Shown here piece by piece: positions 1 through 64,000 of a stretch of DNA of 64,000 nucleotides. The notes beneath the pieces were generated by a model that searched no databases, was not told the origin of the DNA, and saw nothing but the letters and a program-made list of their open reading frames with translations. The stretch spans positions 124,001-188,000 of the forward strand of contig SKCR01007815.1 of NCBI GenBank assembly GCA_019454045.1. Reading direction: 5' to 3'. The stretch comes from Zanthoxylum bungeanum (lineage: Eukaryota > Streptophyta > Magnoliopsida > Sapindales > Rutaceae). The translations under genes were made by a program, and so were the position numbers. Within the stretch, counting starts at the first letter, position 1. Each line of letters starts with the position of its first letter.

Positions 1-461
1 TCAATTCTATCATATAGTCAAAGGATTACATATGCTACTCGACTCGAGGAGATTTCTATTGATGATGGTGTGTACTTCCAACTATTAGGAATCACCAATG
101 AGTCATTCAATATTCGCTCCAACGAATACCCACATGTCTATACGAGTTTCCAAAACTCATGGTACATCGCGTTAAACCATTGGAACTCCAATTCCAATAT
201 ACGACATGTGCTAGTCTTCTAGGTTATAGGAATTCGATCATATTCCAAAACCAACGACTATGAATATTTACTTTAAGAATAGTTTACACATAGTGTCAAG
301 ACTATTCTAAGGTCGATGTCATTCTTAGCATATCGATACATCAATTTAATACGCATAATGACAATACCATTAATAGGGTATGAAATGAAAAATGTAGTTA
401 TTTTATTAATAAATAATAAAATGTACAATTCGGATTGGCACTCCAAGCACCAACTCCATCA
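1..461 (-). mobile_element. Partial LTR, B-family (minus strand)
   Basis: Read on the minus strand from 461 leftwards, this begins TGATGGAGTTGGTGCT and continues with GGAGTGCCAATCC. This parallels the starts of the B LTRs (5981, 13556) and of solo LTR J (43233). Further in, the minus strand keeps the family's order of motifs: ACATGTCGTATA, CCAATGGTTTA, GTATAGACATGT, TGAATGACTCA and CGAGTAGCA. It is a clearly diverged third subfamily. The LTR runs off the left end of the window, so its length, partner LTR and target duplication cannot be judged. Confidence 0.75.
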
Positions 462-468
462 TTAAAAT

Positions 469-714
469 GTTCGAACACATCCTAAATGTAACACGAACAT
501 AAATTCTCTGGAATAGTCCGTTCGAACACGTTCTCGAATGCTATACGAACGTTAACTCTCTGGAACACTTCGTTCGAACGCGTTCTCGAACGCTACATGA
601 ATGTAAACTCTCTGGAACACCTTGTTCGAATGCATTCTCGAACGCAACATGAACGTACCCACACTGGACAGTCTCGTTCGAACGTAGATACGAATGCGAC
701 ACTAACGAATTAAT
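469..714. repeat. 52-bp minisatellite with GTTCGAAC core
   Basis: Five imperfect units start at about 469, 520, 572, 624 and 676, a period of 51-52 bp. Each holds a GTTCGAAC palindrome, then TTCTCGAA, then a stretch near CTCTCTGGAACA. The same unit in the opposite orientation, with the same 52-bp period, occurs at 40266-40408 inside the right LTR of element E. The array abuts the B-family LTR that ends at 461. Confidence 0.85.
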
Positions 715-1325
715 CCTGGAATAATTTATAAACTAAAAATACTTAGTTTAATTTAAGTATTCATAATATTAACTTAGTAAATCATATACTGAATCACAAT
801 AATCTTGGTAGTATAGATTTAAGTTATTATTAGGGTGTTCAATTATCACAAACATACACATAGTGATAAAGTTGAAAATTAATTGTGTGTTGCATAATTG
901 GTTGAAAATTTAAAGTTTGATAATACACAAGTAAATCCATCCATTCTTGATTGAAACATACACATATATATACACATATCGAATATTGTATTGTAAATCA
1001 TAAGTATAATACTGAGTTTGAATTGCTAAGAGATCCTATTGAAAAAGTGTTTAAAGGATATTCTGTCAAAAAGGTGATAAGAGCCTAAGTGGTCAGGGAT
1101 TTAAGTGGTTACTCTAGACCCCCCTCGTCCTTTGAGAATATTCCTTTATTTACTTTTCTTAAGAATCTTTAGTTGAAATTCAAGGACTTGTGTTTATTGG
1201 AACCACCGTCCAATAGAACAACAAGTGGTTACTTAGTATATCACTTTGAACAAGATCATTTGTTGATCGTTGTGCAATCTGTCTTTTGTAGACTAATTGA
1301 CCCCTGTTGGTTGTTCCAGTAACAT
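715..1325 (+). other. Untranslated stretch upstream of copia A gag
   Basis: An AT-rich stretch without a convincing coding frame leads into the gag start at 1326. By position it should hold the 5' LTR end, PBS and leader of copia A. I could not find a TGGTATCAGAGC-type PBS or a match to the 3' LTR start seen at 5850. The 5' LTR is therefore either further left, lost, or too diverged to recognise by eye. Confidence 0.4.
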
Positions 1326-2243
1326 ATGGCTAGCAGAAACATCACAGTACCTGTCTCTCATGGAGAAAAGCCGGAAAAGTTTGGTGGGGCAAACTTTAAA
1401 CAGTGGCAGAACAAAATGCTGTTCTACCTGACAACTTTGCAGTTGGCGAAATACCTCAAAGATCCTCCGGATCCTGTGGAGGGTGAATCAGAAATAGCCA
1501 AGCAACTGTGGGAAGAGACATGGTCGTTTGGCGACTTCTTGTGCAAGAACTACCTTTTGGGTTGACTTGACAATACCATGTACAATGTGTACCAAGGCAT
1601 GGTTTTTGCGAAGGTTCTCTGGGAATCTCTCGATAAGAAATATAAAACTGAGGATGTCGGACAAAATAAATTTACCGTGGGTAGGTTTCTGGACTACAAA
1701 ATGGTAGATTCAAGAATGGTAATGTCTCAGTTGGGTGAACTGCAGTTGATCATTTATGAAATAATGGATGAATGTATGAAACTTTGTGAGACGATTCATG
1801 TTGCCACTATTATTGAAAAGTTACCTCCATCATGGAAGGACTTCAGAAGCTATCTAAAACCCAAGAAGAAGCAGATGAGCCTTGAAGACCTTGGTGTTCG
1901 ATTGAGAATCGAGGAGGACAACGGGATGTCCGAGAAGGACAAATACAAGACTATGGAGTCTAAGGCCAACATCGTTGAGGGTGTAAAAGGTAGCAAGAAG
2001 AGAAAGAACAGTGGAGCTGATTATTCCCAAGCGAACAAGAAGTTTAAGGGAAAATGCTACAACTGTGGAAATAGCGGTCATATGGCAAAGGACTGCAAAA
2101 ACAAGAAGTCTCAGGACAAGGGCAAGAAAAAGAAAAATGAGGCCCATGTCACTGAAAATGAGCAACTGACTGAAGAGATCTCAGAGATGAATATGTCAGC
2201 AGTGGTAACTGAAGCCAACTTAGTTGGGAATCCGAGGGAATGA
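1326..2243 (+). pseudogene. Copia A gag (nucleocapsid), inactivated
   Basis: This is the structural gag of a Ty1/copia element, packaging the RNA in cytoplasmic particles. The frame opens at ATG 1326 with an N-terminus reading EKFGGANFKQWQNKML, a typical copia gag start. It runs through the UBN2-like region (LPPSWKDFRSYLK; MSLEDLGVRLRIEED) to a lysine-rich tail. One CCHC zinc knuckle, CYNCGNSGHMAKDC, lies at 2055-2096. A TGA at 1563-1565 and another at 2241-2243 interrupt the frame, but reading continues in the same frame into protease. It is therefore a decayed gag-pol single frame. Lineage looks Tork/TNT1-like from the gag wording; this is inference. Confidence 0.85.
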
Positions 2244-2672
2244 TGGGTAGACACTGGGGCTACTCGTCATATCTGTGCAAATAGCAAGATGTTTTCCTTG
2301 TATTAGAAGGTCGATGGCAGCGATCATCTAATAATGGGAAACTCGTCTACCTCAAGAGTGGTTGGACAAGGCACATTGGTTCTGAAGATGATATCCGGAA
2401 AAGAGCTTACATTGAAGAATGTATTACATGTTCCAGATATTCGAAACAATTTGGTCTCGAGATCTCTCCTTAGCAAGGCTGGTTTTAAGCTTGTGTTTGT
2501 TTCTGATAAATTTGTAATGACCAAAAATGATGTTTATGTAGGAAATAGATTCCTCACTGAGGGCCTTTTCAAGTTCAATGTAATGACTGTCAGTAGATAC
2601 ATTGGTAATAATAAAGCTACAACTTCTTCTTATATTATTGAGTCACAAAATGTATGTCATGAGAGGTTATGA
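2244..2672 (+). pseudogene. Copia A protease region, inactivated
   Basis: This follows gag in the same frame. The retropepsin active site WVDTGATRHIC is readable at 2244-2276, so the catalytic Asp and DTGA motif survive. A stop lies shortly after (SLY*KVDG). Further on, VLHVPDIRNNLVSRSLL matches the conserved post-protease segment of copia pol, and the gag-pre-integrase segment follows. The enzyme would have cleaved the gag-pol polyprotein. The frame ends at a stop at 2670-2672, next to a 29-bp tandem duplication. Confidence 0.75.
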
Positions 2673-2701
2673 CACAAAATGTATGTCATGAGAGGTTATG
2701 A
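2644..2701 (+). repeat. 29-bp tandem duplication in copia A pol
   Basis: CACAAAATGTATGTCATGAG and the nine bases after it occur twice head to tail, at about 2644-2672 and 2673-2701. The extra 29 bp shifts the frame inside the gag-pre-integrase region, so it is one of the inactivating lesions. Confidence 0.85.
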
Positions 2702-3565
2702 CATGTTAATTATGACAATGCGTAAATTGATTAACATGGACCTTATACCTAAATTTGCAATTGATAGCCAACATAAGTATGAGGCATGTGTTGAAGCAAA
2801 AATGCATAGAACATCATTTCATTCCATAGAACGCAGTTCTGAACCCTTAGAACTTGTACACACTGACGTGTGTGATATGAATATTTTGCAAACAAGAGGC
2901 GGTAAAAAGTACTTTGTCACTTTTATCGATGATAGCACAAGATTCGGTTATGTGTACTTGCTGAGGAGCAAATATGAAGCTATTGAGAGCTTTATACACT
3001 ATAAAAACGAAGTTGAAAATCAAATTGGCAAGAAAATCAAAAGAATCAAGAGTGATAGAGGTGGTGAATATGTTCACCATTCGGTGAATAATGTTCTGTG
3101 CACGGAATTTTTCACGAAACCACTGCTCCTTATTCTTCTCAACAAAATGGGATTGCTGAGCGCAAAAACCGAACGTTGAAGGAAATAATGAACGCCATGT
3201 TGACAAGTTTTGGTTTACCCCAGAACTTGTGGGGGGAAACTTTGCTTTCCGTGAACTACGTTCTAAACAAGCTTACTCACAGAAGATTGGACAAGACACC
3301 ATATGAGTTGTGGAAATGTCACGTACCTTCCTACAAATACCTAAAAGTGTGAGGGTGTCTTGCCAAAGTAATGGTTCCTAAACCTAAGAAGGTTAGAATT
3401 GGACCCAAAATTGTTGATTGTATATTCATTGGATATGCTCGCAACAGTAGTGTGTATCGATTCTTGGTACACAAGTCTGAGATTTCTGACATCAATTCGA
3501 ATATGATAATTGAGTCAAGAAATGAGACATTTTTTGAAGAGACATTTCCTTGTAAGGAAAGATAA
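2679..3565 (+). pseudogene. Copia A integrase, frameshifted
   Basis: The frame at 2679-3179 holds the end of the gag-pre-integrase zinc-binding region (KYEACVEAKM). The catalytic core rve follows: VHTDVCD, then FVTFIDDSTRFGYVYLL and KSDRGGEYV. A frameshift near 3100 moves the reading to a second frame, which continues at 3098-3565 with APYSSQQNGIAERKNRTL (the third catalytic Glu region) and then the C-terminal PKPKKVRIGPKIVDCIFIGY segment. A TGG-to-TGA change (V*GC instead of VWGC) lies near 3350. The DDE residues can be placed, but the protein cannot be made as one chain. Confidence 0.85.
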
Positions 3566-3586
3566 AGAACATAGTCTCTCAAAAGA

Positions 3587-4524
3587 ATGATTGATACTGT
3601 CAAAGACAGTGATCATGTTGACCAAGAATCAGATCAACATGCAAACATTGAGACAATCGAACCTAGACGTAGCAAAAGAGCTAGAACGTCTAAGTCGTTT
3701 GGTCCTGATTTTCCGACATACTTGTTAGAAAATCAGCCTCAAAGCTATAAAGAAGCTATGTCTTCTTCGGAGGCACCTCTGTGGAAAGAGGCTATTAACA
3801 GTGAGATTGATTTAATCCTACAGAACCATACTTGAGAGTTGGTTGATCTTCCTCCAGGTTGTAAGCCTTTAGGCTACAAATGGATATTCAACGGAAGATG
3901 AAAATGGATGGATCAATAGATAAGTACAAGTCAAGATTTGTCATAAAAGGTTATAGATAAAAGGAAGGCCTTGATTACTTTGACACCTATTCACCAGTGA
4001 CTGGTATCACATCGATGAGAATACTCATAGCCATAGCAGCTATATTTGGTCTTGAAATACATCAAATGAATGTAAAGACGACATTCTTGAATGGTGAATT
4101 GGATGAAGAGATTTACATGGAACAACCAGAAGGGTTTAATGTTCCTGGACAAGAACAAAAGGTGTGCAAACTTGTAAAATCCTTGTACGGATTAAAACAA
4201 GCACCTAAACAATGGCATTAGAAATTTGACAAAGAGATGTTGTCAAGTGGGTTAAAAAACAACGAGTGTGATAAGTGTGTGTACACCAAATCAACTCAAA
4301 AAAGATATGTCATTTTGTTTCTCTATGTAGACGATATGCTGATAATTGGTAGTAATCATGAAATGATTCAGTCTACCAAAAACGTGTTATCCAGCAGATT
4401 TGATATGAAAGATTTGGGAGTAGCTGATGTGATCCTAGGAATTAAGATTTCTAGGACATCAGACGAATATATATTATCTCAGACTCATTATATTGAGAAG
4501 ATACTTGAGAAATATATCAAATGA
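3587..4524 (+). pseudogene. Copia A reverse transcriptase, inactivated
   Basis: The segment 3587-3835 is the integrase-RT linker with EAPLWKEAINSEIDLI, the usual start of the copia RT domain. After stops and a frameshift, 3997-4524 reads HQMNVKTTFLNGELDEEIY, YGLKQAPKQW and then the catalytic box YVDDMLIIG at 4324-4347. A stop replaces a residue just after KQWH (4219-4221). The domain order integrase then RT then RNase H defines the copia superfamily. The enzyme is not functional here. Confidence 0.85.
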
Positions 4525-5273
4525 GACCTAAATATGGCTAGAACCCCCGTGGAACTAACTCTTAATCTATGAAAGAATATTGGCTCAAGCGTATCGCAAT
4601 TAGAGTATTCGAGAATCATCGGAAGTCTGCTGTATCTCACGAATTGCACACGACCTGATATTGCTCAAGCTGTGAACAGGCTTAGCAGATATACGAGCAA
4701 TCCAGGACATAACCACTGGAAAGCCAAAGAAAGAGTTTTGAGGTATCTGAGAGAACTTCAAAATTTGGGCTATATTATGAGAGATATCTTACTGTTCTAG
4801 AGGGATACCGCGATGCTAACTGGATATTTGATACAGTGGATTCCAAATCTACGAGTGGATTTTTTTTCACACTTGGTAATGCAGCCGTGTCATGGAAATC
4901 CTCGAGGCAAACATGTATTGCCCAGTCTACTATGGAATCAGAGTTCATAGCCTTAGATAAAACAGTAGAAGAAGCAGAATGACTTAGAAACTTCCTGGAG
5001 GATATTCCTAGTTGGCCCAAACCGGTGCCAATGATTAGCATACATTGTGATAGCCAATCGGCTATTGAGAGAGCCCAAAATACAATGTATAATGGTAAGT
5101 CTCGACACATACGTCAGAGACATAATACTATATGTCAACTGCTCTCAAGTTGCATAATATCGATCGATTATGTTAAGTCGAAGGAAAACCCAGCAGATCC
5201 ACTAACTAAAGGTTTACCTCGAGAGCAAGTTGAGAAGTCATCGAAGGGAATGGGCTTGAAGCCTATAATCTAA
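4525..5273 (+). pseudogene. Copia A RNase H region, inactivated
   Basis: Several broken frames together show the end of RT and the RNase H domain: [19 protein letters not shown] near 4620, the DSK-STSG area near 4840, then SIHCDSQSAIERAQN at 5037-5081 and the C-terminal VKSKENPADPLTKGL at 5170-5214. Frameshifts separate these blocks. The stop at 5271-5273 is the natural end of the polyprotein. It would have degraded the RNA strand during reverse transcription. Confidence 0.75.
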
Positions 5274-5849
5274 TAATTGTCACTATGGAAACCCAACCTA
5301 ACTGACTGGAGATCCCAAGATCTAGGTTCAAAAAGGACAACATAAACTTTGTGGATTTCAAAACAAGCACTGAAGAGTTTTGTACCCTTTCCCATTCCGA
5401 TAATGATGCAGAGTGTTGTCTGTCAAGGTTAGGATAAGCTAAGGCTTTTAATGATCACTATATTAGGAGATGAGTCCTAATGGGGGTAAAGGCAGATTAC
5501 CTCTTCATAGTAGATCACCTATTTCAAGTAAGAAGTGAGACCGCTTCCATGTGAACCTTTAAAGGCGGGTTACCCTAAAGTACTTGATGAATCCAAGACC
5601 GTTGTTCAGGGCAGAAATGAACACAACCGTAGAACGAGAAATGGTCGAAGTAAAGCTGTGTGTTGGCAATTGTCTTGGTTTACACTAACGGCAGAACATT
5701 TCAAGATTATGGGTCACTGGTTTGCCAAGTAAATCCGATTGTCATTCACTAGGAAAGGTTCAAGGCGAAAGCTATCTATTTCGATGCAACTTTAGTTCAC
5801 GGAAACTCTCTGAAGTATCTGCACGAATATTTGAAAAATTATGGGGGAT
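5274..5849 (+). other. Copia A 3' untranslated region with PPT
   Basis: This is non-coding sequence between the pol stop and the 3' LTR. The polypurine tract ATGGGGGAT at 5841-5849 lies directly against the LTR start TGTTG. Nothing else is recognisable. Confidence 0.7.
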
Positions 5850-5980
5850 TGTTGTAAATTCTTCAAATCTTAAAATTTATTTGTTTGGATAGAGGAGAGA
5901 CATGTCCCTTGGATGGTACCCCATAGGGACATGTCCTCCATTTATGTGTAACATGGTCCTATGCTCCAAGGGGTGCATAG
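5850..5980 (+). mobile_element. Copia A 3' LTR, first 131 bp only
   Basis: It starts TGTTGTAAATTC directly after the PPT and is cut at 5981 by the B LTR. It contains a 15-bp inverted repeat, GACATGTCCCT at 5899-5909 and AGGGACATGTC at 5925-5935, around a short loop. The remainder of this LTR was not found on the far side of B. Confidence 0.65.
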
Positions 5981-8547
5981 TGTTAGGGTTGGTGCTCAGA
6001 GCGCCAATTCCCGATTGTATTTCTTTATGAATACTACTGTAAAATGTTATTATTATGAATAATATATGCAGTTTCTATAATATAATGTATCTTTTAATAT
6101 GGTAAAGACGTAATGACCTTAGAATGACTAGTCATGGTGCTGTTGCAAATGCGTCGCAACTGACATTAAGTTGTATCATGACGTTGTCATTCTCAGACAG
6201 TTCCTGGTCAGTACAGTAAACCCGTTGAGACCGGTATATGTCGTATACAGGAATATATTATTCCAATGGTTTCTCAATGAACCATAAGTCTTGGAGACTA
6301 TTATAGACATGTAGATGTTTATAGCGGATAAACACTGAACGACTCACCGAAGATTCTTAATGGATGTCAATAAGAATCTTATCGGGTTGAGTAGCACTTG
6401 TGATTCTTCGACTTGAGATACAATTGTGGGCGCATGAGACATCTTCCACACTTAGATGGCAGTCACATCACCGATCTATTTAGATCAGACCTCTGCTTGT
6501 TCGTTGGGTGTGGATAGATCCTCAGGGTGTCCTGTGTGTATCGAGATAGGATCCATGAATTCTGTGTATCAGAGCATATGTAGTCCATATGATTAGCAAT
6601 CAGATAAAAACCATGGGCCCGTGGTACAATTTAGAAGTTAGTTCTAAATGTTCTTTTTTGAGATTGCTAATAGAATAGTCGACTGGATAATCCCTATAGA
6701 GATTTGACGTCTATATCTCTGGGATTTATCTAGATACCTGTGACGGAGGAATTATACATTTTCCATGATCTCGACCTGTATGATTCAGCGAGTTTATCCG
6801 TGATCGTCATAATTTACGGGTGGATAAAATATGGACACGAAATTGGATTTCGTGACGGATATGCTTGAATCTAGAGAGTCTCACTAATGAAACATACTCT
6901 TAGAGCACTAGGGAAACATTTATAAATGATACTGATTATTTATAAAGTCGTTTAAAGGTTAAACGCAAAATACATGTGTAGGGACCCGATAGTCATTTCC
7001 TTAATTTTTGTGTATTTGCATTTAATGCTTGATTAATTCAAATACACATTAATTAATTGTCAAATTGAGATATTTGACTAATATCATAATTATATATATG
7101 TATTTAATATTTAATGTAAATATTATACATATTATTAATATATTTGTATTTAATTAATTAATTAATTATTTAATTGTTAAATGATTAAATTAATTAAAGT
7201 AAAGATATTTTTAAAGTTATGATATTTTATTAATGGCTTGAGTTGCAATTGTTGACTAACTTTAATTCATTAAATGGTTTGATGATTAAAGTTAACAAGT
7301 TATAAAGTTAAAATTAATTGAAACAAAAAACAAATATCTTGATATTTTGTATACTATAATTTCGGCCAAGGGCCAAATGAAGAGAGTATATATTGTTTCT
7401 TTTATTTTAGGGTTCTAACAACCAAAAACACTTTGTCAAAACTCCATTGAAGAAACAAAAGAAGCTAGAGAGAAAGATAAAGAAAAACAAGCAAAACTTG
7501 GAATTTTAGTAAGTTTTCTCAACTTACTATTAGAGAGGAAAATGTTCCTTGTGTTCTAGGCTTCATGCTATGATGTTCTCATGTTATTCTTTTCTTTATT
7601 CTTTGTGTTTTTTTTGAATTGGAAGTTTGATGATAGGGTTAAGCATGTATAAAGAACATAGAATGCTTGTAAGGTGTTTACTAGTATTCTTTTGTTAGTT
7701 TGAGAAACTTGTTACTAATCTAGAGTTGTTGACCCACTCTTAATGCCCTAGATTTGTTCTATAGTTGTTTCATTGTGGTGAGGCTTGATTGTAATGGAAG
7801 AAACATAATTGAAGTATTGGATTTAACAAATTTGGTCTAATTTATCCAATTTGAAGAAATTGAAAAATTAGGTTTTGAGACCACTTCCAAATTTGGGGCT
7901 TTTCATTTATATGGTGTATTTGGATGTGTATACGATACATAATAAATCTTATGCTGATTGGATTTCATTTGCATGTGTTTTGAACAATGGAAGTGCAAAA
8001 TGCACTTTATTCCCCCTAATGAGGCTCTCGGCCATGGTGGCCAAAAATTGGATTTTTGTTGCAAATTGTATTTTGACATTTGGGATATGTTAAATTCATA
8101 TTAGTAATGATTTAGAATCATTCAAAATTGTTTTGAACAATTTCGGACTAAAATGAACAAAATACAAAGTATAGGTGTAATTCGGTAATTACACAAAAAT
8201 TTGATTTCTTGTGTAATATTTCATAATTTGATAATTGGAAAATTAAATAAATAAGTTTATTTAATTGATCCGAGAAAAATTTTTGAAATCGGAAAATTTT
8301 GATTTTCCACTATTCCGCCGCGTTACCGGATTTCCGCTATATAAAACCCCTTCATATAGGAGGGGTACAATCCTTTGGAGGGTTGCACCCCAACCCAAAG
8401 GGTTCTCTCATAAAAGGAAGCCCTCTTGTTCCTTAATACACACATAAAGAAATTTGAATTACATCAATAAGTGAGAGTCTAAAATTGCTTTCTTGAGTGT
8501 GAGATAATTCCACCGTATTCCAAGTTCGAGATTTTGTTAAGGCGTGC
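5981..8547 (+). mobile_element. Copia B left LTR (3' end missing)
   Basis: It starts TGTTAGGGTTGGTGCT and is collinear with the right LTR starting at 13556. I count about 4 differences in the first ~228 bases, so roughly 98% identity there. It keeps a ~90-bp stretch near 8170-8270 that the right copy lacks. Collinearity ends at 8547 (GCGTGCCCC). The last ~260 bp seen in the right copy, plus PBS and leader, are missing. Only 40 bp of other sequence lies between it and the minus-strand C LTR at 8588. Confidence 0.85.
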
Positions 8548-8587
8548 CCCTAATTCATTTCATGCTCAAAATGGCTCAAGATACCAT

Positions 8588-10636
8588 TGTTGGGTTTCTA
8601 TTAAGTCCCAAGATCGATTTCAAGCAAGAAACATGTGCGAATACAACAATGAAGAATGGCGGAATCATACTTACATTGATCGGATTTGGCGATGCGAGGA
8701 ACAACAAAACTTTCTCCAAGCTCCCTTGAAGCTCTCGGCTTTGGCCACTTTTTGTGCTTCTCCATTTTCGGTCAACTCCATGGATGAATCTCCAAGCTCC
8801 AAGCTTTGTGTGGTGATTCCATGCTCATAAGTTAGTTCCCTATCACCTTAGGATGACTCTTCATGTGCTAGCATAGGAAAAATTGCCACAAATTTTCCTT
8901 AGTTTCTCCTTTATCTCACGGTTTTGTAGAAAACAAAAGGAAGAAGATGGCCCTTGGCCGAGAAAGAGATGAGAGTTTGGCCTCCTTGGCCGAAAAGAGA
9001 GGGAGATAGTAGTAAGAAAATGTGTTGTGTGTTTTGTATATCTTATACCAAAAATAAAAGTCAAATACCAATTAATAAAATAATGGTATATGTCTTTCAA
9101 TCACACTTGAGTGTCTAACACTCTTCCATCAATTTCCATCACTATTCACATCAATGATGACAAGCATCACTTCACTCAAAGTGATGTGACTTCTATCACT
9201 TTATTGACTAGTGATTTGACGCTTGATGTGACTTGTAGGCCGCACTTGAATTCAAAATGCGAGTGCACCCGCAAACACTCCCGGGCTCGGGTTCGCCAAT
9301 TCCGAATTAACGAATTTTCCATTGCGACGTAATTAAATAATTATGCGTAGCAAAATTACTATTCACGTCGCTAACGAATTAATTCTAAATTAACTCGTTC
9401 GCCTGGATTAAAATCTAATTTTAATTTCGCGTCGAAATCCAATTTCGTATAATATATCGAATATATTATTTTATCGATTAATTCCAAATTAATCGTTCTC
9501 TCTTTTTAATTAATATTTTATCCCAGATAAAATATCTCTGTAATTAATCCCAGATTAATTTTCTCTCTCTTATAATTAATCCCAGATTAATAAAGTGCGA
9601 GTCATACGTCATCGGTGAATCTTCGGGAAGCGACCCATGAGATCTCCGGATATGTTGGCAGTAAATCCGATCGTTGGACTATCCGAACACGTACGTACCT
9701 AGTACTACATTTTTACCGATTTACAAGACATGGTTGGCTTCTAGCAAAGCATCGTGCCTACCCAATTCTCAAGAAATATTCTTACTGGAATATGTGATCT
9801 ATATCAGGCGTAGTATACGTAGTATTGCGTATTTCGATCCAGTATCGGATGTCACGTGCAAGGCCTGGGGCTGGAAATGTGTCTGCCCCGTACGAAGCAC
9901 ATATCGGATCTCTGGTAACTAGTCTCTATAATCGGATAAACATGACCTAGTCATAATATCCCGATAGCTGCAGCATATAAGAGAACCAGTTCCGTATCCT
10001 ACGTGCTCATCATCTCCACTATGACTGGAGTGATACTTCCATCTCGACATCACACCCAATACACTACGATTCTCAATATACCCAGAAGAGGTGTACACAG
10101 AACCGGTTAAAGCCCTGGATGACCAAAAGCAAAGTATATTGATTGTCGCAAGTATTAGCGGTGCAAGTCTCAGGTTAAGACCAAATACACCTACCCTGAT
10201 TCGGACTTCCATAGACACATAGTCATACTACCAATGGAATTCCGAGGGGTCTATCCAGAGCGAAGCTGTTTCCGTACCATCGGTAAACACAACCTCCTAT
10301 TACACTTGCATGAGTATCCTATACCCAAATATATGAGAACTATGTCGTTATGCTCTCACAACGCGCACAAGTGTAATACTAGTCTTTTACACATTATCGA
10401 TGTCCAATCTTGATAATACTCTGACTAGGGATATTTAATGATTAAACCTTTATGGATTGATACTGTCTCATATCATCTCAATCCGAAACTAATCATATGG
10501 ACCTTCTATCATTTATACATCTTGGTAATCTAATTACAAATGATAAAAGGGCAATTTCCTTTGTCACATAGTTAATTTATACAACAACACCATGATCTAT
10601 ACAAATAGTGATGCTATGGGCCATAACTGTCCAACA
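8588..10636 (-). mobile_element. C-family LTR (minus strand) inside copia B
   Basis: The ends are TGTTGGG...CCAACA on either strand. Reading from 10636 leftwards, the LTR begins TGTTGGACAGTTATGGCCC, as do C LTRs at 46024, 52789 and (minus) 58665. It carries four copies of a palindromic TTAATCCCAGATTAA-type repeat near 9475-9590. The flanks are ACCAT on the left and GAGTA on the right, so there is no target duplication. It replaces the gag and protease of B, which suggests recombination rather than a clean solo LTR. Confidence 0.85.
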
Positions 10637-11664
10637 GAGTATGCGAGATGTCATTGCCGAATGTGACACTTTTGTTAAATGACTGTCATTTTGTACCAGG
10701 ATGTGTAGCTAATATTATATCACTTTTTGTATTGGATACATAAGGCTTTCGTATTAATATTAAGAACAGTTCTTTGTATTTATATGATAAAAGTAATTTT
10801 CAGATCCTCTGTTGTCCAAACCAGCATGGTCATTATACATTGCAAACTTCAAAAGATATTTTAAATACTGGAGTTAATAAACGTAGTTTACCTGTAATTA
10901 ATGATACTGAACTTTGGCATATGCGACTGGGTCACATAGACGTTAAACGCCTTACCCAATTGGTTAGGAATCGTTTGATACCAGATCTTACCATTGAATC
11001 CTATCCAACTTGTGAATCCTGTATTCAGGGTAAGATGACCAAAGCCCCATTTTCTGGTGTTGGACACCGAGCCACTAACTTATTGGAACTCGTACATTCC
11101 GATGTATGTGGTCCACTAAGTCAGACTGCTCACAGTGGTTATTCGTACTTCGTTACCTTTACCGATGATTTGTCACAGTACGGTTATGTGTATTTGATGC
11201 GACATAAATCGAAAACCTTTGAAAAGTTCAAAGAGTTCCGAAATGAAGTAGAAAAACAAATTGGTCAATATATTAAATGCCTTCGATCTGATCGAGGCGG
11301 TGAATATATGAGTGGTGAGTTCATGGATTATATGAAGGAGAATGGGATTCTCGCTCAATATACTCCTACAGGTACTCCACATCACAATGGAGTATCTGAG
11401 AGGAGAAATCAGACTTTATTGGATATGGTCCGATCGATGTTTAGTTTCATAGATTTTCCCTATTATTTATAGAGATACTCTCTTTTAACAGCTGCACATC
11501 TTTTGAATAAGATTCCTTCAAAAGTTGTTTCTACGACACCGTATGAGATATGGTTCGGTAGGAGACCAAATCTTAGTTACATTAAGGTTTGAGGTTGTCC
11601 TCCTTATGTCAGGGTGACTCAGCAAGATAAGTTTTCACCTCGAGGGTAAAAGTTTAGGTTTGTC
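10637..11664 (+). pseudogene. Copia B integrase region, stops only
   Basis: The first ~130 bp read the end of the protease-linker (FVPGCVANIIS). From 10774 a clear frame holds the gag-pre-integrase domain: LWHMRLGHIDVKRL with zinc-binding HHCC ending CESCIQGKM. The integrase core follows: LVHSDVCGP, FVTFTDDLSQYGYVYLM, RSDRGGEYMS and TPHHNGVSERRN. Stop codons lie at 11470-11472, 11590-11592 and 11647-11649, but there is no frameshift. At least two (after PYYL and in IKV*GC) stand where the family usually has Trp, so G-to-A changes are the simplest cause. Confidence 0.88.
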
Positions 11665-11673
11665 GGATATCTT

Positions 11674-12900
11674 TTGAATACGAGGGGATATATGTTCTAT
11701 GATACCGAGCATCGAAATGTGTTCGTAGCTCGTTTCGCAAAATTTCTAGAAGTAGAATTTTTTTCAGAAGGTGGTAATCATAGACAGGTTGAGCTTGATG
11801 AAGTCCAACCTGAAAACAACGAACCAACGGAGGAACCTGAAGTTCAAGTAGATGAAGGACCTTCAACACATATACTCCATAGGTCAGAAAGGGTATCTAG
11901 ACCTCCTGAACGCTTGTATTTGATACAAGAAAAGAGTCTAGATGTTCTCTTAGTTGAAGAGACTGATCCTTTCACCTATAGAGAATCGATGTTGGACATC
12001 GACTCCGTGAAATGGCAAAGTGCCATGAAATCCGAGTTAGACTCAATGCATGAGAATCAAGTTTGGGACTTGGTTCCTCTTCCCGAAGGAATTGTTCCTA
12101 TCGGTTATAAATGGGTTTACAAAAGGAAGAGACCTGACGGTAAGGTTGAAACTTACAAGGCCCGACTGATAGCAAAAGGTTACACGCAGTGACCTGACGT
12201 CGACTACGATGAAACTTTTTCACCAGTAGCAATGCTTAAGTCTATTCAGATTTTGCTTTCTATAGCTGCGTATCATGACTACGAGATTTGGCAAATGGAT
12301 GTCAAAATGGCTTTTCTAAATGGATTTCTTGATGAAGAAATCTATATGGGACAGCCGGAAGGTTTTGCGTCCAGCAAAAACTCGGGTATGGTATGTAAGC
12401 TTAAGAAGTCCATTAATGGACTTAAATAAGCTTCAAGAAGTTGTAATCTTCGATTCGACGAGATTATTAGATCGTCTGGTTTTCTCAAGAATTCTGAAGA
12501 ATCATGTGTGTATCAGAAGGCCAGTGGGAGCATGGTCATATTTTTAGTCCTATATGTTGATGACATCCTAATCATTGGGAATGATTTAGGTATGTTACAA
12601 AGCGTCAAAGTGTACCTCTGTAAGAATTTCTCCATGAAGGACCTGAGAGAAGCTTCCTATGTTTTAGGGATAAAACTCTATAGAGATAGACAAAGAAGGC
12701 TGATTGGGTTATCCCAATCAACGTACATAGATAAGATTTTGGAACGGTATAATTTTGGTAACTGTAAGACAGCAAACATACCGTTCAGACATGGGATTCA
12801 TCTTTCAAAGAAGATGAGTCCACAAACAGAAGATGAGAAGGTTAGAATGTCTAACCAACCTTATGCTTCATGTTTGGGTAGCATAATGTATGCCATGTTA
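11674..12900 (+). pseudogene. Copia B reverse transcriptase, stops only
   Basis: In the same frame as integrase, the linker (HRSERVSRPPERL) leads to the RT start KWQSAMKSELDSMHENQVW, then IGYKWVYKRKRPDGK, then a TGA at 12190-12192. The fingers/palm follow: IWQMDVKMAFLNGFLDEEIY, a TAA at 12427-12429 inside GLK*ASRS, and the catalytic YVDDILIIG at 12553-12579. Both nonsense changes fit C-to-T from Arg or Gln codons. RT would copy element RNA in the particle. It is dead as written but unusually well preserved. Confidence 0.9.
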
Positions 12901-13539
12901 TGTACTAGGCCTGATATCAGTTTTGCTGTTAGCGTAACTAGCAGATATCAGTCCAATCCAGATAATGACCATTGGATGGCCATTAAACATATCCTCAAGT
13001 ATCTTAAAGGTACTAAGGATAAATTAATAATTTATGGAGGAAACGAACTACAAGTTAATGGGTACACAGATTCTGATTTCCAATCGGATCCCGATGATAG
13101 AAAGTCTACATCTGGATTCGTATTTACCCTTAACGGAGGTGCAGTTTGTTGGAAGAGTTCCAAACAGGGATCAACAGCAGATTCCACCACTGAGGCGGAA
13201 TATATTGCAGCTTCTGAAGCTGCAAAAGAGGTTGTGTGGATAAAAACATTTGTCACAGAATTGGGAGTTGTCCCAAGTATCAAGAATGCGATTCCGTTAT
13301 ACTGTGATAATATTGGAGCCATTGTGCAATCAAAGGAACCGAGGGCGCATCAGAAGTGGAAGCATGTGGAACGCAAGTACCACATCATTCGAGAGATTGT
13401 GTCGCGATGGGATATTGTCGTGTGCAAGGTACCGAGTGAAGATAATGTAGCAGACCCGCTGACGAGGGCCATACCTCCGAAGTTGTTTGATAAACACATG
13501 GAGTCGATGGGTATTAGATACAATCGTTATTGGCACTAG
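12901..13539 (+). pseudogene. Copia B RNase H, reading frame intact
   Basis: This continues the RT frame from 12508 without a stop to TAG at 13537-13539. Visible are MLCTRPDISFAVSVTSRYQ (RT end), YTDSDFQSDPDDRKSTSG, WKSSKQGSTADSTTEAEYIA (catalytic Glu), LYCDNIGAI (catalytic Asp) and the end VCKVPSEDNVADPLTRAI. The last 343 codons from 12508 are open, but no protein start of their own is expected, because this is the tail of a polyprotein whose upstream part is broken. Confidence 0.88.
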
Positions 13540-13555
13540 AGCAAATGGGAGTTTT

Positions 13556-16308
13556 TGTTGGGGTTGGTGCTCAGAGCGCCAATTCCCGGTTGTATTTCTT
13601 TATGAATACTACTGTAAAATGTTATTATTATGAATAATATATGCAGTTTCTATAATATAATGTATCTTTTAATATGGTAAAGACGTAATGACCTTAGAAT
13701 GACTAGTCATGGTGCTGTTGCAAAAGCGTCGCAACTGACATTGAGTTGTATCATGACGTTGTCATTCTCAGACAGTTCCTGGTCAAGGTTTACACTACTT
13801 GGTCAGTATAGTAAACCCGTTGAGACCAGTACATGTCGTATACAGGAATATATGATTCCAATGGTTTCTCAATGAACCATAAGTCTTGGAGACTAGTATA
13901 GACGTGTAGGTGTTTATAGCGGATGAACACTGAACGACTCACCAAAGATTCTTAATGGATGGTACACCAACGTCAATAAGAATCTTATCGAGTTGAGTAG
14001 CACTTGTGATTCTTCGACTTGAGATACCACTGTGGGCGCATGAGACATCTTCCACACTTAGATGGCAGTCACCTCACCGATCTATTTAGATTAGACCTCT
14101 GCTTGTTCGTTGGGTGTGGATAGATCCTCAGGGTGTCCTGTGTGTATCGAGATAGGATCCATCAGTTCTGTGTATCAGAGCATAGGTAGTCCATATGATT
14201 AGCAATCAGATAAAAACCATGGGCCCTTGGTACAATTTAGAAGTTAGTTCTAAATGTTCTTTTTTGAGATTGCTAATAGAATAGTCGACTGGATAATCCC
14301 TATAGAGATTTGACGTCTATATCTCTGGGATTTATCTGGATACCTGTGACAGAGGAATTATACATTTGCCATGACCTCGACCTGTATGATTCAGCGAGTT
14401 TATCCGTGATCGTCATAATTTACGGGTGGATAAATTAAGGACACGAAATTGGATTTCGTGACGGATATGCCTGAATCTAGAGTCTCACTAATGAAACATA
14501 CTCATAGAGAACTAGGGCAACATTTATAAATGATACTGATTATTTATAAAGTCGTTTAAAGGTTAAACGCAAAATACATGTGTAGGGACCCGATAGTCAT
14601 TTCTTTAATTTTTGTGTATTTGCATTTAATGCTTGATTAATTCAAATACACATTAATTAATTGTCAAATTGAGATATTTGACTAATATCATAATTATATA
14701 TATGTATTTAATATTTAATGTAAATATTATACATTTATTTAATATATTTGTATTTAATTAATTAATTAATTATTTAATTGTTAAATGATTAAATTAATTA
14801 AAGTATATATATTTTTAAAGTTATGATATTTTATTAATGGCTTGAGTTGCAATTGTTGACTAACTTTAATTCATTAAATGGTTTGATGATTAAAGTTAAC
14901 AAGTTGTAAAGTTAAAATTAATTGAAACAAAAAAAAATATCTTGATATTTTGTATACTATAATTTCGGCCAAGGGCCAAATGAAGAGAGTATATATTGTT
15001 TCTTTTATTTTAGGGTTCTAACAACCAAAAACACTTTGTCAAAACTCCATTGAAGAAACAAAAGAATCTAAAGAGAAAGATAAAGAAAAACAAGCAAAAC
15101 TTGGAATTTTAGTAAGTTTTCTCAACTTACTATTAGAGAGGAAAATGTTCCTTGTGTTCTAGCCTTCATGCTATGATGTTCTCATGTTATTCTTTTCTTT
15201 ATTCTTTGTGTTTTTGTTGAATGGAAGTTTGATGATAGGGTTAAGCATGTATAAAGAACATAGAATGCTTGTAAGGTGTTTACTAGTATTCTTTTGTTAG
15301 TTTGAGAAACTTGTTGCTAATCTAGAGTTGTTGACCCACTCTTAAATGACCTAGATTTGTTCTATAGTTGTTTCATTGTGGTGAGGCTTGATTGTAATGG
15401 AAGAAACATAATTGAAGTATTGGATTTAACAAATTTGGTCTAATTTGTCCAATTTGAAGAAATTGAAAAATTAGGTTTTGAGACCACTTCCAAATTTGGG
15501 GCTTTTCATTTATATGGTGTATTTGGATGTTTATATGATACGTATTAAATCTTATGTTGATTGAATTTCATTTGCATGTGTTTTGAACAATGGAAGTGCA
15601 AAATGCACTTTATTCCCCCTAATTAGGCTCTCGGCCTTGGTGGCCAAAAATTGGATTTTTGTTGCAAATTGTATTTTGACATTTGGGATATGTTAAATTC
15701 ATATTAGTAATGATTTAGAATCATTCAAAATTATTTTGAACAATTTCGGACTAAAATGAACAAAATACAAATTATGAGAAAAAGTTTTGAAATCGGAAAA
15801 TTTTGATTTTCCACTATTCCGTTGCGTTACCGGATTTCCGCTATATAAAACCCCTTCATATAGGAGGGGTACAATCATTGGAAGGTTGCACCCCAACCCA
15901 AAGGGTTCCCTTATAAAAGGAAGCCCTCTTGTTCCTTAATACACAGAAAGAAATTTGAATTACATCAATAAGTGAGAGTCTAAAATTGCTTTCTTGAGTC
16001 TGAGATAATTCCACCATATTCCAAGTTCGAGATCTTGTTACGGCGTGCCCCTTGAACAAGAGGAATTCGGGTTATCCTGGGAGAACATTAGCCACAAAAC
16101 CCGTAGCGCACCGAGACGGGGCTGATAAATTCTTAAGGACAGAGATTTGTCTCGACTCGGATCAAATGTTTCGTCATTGTTCCAGGTTTTCCTTTGTTCT
16201 TGAGTTTTAGGGTTTATATTGGTAGAGACTGGTTTCTAAGATTTGTTTTCTGGTTTTGAATTGTTGGTAGCATGTTAATTCTTATTTAATGACACTAAGT
16301 AGCCAACA
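13556..16308 (+). mobile_element. Copia B right LTR, complete
   Basis: A purine-rich tract (GCAAATGGGAG) precedes the start TGTTGGGGTTGG, and the end is ...TAGCCAACA, giving a 6-bp terminal inverted repeat TGTTGG/CCAACA and 2753 bp. The promoter-like TATATAAAACCCC lies near 15841. The flanks CATAG (before 5981) and ATAGA (after 16308) are not an exact target duplication, consistent with decay or an altered end. It is collinear with 5981-8547. Confidence 0.85.
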
Positions 16309-16415
16309 ATAGACTTCTTCAAAATTATATTCAAATCAAAGTTTTATCTAAGATTACGTGACATTCATCAAGTGAATGGTAACTAATGTAATTAATCCAC
16401 TGACAAATGAAAACA

Positions 16416-16599
16416 GGGTCATGCTAACAAATGCCCTTAGGGCACTCATTAAGAATCCATTTTAGGAAAGTTTTCACATCACTTTTATGGGGAATACAAA
16501 AATTTATCAAAATATTAATTACTTTTTCTTTTTTCCCATAAAAACTTTCATAAAATAGATCCTTAACGAGTACCCTAAGGGCACTCGTTAGCATTTCCC
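16416..16599. mobile_element. Mutator-like MITE, 184 bp
   Basis: The terminal inverted repeats run GGGTCATGCTAACAAATGCC on the left against GGGAAATGCTAACGAGTGCC (reverse complement of the right end), and continue through CCTTAGGG. They are flanked by 9-bp direct repeats ATGAAAACA (16407-16415) and ATGAAAATA (16600-16608), with one mismatch. Nine-base duplications are the signature of the Mutator superfamily. There is no coding capacity; movement would need a transposase in trans. Confidence 0.85.
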
Positions 16600-16608
16600 A
16601 TGAAAATA

Positions 16609-16923
16609 TATCAATAACTTGATAAATAACACATTACATGTCACTTCATTTAAGATATAATTTAAAATATTCATCATTACTATTTTATGACAACTTATGC
16701 CATGAATGTGTGATTTACAAATGACTTATAAATATAACCACTAAGGGCATCTCTAACCCAAGCATTATTTTAGTGTAATTTTTACATTAAAATGGTATAA
16801 TTTTTACCCCAAATATTTATTAGCGACATATTTTCAAGATGAATTTTGATGATGCAATATTAAAAGATTTCGACGAGTATTAACGGACATTATAAAAAAT
16901 ATCTAAGCATATTGGTCGTGAAG
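16609..16923. other. Unassigned spacer
   Basis: AT-rich, no coding frame. At 16744 GGGCATCTCTAACCCAAGC resembles the terminal sequence of some plant MITEs, but I found no matching opposite end. Nothing else is recognisable. Confidence 0.35.
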
Positions 16924-17267
16924 TGTAGGAACCATTTTCCTAGCGCAGCGGAAACATGTTAGGCACCCGGGATTGGACTAGAAATTTTTTCTGCCCTTCT
17001 CTCCTTAATATCAAATGTTACCAACTCCACCACTGAAATTTTGCTTCTATTTTTGACAAAATTTCAACCCCCGAACATGCACAGAATGACGGATCAGATC
17101 TGGACTGTTTTGGACCCGAAAACACGCACAGCTCACTGCTCAAATCAGCGCTTATATGCGTGAACTGCTGCTGTGTTTTAGGTTTGATTTTTCAATAAAA
17201 ATAGCCCTAACATGGTCCTAAAATATCCCTAAAAATTCCATAAAAATTAAAACCAAAACAAACCGAC
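16924..17267. other. Unassigned, possible LTR fragment
   Basis: It starts TGTAGGAACCATTTTCC followed by TAGCGCAGCGGAAACATG, wording that often occurs at retrotransposon LTR ends (on the minus strand, TTCCGCTGCGCTA). No partner, PPT or PBS could be tied to it. Treat as an unresolved fragment. Confidence 0.3.
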
Positions 17268-18193
17268 TGATGTGATCCAAAATGAGCTCTGTTTGTTGGG
17301 TCAAGTTAACTTGAAGTTGTGGCTGATTGCATGGCTTGGTCAAATTGGTGTATTTGGGCCATTTTGGTGGATTTGGAAGATTCATTGGGTTCCAGAGTTT
17401 GGTCCATGCATGAGACTTTATGTGAAGGCTTTATTATGTCTAAAGCAATATTGGAATGGGTCTTGAACGTGCATGGGCTGCCTTGATTGATTTTGGGCTT
17501 TATTTCCGAATGGTGCACTAGATGTGGCGGGATTTGCGCAGTCTTCGTATTCTGGACATAACTTTCTCGTCTGATGTCCGATTTTGCTGATTCAAGTTGC
17601 ATTAGAAAGAGAACTCGTATCTCTACAAATTTGTAGCTTATATCAAATTCCAGTTCGGATGTCTTCTTGGTCAAAATAAGGACGCAAGATATCCCTATGG
17701 TTTTTATATTTTATAATTTTTTAAGGTTATGTGTTGTTCAAGTGCTGAGCCGAATTTTAATTATATTACAAAGCCCATGCACGAAATTTTAAAGTATTTT
17801 ATGTGTTATTGGGTTTATTTTACTAGGGTTTTATTATATTTGGGTAGAATTAGGATTAGCCACCTATTTAAAGGGGCATTATTCATTGTAATTGGGAATT
17901 AACTAAGAACATTTTTTTTTACAAAATAAAGTGACTTGTGTCATCTTGAGGGAGTTGATTCTTCCTTGGTTCTACGGAACAAAAGCTTATCAATGTGTGG
18001 CAAGTGTTGTGACGCTGTATCGCTGTTCAAAATTCTCCAACGAAATAAAGAAAGGTTCTTAAGGGCAAAGTTCTTTAAGGGTTGAACTTGATCTTGGAAG
18101 GATTTTGTTCTTACAAAATCAAGATTCACGGTTCTTGGGGCTTAGAACAAGTGGAGGGGTTTTCTTGGCTTTGTTCCAGGCAGGTTTCTATCA
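17268..18193 (+). mobile_element. Copia-type 5' LTR with PBS (element H)
   Basis: The proposed LTR runs from TGATGTGATCC to TTTCTATCA (926 bp, TGAT/ATCA ends). Right after it, TTTGGTATCAGGAGCTCAGG at 18194-18213 resembles the initiator-tRNA-Met PBS (TGGTATCAGAGC) with one extra base. A CTATTTAAAGG box lies near 17863. No gag follows: element G starts about 180 bp later. The left boundary is my best guess, and 16924 is an alternative. Confidence 0.5.
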
Positions 18194-18369
18194 TTTGGTA
18201 TCAGGAGCTCAGGGTTCCAAGGTCAAGATTTTCTCTATCTTTATCGTTTTATGAAGTCTTCATATTCCTTCTTTTTTTTTCTCCTGTTTTTTGGTCTCTT
18301 CTTATTTCAATTTTTTTTATTTCCTTTGTGTTTTTCATGTTTATGACTGAATCTTGGATGTTATTATAA
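18194..18369 (+). other. Element H PBS and short leader
   Basis: The PBS-like sequence is followed by a T-rich, non-coding leader that stops where the minus-strand G LTR begins at about 18370. No gag start is visible. Confidence 0.4.
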
Positions 18370-20122
18370 TGTTCTTGCATGGTAATAGCATATAATGAGC
18401 AAAACGAATGCTCACTGCCGTGGGTAGAGAGTAAGGAAGATGATGATGGATTTTGGTTCGACACCAAAAGGACTTCCGTGCTATATCTCGTAACAAACGA
18501 GTGTGGGCTAGACTCACAAATAAATCCCAAAACACTTTAGAAATTGAAAATGTCACACAACAACTTTTGTTCTTTTGTTTTTTCTCTTTTTCTTTTCTTT
18601 CTTATTTTGAGAGAAAACATGAACTTGGATGGCTAAGGTTTGGAATGAATTAGGGTGACAAAAGAAAAAATCCAATTTCTTTTTATAGTTAGAGTTATTA
18701 ATTTGTAAAATTAACAAAACTCTCCATGTCCCTAACATGTAAGTTTCGGCCACCCTAGGGCTTTTCTTTCAAAATTTTGTAACACCAAATCTTGTATTCA
18801 ATGTCACAATTATAACAAGGAATGTTACAAAATAAATTGATTTAATACCTTTTTGAAAAAGGTGTAACTTCCATTACAAACTAAAAGCTTCCAAAAACTA
18901 TTTTTTGGAAATACGGATAATATCTTTATTAAATTATATAATATAATATAATCATTTATTATAAAAACCATATATTAAACTTTAATATATAGTTTCAAGT
19001 ACGACAAAATAATATTTTTAATCATATTAATAATATTTACATATGTGAGTATATAATTGGACTATCCAATTATATTTAATCTGCTATAGTATATCGAGCT
19101 AGCACGGGGACCAAATGGACCTACGGTTCCGAGCTCCAATAATCTCGAAATATTAATTAATCTCTTAATTAAATATTCTGAATTATTAACTTCGGATTAT
19201 TCCATTAAAAACCCGAAGCTACACTCTCGTTGTTGCAAATAGATAAATTAAGTTGAACCACGTCGGTGTCCATCGATATAGTCATTACATACGGATTAGC
19301 CTTTCAAAAGTATCTCGTAATTAGAACTGGGTCATAATATCTGTTATACCCCTCTAATTATTTTTACCTTAAGTACCATTGGTTCTCTAATGAATGATTT
19401 ATTCATAACCATTATAAATGTTAATCTTTCTATTCACAATAGAAAGACTTGAACGCTCTAACCGTTCAAGTACCGAATCAACCCACAAGGAAGATACTAC
19501 TATACTTCTCGCAAGAAGGAGTGAACTCCATATTATGTAAAATGTCATCAACTACACACCAAATCATGTCTCCAAAGTACGTAGCTATTGGTCGGGATTG
19601 CTACACCAACCTCACCTTTGTAAATCAAAGGACATAGCCTGCCATGCAGGAGTTGGTGGTACACTCAGGATTAATATCAATCCATATATGACCATCTAGT
19701 AGATCGAAATGAATTTCTTTATTTAACAAAAATTATAAAAAACGCATTTCTATATGGGTCCAGTCCTATATGATCACATCATACAAGGTGCCTTCAATCT
19801 CATGTCTCCACATGGACGATCCCGGATCAAGATCGCCATACAATTATATAATGGACCGCAGTTATAGATAAATCACAAATAAAGTACCCGCTTTGTTTGC
19901 TATCTATGGACCATTTTAGATTACTAATTTCAGACTTAAATCATCTTCTTTATGACACTCATACACTAAGTCTGAAGGCATATGAGCAATCTAGAGTAAA
20001 TGAAATAATTTACAATATGTGATATTAAACAAACACTTTAATAAATGAATAATGCATTATTTTATTTCATAAAATATAATTTCGTTTACATTACATGAAG
20101 CTCTAGAGCATATATCCCAACA
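18370..20122 (-). mobile_element. Copia G 3' LTR (minus strand)
   Basis: On the minus strand the LTR begins TGTTGGGATATATGCTCTAG at 20122, directly after a PPT-like CAAGTGAGAGAT. The far end is set at TGTTCTTGCATGG (18370), which gives matching TGTT/AACA ends, but this end is a guess. A minus-strand TATA-like CTATAAAAAG lies near 18680. The LTR abuts the RNase H remnant of G, so this is the 3' LTR. Confidence 0.6.
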
Positions 20123-21056
20123 ATCTCTCACTTGCACTAGAGCAAATGAGACATGTCACGTAACCTTAGACCATTTAGGTGACCTTTAAATACTTTAACT
20201 GACAAGGTCTTCGTAAATGGATCACCTAGATTCTCTACAGATGCAATCTTCGTGATAAAAAAGTCTCATCTCTGCACTATCTCCGTGATGAGATGATATT
20301 TTCTATCTATATGTTTTCCCCTCTTATAACTTATTGGCTCTTTAGAATTCGTCACTGCACTACTATTATCGCAATAAAGTGTTAGTGATTTATCAATATC
20401 TGGAACAAATTCCAGATCTCCCAAGAACGTCTGGAGCCAGACTGATTCCTTAGCTTCTTCGCAAGCTGCTACATACTCAGCCTCAATGGTGGAGTCAACA
20501 ATATAAGATTACTTTATACTCTACCATACAATAGCCCCACCACCTAGGGTAAACACTAATCCATATGTTGATTTCCTAGAATCGACATCCGTCTAAAAAT
20601 TAGAATCCTTATATCCCCTTAGGATCATATCCTCTCCGGAATACACAAGCATATAATTTCTCATTCTCTTAAGATACTTGAGAATATGTTTCACAGCCAC
20701 TCAATGATCCAATCCTGGATTAGACTGAAACTTACCGACTACTCCCACAGTAAAGCATATGTCCAGTCTCGTGCATAGCTTAACACACCTGAAACTATCA
20801 ACTGCTGAGGCATATGAGATATGTCTCATTTCCTCAACTTCTTGAGGTGTCTTAGGAGACTGTTCTTTTAACAAATGAATTCCACGTCGATAAGGAAAAT
20901 TGCCTTTCTTGGAATTCTGCATCCCAAATCGTACAAGGATCTTATCGATGTAGGATGCCTAAGACATAGCTAACAGTTGTTTCTTGCGATCCCGAAGAAT
21001 CTGGATCCCAAGAACATTACACGCCTCTCCCAAATATTTCATTTGGAATTGGTTAG
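20123..21056 (-). pseudogene. Copia G RT/RNase H remnant (minus strand)
   Basis: On the minus strand from 21056 the sequence reads FQMKYLGEACNVLGIQIL, then SYIDKILVRFGMQNSKKG (end of RT), then SYASAVDS and CTRLDICF (20701-20922). RNase H follows with DSTIEAEYVA and LYCDNSSAV. Stops and shifts break it. The 5' part of RT and everything upstream are missing, because E starts at 21057. The sequence on the far side of E is unrelated, so E does not simply interrupt G. Confidence 0.8.
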
Positions 21057-21489
21057 TGTAGGAGCGAAGCGGGGTTTACCGCTATGCCTATGATGCTCGA
21101 TGACCATGACACTGTTGGGCTCGCAGCCCGTAGAGAGTACGGAGTAGCCCGCATGAGATTAAACCGAAGAATAAAGGAGTCGCCACCCAATGTGAACTGG
21201 GAAAAGATTTAAATCCGCACTCACCCCTCGAAGGGAAGACCTCAAACTGTTGGGTTTGGAATGGTCCCTTACTTATGCCAGTATAATGGATGGGTTCACA
21301 CAATGGTATAGCCAAGTCTTAAGAAGTTCATGCAAAGTAATTCAAATAAACATAAATTTACACACCCATAAACATTAATAGAAATAATAAAAGCATATTA
21401 AGAAATATGAGAACGAAAAAGCAGGAAAAACATCAATAAATAAATAGCAAAAAAGGGGGTTAATCATGCATATATGAGTATTTCCCGAG

Positions 21490-21594
21490 TGGCACGTGGA
21501 GTTGTATCCCAAGTACAAACCGCACTACCGTCCATTCGGATTCGGTTACAGAATTTACGTCTGGGTTTCCATCCGATATACCGCAAGGGATAAT
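21490..21594 (+). other. Conserved open block, copy 1 (E left LTR)
   Basis: Reads VELYPKYKPHYRPFGFGY then RIYVWVSIRYTARD on the plus strand, opposite to the LTR's own direction. Near-identical blocks lie at 40458-40563 (E right LTR) and 60136-60228 (K LTR). All three stay open in this frame. It could equally be a conserved DNA element such as an LTR enhancer; function unknown. Confidence 0.6.
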
Positions 21595-22019
21595 AACACA
21601 TATAAGTATTAATGCAATGTAAATAAAAAAATAGACATGAAATAATATAATAATGCATATGCGGATAATCACCAACATGAACAAATAAAATAAAGACGAA
21701 ATAATAAAATAACAATAAATGGACAAAAAAGATGAATAACAAACTAAATGCGAAATAATAAAATCACGATGAAAGTGAATAAATAAATAAAAAGATAAAT
21801 AACACTAAATAGATAATAAATAAATAATAAAATGCCGAAGAAGAAAAATAATGTGACCAGAAAATTTGGCCGTCTTTGATGTAGGACTTCGCATACCCGA
21901 CTGAACGTATCTCACGTCCAGCTAGGCATGCAGCGTCCAGAACTATGAAAATAAATGTGGTAATGGTGCCATCAGCTCTTACCTTTTAAGTTGCTTTCTC
22001 GGAAGTGCGTTAGGCCGTT

Positions 22020-22490
22020 GCCAGAAGGATCGCTGGTTCGCTGTTTCTGCTTGCTGTTTCGTTGTTTCTGCTTGCTGTTTTGCTATTTTCTGGTTGCTAT
22101 ATTTTTGCCTGCTGTTTTGGTTTCTGCTCACTATTTTTTGGCTTGCTGTTTCGGTTGTTTGGTGGTTGTTTTTTTTTTTTTTGCTAGTTTGGTGGTTTTC
22201 GGTGACTTTTTTTTATGGTTCTTGGGGCTGTTTTGGTATTTGGTTTTGGTGATGCTGTTTTGGTGTTTGGTTGTTTTAGGTGGTCTGCTGTTTTATTGTT
22301 TTGGTTTTGGTGATGCTGCTGTCTTTTATCTCAGTTTTTGGGTTGTTTGTTTGGTGATTTTCTGGTTGTTTTTGGGTGATTTTCTCTTGTTGTTTCGGTG
22401 AAGGCTGGTTGTGGTGATTCTGTTTTTTGGTGATGGCTTTTCTTTTGTTATTTTTGTTCAGTTTTTGGCTACGATTTTCTTTCTTTATGT
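22020..22490. repeat. G/T-rich low-complexity run in E LTR
   Basis: CTGTTT/GGTTTTGG-type words repeat with almost no A on the plus strand. The right E LTR has the same feature at about 41030-41570. On the LTR's own (minus) strand it is purine/C-rich. It creates a spurious 136-codon hydrophobic frame at 21991-22401. Confidence 0.7.
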
Positions 22491-23119
22491 TTCGGTGGTA
22501 AGAAGAAGAAGAAGAAAGAGCTTCCTAGGTTTTTGCTTTATTGTTTCGGCCAAGCCCACCTTTTGTGATGATTTGGTCCCTAATTTATAATGATTTGAAG
22601 GGATCTCCAACTAGGGAAACAAATCATATTGATTTGGGAGATATTTTCTTAAATTATTTTGGGAACACAATCTCACAAATTTGGTGATGAGAATATCCCA
22701 AATCTTGTTAAATTGGATGGTATCCCAAAATCTTGTTAAATTGGAAAGTATTGATGAGGGAATTTTGACATGTGAATTGCAAGGGATTTTCTCTATTTGG
22801 GAAGGTTTGGGCGTGCATGGTGATGAGTGGTAAATCTATCACTATTTCCCACTCATTTAACATAATATTTTGTATAGTTTCTTGAGTTTTATGAATATTT
22901 TGATGTGTTTTGTGTTATTTTGTAGATAAATAAAGTTGGGAAAGCATTGGAAGCAATTTGGGGCCAAAATAGAGAAAAATTGACAAAATGGCAAATCAGT
23001 AAATTTCCAGCGTCGCGACGCCAAGACCTTCCGCGTCGCGAAGCCTAACGGGCGCCGAACAGTGCTAACGTGCGCCGGGTCCACAAATGAGAATCTGAGA
23101 AAAGTTTGACATTGCTAAC

Positions 23120-23500
23120 GTGCGCCGTGCCACGTGTCACCATCACAGCCGATCTGCTAACATGCACCGTGCCACGTGTCAGCATCCTACGGTGCCGAAA
23201 GTCATCATCACCACGTGTGCCACATGTCACTCCACGACATTTCCGCGTCATCAGCCACATCACCAGGTTGACCAAGTCAAACTGCCACCTCACTGCCACG
23301 TCATCATCAGCGAATCAGAAAGTGCCACGTGTCGCAATCCTACGGTGCCGACAGTCTCTTTCCCACATGTCGCCACGTCAGCATCAATCATTGAGTATCT
23401 AATCCTTATCTGACATGTGGCGGATAAGAATCTTATCGACCAATCAGAATCCGCCACGTGTCACAATAATTGAAACCAACCACTCTGCCACGTGTCACCT
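23120..23500. promoter_or_regulatory. G-box (CACGTG) array in D U3
   Basis: I count six CACGTG hexamers here, mostly as GCCACGTGTCA, plus near-copies such as CCACGTCA and CACATGTC. LTR2 has about nine and LTR3 eight; the diverged LTR at 62654 has about seven, several as GACACGTGTC. CACGTG is the core recognised by plant bZIP (ABRE-type) and bHLH (PIF-type) factors. The array sits 100-500 bp upstream of the TATA box, so an enhancer role is plausible but inferred. Confidence 0.75.
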
Positions 23501-23560
23501 TATCAGCTTATCCAGAATCTGCAAACCGACGAACCAGAGCGTGCCACGTCGACAGAATCT

Positions 23561-23620
23561 GGCATAGCGACGCCAAAGGCCTTGGCGTCGCGACGCTGGA
23601 AGCCTACCAGGGCCTATAAA
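23561..23620 (+). promoter_or_regulatory. Palindrome and TATA box of D LTR 1
   Basis: An imperfect inverted repeat of about 19-bp arms (TAGCGACGCCAAAGG / CCTTGGCGTCGCGACGC) at 23561-23600 is followed by CTATAAATTCAGC at 23614-23626. The GCGTCGCGACGC core is itself a 12-bp perfect palindrome. The same layout occurs in LTR2 (TATA near 29715), LTR3 (near 34355), the 62654 LTR (near 63421) and, on the minus strand, F. Confidence 0.75.
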
Positions 23621-25022
23621 TTCAGCTCGAAATTTCAGTTTTAGTGCACCACTCTCTCTCATCTCTTTGATGTAAAGAAAGAGTTTCTCTCTCTAGTTTC
23701 TTTTAGTTTTTAGTTTTTTTTTTTAGTTTTTAGTTTTGTAAATAATTTTAATTACGTTTTGTTAATATAGTAATTTACTTTTTCTTTTTTTACTTTTTAC
23801 AGTTTTTACTATTTATCATGAAGAGGTAACTTCCCTAGCTAGGGTGAAAGGTAATTCTTTTACTGTTACTATTTAGATTAATCTCCCTTAAAAATAATAT
23901 ATTCACTATTTAAAATATTGACTTAAAAAGGATACCACCAGATTGGTCGGTTGGTAATTCATTTTAATCTGGTTTAAACCTGACTAATCAAGGATACCGC
24001 CAGATTGGTCAGTTGGTAATTTAATTTTGGTTCCGCCTTTATATCTGGTTGGACTTAATTTGACTTAATCAGGTTACCGCCTTTATGGCTGGTTGGAAAA
24101 AGAATCACAAGTTTTTATATTATTTTATGGGAGATATCTAAAATAGTAAATAGTAAAAGTAATTCCTTTACCTTAGGATTTTATTTTATTTTACTTTTCA
24201 ACTTTTACTTTATATCTTTTACTTTTCAGTATTCTTACTTTATGTCTTTTACTTTTAAGTTTTTTACTAGCCCTAGTTATGTGTTAGTTATCTGGGGTTG
24301 TGATGACTTTTAATATCACCGATTTATAAGAGGTTATTTTATAGTTTGGGTAATTTAAAGGTTTACTTATTAAGTCTTAAGCTTAATGCTTCTTGTTGTC
24401 TGATCACCAATAAGATTGATGTGGTAAATCTAAAATGAACTAGACATAGGAATTTTAGGTTTCAGCCTTAGACTTAATAGCCCACGATCTTCCTTGAGGA
24501 TAGATAACCCTTTAATAGATTTCCTTACAAGATAGACATATACCGTCGGGCGGGGGTAGCCATAATTAGAACTTAAACTTAATGAATCCAGATAATTTGG
24601 TTGACATAGACATATGGTTCAATTGGGTTAAACTGGATATTTGCGTCTGACCATCGACAGAGGCTTTTGCATAATTTAGTGTTCCAGGTTAGTAAACTGA
24701 TTTATTACACAAACATAAAATAATCACTTCATCTTTTAAAAGATATTAGAATGATTCACAACCCTAGATCTTTGTGTCTTTTGTTATTTTCCTTAGTATT
24801 TTCTTTTGTCTTTTTATTTATTTATTTATTTAGCAAATCTACAATCAACCAAATCAATCAAGCAATCATTATCTTCTCCCTCAATTAGATATCTGTAAAT
24901 AAATAGATTCAATAATTAATAACAACAGTAGGAATTAAGTCCTCGTGGGATCGATATTTTTATACTACTTGAACGATATGTGCGCTTGCGTTATATGTGT
25001 GTGTTTAAACCGGTCAAGTTTT

Positions 25023-25040
25023 TGGCGCCGTTGCCGGGGA
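25023..25040 (+). other. PBS, tRNA-Asp type, element D
   Basis: TGGCGCCGTTGCCGGGGA lies six bases after the LTR end. It is complementary to the 3' end of plant tRNA-Asp(GTC), the primer class known for Athila-like gypsy elements. This supports a Ty3/gypsy origin for D although no pol is left. The second internal unit has lost this site. Confidence 0.85.
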
Positions 25041-25146
25041 CTTATTTTTCTTGAGTTATTAATTTTGAAGCTATCTCATTTACTTGTATCTAATTTTCTT
25101 TATCTGTAATTTTTATTTCCTTCTTTTATTTTTCAGGTGATTGAAA

Positions 25147-26340
25147 ATGGAACATTATTGGGAGATTGAGAGATTACGTACCTTACAAGAAGATACATCC
25201 CAAATCTAAGAGCAACAGTCCGGTTTTCTGAGGCCTGTTGTCCAGCCCAACAATTATCACTGGATGCCAGAACCAAGCAATACCACATTTGCTCAACAGA
25301 ACGCAATAAGGAGATATGACATATGTAATGGTAACCACCCTAGAGATTATTGCGATTACAACTACCATACAGGGTGGCAGAGCTATCAAGATCCTTCATG
25401 GTATGACGAGCCATCACATTTCACAGAACCACATTTTCCATCTTATCCACCATCTACCTATGATCTTCATCAACAACCAGAACCATCAGAGGAAGATCAG
25501 TTGCCAAACATGCTCGAAGATATGTTCAAGAAACGAAAAGAAAAGTTGGATACAATTCTTGAAACAAGTCAGAATCAATTTGAAAGTATTCAGAGACAAT
25601 CAGAATTCATTCAGAGGATGACAGATCAAATGAGACAATTCACAGAAAACCAGAACTACATACCTCAAGAACCAGTTTCAGATGACACTGATGAAGCCTT
25701 CGAGTACCAATCATTTCACAATGACACTTCAACAGAGGAGAAGGCTGAGCAGTATCAACAACCAGAGGTATCAGTTCAGGAGCCCGAACCGGCAAAGTCT
25801 CAATTTGACTTTTATTATTCAAATTTTGACGAGGATGAAGCTGATCTATTTGTACCAACTGCACCAACAACGGAGGATCAAACTTTCAATCCTTAAAATG
25901 AAGATCTTGGAGCATGCTTTACCATGATGTTTGAAGAAGATCTACCTGAACCATCCATTCCAGTCGTATCAGAGGATGAAAACCTAATGTCAGAAACATC
26001 TTTGCATCCTCAGGTTGGCAATTTTGAAGCATGTATTTCACAGATGACAGATGAAGAGCTGAATACAAAAATTTTACAATACATCTGTGAAGAAAATGGG
26101 GAGCAAGAAACAGGGCAAATGGAAGAGCAAATGTCTGACCTTAATAAAGATCCAGAGCATTCAGGAGAAACATCGTTGTTTTGGGGAGTACAAATCAAAG
26201 ATATCGCCCAGAAGCTTGACAGAATGGAACTCCCATTCCAAGTCAAGCACCATACGAGACCTCCTGATTTTCTTTCTTTCTTTCTTTGTAGGAACCACTG
26301 GAGTAACAATGAGCAAAAAGGTGGCACGAGCACTGAATAG
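25147..26340 (+). pseudogene. Element D gag-like ORF1, two in-frame stops
   Basis: ATG at 25147 opens a frame that continues to 26340 with stops only at 25207-25209 and 25894-25896, about 398 codons. A short Cys/His motif (YDICNGNHPRDYC, about 25312-25350) resembles the knuckle-like motif seen in gypsy gag. A Gln/Glu-rich coiled-coil-like stretch follows (EKLDTILETSQNQFESIQRQ), then an acidic region. Position right after the PBS suggests gag. No retropepsin, RT or integrase motif follows. Identity as gag is inferred from place and composition; no strong match by eye. It is absent from the second unit. Confidence 0.6.
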
Positions 26341-26975
26341 GACAAAATTCTTTTTGCCACTTTACCGTTGGAAGAGACCCTTCAAAAGAAATGCTCACGG
26401 GATTGTCTTTAATCGGACATCCAAAACGACATTGAAACCTCCTTAACAGATGAATTTCAATCACGTCTGGCTGAAGACGAAAAATTTAGCGCTAGCAGGG
26501 AGGCAACCCATGCAATTTGTTGTAATTTTTATTTTCATATTTTGTGTATACATGTTGTAGAGTTTTTAATTTTGTGTGTTATTTTTGTAGGGAAAAGCAC
26601 AAACGAAGCATTTTAAGACAGAAGGAATTGTGTTTGGCAATCAAAGAAGAGAAATAATTCATTAGCGATGGCTGAGTAAGGAATAAAATCTTGAGACGCA
26701 TCCTAATGAATTTATACTAAGCGAGTGGCGTATTGCGTACACAATTCCGTTGCCTTAATTATTGCTTTGATTCACTTTTCTGTTGTAATTATCTTTATTT
26801 TCGTAGACAGGATCCAAACTTTTTGACATTTAGAGATTTCTTTTGTTGTTTAGCTAACAATCGTCGTTTGGAAGATATTAGTGCTATTATTACTCACCCT
26901 TTTTCAGGTACTATAAATTCAGCCCTTCATTACACTTTTGAAGGAATCCAGAGTTGAAAAAGAAATACATAAAAA
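26281..26975 (+). other. D linker between ORF1 and LOG frame
   Basis: A pyrimidine run ending TTTCTTTGTAG (to about 26291) looks like a splice acceptor. A short frame follows, MSKKVARALNRTKFFLPLYR, ending at 26446. TTTAGCGCTAGCAGGGAGGC at about 26487-26506 is a motif I associate with the post-pol region of plant gypsy elements (also on the minus strand near 47440 in K1). CTATAAATTC at 26911-26920 lies 56 bases upstream of the LOG ATG. The stretch is conserved in the second unit (30904-31611). Confidence 0.55.
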
Positions 26976-27629
26976 ATGGAAGCCACTTCAAGAAGACGAG
27001 TTGAAAACATCTGTGTGTTTTGCGGTACTAGTGTTGGTACTAAGCCACAATACGTAGAGGCAACACATGAATTGGGTCGAGTCTTAGCTGCAAGGAATAT
27101 GCACTTAATATATGGCGGAGGCAATCTCGGACTTATGGGGATCGTTTCAAAGGCTGTACAGGAAGGAGGCAATCATGTTTTGGGAATCATCCCAAAACCC
27201 TTGGCAGAGGCAAATCTTATTGGATCATCAAACGGAGAGGAACTGATCGTGCCAGGTATGTCTGAACGACTGGTAGAAATGATTAACCGTGCTGATGCTT
27301 TTATCGCTTTGCCAGGTGGCTTGGGTACATTAGAGGAAATTTTTATAGTTCTATCTTGGGCGAACCTGAACATACACCAGAAACCGCTTGGACGGTTTAA
27401 TGTTGATGGATTTTATGATTTTCTTTGTGTGTTTCTTGATGATGCCCGAAGAAATGGGTTCGTGTCAAAACCTTTAAAAGAACTCATCTTTACTGCCAGA
27501 ACTGCTCCAGATCTAATTGACCAACTCTTAGCCTATGAACCACAATTTGACCCTATCCTTTCAAAGATAAATTGGTCCGAGGACGATCGTGGTAAGAGGC
27601 GTCGGATTAATCTGGATATTAACCTTTAA
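26976..27629 (+). CDS. LOG-like cytokinin riboside 5'-monophosphate phosphoribohydrolase, captured by D
   Basis: This is an intact 217-codon frame, typical LOG length. LOG enzymes release active cytokinin bases from their nucleotides in the cytosol. The Rossmann-like N-terminus reads ICVFCGTSVG (12-21), YGGGNLGLMG follows at 46-55, then the signature PGGLGTLEE at 113-121. R98 and E121 fall where the family's conserved active-site Arg and Glu lie. The usual MHxRKxxM motif reads MSERLVEM here, with His and Lys replaced, so activity is uncertain. There are no introns, though plant LOG genes normally have several. The gene lies between D LTRs on the sense strand. The start is chosen at ATG 26976 after AAAAA; the upstream frame ends at 26957. 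A related lysine-decarboxylase-like fold member is the alternative name. Confidence 0.9.
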   Translation: MEATSRRRVENICVFCGTSVGTKPQYVEATHELGRVLAARNMHLIYGGGNLGLMGIVSKAVQEGGNHVLGIIPKPLAEANLIGSSNGEELIVPGMSERLVEMINRADAFIALPGGLGTLEEIFIVLSWANLNIHQKPLGRFNVDGFYDFLCVFLDDARRNGFVSKPLKELIFTARTAPDLIDQLLAYEPQFDPILSKINWSEDDRGKRRRINLDINL

Positions 27630-28933
27630 CTTTTCTTGTAAGATTTTTAGCTAACCAGGTATTATCTTCTAAACTATTCTTCTACTGTATAAGACATTGG
27701 GGACAATGTCTCATTTAGGTTTGGGGGAGGGAATTAGTTAATCAGTACCTTGTTTTTAGTTGTGTGTTATTTTTATTTTTAGTCCAATTTTTTTCGAAAA
27801 ATACAAAAAAATTGAAAATTTTTCAAAAATTACAAAAATATTTTGTGTTTTTATTTTGACTAAAAAGGTGAAATTGGTAAGAGATAGCTGAGTAATGAGT
27901 TTCCAATCCTGAGACGTATCTAAACCTATTTCGAAACAAGTTAATTTTTGTTTATTTCATTTTGAATTATTTAATTTGTGAATTCTCCTTAAAACGGACT
28001 AAAATGGATCTTCATATGCTCAGTTGACAGATATTATCAACATATAGTAACATACGGACATGAGCTAAAATTGAAAAGTTTGTAATATTCAGTGCTCTAG
28101 TTTAATTGGAGGAAACATCTCAAAAAACAATGGAGTAAAAAAAAAACATTTGAGATCCGAGTTATTAACTCTGTAAGGGTGTTTTAACACCTAGTGCCAT
28201 AAACCAACTGGTTTGGGAGTCATTGGCCCAAAGCTCGTTACATGGATCGAAGATGCTGCAAAAATATACATATCTGAAGTCTGAGTAATTAAGTTCGTAG
28301 GGGTGTCTTAACACCTGGTGCCCTAAAGCCAACTGGTTTGGGAGTCACCGACCCAACACTCGCTACATAGACGGAAGATATTGTATATAAATAAAAAATA
28401 GAGAAAAATCAAAGAAAAAAATCAGAAAAATGAGAAAAATTATTCCATTGCTACAAAAGGTGTGAAATCTGATAGAACTTTAGAACAAAAATATTACTCT
28501 CTTATCGACTGCACTTATGACTGTTGTGGGAAAAAATAACTTGTTTAATATTTTGTTGGCTATGTATATGAAGAATGGTAAAAATAATCGGAGAATTTAC
28601 TTATTCAGTAATTTAGAATAAAACAAAACAACTAGTAACTTGGAGTAGAAGTTTCACTTGATTAGTCACTAACATCTTTATTCTATTTTCTCTTGTCTTT
28701 TTGCTTTTGTGTGCATTAGTTTTACTACCTTTTTACTTTTGTAAAATGTTTGTGGGTATCATTGCTGTAAACCCTCACGAGACTACAACTCGTCCACTAG
28801 GGACACCTAGGGGTTTAAAGGCTTGTTGCATACGCTAAATGCAACCGTGATCCCTACGAAAGTGGCTTAGTTAATTTATTTATGTTATTTTATGTTTTGC
28901 TCGAGGACTAGCAAAATGTTAGGTTTCGGGGTG
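27630..28933 (+). other. D 3' non-coding region with PPT
   Basis: After the LOG stop comes GACATTGGGGACAATGTCTC at 27692-27711, then TTTGGGGGAGGG, a post-ORF motif also seen on the minus strand near 55090 in K2. Two copies of a ~124-bp unit follow, at about 28152-28275 and 28276-28386. Each has a hairpin-like GGTGTTTTAACACC or GGTGTCTTAACACC and CAACTGGTTTGGGAGTCA. The stretch ending in TTAGGTTTCGGGGTG is the PPT before LTR2 at 28934. No coding frame. Confidence 0.7.
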
Positions 28934-30903
28934 TGATGAGTGGTAAATCTATCACTATTTCCCACTCATTTAACCTAATATTTTGTATAGTTTCTTGAGT
29001 TTTGTGAATATTTTGATGTGTTTTGTGTTATTTTGTAGATAAATAAAGTTGGGAAAACATTGGAAGCAATTTGGGGCAAAAATAGAGAAAAATTGACAAA
29101 ATGGCAAATCAGTAAATTTCCCACGTCATGACGCCTAACGTACGACGAATAGTGCTAACGTGCGCCGGGTCCACAAATCAAAATTTGAGAAAAGTTTGAC
29201 TTTGCTAACGTGTGACGTGCCACGTGTCACCATCACAGCCGATCTGCTAACATCCACCGTGCCACGTGTCAGCATCCTACGGTGCCGACAGTCATCATCG
29301 CCACGTGTGCCACGTGTCACTCCACGTCATTTCCGCGTCATCAGCCACATCACCAGGTTGACCAAGTCAAACTGCCACCTCACCGCCACATCATCATCAG
29401 TGAATCAGGAAGTGCCACGTGTCGCAATCCTATGGTGCCGATAGTCTCTTTCCCACGTGTCGCCACATCACCGCCACGTCAGTATCAATCATTGAGTATC
29501 TAATCCTTATCTGACACGTGGCGGATAAGAATCTCATCGACCAATCAGAAGCCGCCACGTGTCATAATAATTGAAGCCAACCACTCTGCCACGTGTCACC
29601 TTATCAGCTTATCCAGAATCTGCAAACCGACGAATCAGAGCGTGCCACGTCGACAGAATCTAGCGTAGCGACGCCAAAGGCCTTGGCGTCGCGACGCTGG
29701 AAGCCTACCAGGGCCTATAAATTCAGCTCGAAATTTCAGTTTTAGTGGCACCACTCTCTCTCATCTTTTTGATGTAAAGAGAGAGTTTCCCTCTCTAGTT
29801 TCTTTTAATTTTTAGTTTTTTTTTTTAGTTTTTAGTTTTGTAAATAATTTTAATTACGTTTTGTTAATATAGTAATTTACTTTTTCTTTTTTTACTTTTT
29901 ACAGTTTTTACTATTTATCATGAAGAGGTAACTTCCTCAGCTAGGGTGAAAGGTAATTCTTTTACTGTTACCATTTAGATTAATCTCCCTTAAAAATAAT
30001 ATATTCACTATTTAAAATATTTACTTAAAAAGGATACCGCCAGATTGGTCGGTTGGTAATTCATTTTAATCTGGTTTAAACCTAACTAATCAAGGATACC
30101 GCCAGATTGGTTGGTTGGTAATTTAATTTTGGTTCCGCCTTTATGGCTGGTTGGACTTAATTTGACTTAATCAGGTTACCGCCTTTATGGCTGGTTGGAA
30201 AAAGAATCACAAGTTTATATATTATTTTATGGGAGATATCTAAAATAGTAAATAGTAAAAGTAATTCATTTACCTTAGAATTTTATTTTATTTAAATTTA
30301 TTTTACTTTTCAACTTTTATTTTATATCTTTTATTTTTCAGTATTTTTACTTTATGTCTTTTACTTTTAAGTTTTTACTAGCCCTAGTTATGTGTTAATT
30401 ATCTAGGGTTGTGATGACTTTTAATATCACCAGTTTATAAGAGGTTATTTTATAGTTTGGGTAATTTAAAGGTTTACTTATTAAGTCTTAAGCTTAATGC
30501 TTCTTGTTGTCTGATCACCAATAAGATTGATGTGGTAAATCTAAAATGAACTAGACATAGGAATTTTAGGTTTCAGCCTTAGACTTAATAGCCTACGATC
30601 TTCCTTGAGGATAGATAACCCTTTAATAGATTTCCTTACAGGATAGACATATACCTGTCGGGTGGGGGTAGCCATAATTAGAACTTAAACTTAATGAATC
30701 CAGATAATTTGGTTGACATGGACATATGGTTCAATTGGGTTAAACTGGATATTTGCGTCTGACCATCGACAGAGGCTTTTGCATAATTTAGTGTTCCAGG
30801 TTAGTAAACTGATTTATTACACAAACATAAAATAATCACTTCATCTTTTAAAAGATATTAGAATGATTCACAACCCTAGATCTTTGTGTCTTTTGTTATT
30901 TTC
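28934..30903 (+). mobile_element. Element D LTR 2, 3' end deleted
   Basis: It begins TGATGAGTGG and is collinear with LTR1 up to TTTTGTTATTTTCCT. It then jumps straight to sequence matching 26266 onwards (GATTTT...TTTGTAGGAACC). The lost part equals the last ~220 bp of LTR, the PBS and nearly all ORF1, about 1.47 kb. Both breakpoints read TCCT, so microhomology-mediated deletion is likely. Confidence 0.88.
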
Positions 30904-33550
30904 CTGATTTTTTTTCTTTCTTTGTAGGAACCACTGGAGTAACAATGAGCAAAAAGGTGGCACGAGCACTGAATAGGACAAAATTCTTTTTGCCACTTTA
31001 CCGTTGGAAGAGACCCTTCAAAAGAAATGCTCACGGGATTGTCTTTAATCGGACATCCAAAACGACATTGAAACCTCATTAACAGATGAATTTCAGTCAC
31101 GTCTGGCTGAAGACGAAAATTTAGCGCTAGCAGGGAGGCAACCCAATGTAATTTGTTGTAATTTTTGTTTTCATATTTTGTGTATACATGTTGTAGAGTT
31201 TTTAATTTTGTGTGTTATTTTTGTAGGGAAAAGTACAAACGAAGCATTTTAAGACAGAAGGATTTGTGTTTGGCAATCAAGAAAGAGAAACAATTCATTA
31301 GCGATGGCTGAGTAAGGAATAAAATCTTGAGACGCATCCTAATGAATTTATACTAAGCGAGTGGCGTATTGCGTACACAATTCCGTTGCCTTAATTATTG
31401 CTTTGATTCGCTTTTCTGTTGTAATTATCTTTATTTTCGTAGACAGGATCCAAACTTTTTGACATTTAGAGATTTCTTTTGTTGTTTAGCTAACAATCGT
31501 CGTTTGGAAGATATTAGTGTTATTATTACTCACCCTTTTTCAGGTACTATAAATTCAGCCCGTCATTACACTTTTGAAGGCATCCAGAGTTGAAAAAGAA
31601 ATACATAAAAAATGTAAGCCACTTCAAGAAGACGAGTTGAAAACATCTGTGTGTTTTGCAGTACTAGTGTTGGTACTAAGCCACAATACGTAGAGGTAAC
31701 ACATGAATTGGGTCGAGTCTTAGCTACAAGGAATATGCACTTAATATATGGTGGAGGCAATCTCAGACTTATGGGGATCGTTTCAAAGGCTGTACAGGAA
31801 GAAGACAGTCATGTTTTGGGAATCATCCCAAAACCCTTGGCAGAGGCAAATCTTATTGGGTCATCAAACGGAGAGGAACTGATCGTGCCAGGTATGTCTG
31901 AACGACTGGTAGAAATGATTAACCGTGCTGATGCTTTTATCGCTTTGCCAGGTGGCTTCGGTATATTAGAGGAAATTTTTATAGTTCTATCTTGGGCGAA
32001 CCTGAACATACACCAGAAACCGCTTGGACTGTTTAATGTTGATGGATTTTATGATTTTCTATGTGTGTTTCTTGATGATGCCCGAAGAAATGGGTTCGTG
32101 TCAAAACCTTTAAAAGAACTCATCTTTACTGCCAGAACTGCTCCAGATCTAGTTGACCAACTCTTAGCCTATGAACCACAAGTTGACCCTATCCTTTCAA
32201 AGATAAATTGGTCCGAGGACGATCGTGGTAAGAGGCGTCGGATTAATCTGGATCTTAACCTTTAACTTTTCTTGTAAGATTTTCAGCTAACCAGATATTA
32301 TCTTCTAAACTATTCTTCTACTGTATAAGACATTGGGGACAATGTCTCATTTAGGTTTGGGGGAGGGAATTAGTTAATCAGTACCTTGTTTTTAGTTGTG
32401 TGTTATTTTTATTTTTAGTCCAAATTTTTTCGAAAAATACAAAAAAATTGAATATTTTTCAAAAATTACAAAAATATTTTGTGTTTTTATGTTTTTATTT
32501 CGACTAAAAAGGTGAAATTGGTAAGAGATAGCTGAGTAAGGAGTTTCCACTCCTGAGACGTATCTAAACCTATTTCGAAACAAGTTAATTTTTATTCTCC
32601 TTAAAACGGACTAAAATGGATCTTCATATGCTCAGTTGACAGATATTATCAACATATATAGTAACATACGGACATGAGCTAAAATTGAAAAGTTTGTAAT
32701 ATTCAGTGCTCTAATTTAATTGGAGGAAACATCTCAAAAAGCAATGGAGTAAAAAAAAAAAAAACATATGAGATCCGAGTTATTAAGTTTGTAAGGGTGT
32801 TTTAACACCTACTGCCATAAACCAACTGGTTTGGGAGTCATTGGCCCAAAGCTCGTTACATGGATCGAAGATGCTCTAAAAATATACATATCTGAAGTCT
32901 GAGTAATTAAGTCCGTAGGGGTGTCTTAACACCTGGTGCCCTAAAGCCAACTGGTTTGGGAGTCACCGACCCAACAATCGCTACATAGACGGAAAGATAT
33001 TGTATATAAATAAAAAATAGAGAAAAATCAAAGAAAAAAATCAGAAAAATGAGAAAAATTATTCCATTGCTACAAAAGGTGTGAAATCTGATAGAACTTT
33101 AGGACAAAAATATTACTCTCTTATCGACTGCACTTATGACTGTTGTGGGAAAAAATAAGTTGTTTAATATTTTGTTGGCTATGTATATGAAGAATGGTAA
33201 AAATAATCAGAGAATTTACTTATTCAGTAATTTAGAATAAAACAAAACAACTAGTAACTTGGAGTAGAAGTTTCACCCATAGTCACTAACATCTTTATTC
33301 TCTTTTCGCTTGTCTTTTTGCTTTTGTGTGCATTAGTTTTACTACCTTTTTACTTTTGTAAAATGTTTGTGGGTATCATTGCTGTAAACCCTCACGAGAC
33401 TACAACTCGTCCACTAGGGACACCTAGAGGTTTAAAGGCTTGTTGCATACGATAAATGCAACCGTGATCCCTATGAAAGTGGCTTAGTTAATTTATTTAT
33501 GTTATTTTATGTTTTGCTCGAGGACTAGTAAAATGTTAGATTTGGGGGTG
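30904..33550 (+). mobile_element. Element D internal region, second copy
   Basis: It matches 26266-28933 of the first unit throughout: the MSKKVARALNRTKFF frame, the GCGCTAGCAGGGAGGC motif, the TATA-like CTATAAATTC at 31547-31556, a LOG frame, the GGGGACAATG motif near 32337 and the two hairpin repeats (about 32770-33000). PPT TTTGGGGGTG at 33541-33550 abuts LTR3. PBS and ORF1 are missing. Confidence 0.88.
31612..32265 (+). pseudogene. LOG-like gene, second copy, decayed
   Basis: It is the same 217-codon gene as 26976-27629, but ATG 31612-31614 is followed at once by TAA (GAA to TAA at codon 2). The rest stays open to 32265. I count about 13 further amino-acid replacements against about 3 silent changes relative to copy 1. 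Several hit motifs: PGGLGT is now PGGFGI, YGGGNLGLMG is now YGGGNLRLMG, and CGTS is now CSTS. This excess of replacements and the lost start mark a gene evolving without constraint. A GTG at 31651 could in theory serve as start, but the active-site loop is damaged anyway. Confidence 0.88.
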
Positions 33551-35766
33551 TGATGAGTGGTAAATCTATCACTATTTCCCACTCATTTAACCTAATATTT
33601 TGTATAGTTTCTTGAGTTTTGTGAATATTTTGATGTGTTTTATGTTATTTTGCAGATAAATAAAGTTGGGAAAGCATTGGAAGCAATTTGGGGCCAAAAT
33701 AGAGAAAAACTGACAAAATGGCAAATCAGTAAATTTCCCTCGTCGCGACGCCTAACGTGCGCCGAACAGTGCTAACTTATGCCGGGTCCACAAATCAGAA
33801 TATGAGAAAAGTTTGACTTTACTAACGTGTGACGTGCCACGTGTCACCATCACAGCCGATCTACTAACGTGCACCGTACCACGTGTCATCACCTACGGTG
33901 CCGACAGTCATCATCCTACGGTGCCGACAGTCATCATCACCACGTGTGCCACGTGTCACTCCACGTCATTGCCGCGTCATCAGCCACATCACCAGGTTGA
34001 CCAAGTCAAACTGCCACCTCACCACCACGTCATCATCAGCGAATCAAGAAGTGCCACGTGTCGCAATCCTACGGTGCCAATAGTCTCTTTCCCATGTGTC
34101 GCCATGTCACTGCCACGTCAGCATCAATCATTGAGTATCTAATCCTTATCTGACACGTGGCGGATAAGAATCTCATCGACCAATCAGAAGTCGCCACGTG
34201 TCATAATAATTGAAGCCAACCACTCTGCCACGTGTCACCTTATCAGCTTATCCAGAATCTGCAAACCGACGAACCAGAGCGTGCCACGTCGACAGAATCT
34301 GGCGTAGCAACGCCAAAGGCCTTGGCGTCGTGACGCTGGAAGCCTACCAGGGCCTATAAATTCAGCTCGAAATTTCAGTTTTAGTGGCACCACTCTCTCT
34401 CATCTCTTTGATGTAAAGAGAGAGTTTCTCTCTCTAGTTTCTTTTAGTTTTTAGTTTTTTTTTAGTTTTTAGTTTTGTAAATAATTTTAATTACGTTTTG
34501 TTAATATAGTAATTTACTTTTTCTTTTTTTACTTTTTACAGTTTTTACTATTTATCATGAAGAGGTAACTTCCCCAGCTAGGGTGAAAGGTAATTATTTT
34601 ACTGTTACTATTTAGATTAATATCCCTTAAAAATAATATATTCACTATTTAAAATATTGACTTAAAAAGGATACCGCCAGATTGGTCGGTTGGTAATTCA
34701 TTTTAATCTGGTTTAAACCTAACTAATCAAGGATACCGCCAGATTGGTCGGTTGGTAATTTAATTTTGGTTCCGCCTTTATGGCTGGTTGGACTTAATTT
34801 GACTTAATCAGGTTACCGCCTTTATGGCTGGTTGGAAAAAGAATCACAAGTTTATATATTATTTTATGGGAGATATCTAAAATAGTAAATAGTAAAAGTA
34901 ATTCCTTTTACCTTAGTATTTTATTTTATTTTATTTTATTTTACTTTTCAGCTTTTACTTTATATCTTTTACTTTTCAGTATTTTTACTTTATGTCTTTT
35001 ACTTTTAAGTTTTTACTAGCCCTAGTTATGTGTTAGTTATTTGGGGTTGTGATGACTTTTAATATCACCGGTTTATAAGAGGTTATTTTATAGTTTGGGT
35101 AATTTAAAGGTTTACTTATTAAGTCTTAAGCTTAATGCTTCTTGTTGTCTGATCACCAATAAGATTGATGTGGTAAATCTAAAATGACCTAGACATAGGG
35201 ATTTTAGGTTTCAGCCTTAGACTTAATAGCCCACGATCTTCCTTGAGGATAGATAACTCTTTAATAGATTTCCTTACATGATAGAAATATACCTGTCGGG
35301 CGGGGGTAACCATAATTGGAACTTAAACTTAATGAATCCAGATAATTTGGTTGACATAGACATATGGTTCAATTGGGTTAAACTAGGTATTTGCGTCTGA
35401 CCATCGACATAGGCTTTTGCATAATTTAGTGTTCCAGGTTAGTAAATTGATTTATTACACCAACATGAAATAATCACTTCATCTTTTAAAAGATATTAGA
35501 ATGATTCACAACCCTAGATCTTTGTGTCTTTTGTTATTTTCCTTAGTATTTTCTTTTGTCTTTTTAGTTATTTATTTATTTAGCAAATCTATAATCAACC
35601 AAATCAATCAAACAATCATTATCTTCTCCCTCAATTAGATATCTGTAAATAAATAGATTCAATAATTAATAACAATAGTAGGAATTAAGTCCTCGTGGGA
35701 TCGATATTTTTATACTACTTGAACGATACGTGCGCTTGCGTTATACGTGTGTGTTTACGCCGGTCA
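33551..35766 (+). mobile_element. Element D LTR 3
   Basis: It is complete, from TGATGAGTGG to CGCCGGTCA, 2216 bp, followed by target duplication CATGG. It has about eight CACGTG hexamers and a duplicated CCTACGGTGCCGACAGTCAT segment near 33892-33927. At several sites it shares bases with LTR2 against LTR1 (for example CTGACACGTGG, AATCTCATCGACC). Confidence 0.92.
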
Positions 35767-35771
35767 CATGG

Positions 35772-35979
35772 GATGATAAATGGTTTTTGGCCTTGTGGAT
35801 GGATTTGGACGTGCATGGGCGTGTCCGAGGCTATGGTTTGAAGCAGAAACTGACTGAGCGAATCCGAGGCTGGCTAGTGAGTCAGAATCCAAATGAGGTG
35901 CTAATTTTGGAGGTTTTCCTTCCTTCCGGCATTCGTTTTTCGCAACTTTTCAGGTATATGTAAAAATACAGTGTCTACA
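35772..35979 (-). mobile_element. Element E left (3') LTR, part 2
   Basis: It continues the E LTR after D. It aligns with about 41940-42134 of the right LTR (GAAACTGACT, GCGAAT, GTGCTAATTTTGGAGGTTTT) and ends TGTCTACA. Reading the minus strand, the LTR begins TGTAGACACTG at 35979, preceded by the PPT AGTGGGGGCGAT, which fixes the minus orientation of E. Confidence 0.85.
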
Positions 35980-38900
35980 ATCGCCCCCACTTTGATGGGG
36001 CTTGTACAGTGTGTGCAGTAACAACCCTATCAAAGTCATGCATGCATTTTTACTTACCTGGTTCATCGGTAATTTTCGGACTTACCTGTTGTTTCGCTTC
36101 GATCTCTGAGTTGGGTTGATGGCGAGGTGCTTCGACCCCTGGGATTTCTTCCCGAACCATGCTGGGTGTGAGATGCTTCGATCTCTGGGATTTATTCCCG
36201 AACTAAATTGAGTTGGGTGCGTCGACCCCTGGGCTTCATTCCCGAACCACCGGGTGTGAGATGCTTCGATCTCTGGGATTTATTCCCGAACTGAGTTGAG
36301 TTGGTGGCGAGGTGCTTCGACCCCTAGGCTTCATTCCCGAACCACCGGGTATGAGATGCTTCGATCTCTGGGATTTGTTACTAAACTGAGTTGAGTTGGT
36401 GGCGAGGTGCTTAGACCCCTGGGCTTCATTCCCGAACCACCAGGTGTGAGATGTTTCGATCTTTGGGCTTTTTTCCCGAATTGAGTTGAGTTGGTGGTGA
36501 GGTGCTTTGACCCCTGGGCTTCATTCCCGAACCACAGGGTGTGAGATGCTTTGATCTCTGGGATTTGTTCTTGAACTGATTTGAGTTGGTGGCGAGGTGC
36601 TTCGACCATTGGGCTTCATTCCCGAACCACCGGGTGTGAGATGCTTCGATCTGTGGGATTTATTCCCGAAATCTCTGGGCTTCATTCCCAAACTATGCTA
36701 AGTTGATGGCGAGGTGCTACGACCGCTGGGCTTTATTCCTGAACCATGCTGTGTGTGAGATGCTTCGATCTCTGGGCTTTATTCCCAAACTGTGCTGAGT
36801 TGATGGCGAGGTGCATCGACCCCTGAGCTTTATTCCTGAACCATGATGGGTGTGAGATGCTTCGATCTGTGGGCTTTATTCCCGAACTGTGCTGAGTTGA
36901 TGGCGAGGTGTTTCGACCCTTGGGCTTTATTCCCGACCCATTCTGGGTGTGAGATGTTTGGATCTCTGGGCTTTATTCCTGAACTGTGTGGGTGATAGCG
37001 TCTTGGTCCTCATGTGTGACTCTTCGATCCACTGGGGGGTTTTCCATGATGATGAGGTGTTTCGACCTCTGGGATTTATTCCCAAACTGTTGATAATATG
37101 GGCCTCGCCCCCTAGGATTCATTCTTGAACTGTCGATAATTTGGGCCTCGACCATGTGATTCATTCCCAAAACTGTCGATAATGTGGGCCTCGACCCTAC
37201 GATTTATTCCTGAGGTTCCTCTATTCCTCTTCATTCTTGGAGTTGCTCGTCCTCGCCGCTCTTTTTTCTTTTTCTTCAAAGCCTGCGAACACAAAATAAA
37301 AATTGTGTGTATGCGACGTGTATGCATGTATGCATGGATACATTCCCTATTCCGATGGGTTTTCTTTGTCCTATTGGCTTGATGTCATCTTTGGTTAGGC
37401 ATTCCTTGCGCTAGAGGGTTTTCTTCACCCCTTTAGAAATCCTCCTGGCCTTTGGTGCCCCTTGGCCTGCTTAAGATCCCTTACTTGTGGGGTGGTAGAT
37501 TGGTCATCCCCAGACCTGGCTTAACTTTCTGATCTTGCTACCTACATCGAGTCAAGGTGGATTACGCCTTCTTGAAATCAGCCTCATCCTTTTGGGATCA
37601 TGTCTTCCGATTCTCAGGTTTCTCAATATGCTCTCTCCCTGAAATTGGACTCCATGGTCCGTTACTATATGATGCGGTATTCTGTATCGACATACTATAT
37701 TACGAGCTATGAAATAGTCCTAATAGTTATACATATTTTTGTCCTCAAAGAATGCCCAGTAATGAAACCAGAGAACCTTCAAAACACTCAATGCAACTCA
37801 AATCCAAGTCTTTGAATAAATCATCTAAGCCAGACTCACAGTGTGTGTGCGCAAAGGTTCATTTAAAGCTTGATTCCTAGGTAAGCCAACTCAATGATTT
37901 CGTTTCAAAAATTGGGATCGATGGGTCAAACCAACCTAGATATCTCAATTATGCTCTGCAATTGCTTTTTCTGTACTCAATATGGTATGATTTTCTTTTT
38001 TTGTTCTTTCGTCTTTTTTTTTTCAACACACCTACCCTTTAAGGTAGCATTTCTCCTCATGGTGATCCTAATACTCGCTCATGGGTAGCTTCACGCTTAT
38101 CGGTTATAGGTGGTTTAATTTTTTTCCTTAGAGACTTTTCTTTTACTTTCAACCATACCACACATCATAACACAAGCAAATCAGGATAGATATCTAAGCA
38201 AATAGTCATTCATCGACCTGTAATTTCTTCGACTAGTCATTTTACCAACTACTCAGGTTTTCACTACTAAAAGCCTATAATTAAGTGCTTACGAGTCTAA
38301 CATAGATCAACTACTCAAAGTGTCAATTAAAAGTACGTCAAGAACTTATCGTTTCTAAGATTTTACCCTAAAGCAAACAATTTCATCATTGGACGTATGC
38401 TTAACTATTAAGGACTAAGAACAAATAATTTTTTTTCTAGCTGAAGGCCCCCCAGTGGTCTTTCTACTCTGGCTGTAAAATTTTCTGTTCTCACTGTGCG
38501 GGGTACTGTCAGATTGGCCCCAGCTTTGGTCAAAGCTTGTAGTTGCTCGGTAATTTTGGTGATGTTGGACACCTTAACTGCCTGATGCATCCATGCTTTC
38601 TAACCTCTTCTTGACAAGTCTTCCTTATTTTCTAACCCAACAGATATCTATGATGGCTTTTAAAACTAGGGTTTAGCATGATACGTGTATGCATGAGATG
38701 CATGTGGTTATCAAAATAGCATATATCATTCCGACCTTATTCCTCCCACACTGGTTGTAAGTCCATTTCTGTCTTAGGTATGGCTTATTTTATGCACCAA
38801 TGTGGGATGCACAAAATTGTTCTCTCCTACGCTACAAGAGTGAACCTTGGCTACCTCAGTCCATTTCCATCGGTAAAAGACAAAGACCGCCCATTTACAA

Positions 38901-39756
38901 TATTGACTAAGCCTATTATGGGGATCGTGTAATTGTCTAGAAACGACGAATTGGGCCCTCGGTAATCACGGTTGTGGGGATGGACTTGGAGATATCTAAA
39001 AGTATACAAATATGCCATAACAATGCGTACCCCTCATGGATGAAAGCTAGTGCGGATATCGGACTCATGCGTTTGGCATATTTGGATCATGTTTGGACCT
39101 TCTAAGCCCATCAAGGTTTATATACATGTTGGCCCGTTATCATTTTAAAGCATTCAATCAGATTGTCGCGAGGTGCAAACTTGTCCCAGTTGAAAAGGCC
39201 CAAAAGGTTTACACTTTTGTGATAAGGTGGCTAAACAACTTCAAATGATAGGGAGCCCAAACACAAGGTGGCCCATCGTCATTTTGAAAACTTTTGGCCC
39301 AACCATTATAAGATATAAACTCGTCCCAGTTTAAGTGGCCCAACAAGTTCATATCTCATGACGAGAGGTCCAAATGGATCCAAATGATAATGGTCCCAAA
39401 CACAAGCATAGAGGTAGCTTCTATAGGACATATAACTATGGTTCATATGTAGGCTTATAAGAGTATGGATAAAGGCTCCCGCCGGCGAAAGGTTGCTCAC
39501 AACTAGGTCTCCCCACTCAAGGGTTCGAGCGACCAAGTGAGCGCGCCTTTTTTATACCCTAAGGTACATGCCAACGAGTGATGGTCATCACATAATGATC
39601 TGCCGCCTTAAGTGAAAGCGACTTCACGATACATGACGCCATCGGGGTAAAAAGGGTATGCAAAATATATGAGACTTGGGTAACTAAAGCCAAAGCCACG
39701 GAAACTACAAGGCATTGTTTCGAGGCCGATTCTCTATCCACAATGGAGTCTCCATC
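35980..39756 (-). mobile_element. Element E internal region, non-coding
   Basis: About 3.8 kb between the E LTRs has no gag or pol frame on either strand, so E is a large non-autonomous derivative (LARD-like). It contains the 95-bp tandem array (36124-37000), weaker ~55-bp repeats to about 37215, and a stretch (about 37720-38400) that matches the F internal region at 42730-43220 and 45787-45960. Next to the right LTR the minus strand reads GATGGAGACTCCATTGTGG; I cannot assign this to a tRNA with confidence. Confidence 0.75.
36124..37000. repeat. 95-bp tandem array in element E
   Basis: Units recur at about 36127, 36217, 36312, 36407, 36502, 36597, 36714, 36811 and 36908: period 95-97 bp, with one longer step of 117. 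Each unit pairs GAGGTGCTTCGACCCCTGGG with GAGATGCTTCGATCTCTGGG, each followed by TTCATTCCCGAAC or similar, so the unit is itself a diverged dimer of about 47 bp. Not CRISPR-like: repeats touch and there are no unique spacers. Confidence 0.88.
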
Positions 39757-40265
39757 TGTAGGAGCGAAGCGGGTTAACCGCTATGCCTATGATGTTCGGC
39801 GACCACGACACTGTTGGGCTCGCAGCCCGTAGAGAGTACGGAGTAGCCCACAGGGGACTAAATCAGAGAATAAAAGAGTCACCACCCAGCGTGAACTGGG
39901 AAATGATTTAAGACCGCACTCACCCCTCGCAAGGGAATAACTCAAACCATTGGGTTCAGAATGGTCCCTTACTTATGCCAGTATAATGGACGGATTCACA
40001 CAATGGTATAACCAAGTCTTATGCAGTTCATGCAGGATAATTCAAATAAACACACAAATTTACACACCCATGAACATGAATATAAATAAAAGCAAATTAA
40101 ATTAAGAAATGCAAGGTACGATAATAAGAATCATAATAATCCAAAGCAGGAGAAAGCGTCAATAAATAAATGTAAATAATTACTACAAAATGCATAAGGT
40201 AAAATAAATAACTAACTATGTAAAAATGCATGAAATATAAAGAAAAGGGTTATTTAGTGTGTGTG

Positions 40266-40408
40266 CGTTCGTGTAGCGTTCGTAAACGCGTTCGAACGAA
40301 GTATTCCAGAGAGTTCACGTTCGTGTAGCGTTCGAGAACGTGTTCGAACGGAGTGAGGCAGAAGGCATGCGTTCGAGTTGCATTTGGAAACGCGTTTGAA
40401 CGTTACTA
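40266..40408. repeat. 52-bp minisatellite, second locus
   Basis: Three units with GTTCGAACG cores at about 40290, 40342 and 40394, period 52 bp, words such as GCGTTCGAGAACG and TTCCAGAGAGTT. It is the reverse complement of the array at 469-714. It lies inside the E right LTR and is missing from the left one. Confidence 0.85.
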
Positions 40409-40457
40409 CGAAAATAGCACCAATAATGAAATGAACACGCATATATGAATTTTCCCG

Positions 40458-40563
40458 AGCGGTACGTGGAATTGTATCCCAAGTACAGACCGCACTACCG
40501 TCCATTCAGATTCGGCTATGGAATTTATGTCTGGGTTTCCATTCGATATACCGCAAGGGATAA
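40458..40563 (+). other. Conserved open block, copy 2 (E right LTR)
   Basis: Plus-strand reading VELYPKYRPHYRPFRFGY then GIYVWVSIRYTARD. About half of the differences from copies at 21490 and 60136 fall at third codon positions, and most are transitions. Meaning uncertain. Confidence 0.6.
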
Positions 40564-42134
40564 CACGCACAATCATTAATGCAAATGTAAGCGTACATGA
40601 AAGTAGGTGCGAAATAATAAAATAACGATAAATAGACAAAAAAAAAGATAAATAACAAAAATAAAGGTGAAATAATAAAATAACCATGAAAGTAAATAAA
40701 TAAATAAATAAGATAAATAACGAAATTAAATGCGAAATAATAAAATAACGATGAAAGTAAATAGATAAACAAAATAAATGCGAAATAAAATAACGATGAA
40801 AGGATAAATAACGGAATACTAAAGAAAGAAAAAGATGTGACCAGAAATTTGGTCATCTTTAATGTACGACTTTACATACCCGGTTGGACGTATTTAGAGT
40901 CCAACCAGGCATGCTGTGTCCAGAACTATAAAAATAAATAGGGTGCCCTCAAGTCTTACATTTTAAGTTGCTTTTTGGAAGTGCGTTAGGTCGTCGCCGA
41001 AAGGATTAAAGCTTGTTGTTTTTCTGGTTTGCTGGTTCGCTATTTCTGTTCACTGTTTCGCTGTTTCGGCTATTTTGGGGGCTGGTGTTTACTATTTTTG
41101 GCTGCTGTTTTGGTTGTTTTTAAGGCTGTTGTTTGCTATTTTTTGGGCTAATTTGGTTGTCAGTGAGTTGTGGTTTTGGTGTTTGTTTTGGTCTGTTAAG
41201 GGCTGCTGTTTGAGGCTAATTTGGTTGTCGGTGAGCTGTGGTTTTAGTGTTTGTTTTGGTCGGTTAAGGGCTGCTGTTTGAAGCTAATTTTGTTGTTGTT
41301 TTATCGGTGAAAGGCTATTTTTCTTGATGGTTTCTGGTTTTTCAGTGCTTAAGGATGGCTCCTTTATGGTTTGTTGTTTTGTTCGATGGTAAGGGCTAGT
41401 TTGTGGTTTTTGTTTTGTTATTGCATGCACTGTTTGTGATTTGGCTGATTGGTGCTTCACGCTGATTTTTTGTTTGTTTTTATTTGTTGGTTGGTTTCAC
41501 GGCTGGTTGGTTCTAGGGTTTGTTGTCTCTTGTTTGTTCGGTGATGAGAGAAAGAAAATAGAAGAAGGTCGTTTAGGGTTTTTGTGCTTTGTCGTGTGAG
41601 TTGAGAAAGAGATCCATAGGTTTGTTTGGTGAATTGCCGTCTAAAAAATGTATCCCCTTAGGGTTTGGTCAAGCCTCATTTTTATAGTGACAATGGATCT
41701 TCAAATCATGGAAATAAATCAAGAAAATTTGGGAGATATTTATTTTGGAAAGAATCTTATGAATTTTTGGTGAGGATATGATTCACAATCTTGTTAAATT
41801 GGAAGGTGATTTGAGGGAATTTTAGCATGTGTTTTGCATGAGATTTTTATTTTGGGAAGGCTTGGGCATGTGGGGCCCTTGGGTGTGTATGGGCTTTGTG
41901 TGGTGTTGGTGTGGGCTTTCATGGGTTGCAGGGGTTTTGGGCCGAGGCTAAGGTTTGAAACAGAAACTGACTAAGCGAATTTGAGGCTAGCTAGTGAGTT
42001 CGAATCCGATAAGGTGCTAATTTTGGAGGTTTTCGTTCCTTTCGGCATTCGTTTCCCACAACTTCCGCAAATTTTCAGGTTGTGCCTCCATACGAGGCTC
42101 ATCATCGGGCTTATGCAAAAATGTAGTGTCTACA

Positions 42135-42466
42135 ACGAGCTTCTATATTTATAGGGAAGTCTTAGAGTCCTTGTGCTTGTAGAATAGTAATTTCTGATAT
42201 TTTGGCGTCGCGACGCCAAAATACAATAGGTGTCGCGATGCCAGGCCAAATTTTCAGGATGTAGTTTTTCACATATTCTGCTTTCCCTCGTGCTTCCGGT
42301 GCGTCCCTAAGATCCCAAAACAAGTCAATTTTCTCCAAGATCCATGTTCCAGTGCTTCCTACTAATAAAACATAAAAGAAATCACAAAATACATTAAATG
42401 ACACAGAATCTAACAAAATAATAAGCTAAGAATACAGGAATAAGTGGGTCAAAACCACACTTATCA
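42135..42466 (-). mobile_element. Element F 3' LTR, 5' part (minus strand)
   Basis: On the minus strand it begins TGATAAGTGTGG after PPT-like GTTTGGGAGTG and proceeds through a GCGTCGCGACGC palindrome to a TATA box (CCTATAAATA, near 42150), where E begins. The layout mirrors the D LTRs (TGATGAGTGG, same palindrome, TATA), so F is a distant D relative in opposite orientation. Confidence 0.7.
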
Positions 42467-43232
42467 AACACTCCCAAACTTAAGATTTTGCTAGTTCCGA
42501 GCAAATGACTAAATAAAAATAAACAATCAAAAATAAAAACAAATTAACTAGGCCACTTTCGTAGGGATCACGAATGCATTTAGTGTATGCAACAAGCCTT
42601 TAAACCCCTAGGCGGTCATAGTGGATGAGTTATAGTCTCGTGAGGGTTTACAGCGATGACACCTACAAACGTCATTCACACACAATCATGTAAAAATATA
42701 AAAATAATAAAAGCAAAGAAAATAGTCCTGATAGTTACACATAATGTTGTCATCAAAGAATGCATATCAATGAAATCAGAGAACTTTCAAAGTACTTAAT
42801 GCAACAAAAATCAAAGTTCTTGAATAAATTATCAAAGCTAGACTCACAGTGTGTGTGTAAAGGTTTGGTCACAAAAATTGGGATCCGATGGGTCAAACCA
42901 ACTTAGATATCTCACAAGTATCATGTATTTTCCTTTCTTTGCTCAGTATGATACGTTTTTTTTTTCTTTTTTTCATTTTAAGTTTTAATTTTTTAACACA
43001 CCTACCCTTTAATGTAGTATTTCTCCTCATGGTGGTCCTAACACTCACTTATGGGTAGCTTCACGCTTATCGGTTATAGGTGGTTTTAATTTTTTTTTTC
43101 AATTTTTTTCTTTCTTTTCATTTATTTTTAACCATACCATACATCATAACACTAGCATATTAAGATAGATATCTAAGCAAACGGTTATTCATCGGCAAAC
43201 AATTTCTTCAACTAGTCACTTTGCCAACTACC
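42467..43232 (-). mobile_element. Element F internal 3' region, part 1
   Basis: Non-coding. About 42560-42660 matches, on the minus strand, the pre-PPT region of D (about 28750-28860): TTTACAGC, CTCACGAGACTATAACTC, TAGGGGTTTAAAGGCTTGTT. About 42730-43220 matches the E internal region (37720-38270) on the same strand. Solo LTR J interrupts it at 43233. Confidence 0.7.
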
Positions 43233-45781
43233 TGTTAGGGTTGGTGCTTCGAGTGCCAATCCGGATCGTATTTATGTCCGATTTATAAATACAGATAGTT
43301 TCATTTTCCATAATATTACTAATTTTAACGGTAGCACCCTTGTCTTTTATACGCTTATTCGATCTAATTACGATTAGATATCTGATTACGATTAGATTGA
43401 AACTGAATCTGATTCAGTGATAAGTGTATACTAGACAAAGACCCTAGGATTTACAGTATAGTACGCAGTTACAACGCAGTTTGTAATTGACATTGGGAAG
43501 CGCGCTATTAGTTGTATATCCTTAAATAAAGTTTCTGGTCAAGATTTACTAACACAGGTCGGTTAGTAAAATCTGTTAAGACCAGTACATGTCGTATATC
43601 GTGACTTGGTCTGATGGTTTATCCCAGTGAACCATGAGTCTCGGGAGACTCGTATAGACATGTAGGTGTTTATTTGATAAGACACTGAACGACTCACTGA
43701 AGGTTTCCTAATAGATTGTACACCAACGTCAATAGGAACCTTCTCGAGTTGAGCGAGCATAGTGGTCGTTTGACTTGAGATACCACAGTGGGATATATGA
43801 GTTATCCACCACACTTTGATGGCAGTCACGTCAACAATCTATTCATAATCAGACCTCCGCTTGTTTGTTGGGTGTGGACTGATGCTCATGATATCATGTG
43901 CGTATCAAGATAGGATCCGTCAGTCCTGTGTACAGGGCATAGACATCCTCACATGTTTACGATCTAGTAAATCCATGGCCGTGGTATAACATTGGAAATC
44001 AGTTCCGAGTGTTATTTAGAGATCATAAATTGAAAGTCGATCGTATTATACCGAACGGATTTGACGTTCTCATCTATATCCCAGGCATAATACAGATGGC
44101 CTGTGACAGAGGGATTATACGTATGCTATGACCTCGACTTATATAGTTTAACGAGATTATCCGTGGTCGTCATAATCCATGAGTGGGTGGATTATGGACA
44201 CGAAATCGGATTTCGTGACGGATAAACCTAAACTTAGAGAGTCCCACAATATGAAGTGTACTCGTTGAGCACTTGGGCAACTCGATATGAATAATACAGA
44301 TTATTCATAATACTTCACAGGATTAAATGAGTTAATTCGGATCGTTTAATCGGTTAAATGATAACACATGCATTAGGGAATTTTTGGCCGATAATAATTA
44401 TTGTGTATTTATATTTGATACATAATACGATTAGATACACATTAATTATTTGTCAAATGAGATTTTGAAAAATGCAATAAATATATGTATTTATTATTTA
44501 ATGTAAATAAAATACATATATTTGTGTAAATTAATTGTTTAATTATTTAATAGTTAAATAATTAAATAATTAATTTTTTCCAACCTTATCCATTTATTAT
44601 AATTGTTATGACAAATGGTGGATTATAATTGGATGACTTGGCATGAATTAATTATGCTTTATGTATGTTCAATTTTGATTGGAAATTATAAAGTATATAT
44701 ATTGACATTTATTTGATAAATTTTGAAAAAGGATAAAAATTCCCTTGACCCCTAATTTCGTTTTTTTATATAAAAAGAAGGGATTTTATTTTCTCTCTCT
44801 TGTCCATCTTCTTCACTCATGAAAATGCCTCTCAAAATGGGTTTAATGGTTTTCAAAATATGTTTGCAAAATTCATGGAAAAATTGAAGGAAATTCAAGA
44901 AAAAAGCTTGAGTATTTGGAGATTAAAAGGTAATCCTTCATTCCCTTGAGCTTAGAAACTTATTTTCTTGTTTATTCAATTATTAGATATGATCTAGGGT
45001 TCCTTTAATTCTGATTTTTTGGGGCTTTTGGTTGTTGATGATGGATTGGAGCTTAATAGCATGTGTGAAGTTAGTTTAAGTGAAATTATTGTAATATTCA
45101 TTCAATTGATCATTTGATGATTGTTGCTATTCTATAGTTTTTGATCCACTCTAAATAGCCTAGAATTATTCTAGAGTTGTTCATATGTTGTGGGACTTCT
45201 TTGGTGTTGGATTAATTAGTTAATCTTGGATAAAATTGGATTAAAGCATGAAAATTTGGTTAATTTACCTTCTGGATAAGATCTGAAATTTTCAGTGTAT
45301 ATATTGATGTATTTGATGTTAAATTAATGTTATGGATGCATTTTGGGAGTTGGAAAAATTGCCGGAAAGTATTTCCGACTTGAAATAAGCGAAAACGGCC
45401 AAAAACGGCATTACCGGGTGGATTTTGAACCAACCGAGTGACGGCTGTCCAAAAAGTGAGTTCATCACTGTTCGGGCAGCCCATGAACTGCCCTGACACT
45501 ATTGGATCTAACCTGGGTAGTTTCCATAAGTGTCGGGTAGTCAGTTCGGTCAAAAACGCATTTTAGGCAATTTTGCGGAAAAACAATTTTCGTAAAGGTT
45601 TCGCGAAGTTTCAACAATATTTATGTTAATATATGATATTAAATAAATAGGTTAAGGTAAAATATGAATAAATTATTCATATTAGATATTGGATAATTTA
45701 TTCGGTATTTTGAAAAAGTTTTAAAATACGATTTTACCCAAACTCGCGCTTCCGCTGCGCCCAATGCCCAAAGCCCCAACA
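43233..45781 (+). mobile_element. Solo LTR J, B-family, TSD CTACC
   Basis: TGTTAGGGTTGGTGCTTCGAG to AAGCCCCAACA, 2549 bp, flanked by CTACC at 43228-43232 and 45782-45786. It has B-family wording throughout (AGTACATGTCGTATA, GTATAGACATGTAGGTGTTT, TGAACGACTCACTGAAG) but is clearly diverged. A clean target duplication around one LTR means a full element inserted here and was later reduced by LTR-LTR recombination. Confidence 0.92.
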
Positions 45782-45786
45782 CTACC

Positions 45787-46023
45787 TACTGCTAAAAACC
45801 TATTGTTAAGTGCTTACGAGTATAACCTTTATCACCTACTCAATGCATCAGATTAAAGTAAATTGAGCACTTATCATTTCTAAGATTTCATTATAAAGCA
45901 AACAAAACTCATCATTTGGACATATGTTTTACTATCTAGGACAAAAAATAAAAAATATAACAAATTTTTTTCTTTCTTTTTTAAAGTTTTTAAATAACAG
46001 GTATTATCACTACATGCACACAT
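45787..46023 (-). mobile_element. Element F internal region, part 2
   Basis: It continues the match to E (about 38270-38430: TAAGTGCTTACGAGT, TTATC.TTTCTAAGATTT, AAGCAAACAA). A plus-strand C LTR cuts it at 46024. Non-coding. Confidence 0.65.
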
Positions 46024-47311
46024 TGTTGGACAATTATGACCCATAACATCACTATTTGTACAGAACATGGTGTTGTTGTATAAATTAACTATGTGACAAA
46101 AGAAATTTCTCTTTTATCATTTGTAATTGGATTATCTGGATATATAAATGATAAAAGTCCATATGATTAGTACCGGATTAATAAGATATGAGACAATATT
46201 AATCCACTAAGGTTTAATAATTAAATATCCCTAGTCGTAGTATTATCGAGACTAGACATCGATAATGCGGAATAGGCTAGTATTACACTTATGCATGTTA
46301 TGGAAGCGAAACGACATAGTTCTCATATATTTGGGTATTGGATACTCATGCAAGTGTAATAGGAGGTTCTGTTTACCGATGGTACGGAAACAGCTTCGCT
46401 CTGGATAGACCCCTCAGAATCCCATTGGTATTATGAATATGTGTCTATGGGAATCCGAATCAGGGTAGGTGTATTTGGTCTTAACTTGAGACTTGCATCG
46501 ATAATACTTGCGACAATCAATATACTTTGGTTTTGGTCGTCCGGGGCTTTAACAGGTTCTGTGTACGCCTCTTCTGGATATACTGAGAGTCGTAGTGTAT
46601 TGGATGTGATGTCAAGATGGAAGTATCACTTCAGTCATATGGAGATGATGATCAGGCAGGGATACAAAACTTGTACTCTAAGTGCTATAGCCATCGGGGA
46701 AGTATGACTAGGTCATGACTTTCCGATCATAAAGAGACTAGTTGATAGTGATCCGATATATGCTTCATACGAGGCAGACACAACTCCAGCCCCAGGCCTA
46801 GCATGTCACATCCGATACTGGATCGTAATCCGCAATACTATGTATACTACGCCTGACAAAGATCTTGTATTCCGTAGAAGAATATTTCTGGAGAATTGGG
46901 TAGACACGGTGCTTTACTAGAAGCCAACCATGTCTTGTAAATTGGTAGGAACGTGGTACCGGGTACGCACGTATTCGGATAGTCCGATGACCGTATTTAT
47001 TGCCAACATATCCAGGGATCTCTTGGGTCACACCCCAAAGATTCACCGATGATATTTGACTCGAACAATATTAATCTGGGATTAATTAAGAGAGATAAAA
47101 TTAATCTGGGATTAATTACGGCAAGAATTAATCTGAGATTAATTATCAGAGAAAGAATTAAGAATTAATCTGGGATTAATTATCAGAGAAAGAATTAGTC
47201 TGGGATTAATTGCGTCTAGAATTTATCTGGGATTAATTCGTCGAAATGAGAGAACCCGATTAATTTGGAATTAATCGGTAAAATAAATTTAATGGTGAAA
47301 TTGAATTTTAC
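46024..47311 (+). mobile_element. C-family LTR, 3' half missing
   Basis: It begins TGTTGGACAATTATGACCC, is collinear with the LTR at 52789 for about 1.29 kb, including seven AATTAATCTGGGATTAATTA-type repeats (about 47069-47290), and then stops at about 47311, where gypsy fragment K1 begins. About 0.9 kb of LTR is absent. Left flank is CACAT. Confidence 0.82.
47069..47290. repeat. Palindromic TTAATCTGGGATTAA repeats in C LTR
   Basis: Seven spaced units of a near-palindrome (TTAATC-TGG-GATTAA), about 27-35 bp apart. The LTR at 52789 has seven (53805-54020), the minus copies four (9475-9590) and five (57485-57620). The number varies between otherwise collinear LTRs. Confidence 0.75.
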
Positions 47312-48235
47312 TAATATTGTATGGGTTGTACTAATACCTACATAAATACATATGTAAACTAATAAACTATCAAATATCACACAATAAAATAAAAATAAAG
47401 ACAAGAAAAATATAAATAAACAAATACAAGGATTGCCTCTCCGCTAGCGCTAAGTTTAACGTCTTTAACCAGATGTTACCACTCAAGTGGTCATGGTGGC
47501 TTCAATGTAGCGGACCGGGTAGTCTCATGTGCCTTCTTCTTTGGTATCCACCCAAATGGTCTCTTTTTATGGCGTTTTAGGAATGGTTGCAGTTTTGGCT
47601 GTGGAAGATCTTCTTTGTTTGGCTTAATTGCGGGTTTACCGTGTGTGTGACTTGAATGCATGGAGACATGTCTAACGTATGGTCGTCATCTATTCCAACT
47701 CCCTTCCCTAAAATGTCTATCATGTGACATTCTTCATCATGGTGAGGACTCAGCATGACCTTGAAAACACTGAAGGTGACTTCTTCATCTTGAACTCTCA
47801 TTGTCAGTTCACTTTTCTGTATATTAATGATCGCTCTGTCTATTGCCAATAAAGGTCTCCCAATGATGATTGGAATGTCATGATCCTCTTCCATTTCAAG
47901 AACAAGGAAGTCATCAGGAAAGTAAAACTTATCCACTTTAACCAACACGTCCTCTACTATTCCTCCCGAGTAGGTGATAGATCTATATGCTAACTGTAAT
48001 GTTACTGTGGTTGGCTTTACCTCACCTATGCCCAACTATTTTTAGATGGATAAGGGCATGCGATTGATACTTGTACCCAAATCGCATAGCGTCTTACCAA
48101 AATATCGATTCCCAATAGTGCACGGTATGGTAAAGCTGCCAGGATACGTACTTTGAGTATTTATTCTTAAATGAGTTGGACTCGCGCAAATCAAATCGTT
48201 GTTTGAACATTGGATGGTCATTAATTCAAAGATTA
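47312..48235 (-). pseudogene. Gypsy K1: protease region joined to 3' region
   Basis: On the minus strand, the retropepsin-like domain starts just inside 48235. It has the active-site motif [11 protein letters not shown] at about 48051-48083, a stop, then an open 152-codon frame 48035-47577 reading GIGEVKPTTVTLQLAYRSI and DIPIIIGRPLLAIDRAII, typical of Ty3/gypsy protease. There is no RT, RNase H or integrase after it. The sequence passes to a CTTAGCGCTAGCGGAGAGGC motif (about 47433-47452) and a post-ORF stretch. The last ~90 bp (about 47321-47413) repeat at 55186-55276 in K2. Confidence 0.8.
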
Positions 48236-49559
48236 ATTAATTGGATTAGATTGATTGAATAACATGTTTTGTGTGAATACTTGGATGTATGTATGAATAA
48301 TGTATTTCGGATGGATATTATAAGGGTGAGGGCAATTTTGGAAATTATTGTAATAAATTAAGAATTTATTAAATTGGACCTGCGTGTCCAGCCTATTATC
48401 TCATTATCTCATTGTATTTCTCTTCTCACCAATTCCCCTCAATGTAAATGAGGTTTCTTTAGAAGTATTATATAATTGGGTAGAAGTAAGAATAATGCTA
48501 GCGAGAGAGAATAAATGGAGAGATTTTTTCTAGGAACAATTTGTATCGTATATCCATCCGCATATCATTATTAATTTATTTTGTGCATTATTATGCTTTT
48601 AGAATGCATGTTTAAGGGTGTATGATGAGACCTAATTAAAGATAATAAATTGGTTGTCAAATCGTGACAAAAACCCACATTTTATATTAAGCGTTTTTCC
48701 TTCCATTGAGTGATTCTTTCTCAAGATCCAAGATTGGAATTGGTTTGTTGGCCAAAGTCAAGACCTTTGTCCATCGCGGATGTGTTTGAATCACGAAAGC
48801 TTTGTACCATATCGTACGTCTTGGGTAAGTTGTGATTTGTTGGCCAAAGTCAAGGTCACTTCTTGTTCATCGACCTCGATTACAAAGATTTCCCAGTGTC
48901 AATAGGTCACGCTTAACTGGTTTCATTAAGCTTGTTGGGCCAAAGCCAAGGCTTAGTTGATTCAGAGGAAAAAGGTTATGAAATATATTGGATATATTTA
49001 CATATATTGGATATATGTTTCGGACTTGGAGGTCCACCTACTGGATCTAGGAATTGGATGGGATCCAATTGATCTTAGAGATCTACCTAGTTAAATATTA
49101 TACAACTTGTTGGCCAAAGTCAAGGATGTGTATTATTTAACGGGATCCTAGCCCACTAGGAAACTAGGTTTCCCGAGTACTCCACAGAGGGTTAAAGGCT
49201 CGCCGAAAAATAGTGGGAGGCAAATAATAAATTTGAAATTTCGTTTAGATACTTGCCAATACGCGCTCATTTCATTTTTCATCATTAATTATTTATAAAT
49301 ATATTAGTCGGACTAATATTCAACTGTTGTTTTAATTGAACAGTTAGACTGTATTCAAACTACTTCATTTATAGTTGATTATATAATTGGATTATGGTAA
49401 TCAATACATTTGAATGTAACCGATCAATTGTAGTTGATTATATAGTTAGACTATAGTAATCATTATATTCGATTGTACCTGAAATCGTTGATTAGATAGT
49501 TGGACTATTGCAATCAAGATGGCTGAAAGATTAGCGTTTAGAACATAATCCTGGGTGAA
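48236..49559 (+). other. Leader-like region upstream of copia C
   Basis: No coding frame. TTGTTGGCCAAAGTCAAG or a close variant occurs four times (about 48747, 48838, 48938 and 49107), 90-170 bp apart. The stretch lies between K1 and the gag remnant of copia C and probably belongs to its 5' side. I could not find an LTR end or PBS. Confidence 0.45.
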
Positions 49560-52500
49560 AATGTATTTAAACGGCTCTAATTTTCAGATTGGGAATAGAA
49601 CTTCAGGATAGTCCTGGGAGCTGAGAAGTTATTCTATTTGATAGAGAAAACTCTCAAGCATGAGCCCGAAGTTGAGCAAATTGTAGAGCATGAGCTTAGG
49701 AAGACTCATTGTGATGATAACTTTAGTGCTCAATCCGTTATGCACAGTTGGAGCTTCTTAAAAGGACATATCTCAAGTTGTGTGCCTAAACTGTGGTAAA
49801 CGGGGTCACTAGAAGTGTGACTGCCGTATGGACAAGGTGTACATGAAGGAAGTGAAGGCGGGACAAGGCTCCGGCTTCAAGTATGTTTGTTATAAACATG
49901 TTCACTACTGCTTTTAAAATTGGAATTTTGATAGTAGATGTGTTACATAAATATATGTACTGATGTACAGGATCTGCTGATAAGTAAGATACTGGCTTCA
50001 GATGAGATCGACCTATGAGTTGGAAACATGACATGAGTCATTGTTTTGGCAATAGAAACCTAAGTTTTGGAACTGCCCTTTGGACATGTACTTAAATTAG
50101 GAGACTATTATAATGTATCTAGTTTGACTAGAAATATTATCTCTATATCTAGTTTAACCCGTTGCGGGTATACTTTTATATTCTGAAACGCTAGGTGTTT
50201 TGTTTATAAAGATGATATCGAGATATCTACATTAGATGTAAATAATGGTCTTAAATGAATCTCAAACATATAACATGACAAACAAATAGCTCAAATTGAG
50301 TGAATCAAATGAGACTTATTTGTGGCATTATTGTCTGGGACACATTAACAAGACTCGTATATCCACACTTTCGAATAGTGGATACTATGACGGATTTGAT
50401 TCTAATTCAAATGATGTCTACGAATCTAGTTTACTAGGCAAAGTGCCTAAAACGCCTTTTACTTGGTAAAAATGCAAGTGCCACCAATCTGTTAGCCCTC
50501 ATTCATAGTGACGTAAGTAGGCCCATGTCTAGCTAGGCTAGAGGTGGATATGAATACTTCGTAACCTTTACGGATGTGGCATCATGTTACGGTTATGTGT
50601 ATCTTATGAAACACAAGTCAGAAATTTTTGATAAATTCAAAGATTTTCGACACGAAGTATAAAAACAGACTGGCTAAGTATTAAAACATTACGGTCGGAC
50701 CGTGGTGGATAATACTTAAACATATGAGTTTCAAGATTATTTAAAAGAGTATAGTATTCTTTAACAGTGGACTCCTCTCGGAACACCTCGATTTGACCGT
50801 GTGTCCGAATAGAGAAACCGAACTTTGTAGGTATGGTAAGGTTAATGATGAGTCACTCCGATCTACCAATTTCCTTCTAAGGATACACATTAAACAGTGC
50901 AATACTTATTTTGAATAAGGTTCCATGAAAATCTGTTAGACATATTTCATATTAGATATGAACAGGAAAGAAACCGAGTTTCTCATTCCTGAAGATTTGG
51001 GAATGCTGGGCATACGCTAAATGTTTGGATGTACCAAACTAAAACCCAAATCTGATAAGTGCCTATTTGTGGGTTGTCATAGGGAAACCAAAGTATAATA
51101 CTTATACAACTCACAAGAGAACAATGTAATTGTTGCTCTCCATGCGGTTTTCCTAAGAGGAATTCATGTATGCAGTGGTAAGTGGGAGGAAAGTAAAACT
51201 CGATGAAAATCAGAGTAATACCGTTCCTGGCACCGACTCCTTTACGGAACACGAACAGTTCATCAGGGATGGAAATGTACCACAATCTTCGAATACACAA
51301 GAACCGCGTAAGTCAATGAGAGTCAGAAAATAACCTGGGTGGTATGGGTTTCTGATCTCACCACATATAGATATCAATCTTATTAAGGAAGACGAACCGG
51401 CTACGTATGAGGAAGTGATACAATGTATCGACTCCTTTTATGGCAAAGTGCCATGAAGTCCGAAATGGATTCCATGTATACCAACTAAGTTTAGACACTA
51501 GTTGATGTACCAGAAGGCATTGTGCCTATTGGTACTAAATGAGTCTTCAAGAAAAACATAAATGGATGGCAACATACAAATGTACACAGCTAGGCTTGTA
51601 CAGAAAGGGTATTGTCAACGACATAGTGTCGACTATGATGAAACTTTTTCACATGTTGCCATGATTAAATCCATTCGGATAATCCTTACTAATACTGCAT
51701 ATTTTGTTTATGAAATATGACAGCTGGACGCCAAATCCACTTTCCTTAACAGAAACCTTTTGGAGGATGTAAAGAACATCCTGACGGTTTTATCAGGCAA
51801 AAACATGCAAACAAGGTTTGCAAGTTTAACCGATCCATTCATGGATTGAAGCAAGCATTGCGTTCTTGGAACCAACGTTTTGATGTAATCATAATGGTAT
51901 ATGATTTAATTCAAAACGAAGATGATTTTTGTGTATATAAGAAGGTTAGTGGGAGCGTACTGACAATGATTGTCCTATATGATGATGGTGTATTGCTTCT
52001 TAGCAATAACATTCCCATGATATAATCAGTGAAAGCTTGGTTTTCATTAAAATTCTCCATTGAATACCTGGGAGAAGCAGGCTTTATTCTAGGAATAAAG
52101 ATCTACTGGGATAGATCTAGAAAGCTGCTGACAATCTCTCAGTGTTCGTACGTTTTGATATGTACGTGACCTGATGTCTTATATGCTTTGAGCATATGTA
52201 GACGCTATAAGGCCAATCTAGGTGATGTTCACTGGATTGATGTAAAGAACATCATTGAGTATCTTGGATGAACCAATGATGCTTTCTGAGAATATGGGGA
52301 AATGAGAACTTGAGGTGACTGGGTTCACCACTGTAAGTTTTCAAACCGATAAAAATGACTGTAAGTCGCAATAAGGGTACGTATATAGTTTGAATAACGG
52401 AACAATGAGCTGGAAATCTTTCAACCAAGATACTTCTGTCGAATAAACAACAAGAGCGGAACATTGCTGCAACTGAGGCAGCAAAAGAAGCGTTTTTGGA

Positions 52501-52788
52501 TCTATAAAATTCCTAATTAGATTAGGAGTAGTTCTGTTAGCAGCTGAGCTAGGCTACAACACGGGCTAAAGAACCACGGTCTCATCAATGATCTAAGTAT
52601 GTACTTCGACTAATTCATCTGATTAGCTCGATCATACATCGTGGTGATGTGATGATCGAATAAATCGCATCAGATGATAACCTTTCAAATCTGCTGATGA
52701 AAGCTGTTTCCCAGTTGAAGTTTGAGCGATCCGTACATAGTTCAGATGTTAGACACTCGAGTGATTGGCTATAGGCCAAGTGCGAGAT
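49560..52788 (+). pseudogene. Copia C gag-pol, heavily decayed
   Basis: Broken frames in the expected copia order: a gag zinc-knuckle remnant (CLNCGKRGH) near 49785-49815, the linker near 50130, the gag-pre-integrase HYCLGHINKTRIS near 50325, the integrase core GGYEYFVTFTDVASCYGYVYL near 50548-50610, the RT region SIRIILTNTA and QLDAKSTFLN near 51670-51750, and an altered active-site region with LYDDG in place of YVDD near 51978. RNase H fragments run to about 52700. PPT-like CAAGTGCGAGAT precedes the LTR at 52789. Many stops and frameshifts; no part is functional. Confidence 0.8.
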
Positions 52789-55052
52789 TGTTGGACAATT
52801 ATGACCCATAACATCACTATTTGTACATAACATGGTGTTGTTGTACAAATTAACTATGTGACAAAGGAAATTTCTCTTTTATCATTTGTAATTGGATTAC
52901 CTGGATATATAAATGATAAAATTCCATATGATTAGTACCAGATTAATAAGATATGAGACAATATTAATCCACTAAGGTTTAATAATTAAATATCTATAGT
53001 CGTAGTATTATCGAGACTTGACATCGATAATGCAGAATATGCTAGTATTACATTTGTGCGTGTTATGGAAGCGTAACGGCATATTTCTCATATATTTGGG
53101 TATTGGATACCCATGTAAGTGTAATAGGAGGTTCTATTTACCGATGGTACGGAAACAGCTTCACTCTGGATAGACCCCTCGGAATCCAATTGGTAGTATG
53201 ACTATGTGTCTATGGGAATCCGAATCAGGGTAGGTGTATTTGGTCTTAACCTGAGACTTACATCGCTAATACTTGCGACAATCAATATACTTTGGTTTTG
53301 GTCGTCCAGGGCTTTAACAGGTTCTGTGTACGCCTCTTCTGGGTATACTGAGAATTGTAGTGTATTGGATGTTATGTCATATGGAGATGATGATCACGCA
53401 GGGATACAGAACCGGTACTCTAAAAGCTATAGCCATCTGGGAAGTATGACTAGGTCATGACTTTCCGATCATAAAGAGACTAGTTGATAGTGATCCGATA
53501 TATGCTTCGTACGGGGCAGACACAATTCCAGCCCCAGGCCTAGCATGTGACATCTGATACTGGATCGTAATGCATAATACTATGTATACTACGCCTGACA
53601 AAGATCTTGTATTCCGTAGAAGAATATTTCTGGAGAATTGGGTAGGCACGGTGCTTTGTTAGAAGCCAACCATGTCTTGTAAATCGGTAGGAACGTGGTA
53701 CCGGGTACGCACGTATTCAAATAGTCCGATGACCGTAATTACTGCCAACATATCCAGGGATCTCTTGGGTCGCACCCCAAAGATTCACCGATGATATTTG
53801 ACTCGAAAAATATTAATTTGGGATTAATTAAGATAGAGAAAATTAATCTGAGATTAATTACGGCAAGAATTAATCTGGGATTAATTATTAGAGAAAGAAT
53901 TTAGAATTAATCTAGGATTTTTTATCAGAGAAAGAATTAATTTGGGATTAATTGCGTCAATAATTTATCTGGGATTAAATTCGTCGAAAGGAGAGAACAA
54001 GATTAATTTGGAATTAATCGGTAAAGTAAATTTAATGGTGAAATTGGATTTTACTATTTAATTTATTTAATTGGGCTAAAATAATATATTAGATAAATTA
54101 ATTGAAATTAGATTTCAATGCGGAATTAAAATTGGATTTTAATTCATGCGAACGAATTGATTTGAAATTAATTCGTAAGCGGCTTTCGTAATAATTTTGC
54201 TATGCATTATTATTTAATTAAATCGGATTTAATTAAGTCGCGACATAAAATTTGTTTAATCGGATTAAACGAACCCGAGCCCAAAAGTGTGTTGTGTAAG
54301 TAATTTGAATTTTGAATTCAATGAGGTGGCACCCACTTACATACATCATCTAGTCATTTGTTGATGGAAGTTGTTGGGACAATTTAAATTGGATTTACTA
54401 ACCCATCACACCAACCAACAAAATATATATAACTAATGAATTTTGGATTATTCATTAATTTATCTCTCTCTCTTCACTCTTTTCGCCGAGAGGCCATTAA
54501 TATTTATTTTTCATTTTGGCGAGAAGCAATTTTTTTTTTTGAGAAAATGCAATTGGCTTCTGCTTTTGAAAAATGAATTGGCCCTCTGACTTTTGAAGTA
54601 TAAGGCCGAAAGAAAGAAAAGCAAATTGCTCTCTGACTTCTCCATAATGGCCGAATGAAAGAAAAGAAAGGCAATTTGGCTTCTTTTCATTTTGCCTCTG
54701 AATGAATTTAAAAGAAAGGGCAATTGGCTTTCACTTTTCAAGAAAGGCCGAATGGCCTCTCATTTTTCTTTCTTTGGCCGAATGGCCTTGTTACCATTAG
54801 GGCTGATTGCTTCCCTCTCTCTTGGGCAAATTTGTTTCTCCTTAAGAGATAAAATTTGTTCCATTTTGTTCTTGCTAGCACATAAATGAGTCTAGTAAAT
54901 GTGATATGGATACTCACTCATGAGCTTGGAAGCTTCAACATCCATGAAATTTTTGAAATCCTAAATCCGATCAATATAAGTATTCCGAAACTTTCTTGAT
55001 TAATTCACACAATAATCACGCTTAGAGATCATGTGGCATGTCTAGGACACTA
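52789..55052 (+). mobile_element. C-family 3' LTR of copia C
   Basis: TGTTGGACAATTATGACC to TAGGACACTAACA, 2264 bp. It has seven TTAATCTGGGATTAA-type repeats (53805-54020), several GGCCGAATGG-containing segments (54600-54790) and an open 65-codon frame of no recognisable kind. Right flank GACAC does not match the left flank of any other C LTR here. Confidence 0.85.
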
Positions 55053-55275
55053 ACAGACACCCCCAGGCTTAAAACTTGCATTGTCCTCAATGTAAGATAA
55101 ACATAAAGAAATGAGAGTAAGGAACAACACTACCACGCATGGAGTTGATCAAGCTCATGCTGGTAAAAATTTGGTTGCGCGGGTTGTGTGGGTTGTACTA
55201 ATATCTGCATAAATACATATACAAACTAATAAACTATCAAATAACACACAATAAAATAAAAATAAAGGCAAGAAT
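55053..55275 (-). other. Gypsy K2 post-ORF region
   Basis: On the minus strand: the ~90-bp segment shared with K1, then CATTGAGGACAATGCAAG and AAGCCTGGGGGTGTC near 55090-55053, matching the post-ORF motif of D (GACATTGGGGACAATGTCTC). Non-coding. Confidence 0.65.
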
Positions 55276-56683
55276 GGATATTCTTAAAGATGTTAAGAAA
55301 CTTGGCAAATTGAGCATCCAATTTCTTCTTTTGAAAGCGCTGAGGGTATGGCAAAGGTGTCTTCGGGAGAGAATGTGGCTTATATGGAGGAGTTGCTGCA
55401 CTGTTCTCTTCTTCTATTATTATTCCTTCCTGAATTTCTGTCTTTTTGTCTTGACTGACTTGGTCCTTAAGGGCATCTCTAATCTCTAATCCACCCCTAA
55501 GGGTTATGGCTTGACACTGCTCTATAGGATTGACCTGAGTATTACTAGAAAAATGTCCATTTTCTGTTGATTAGTCATGGAAGAAGCAATTTGTCCAATC
55601 TACACTTCTAAAGCCTTCATTGTAGCTCTGATATTGCCCATGTGCGTTTCAATATTATTCAGCCTCGACTAATTCTTCTCAAACCTCTATGAATTTTTAG
55701 CAACAAACGTGCTCATGAGGTCTTTTAGGGATGGTGTCTACTATGATCTTTGATTGTTGAAGCCAGAATGAGGTTGCAAGACATTCTATGTGTTAGCATA
55801 TGACAAGATCAGATGATAATAGTTAGGCATATGATTGCCTCTATGGTTATTGAAGTTCTGATTGTTCATATATTGGACTTGCTCATATCCTCCGTCGGGT
55901 AAGATCATTCTATTAGCAGCAGCTTCAATAGATGGTTGGTCATGTTGATTGGTCAATGCTACTAGATGAGTCTTGATGGATGACACTTGAGCTTTAAGTG
56001 CAACAATAAGATCAACCTCATATATTTCGGCCACCTTAGGCACAGTAGTGCGTTCACTTGGCCATTGGAAATTTTTAATGGCCATCTCTTTCAGTAGAGC
56101 ATAGGCATCTTCAGCAGATTTCTTGAACAGGGTTCCTCCAGCAGTTGCATCGACCATGGTTCTATTAAGACCATTCAATCCATTGTAGAATAACTGAATC
56201 TGAACCCCGTTTTCGAAGTTATGTTGTGGCCATCTCCTGAGTAGATCTTTAAAATACACTTAGGTCTCGTACAGATTCTCAGTCTCCAACTGCTTAAATA
56301 TGTTTATTTATGTTCTCAGTTGGGCTGATTTAGCTGGTGGAAAGAACCTCACAAGAAATATTGTAGCCATATCCTGCCATGTCATGATGCTCCCCATCGA
56401 AATAGATTACAGCCAACCCCTCGCTTTATCCCTTAAAGAGAATGGGAACAAGCGTAGCCTGCTGGTTTCTTTGGTCACGTCATTCATCTTTATGGCATCT
56501 GCCATCTCCAAGAACATCCTTAAGTGAACGTTGGGATCCTCTACAGCTGAACCCCTAAACTGGTTCTTTTGCACCATGTTGATCAATACATGTTTTAGGT
56601 CAAAGTTATTGGCATCGATTGGTGGGTGCGCAATCTCAAAATAATTATCATAAACGACCGGCTTGAAGTGATCTCGAATTTTT
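55276..56683 (-). pseudogene. Gypsy K2 gag and start of pol, broken
   Basis: Minus-strand gag of a Ty3/gypsy element. The N-terminal part reads VYDNYFEIAHPPIDANNFDL and KARGWLQSI near 56650-56400. The open 157-codon frame 56259-55786 has FKDLLRRWPQHNFENGVQIQ, TMVDATAGGTLF and AYALLKEMAIKNFQWPSE, characteristic of the retrotransposon gag domain. Past stops, VQIGQIASSM and a lysine-rich KKKLDAQFAKFL-like segment mark the gag-pol passage near 55300. The sequence then drops into the 3' region at 55275, so protease, RT and integrase are deleted. Its 5' end is cut by the C LTR. Confidence 0.82.
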
Positions 56684-58665
56684 TGGGATCTCTAAGAACA
56701 TGCCAATGATCTATTTAAGCATAAAACATGTGAATACTCGTAGTAAGATAGCGGAAATATACTTACAATGATCGGATAAGTGGATGTAGAGAATATCAAA
56801 AAATTCCTCTTTGAGAAGTGCTCCAAGATCTTCTTTGATTGTATGTTGATGAAGATTTCCAAGCTTGGTGAATGAATTCCAAACTCAAGGGATTGTTTCC
56901 CTAACACCTTGGTTGACTCTTTAAGTGCTAACTATGGAAGAAATTTGCAACAAAAATCTTCCATTTGGAGTGAGCAACTCACGGCAATGAGAGGGAGAGA
57001 GGAGAGCTTTTTTGTTTTGTTTTTTGTTTGTTTTAAAACAATTACCACTTATGACCAAGTCAATACAAAAGTGTGTATATGGTTTGTTCAAAACCAAAAA
57101 GCAAGTGTGTTGAGAGCAAAATCCATTTAATGCTCTCAACCACCTCCATCACCAAAAAGGTGATTGGACTCACATCACAAAAAGTTGATTTAACTTCCAT
57201 CACAAAAGTGACTAGTGATGTAAGTGAAGTGGGCCCCACTTTAAATTCAATTTCAAGTCGGGTGACGCAACACACTTCGAGCTCGGGTTCGTTAATTCCT
57301 AATTAACGAATTTTCTGTTGCGACTTAATTAAATCAAATTTAATTAAATAATAATGCCTCACAAAATTATTACGAAAATCGCTTACGAATTAATTCTAAA
57401 TTAATTTGTTCGCCCAAATTAAAATCCAATTTTAATTCCGCTTTGAAATCTAATTTCATTTAATATATCGAATATATTATTTTATCGATTAATTCCAAAT
57501 TAATCGTTAATTCCAAATTAATCGTTCTCTCTCTTCTATTCGAATTTTATCCCAGATAAATTCTCGCCGTAATTAATCCCAAATTAATTTTCTCTCTCTT
57601 CTAATTAATCTCAGATTAATTATGTTCGAGTCATACGTCATCAGTGAATCTTCGAGAAGCGACCCATGAGATCCCTGGATATGTTGGCAGTAAATCCGGT
57701 CGTCGGACTATCCGAACACGTGCGTACCCGGTACCACATTTTTACCGATTTACAAGACATGTTTGGCATCTAGCAAAGCACCGTGCTTACCCAATTCTCC
57801 AGAAATATTCTTTTAAAGAATATATAATTTTTGTCAGGTGTAATATATATAGTATTGCGTATTGCGATCCAGTATCTAATGTCACATGCTAGGCCTGAGA
57901 CTGGAATAGTGTATGCCCCGTACAAAGCATATATCGGATCACTAGCAACTAGTCTCTTTAATCGGATAATCATGACCTTGTCATATTATCCCGATAGTTG
58001 CAACATAATAGAGTACCAGTCTGTATCCCTGCGTGATCATCATCTCCATATAAATGAAGTGATAATTTCATCTTGACATCACACCCAATACACTACGATT
58101 CTCAATAAACCCAGAAGAGGCGTACACAGAACCTGTTAAAGTCTCAAACGACCGAAACCAAAGTGTATTGATTGTAGCAAGTATTAGCAATGCAAGTCTC
58201 AGGTTAAGACTAAATACACCTACCCTGATTCGGATTCCCATAGACACATAGTCATACTACCAATGGGATTCTGAGGGGTCTATCCAGAGCGAAGCTGTTT
58301 CCGTACCATCGGCAAACACAACCTCCTATCACACTTGCATAAGTATCCAATACTTAAACATATGAGAACTATGTTGTTACGCTTCCATAACACGCACAAG
58401 TGCAATACTAGTCTATTTTGCATTATCGATGTCCAGTTTCGATAACACTACGACTAGGGATATTTAATGATTAAACCGTTGTGGATTGATACTGTCTCAT
58501 ATCTTATTAATCTGGAACTAATCATAAGGACTTTTATCATTTATATATACAAGTAATCTAATTAAAAAATGATAAAATAGCAATTTCCTTTGTCACATAG
58601 TTAATTTGTATAAAAACCACAATGTCTTTTACAAATAGTGATGCTATGGGTCACAATTGTCCAAC
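56684..58665 (-). mobile_element. C-family LTR (minus strand) in gypsy K
   Basis: On the minus strand it begins TGTTGGACAATTGTGACCC at 58665 and aligns with the 8588-10636 copy to about 56690 (shared CTTACAATGATCGG, AACATGTGAATAC). It has five palindromic repeats near 57485-57620. The exact end is uncertain by several bases, and no target duplication is visible. It separates the gag of K2 from the K leader. Confidence 0.8.
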
Positions 58666-58969
58666 AGGATTGCCACATGGCGTGGGTTGTTCTCTATATT
58701 TTCAACTGTCATTGCTCTTTTTCAATTTTCCTTTCTTTCCTTAGTCTCCTCGTTGTTCTTTCTATTTCAGGATCAAACAGAAGCGACTCAAGGCTTATGG
58801 ATCTTCGTATTCATTGAAGCACAGAAAGACAAGAAAAATTACTAAAATAAAAATAAAAATAATAAATAATAAAAAAATAAAAATAAAAATCTAAATTAAA
58901 GCTAAGGTTGTTTGGTAATAGTATTAATGTGAATTAGATTAACAATCCCCGACAACGGAGCCAAAAACT
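58666..58969 (-). other. Gypsy K leader with tRNA-Asp-like PBS
   Basis: On the minus strand, TGGCTCCGTTGTCGGGGA (58963-58946) lies six bases inside the LTR end ...CGCAACA. It differs from the D PBS at two positions. The rest is a non-coding, A/T-rich leader including AAATAAAAAT runs (58845-58890). Confidence 0.75.
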
Positions 58970-59310
58970 TGTTGCGAGATTATCGTACTGCAAGTATACG
59001 GTGTCAAGTTTTAATATTCATTCATCGCATATTAAAGTTATCTAACATTTTGGCATAAAATTAATCATGATACATGAACCATGAATAATGAATTAGAAAC
59101 CTAAGAGAATATTATGCCACATAAATCTATCATCCTACAAATAAGTACCGCCGTAGGATAGGTCAAATATACACGGGAATAACTCTTATTTCTATATTAA
59201 CCAACCACTACTTGATTTGATCAATGAATTTTTATTAACATTTAATCATTCTTTTGTGAGTGTGACCTGTCGTTTCGGATTCCTTGGACTTGGCTAGTGA
59301 AGTGTCGCTG

Positions 59311-59900
59311 TAGGGTAGGTCAGTTCACCAGATACATCTAGAGTCCTTATCCTCTCGGAATCCAAACTTGATATTGACCCAAAATGGACACCATCCGTAG
59401 GGGGACGAAAACAAATTTGTCTCGAGATACCTTTTGAATCTCATGTTTTCAGACTAATAACGAAGATCGCTGGATATACTGTTGTATATTCCTCTCTCAC
59501 TCACTATTTTAAAATAAAGATTTCTATTTTAAAATATCTAATATTTTAATTTACTAGTGTGAATAAATTTATGGCTGCTAAATCATAACTCTTATTTATA
59601 CTACGTAGGGTAGGTCAGTTCACCAGATACATCTAGAGTCTCTATCCTCTCGGAATCTAAACTTGATATCGTCCCAAAATGGACACCATCCGTAGGGGGA
59701 CGAAAATAAAGCCGTATCGAGACGCCTTTTGAATCTCACATTTTTGGACTAACAACGAAGATTGCGGGATATACTGTCGTATATCCCTTTCCCACTCACT
59801 ATTTTAAAATAAAGGTTTCTATTTTAAAATATCTAATATTTTAATTTACTAGTGTGAATAAATTTATGGCGGCTAAATCATAACTCTTATTTACACTAGT
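59311..59900. repeat. 295-bp tandem duplication in K LTR
   Basis: TAGGGTAGGTCAGTTCACCA starts both units, at 59311 and 59606. The units stay collinear to about 59900 (CTTATTTATACTA / CTTATTTACACTA) with around ten percent differences by eye. It postdates the LTR sequence but is not recent. Confidence 0.88.
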
Positions 59901-60135
59901 TTACTATTAGTGACCTCACTAATTTTAACTCTTAAATTTTTAACTCACTAATATCCATTAGTCTCTACTATTTATCTTACTCAATTAAACTAATTTAATT
60001 GAGGTAGTTTTAGTGACCTATTATATTTTAACTCTTAAATTATTAGAACACTAACAAGTTTAAAATTTTATAATTCTAAAGTGGTCAAAATTTAATTAAA
60101 CCATTTTATTAATCTAAATGCGTTATAAAATCCAA

Positions 60136-60228
60136 TGGTACGTGGAGTTGTATCCCGAGTGCAGACCACATTACCGTCCATTCGGAATCGGCTATGGAAT
60201 TTACGTTTGGGTTTCCATCCTATATACC
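60136..60228 (+). other. Conserved open block, copy 3 (K LTR)
   Basis: Plus-strand reading WYVELYPECRPHYRPFGIGY then GIYVWVSILYT. Matches the blocks in both E LTRs, although K and E LTRs otherwise look unrelated by eye. An upstream ATG at 60118 gives a 60-codon frame; I would not call it a gene. Confidence 0.6.
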
Positions 60229-60300
60229 AATGGAATTCATGATGCATTTATTAAGCCCATTATTTTAAAATTTCCAATTTTAAATTATAAAACCAATTAA

Positions 60301-60957
60301 TCTAATTAATCGTTTTCCATGCATACCATACTCCAATTTAACCATTTAAATTACATAAAATCATATTTATGTCTAGAATATTTATGCATCTAAGGCATGT
60401 TATGGCATGTAAAAATGTAAGAGTAGGCACCCTAAACTATATGACATGTTATCCAAATATTTCAAATTAAACAAACATATAACATAAAAAATATTTTGCA
60501 TTAATCGGGCTCTTATTTTTCCTATACTAATCTAATTAGTATATAAAAAAAAATTCCCAAGGCATCCCTTGGTCTTCAAATCTCGCTACAAGGTGGTGTT
60601 GGCTCCTTTTGCGACTTTGGTGCTCCAAATTACAAAAAATAATAAAATTTTACATTGGAAAATTAAATTACAATATTTGTAAAGAATGATCTTATGGCCT
60701 TACATCCCAAAACAAAAACCAACATAAGATAAGAGTCGGAAAAATTTACGACCAATGTGAAAATTCATTCATCACATGAATCAACAAAAACTACTCATCT
60801 CATGAATATTATATTGTGCCTACTCATCTAAACATGCATATTATTATTTATAACTCATATAAAAAAAAGTAACTTTAAATGAAAAAGAAAATGGCTAAGA
60901 ACACTTTTCAACATTAGAAGGGATTCGAGGACGAATCCTATTTAAGGGGGGATAATT
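60301..60957 (+). other. Unassigned stretch ending in a gypsy PPT
   Basis: AT-rich, no coding frame. The last part, GATTCGAGGACGAATCC then TTTAAGGGGGGATAA (about 60922-60955), is the usual end of chromovirus pol plus polypurine tract just before a TGTAACACCC-type LTR. Upstream pol is missing. Confidence 0.5.
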
Positions 60958-61792
60958 TATAACACCCGGTAATCCCGGCTACTGATATGTTACCAGGGGC
61001 TGACGACCATTACGGTATCAGAGGCTAGATACATGACGAAAATCATGTTTAAATATGTATGTGTTCACGGAAGGACTTTTTGGACATTTGGCAAGTTTCT
61101 TGCAGTTCTGATGCGGAACTTAGCTTAAGTTCTAATTTGAACAGCCTTTAGTATTTAAGATATAACATTTTCATAAGATCTCTAATTTTTATGAACTTTA
61201 TATCATCGGAAAGCTAAGATCGAGACCTAAATTTTCACGTTGGACATTTTTCCAAATTCGAATCAGAAATAGGTCAACAATCGTGATTTATGTGGCTGCT
61301 ACAATAAATTTCAAGTGAAATCTAGAAAGGGTGATGTGGCACAATCTTGGCCACCCATTTCATTAAAAAAAATTAGTCATCTTTTTCCTATAAATAGGGA
61401 ACTATTCATTCATCCATTTAGAAGTAAAAAAACATGAGCTTGGGAATAAGGGAAAATCTTCAAAATTTTATCCACTTCCATGGAAATAATGAAGGAATGG
61501 TGATGAGTTCTCAAGTTTTCTTGGCCAAGTAAGCTTCATTTCTTCTTCTATCTTCTCAATCTTCAATTTTGAACAAAGAATATAAAGCCCCAAATTCGCA
61601 CCTTATAAACCCTAGGATTTGGAAAAGCTAAATTGGATTTAATTGAGTTGCCAACATGTATTTTGGAAAGTATCATGATGCTATTATTGTGGATTGAGGC
61701 TTTTGTCTATGTGAATGTGTCGGGGGGGAATGAATGTATTTCTTGTGTGTTGTTATTGATCAATTGGTATATAGAAGTTGGGAAATGAATAT
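60958..61792 (+). mobile_element. Chromovirus-like 3' LTR (element L), truncated
   Basis: It starts TATAACACCCGGTAATCCCG right after the PPT (the canonical start would be TGTAACACCC). It includes CCTATAAATAGGG near 61389, a likely promoter, and ends where a plus-strand E LTR starts at 61793. Superfamily placement rests on the PPT and LTR start wording only. Confidence 0.6.
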
Positions 61793-62653
61793 TGTAGACA
61801 TTGCATTTTTGCATGACCCTGATGATGAGCCTCGTATGGAGGCACTACCTGAAAAGTTACGGAAGTTGTGAAAAACGAATGCTGGAAGGAAGGAAAACCT
61901 CCAAAATTAGCCCCTCATCGGATTCAGACTCACTATCCAGCCTCTGTTCAACCATCTCAGCCCCTTAGCTTCTGACCTCATAGCCTGCTCCCACAGCCTC
62001 TGCTCATTATATTCAATCCATGTCGCGTCAGTCCATTATCCTCAGCCCCAGCCTCAGCCCATCAGCCCCAGCCTAGGACCGCATAGCCCTTGCTCCATCC
62101 AGCACCTGATTCGTCAGTCCATTATGCCATTGCACCTTTCAACTTCAGCACATCCACCCTCTGACCAAGCAGCCCATGCATAATCTTCCCAAATACGATA
62201 AAATCTCCTTAGTTATGAGAGCATCAACACTTTCCAATTTAATGAGATTTTTGGGATCTCATCCTTACCAATTTAACAAGATTTGAGATCTCCTCATCAC
62301 CAAATTTATAAGATTTTATTCCCAAAATAATTTGATAATATATTTCCCAAATAAACATGATTTGTTTCCCTATTTGGAGATCCCTTCAAATCATTATAAA
62401 AGGGACCAAGTCATCACCAAAGGGGATGGGCTCTTTTCTTCTTCTTTTGAGGCAACACCAACATCTTCATCATCAGTTGGCAGCCCTTTCATTCAACACC
62501 TCCACCACCTGCTTGCACTTTCAAACCAAGAAAGAGATATTGAGTGACATGAGAGCAAGAACCTGATAACAAAGAAAGGGAAGAGGACCGGTAAAAAAAA
62601 GGAAAAAAACGAAAACAAAAAAAAGGAGAAATAATAAAAAACTAAGCGGCGGC
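61793..62653 (+). mobile_element. Element E-family LTR (plus strand), cut by D-type LTR
   Basis: It starts TGTAGACATTGCATTTTTGC, then GATGATGAGCCTCGTATGGA, matching the minus strand of 42080-42134 and onward. It includes CATTATAAAAGGGACC (about 62392-62407), a TATA region that corresponds to 22570-22590 on the minus strand. It breaks at 62653, where a D-type LTR begins. Confidence 0.82.
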
Positions 62654-64000
62654 TGATGAGTGGTATTTATATCACTATTTCCCACTCATTTAACTTAATA
62701 TTTTGTATAGTTTCTTGAGTTTTATGAACGTTTTGATGTGTTTTATTGTTATTTTGCAGATAAATAAAGTTTGGACAGCACTGGAGGCAATTTGGGGCAA
62801 AACCGGACAAAAATGCGTCAACCGGGTTATTTTCATCTTCTGCGCGTCGCGACTCTGAATCACAGCGCGCCGCGACGCCCAGCGTGTGCCGGTTCTGCTA
62901 AAATGCGCCATGGTCAACGGGTCAACAATTTGAAAAGTTTGACTTTGCTAAAATGCGCCGTGCCACGTGTCACCATCACATCCCATCTGCTAACATGCGC
63001 CGTGACACGTGTCAACATCATATGCTGCCGACACTCTGACATGACACGTGTCGCCTCGTCATCAGCCATGTCAGCGGTCAACGAGTCAACCTTGCCACGT
63101 GTCATGCCACATCATCGTCCACGTCAGCAGGTCAACCGAGTCAACTTGCCACGTCAGCCTCAGCCAATCAGAGCATGACACGTGTCGCCACGTGTCGCAA
63201 TCCTATTGTGCCGACAAATGCAACACACGCCTACGCCACGTCAGCGCCACGTCATCGATGACGTCATCACAATAATTGAGAATTAGCCGCCTTGACACGT
63301 GTCGCGTGTACAGTCAGCCGCCTTGATGACGTGTCGTCTCCTCAGCGTGCCACGTCGACGAATCCAGCGTCGCGACGCTGAGATCCTTGGCGTCGCGACG
63401 CTGGAATAGTGAAAAATCTGCCTATAAATTCAGCGCGAAATTTCAGAATTTTATATACCTTTTCTCTCTCTTGATTTCTCTCTCTAGAGAGAGTTTCTCT
63501 CTCTAGAATTTTTATTTTTTTTAGTTTTTAATTTTTAGTTTTGTAATTTATTTTAATTACTTTTTGTAATAATAGTAATTTAATTTTTACTTTTTACTTT
63601 TTACAGTTTTTACTATTCACCATGTTGAAGTAACTTTTTCAGCTAGGGTGAAAGGTAATTCTTCTACTATTGCTATTTAGATTAATCTCCCTTAAAAATA
63701 ATATATTCACTATTTAAAATATTGACTTAATAAGGAATACCGCTATATTGGTCGGTTGGTAATTTAATTTTAATCTGGTTTAAACCTGACTAATCACGGA
63801 TACCGCCAGAATGGTCGGTTGGTAATATTATCACAAGTTTATATATTATTTTATGGGAGATATCTAAATTAGTAGTAGTAAAAGTAATTCCTTTTACCTT
63901 AGCATTTTATTTTATTGTAATTTACTTTTCAGCATTTTTACTTTATGTCTTTTATGTTTTTACTAGTCCTAATTATGTGTTAGTTAATTAGAGGTTGTGA
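62654..64000 (+). mobile_element. Diverged D-type LTR, running off the window
   Basis: TGATGAGTGGTATTTATATC start; about seven CACGTG hexamers; GCGTCGCGACGC palindromes near 63368-63405; TATA box CCTATAAATTCAGC near 63420; then the CT-rich leader and GGTCGGTTGGTAAT repeats (63751-63830) as in D LTR1. It is clearly more diverged than the three D LTRs are from each other. Whether it carries a LOG gene lies beyond the window. Confidence 0.85.

Follow-up and report, generated by a model that had tools for sequence, protein, structure and literature searches.

A LOG-family gene as 3' cargo of an abundant, non-autonomous and probably Athila-type LTR retrotransposon family in Zanthoxylum bungeanum

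The window analysed here is a stretch of 64,000 nucleotides from the genome of Zanthoxylum bungeanum. From position 26976 to position 27629 on its forward strand there is an intronless frame, open from ATG to stop over 217 codons, which scores 160.8 bits against the LONELY GUY (LOG) family profile TIGR00730 (cut-off 96.35) and 118.4 bits against Pfam PF03641 (cut-off 27), and which contains the motif PGGxGTxxE in the form PGGLGTLEE. Its best relative of solved structure, found by a search of the PDB, is Arabidopsis At2g37210 (E 1.1e-59, 205 bits). Against NF058542, the equivalog profile of cytokinin riboside monophosphate phosphoribohydrolase, the frame reaches 109.7 bits, below the cut-off of 300. 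The frame lies inside a composite LTR retrotransposon with the following parts, given in window positions:

22816..22820, no strand: left target-site duplication CATGG, read from the letters
22821..25016, plus strand: LTR1, 2196 bp, from repeat comparison
25023..25040, plus strand: primer binding site TGGCGCCGTTGCCGGGGA, a primer-site-like stretch after LTR1 read from the letters, which we take to be the complement of a tRNA-Asp 3' end
25264..25896, plus strand: gag-like remnant frame of 210 aa, without Pfam match, by eye like the gag tail of the B body described below
25924..26340, plus strand: second remnant frame, 138 aa, without Pfam match
26900..26907, plus strand: TTTTTCAG, a splice-acceptor-like stretch of putative function, 68 bp 5' of the LOG ATG
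26976..27629, plus strand: LOG-family frame, 217 aa, intact, from the open frame and the profile scores
27630..28933, plus strand: 3' internal region of the cassette, common to the B body as well, from alignment
28934..30906, plus strand: LTR2, truncated at its 3' end, from repeat comparison
30907..33550, plus strand: second internal region, without its 5' part, from repeat comparison
31612..32265, plus strand: second LOG copy, broken, with a stop at codon 2, from alignment
33551..35766, plus strand: LTR3, from repeat comparison
35767..35771, no strand: right target-site duplication CATGG, read from the letters

The whole insertion, from 22821 to 35766, can be written as LTR-LOG-LTR-(broken LOG)-LTR with CATGG at either side, and its paired LTRs, primer binding site and target-site duplication are those of an LTR retrotransposon. 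The open frame, the profile scores and the LTRs at 22821-25016 and 28934-30906 bear out what a first-pass annotation had claimed for this locus, i.e., an intact and intronless LOG frame on the sense strand between LTRs. The same annotation had described the element, whose body we denote D, as devoid of protease, reverse transcriptase (RT) and integrase, and none of the three is recognised by Pfam in either of the frames between LTR1 and LOG that reach or exceed 120 aa, of which there are two. We infer that the composite is a single insertion, reshaped by unequal recombination and a deletion. The K2P distance is 0.0389 between LTR1 and LTR3 and 0.0353 between LTR1 and LTR2, and with the substitution rate of 3.92e-9 given for Z. 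bungeanum in the accessible part of PMC8417289, the former value corresponds to about 5 million years. Between the two internal regions the distance is 0.0238 (K2P), less than between the LTRs (0.035-0.040). Directly 3' of the element there is a tandem array (36106-36988) whose periods are 95 and 97 bp, and elsewhere in the window there are Copia-type gag and RT frames (1578-2243 and 12508-13539) and repeats at 6.4-8.0 kb and 14.0-15.6 kb, spaced by 7.6 kb.

The first-pass annotation had raised two objections against itself, namely that no other element of this type would carry LOG and that the LOG frame would be a separate insertion inside this one, and both fail. A protein search of the genome, in which only the best candidates were scored, finds at least 150 element copies of LOG at 93-100% identity. 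In the compared copies LOG is continuous with the element sequence, which excludes that it was inserted separately into one element: the 135 bp immediately 5' of LOG can be aligned in all 60 fetched copies, with the motif TTTTCAG inside this interval in 56 of them, and on the other side of LOG the internal region reaches the border of the LTR in 28 of 30 copies, ending sooner in the remaining two (L002 and L004). As judged from these alignments, the intronless LOG-family gene is the 3' cargo of an LTR retrotransposon, multiplied along with the element.

The upstream part of the element is not the same in all copies. Among the 60 fetched LOG copies, 36 have body D, as in the window, 22 have another body (B), and two have neither. 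According to the alignments, LOG and the 3' non-coding region that follows it are a cassette common to the two bodies: six long stretches that were compared with the window agree with it at about 96% identity over LOG and at about 92-94% over the 3' region. The LTRs of B and D resemble each other in parts only. Body D has kept gag-like remnants alone. Body B retains, besides gag, a protease-like region and a stretch that resembles an integrase tail, and some 0.6 kb before LOG it has a frame for a cysteine-rich protein (CRP). The gag of B matches PF03732, a profile that is not lineage-specific, with 81 bits in one copy (L066), and weak protease matches, below the cut-offs, occur in three B copies (L065, L068 and L069). 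The frame after the protease region is without Pfam match, and by eye we take it to be integrase-tail-like. Since the integrase-tail motif falls inside the same 1.5-kb upstream stretch in 11 of the 12 B copies where the post-protease motif is visible, the B copies appear to share the loss of the intervening region, including RT. No RT or integrase core was found by Pfam in the copies examined. Nor was an RT-bearing partner found among 135 gag matches, where the longest open frame has 1058 aa; in this search five of seven long stretches were scanned with Pfam at frames of at least 150 aa only. Two further parts of the window resemble body B: an LTR-like fragment at 62653-63960, which has 79-84% identity to parts of LTR1, reaches up to 86% against the beginning of an LTR from body B, and a 152-aa frame at 47577-48035 on the minus strand, without Pfam match, resembles by eye the frame in the protease region of B.

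On a tree of 58 copies, built from LOG and its flank, B and D labels are mixed over the branches, with 12 to 13 changes of label, at least four of which are forced by well-supported branches. When the labels are shuffled, the mean number of changes is 17 to 18, and values as low as the observed ones occur in 5 and 9 of 500 shuffles. The two bodies are partly clustered and yet not separate, a pattern that we read as probable exchange of the cassette between them. Recombination between distantly related Athila elements has been reported (PMC2410132, accessible part). The family most likely belongs to the Athila lineage of Ty3/gypsy elements, as suggested by the primer site, the position of the extra frame at the 3' side and the by-eye likeness of the integrase tail; for gag and the extra frame, what was seen is the PF03732 match of one B copy, which is shared by other lineages too, and the location of LOG before the 3' LTR.

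The CRP frame of body B, about 182 aa long, occurs about 0.6 kb 5' of LOG in relatives such as L026, L065 and L067, and is absent from the window copy. In the two copies that were scanned it scores 29.5 and 30.7 bits against Viral_NABP (cut-off 23), and 28.4 and 27.8 bits against Carla_C4 (cut-off 20.9), and by these Pfam cut-offs it is predicted to be a nucleic-acid-binding, cysteine-rich protein of carlavirus type. It has 420 relatives, and among the 120 listed, most of them without an organism name, the named organisms are all plants (Xanthoceras, Populus, Acer, Orobanche and Rhamnella). The frame is uninterrupted without masking in 8 of the 22 B copies, and when gaps are masked, it is free of inner stops in 16 of the 22. 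To quantify how often CRP and LOG occur together, consider the listed places of exact 30-mers up to contig C283, a sample that is independent of the quality of the frames. The exact CRP 30-mer lies 585-636 bp upstream at 14 of 33 LOG places in this sample, and the exact D 30-mer lies 405-412 bp upstream at 4 of the 33. Conversely, the exact LOG 30-mer lies downstream of 14 of 100 exact CRP places, while about 16 would be expected if LOG followed every CRP. Viral CRPs are reported to be silencing suppressors, one of which induces hyperplasia (PMC12172455, accessible part).

The number of copies was estimated over the Z. bungeanum assembly (3.96 Gb in 51,709 contigs), in which a nuclear copy of matK has its best match, at 86% identity, in Zanthoxylum calcicola, with mostly other Rutaceae genera next. 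A 30-mer from LOG occurs exactly at 3,529 places, and with at most three mismatches at 22,548 places, a count in which both haplotypes may be represented and some fragments may be included; the reversed 30-mer, used as control, occurs at none in either case. With the same tolerance, a 30-mer from body D occurs at 9,826 places and one from CRP at 23,555. A motif pattern of host-type LOG occurs at 22 places in the genome. A protein search for host LOG exons was swamped by the element copies, and a scan of viral contigs gave no confirmed relative.

Whether the element LOG could act as an enzyme can be considered from residues with proposed roles in the LOG of C. glutamicum, where Arg99 and Glu122 are the putative catalytic residues and where Met96, His97, Lys100, Glu125 and Trp129 are the putative prenyl pocket (PMC4979012, accessible part). 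The window LOG retains the catalytic residues, as R98 and E121, together with the Met and the Trp of the pocket, while the other three of the five pocket residues are changed, His to Ser, Lys to Leu and Glu to Ile. The same holds for the family: the catalytic Arg and both Glu of the motif are kept in 58 of 58 element copies, and the changed pocket is found with Leu in 57, Ile in 57 and Ser in 56 of the 58. Among the 120 best relatives, the Arg is kept in 108 and the second Glu in 116, and the pocket residues Lys100, Glu125 and His97 are kept in 10, 10 and 30, respectively. All nine positions checked are kept in all six LOG relatives from Xanthoceras. In 10 of the 120 best relatives, including P0009, P0013, P0015 and P0017, the catalytic Arg is replaced by Gln, and these relatives may be inactive or changed in function. 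From the retained catalytic residues and the altered pocket it follows that the element LOG may well still be an enzyme, with a substrate that has shifted in its lineage. The first-pass annotation had proposed that the element can supply an activator of cytokinin; the catalytic Arg and Glu agree with that proposal, but cytokinin activation is doubtful because three of the five proposed prenyl-pocket residues differ.

Consider next the possibility that the captured LOG is an inert passenger, i.e., dead weight whose open frames reflect the youth of the copies. The LOG set contains 61 copies, the 60 fetched ones (including the first window copy) and the second window copy, and 53 of the 61 are of full length without inner stop. 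This large fraction is in part as the passenger reading would have it, since the 60 fetched copies are the best matches, so that intact frames are over-represented among them. When L015 and L061, whose frames are shifted, are left out of the dN/dS estimates, 58 copies are used, for which dN is 0.024, dS is 0.150 and dN/dS is about 0.16, a ratio that is biased downward by the choice of copies according to protein likeness; the difference in the 3' flank is 0.095. The ratio is 0.15 for pairs of B with D, 0.17 for D with D and 0.14 for B with B, and it is 0.10 when the copies are picked by likeness to the window and 0.18 when they are picked by likeness to AtLOG3. The effect of such picking can be illustrated by neutral simulation. 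When the best 60 copies are taken out of 3,500 or 22,548, dN/dS becomes 0.47-0.65 at a dS of 0.055-0.09 per copy, so the observed ratio of about 0.16 at a pairwise dS of about 0.15 lies below what neutral picking gives. When copies of all ages are simulated, the best 60 give ratios of at most 0.31, but they are then nearly identical, with dS of 0.002-0.003, unlike those observed. CRP, which was not used in the picking, has a dN/dS of 0.30 over 229 pairs of 22 copies. These ratios, together with the catalytic residues found in every one of the 58 copies, argue against dead weight.

The two LOG copies in the window, on the other hand, differ by 14 nonsynonymous and 3 synonymous letters, one of the changes being the stop at codon 2. 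They have diverged neutrally, with no sign of constraint after insertion, just as a passenger would. The low dN/dS over the family, taken together with this neutral pair, means that selection seems to act on element lineages that still transpose, and not on this particular insertion. At five positions that are uniform in 54 or more of the 57 other copies, the window LOG has a divergent residue, L140R being one of these changes, and this copy may itself be impaired. We consider the passenger reading unlikely.

Another possibility is that the mRNA of a LOG gene from Zanthoxylum or some other Rutaceae was captured recently, and that dividing cells now receive active cytokinin through it. The intronless frame in sense orientation, the retained catalytic residues and the LOG elements in print for Citrus, which also belongs to the Rutaceae (PMC9289625, accessible part), are in line with this possibility, and the mRNA capture that the first-pass annotation had proposed is upheld as far as an intronless 3' cargo multiplied with the element is concerned. 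Its timing and source are another matter. The element copies have about 50% identity to AtLOG3, and the 120 best relatives, at 48-89% identity, include proteins of Xanthoceras, Populus, Reevesia and Paulownia; several of the listed relatives each represent dozens of member sequences. Because of this low identity, and because these nearer relatives come from other plant orders, recent capture of this host's mRNA is doubtful, and the changed His, Lys and Glu of the pocket speak against a present supply of cytokinin. We therefore regard this whole scenario as quite improbable. In a quick tree of 52 rows, the relatives group with the window LOG to the exclusion of AtLOG3 and AtLOG8 (support 82), where the exclusive clade is partly a matter of choice, the rows having been drawn from the 120 matches most like the window. 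A careful tree of 31 rows leaves the base unresolved, and both trees are without the host LOG genes of this plant. With moderate confidence, we favour a single old capture of LOG, which would predate this plant family. A bacterial origin is not favoured, as the PDB search gives two LOGs of Arabidopsis higher scores than those from bacteria.

That the window frame is a domesticated host gene in use by the plant is highly improbable, for although Populus P0042 and P0055 in the LOG tree are annotated as LOGL10, the frame lies between LTRs, has diverged neutrally from the neighbouring copy, has five residues that are rare among the 57 other copies, and exists beside host-type LOG motifs at 22 other places.

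The reading that we prefer, with a probability of about 60%, is that of a very abundant family of non-autonomous LTR retrotransposons, probably Athila, which is copied in trans and which has a selected LOG accessory gene captured long ago. The proteins that copy both bodies would be provided in trans by another element, and the LOG cassette would move between the bodies through recombination. Lineages that keep transposing would be selected for an intact LOG, descended from the ancestor captured long ago, while copies once inserted would decay neutrally. Among the least certain steps, LOG would be produced from a 3', perhaps spliced, RNA of the element, and would serve the element as a phosphoribohydrolase. 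It may then increase active cytokinin in those cells whose transposition events are inherited, or, in view of the changed pocket, it may cleave another nucleotide; CRP, where present, may dampen RNA silencing.

From here one may go further and view CRP and LOG as a two-gene accessory module of an old plant retrotransposon lineage, in which a silencing suppressor of virus type and a nucleotide hydrolase, derived from a hormone-activating enzyme but re-tuned to a different substrate, would affect the silencing and the nucleotide or cytokinin signals of the host cell to the benefit of the element, and in which the cassette would be traded between bodies. This extension we put forward tentatively, and would sooner bet against it than for it. 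If the module works, plant retrotransposons would manipulate host signalling as viruses do, and one genome would contain about 22,000 hormone-enzyme-like stretches. The role of extra frames in plant Ty3/gypsy elements becomes directly testable, since LOG can be assayed by a simple enzyme reaction and CRP by a standard test for silencing. There is also a warning for annotation, since among plant genes called "LOG-like" some may belong to transposons.

Steinbauerova and colleagues reportedly described, in 2011, two Athila-like elements similar to LOGL4. A LONELY GUY/YgdH domain is in print for Gypsy LTR elements of Citrus sinensis and C. clementina, and appears for a Gypsy element of Populus trichocarpa when a filter is off, in PMC9289625, the accessible part of which calls the result "in line with" Steinbauerova et al. 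2011. The statement of the first-pass annotation, that no retrotransposon with LOG cargo had been described, is thereby overturned, and LOG as an extra domain of Ty3/gypsy elements is already known from what that paper makes accessible. It is the sole report of LOG cargo in retrotransposons that we found in the open-access literature; no mention was found in the accessible parts of PMC7264820, PMC11728184, PMC6317226 and PMC13317346. For a CRP-type frame in a retrotransposon, or for the pairing of CRP with LOG, no report was found in the open-access literature. As far as our searches show, what is new is the coupling to a CRP of carlavirus type, the sharing of one cassette by two bodies that are both non-autonomous, the scale, and a pocket that has changed while the catalytic residues are kept.

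The element LOG shares with plant LOG enzymes, such as AtLOG3 and AtLOG8, the family, the motif PGGxGTxxE and the catalytic Arg and Glu, and differs from them by being intronless, by its identity of about 50% to AtLOG3 and by three changed pocket residues. The CRP shares with those of carlaviruses, allexiviruses and mandariviruses (PMC12172455, accessible part) the match to both Viral_NABP and Carla_C4 and a basic stretch followed by a Cys cluster; unlike them, it sits in a retrotransposon body. The Gypsy elements of orchids with an m6A demethylase (PMC9289625, accessible part) are similar in that an enzyme domain has been acquired by a plant Gypsy element; there, the enzyme and the host are others, and the domain is called functional in the title. 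Closest are the LOG Gypsy elements of Citrus and Populus in the same paper, as far as its accessible part describes them, where LOG/YgdH is likewise an extra frame of Ty3/gypsy elements and where Citrus, like the present host, belongs to the Rutaceae. Compared with those elements as described, the present case is a non-autonomous composite from a huge family, with a cassette common to two bodies and, in one of the two, a CRP beside LOG.
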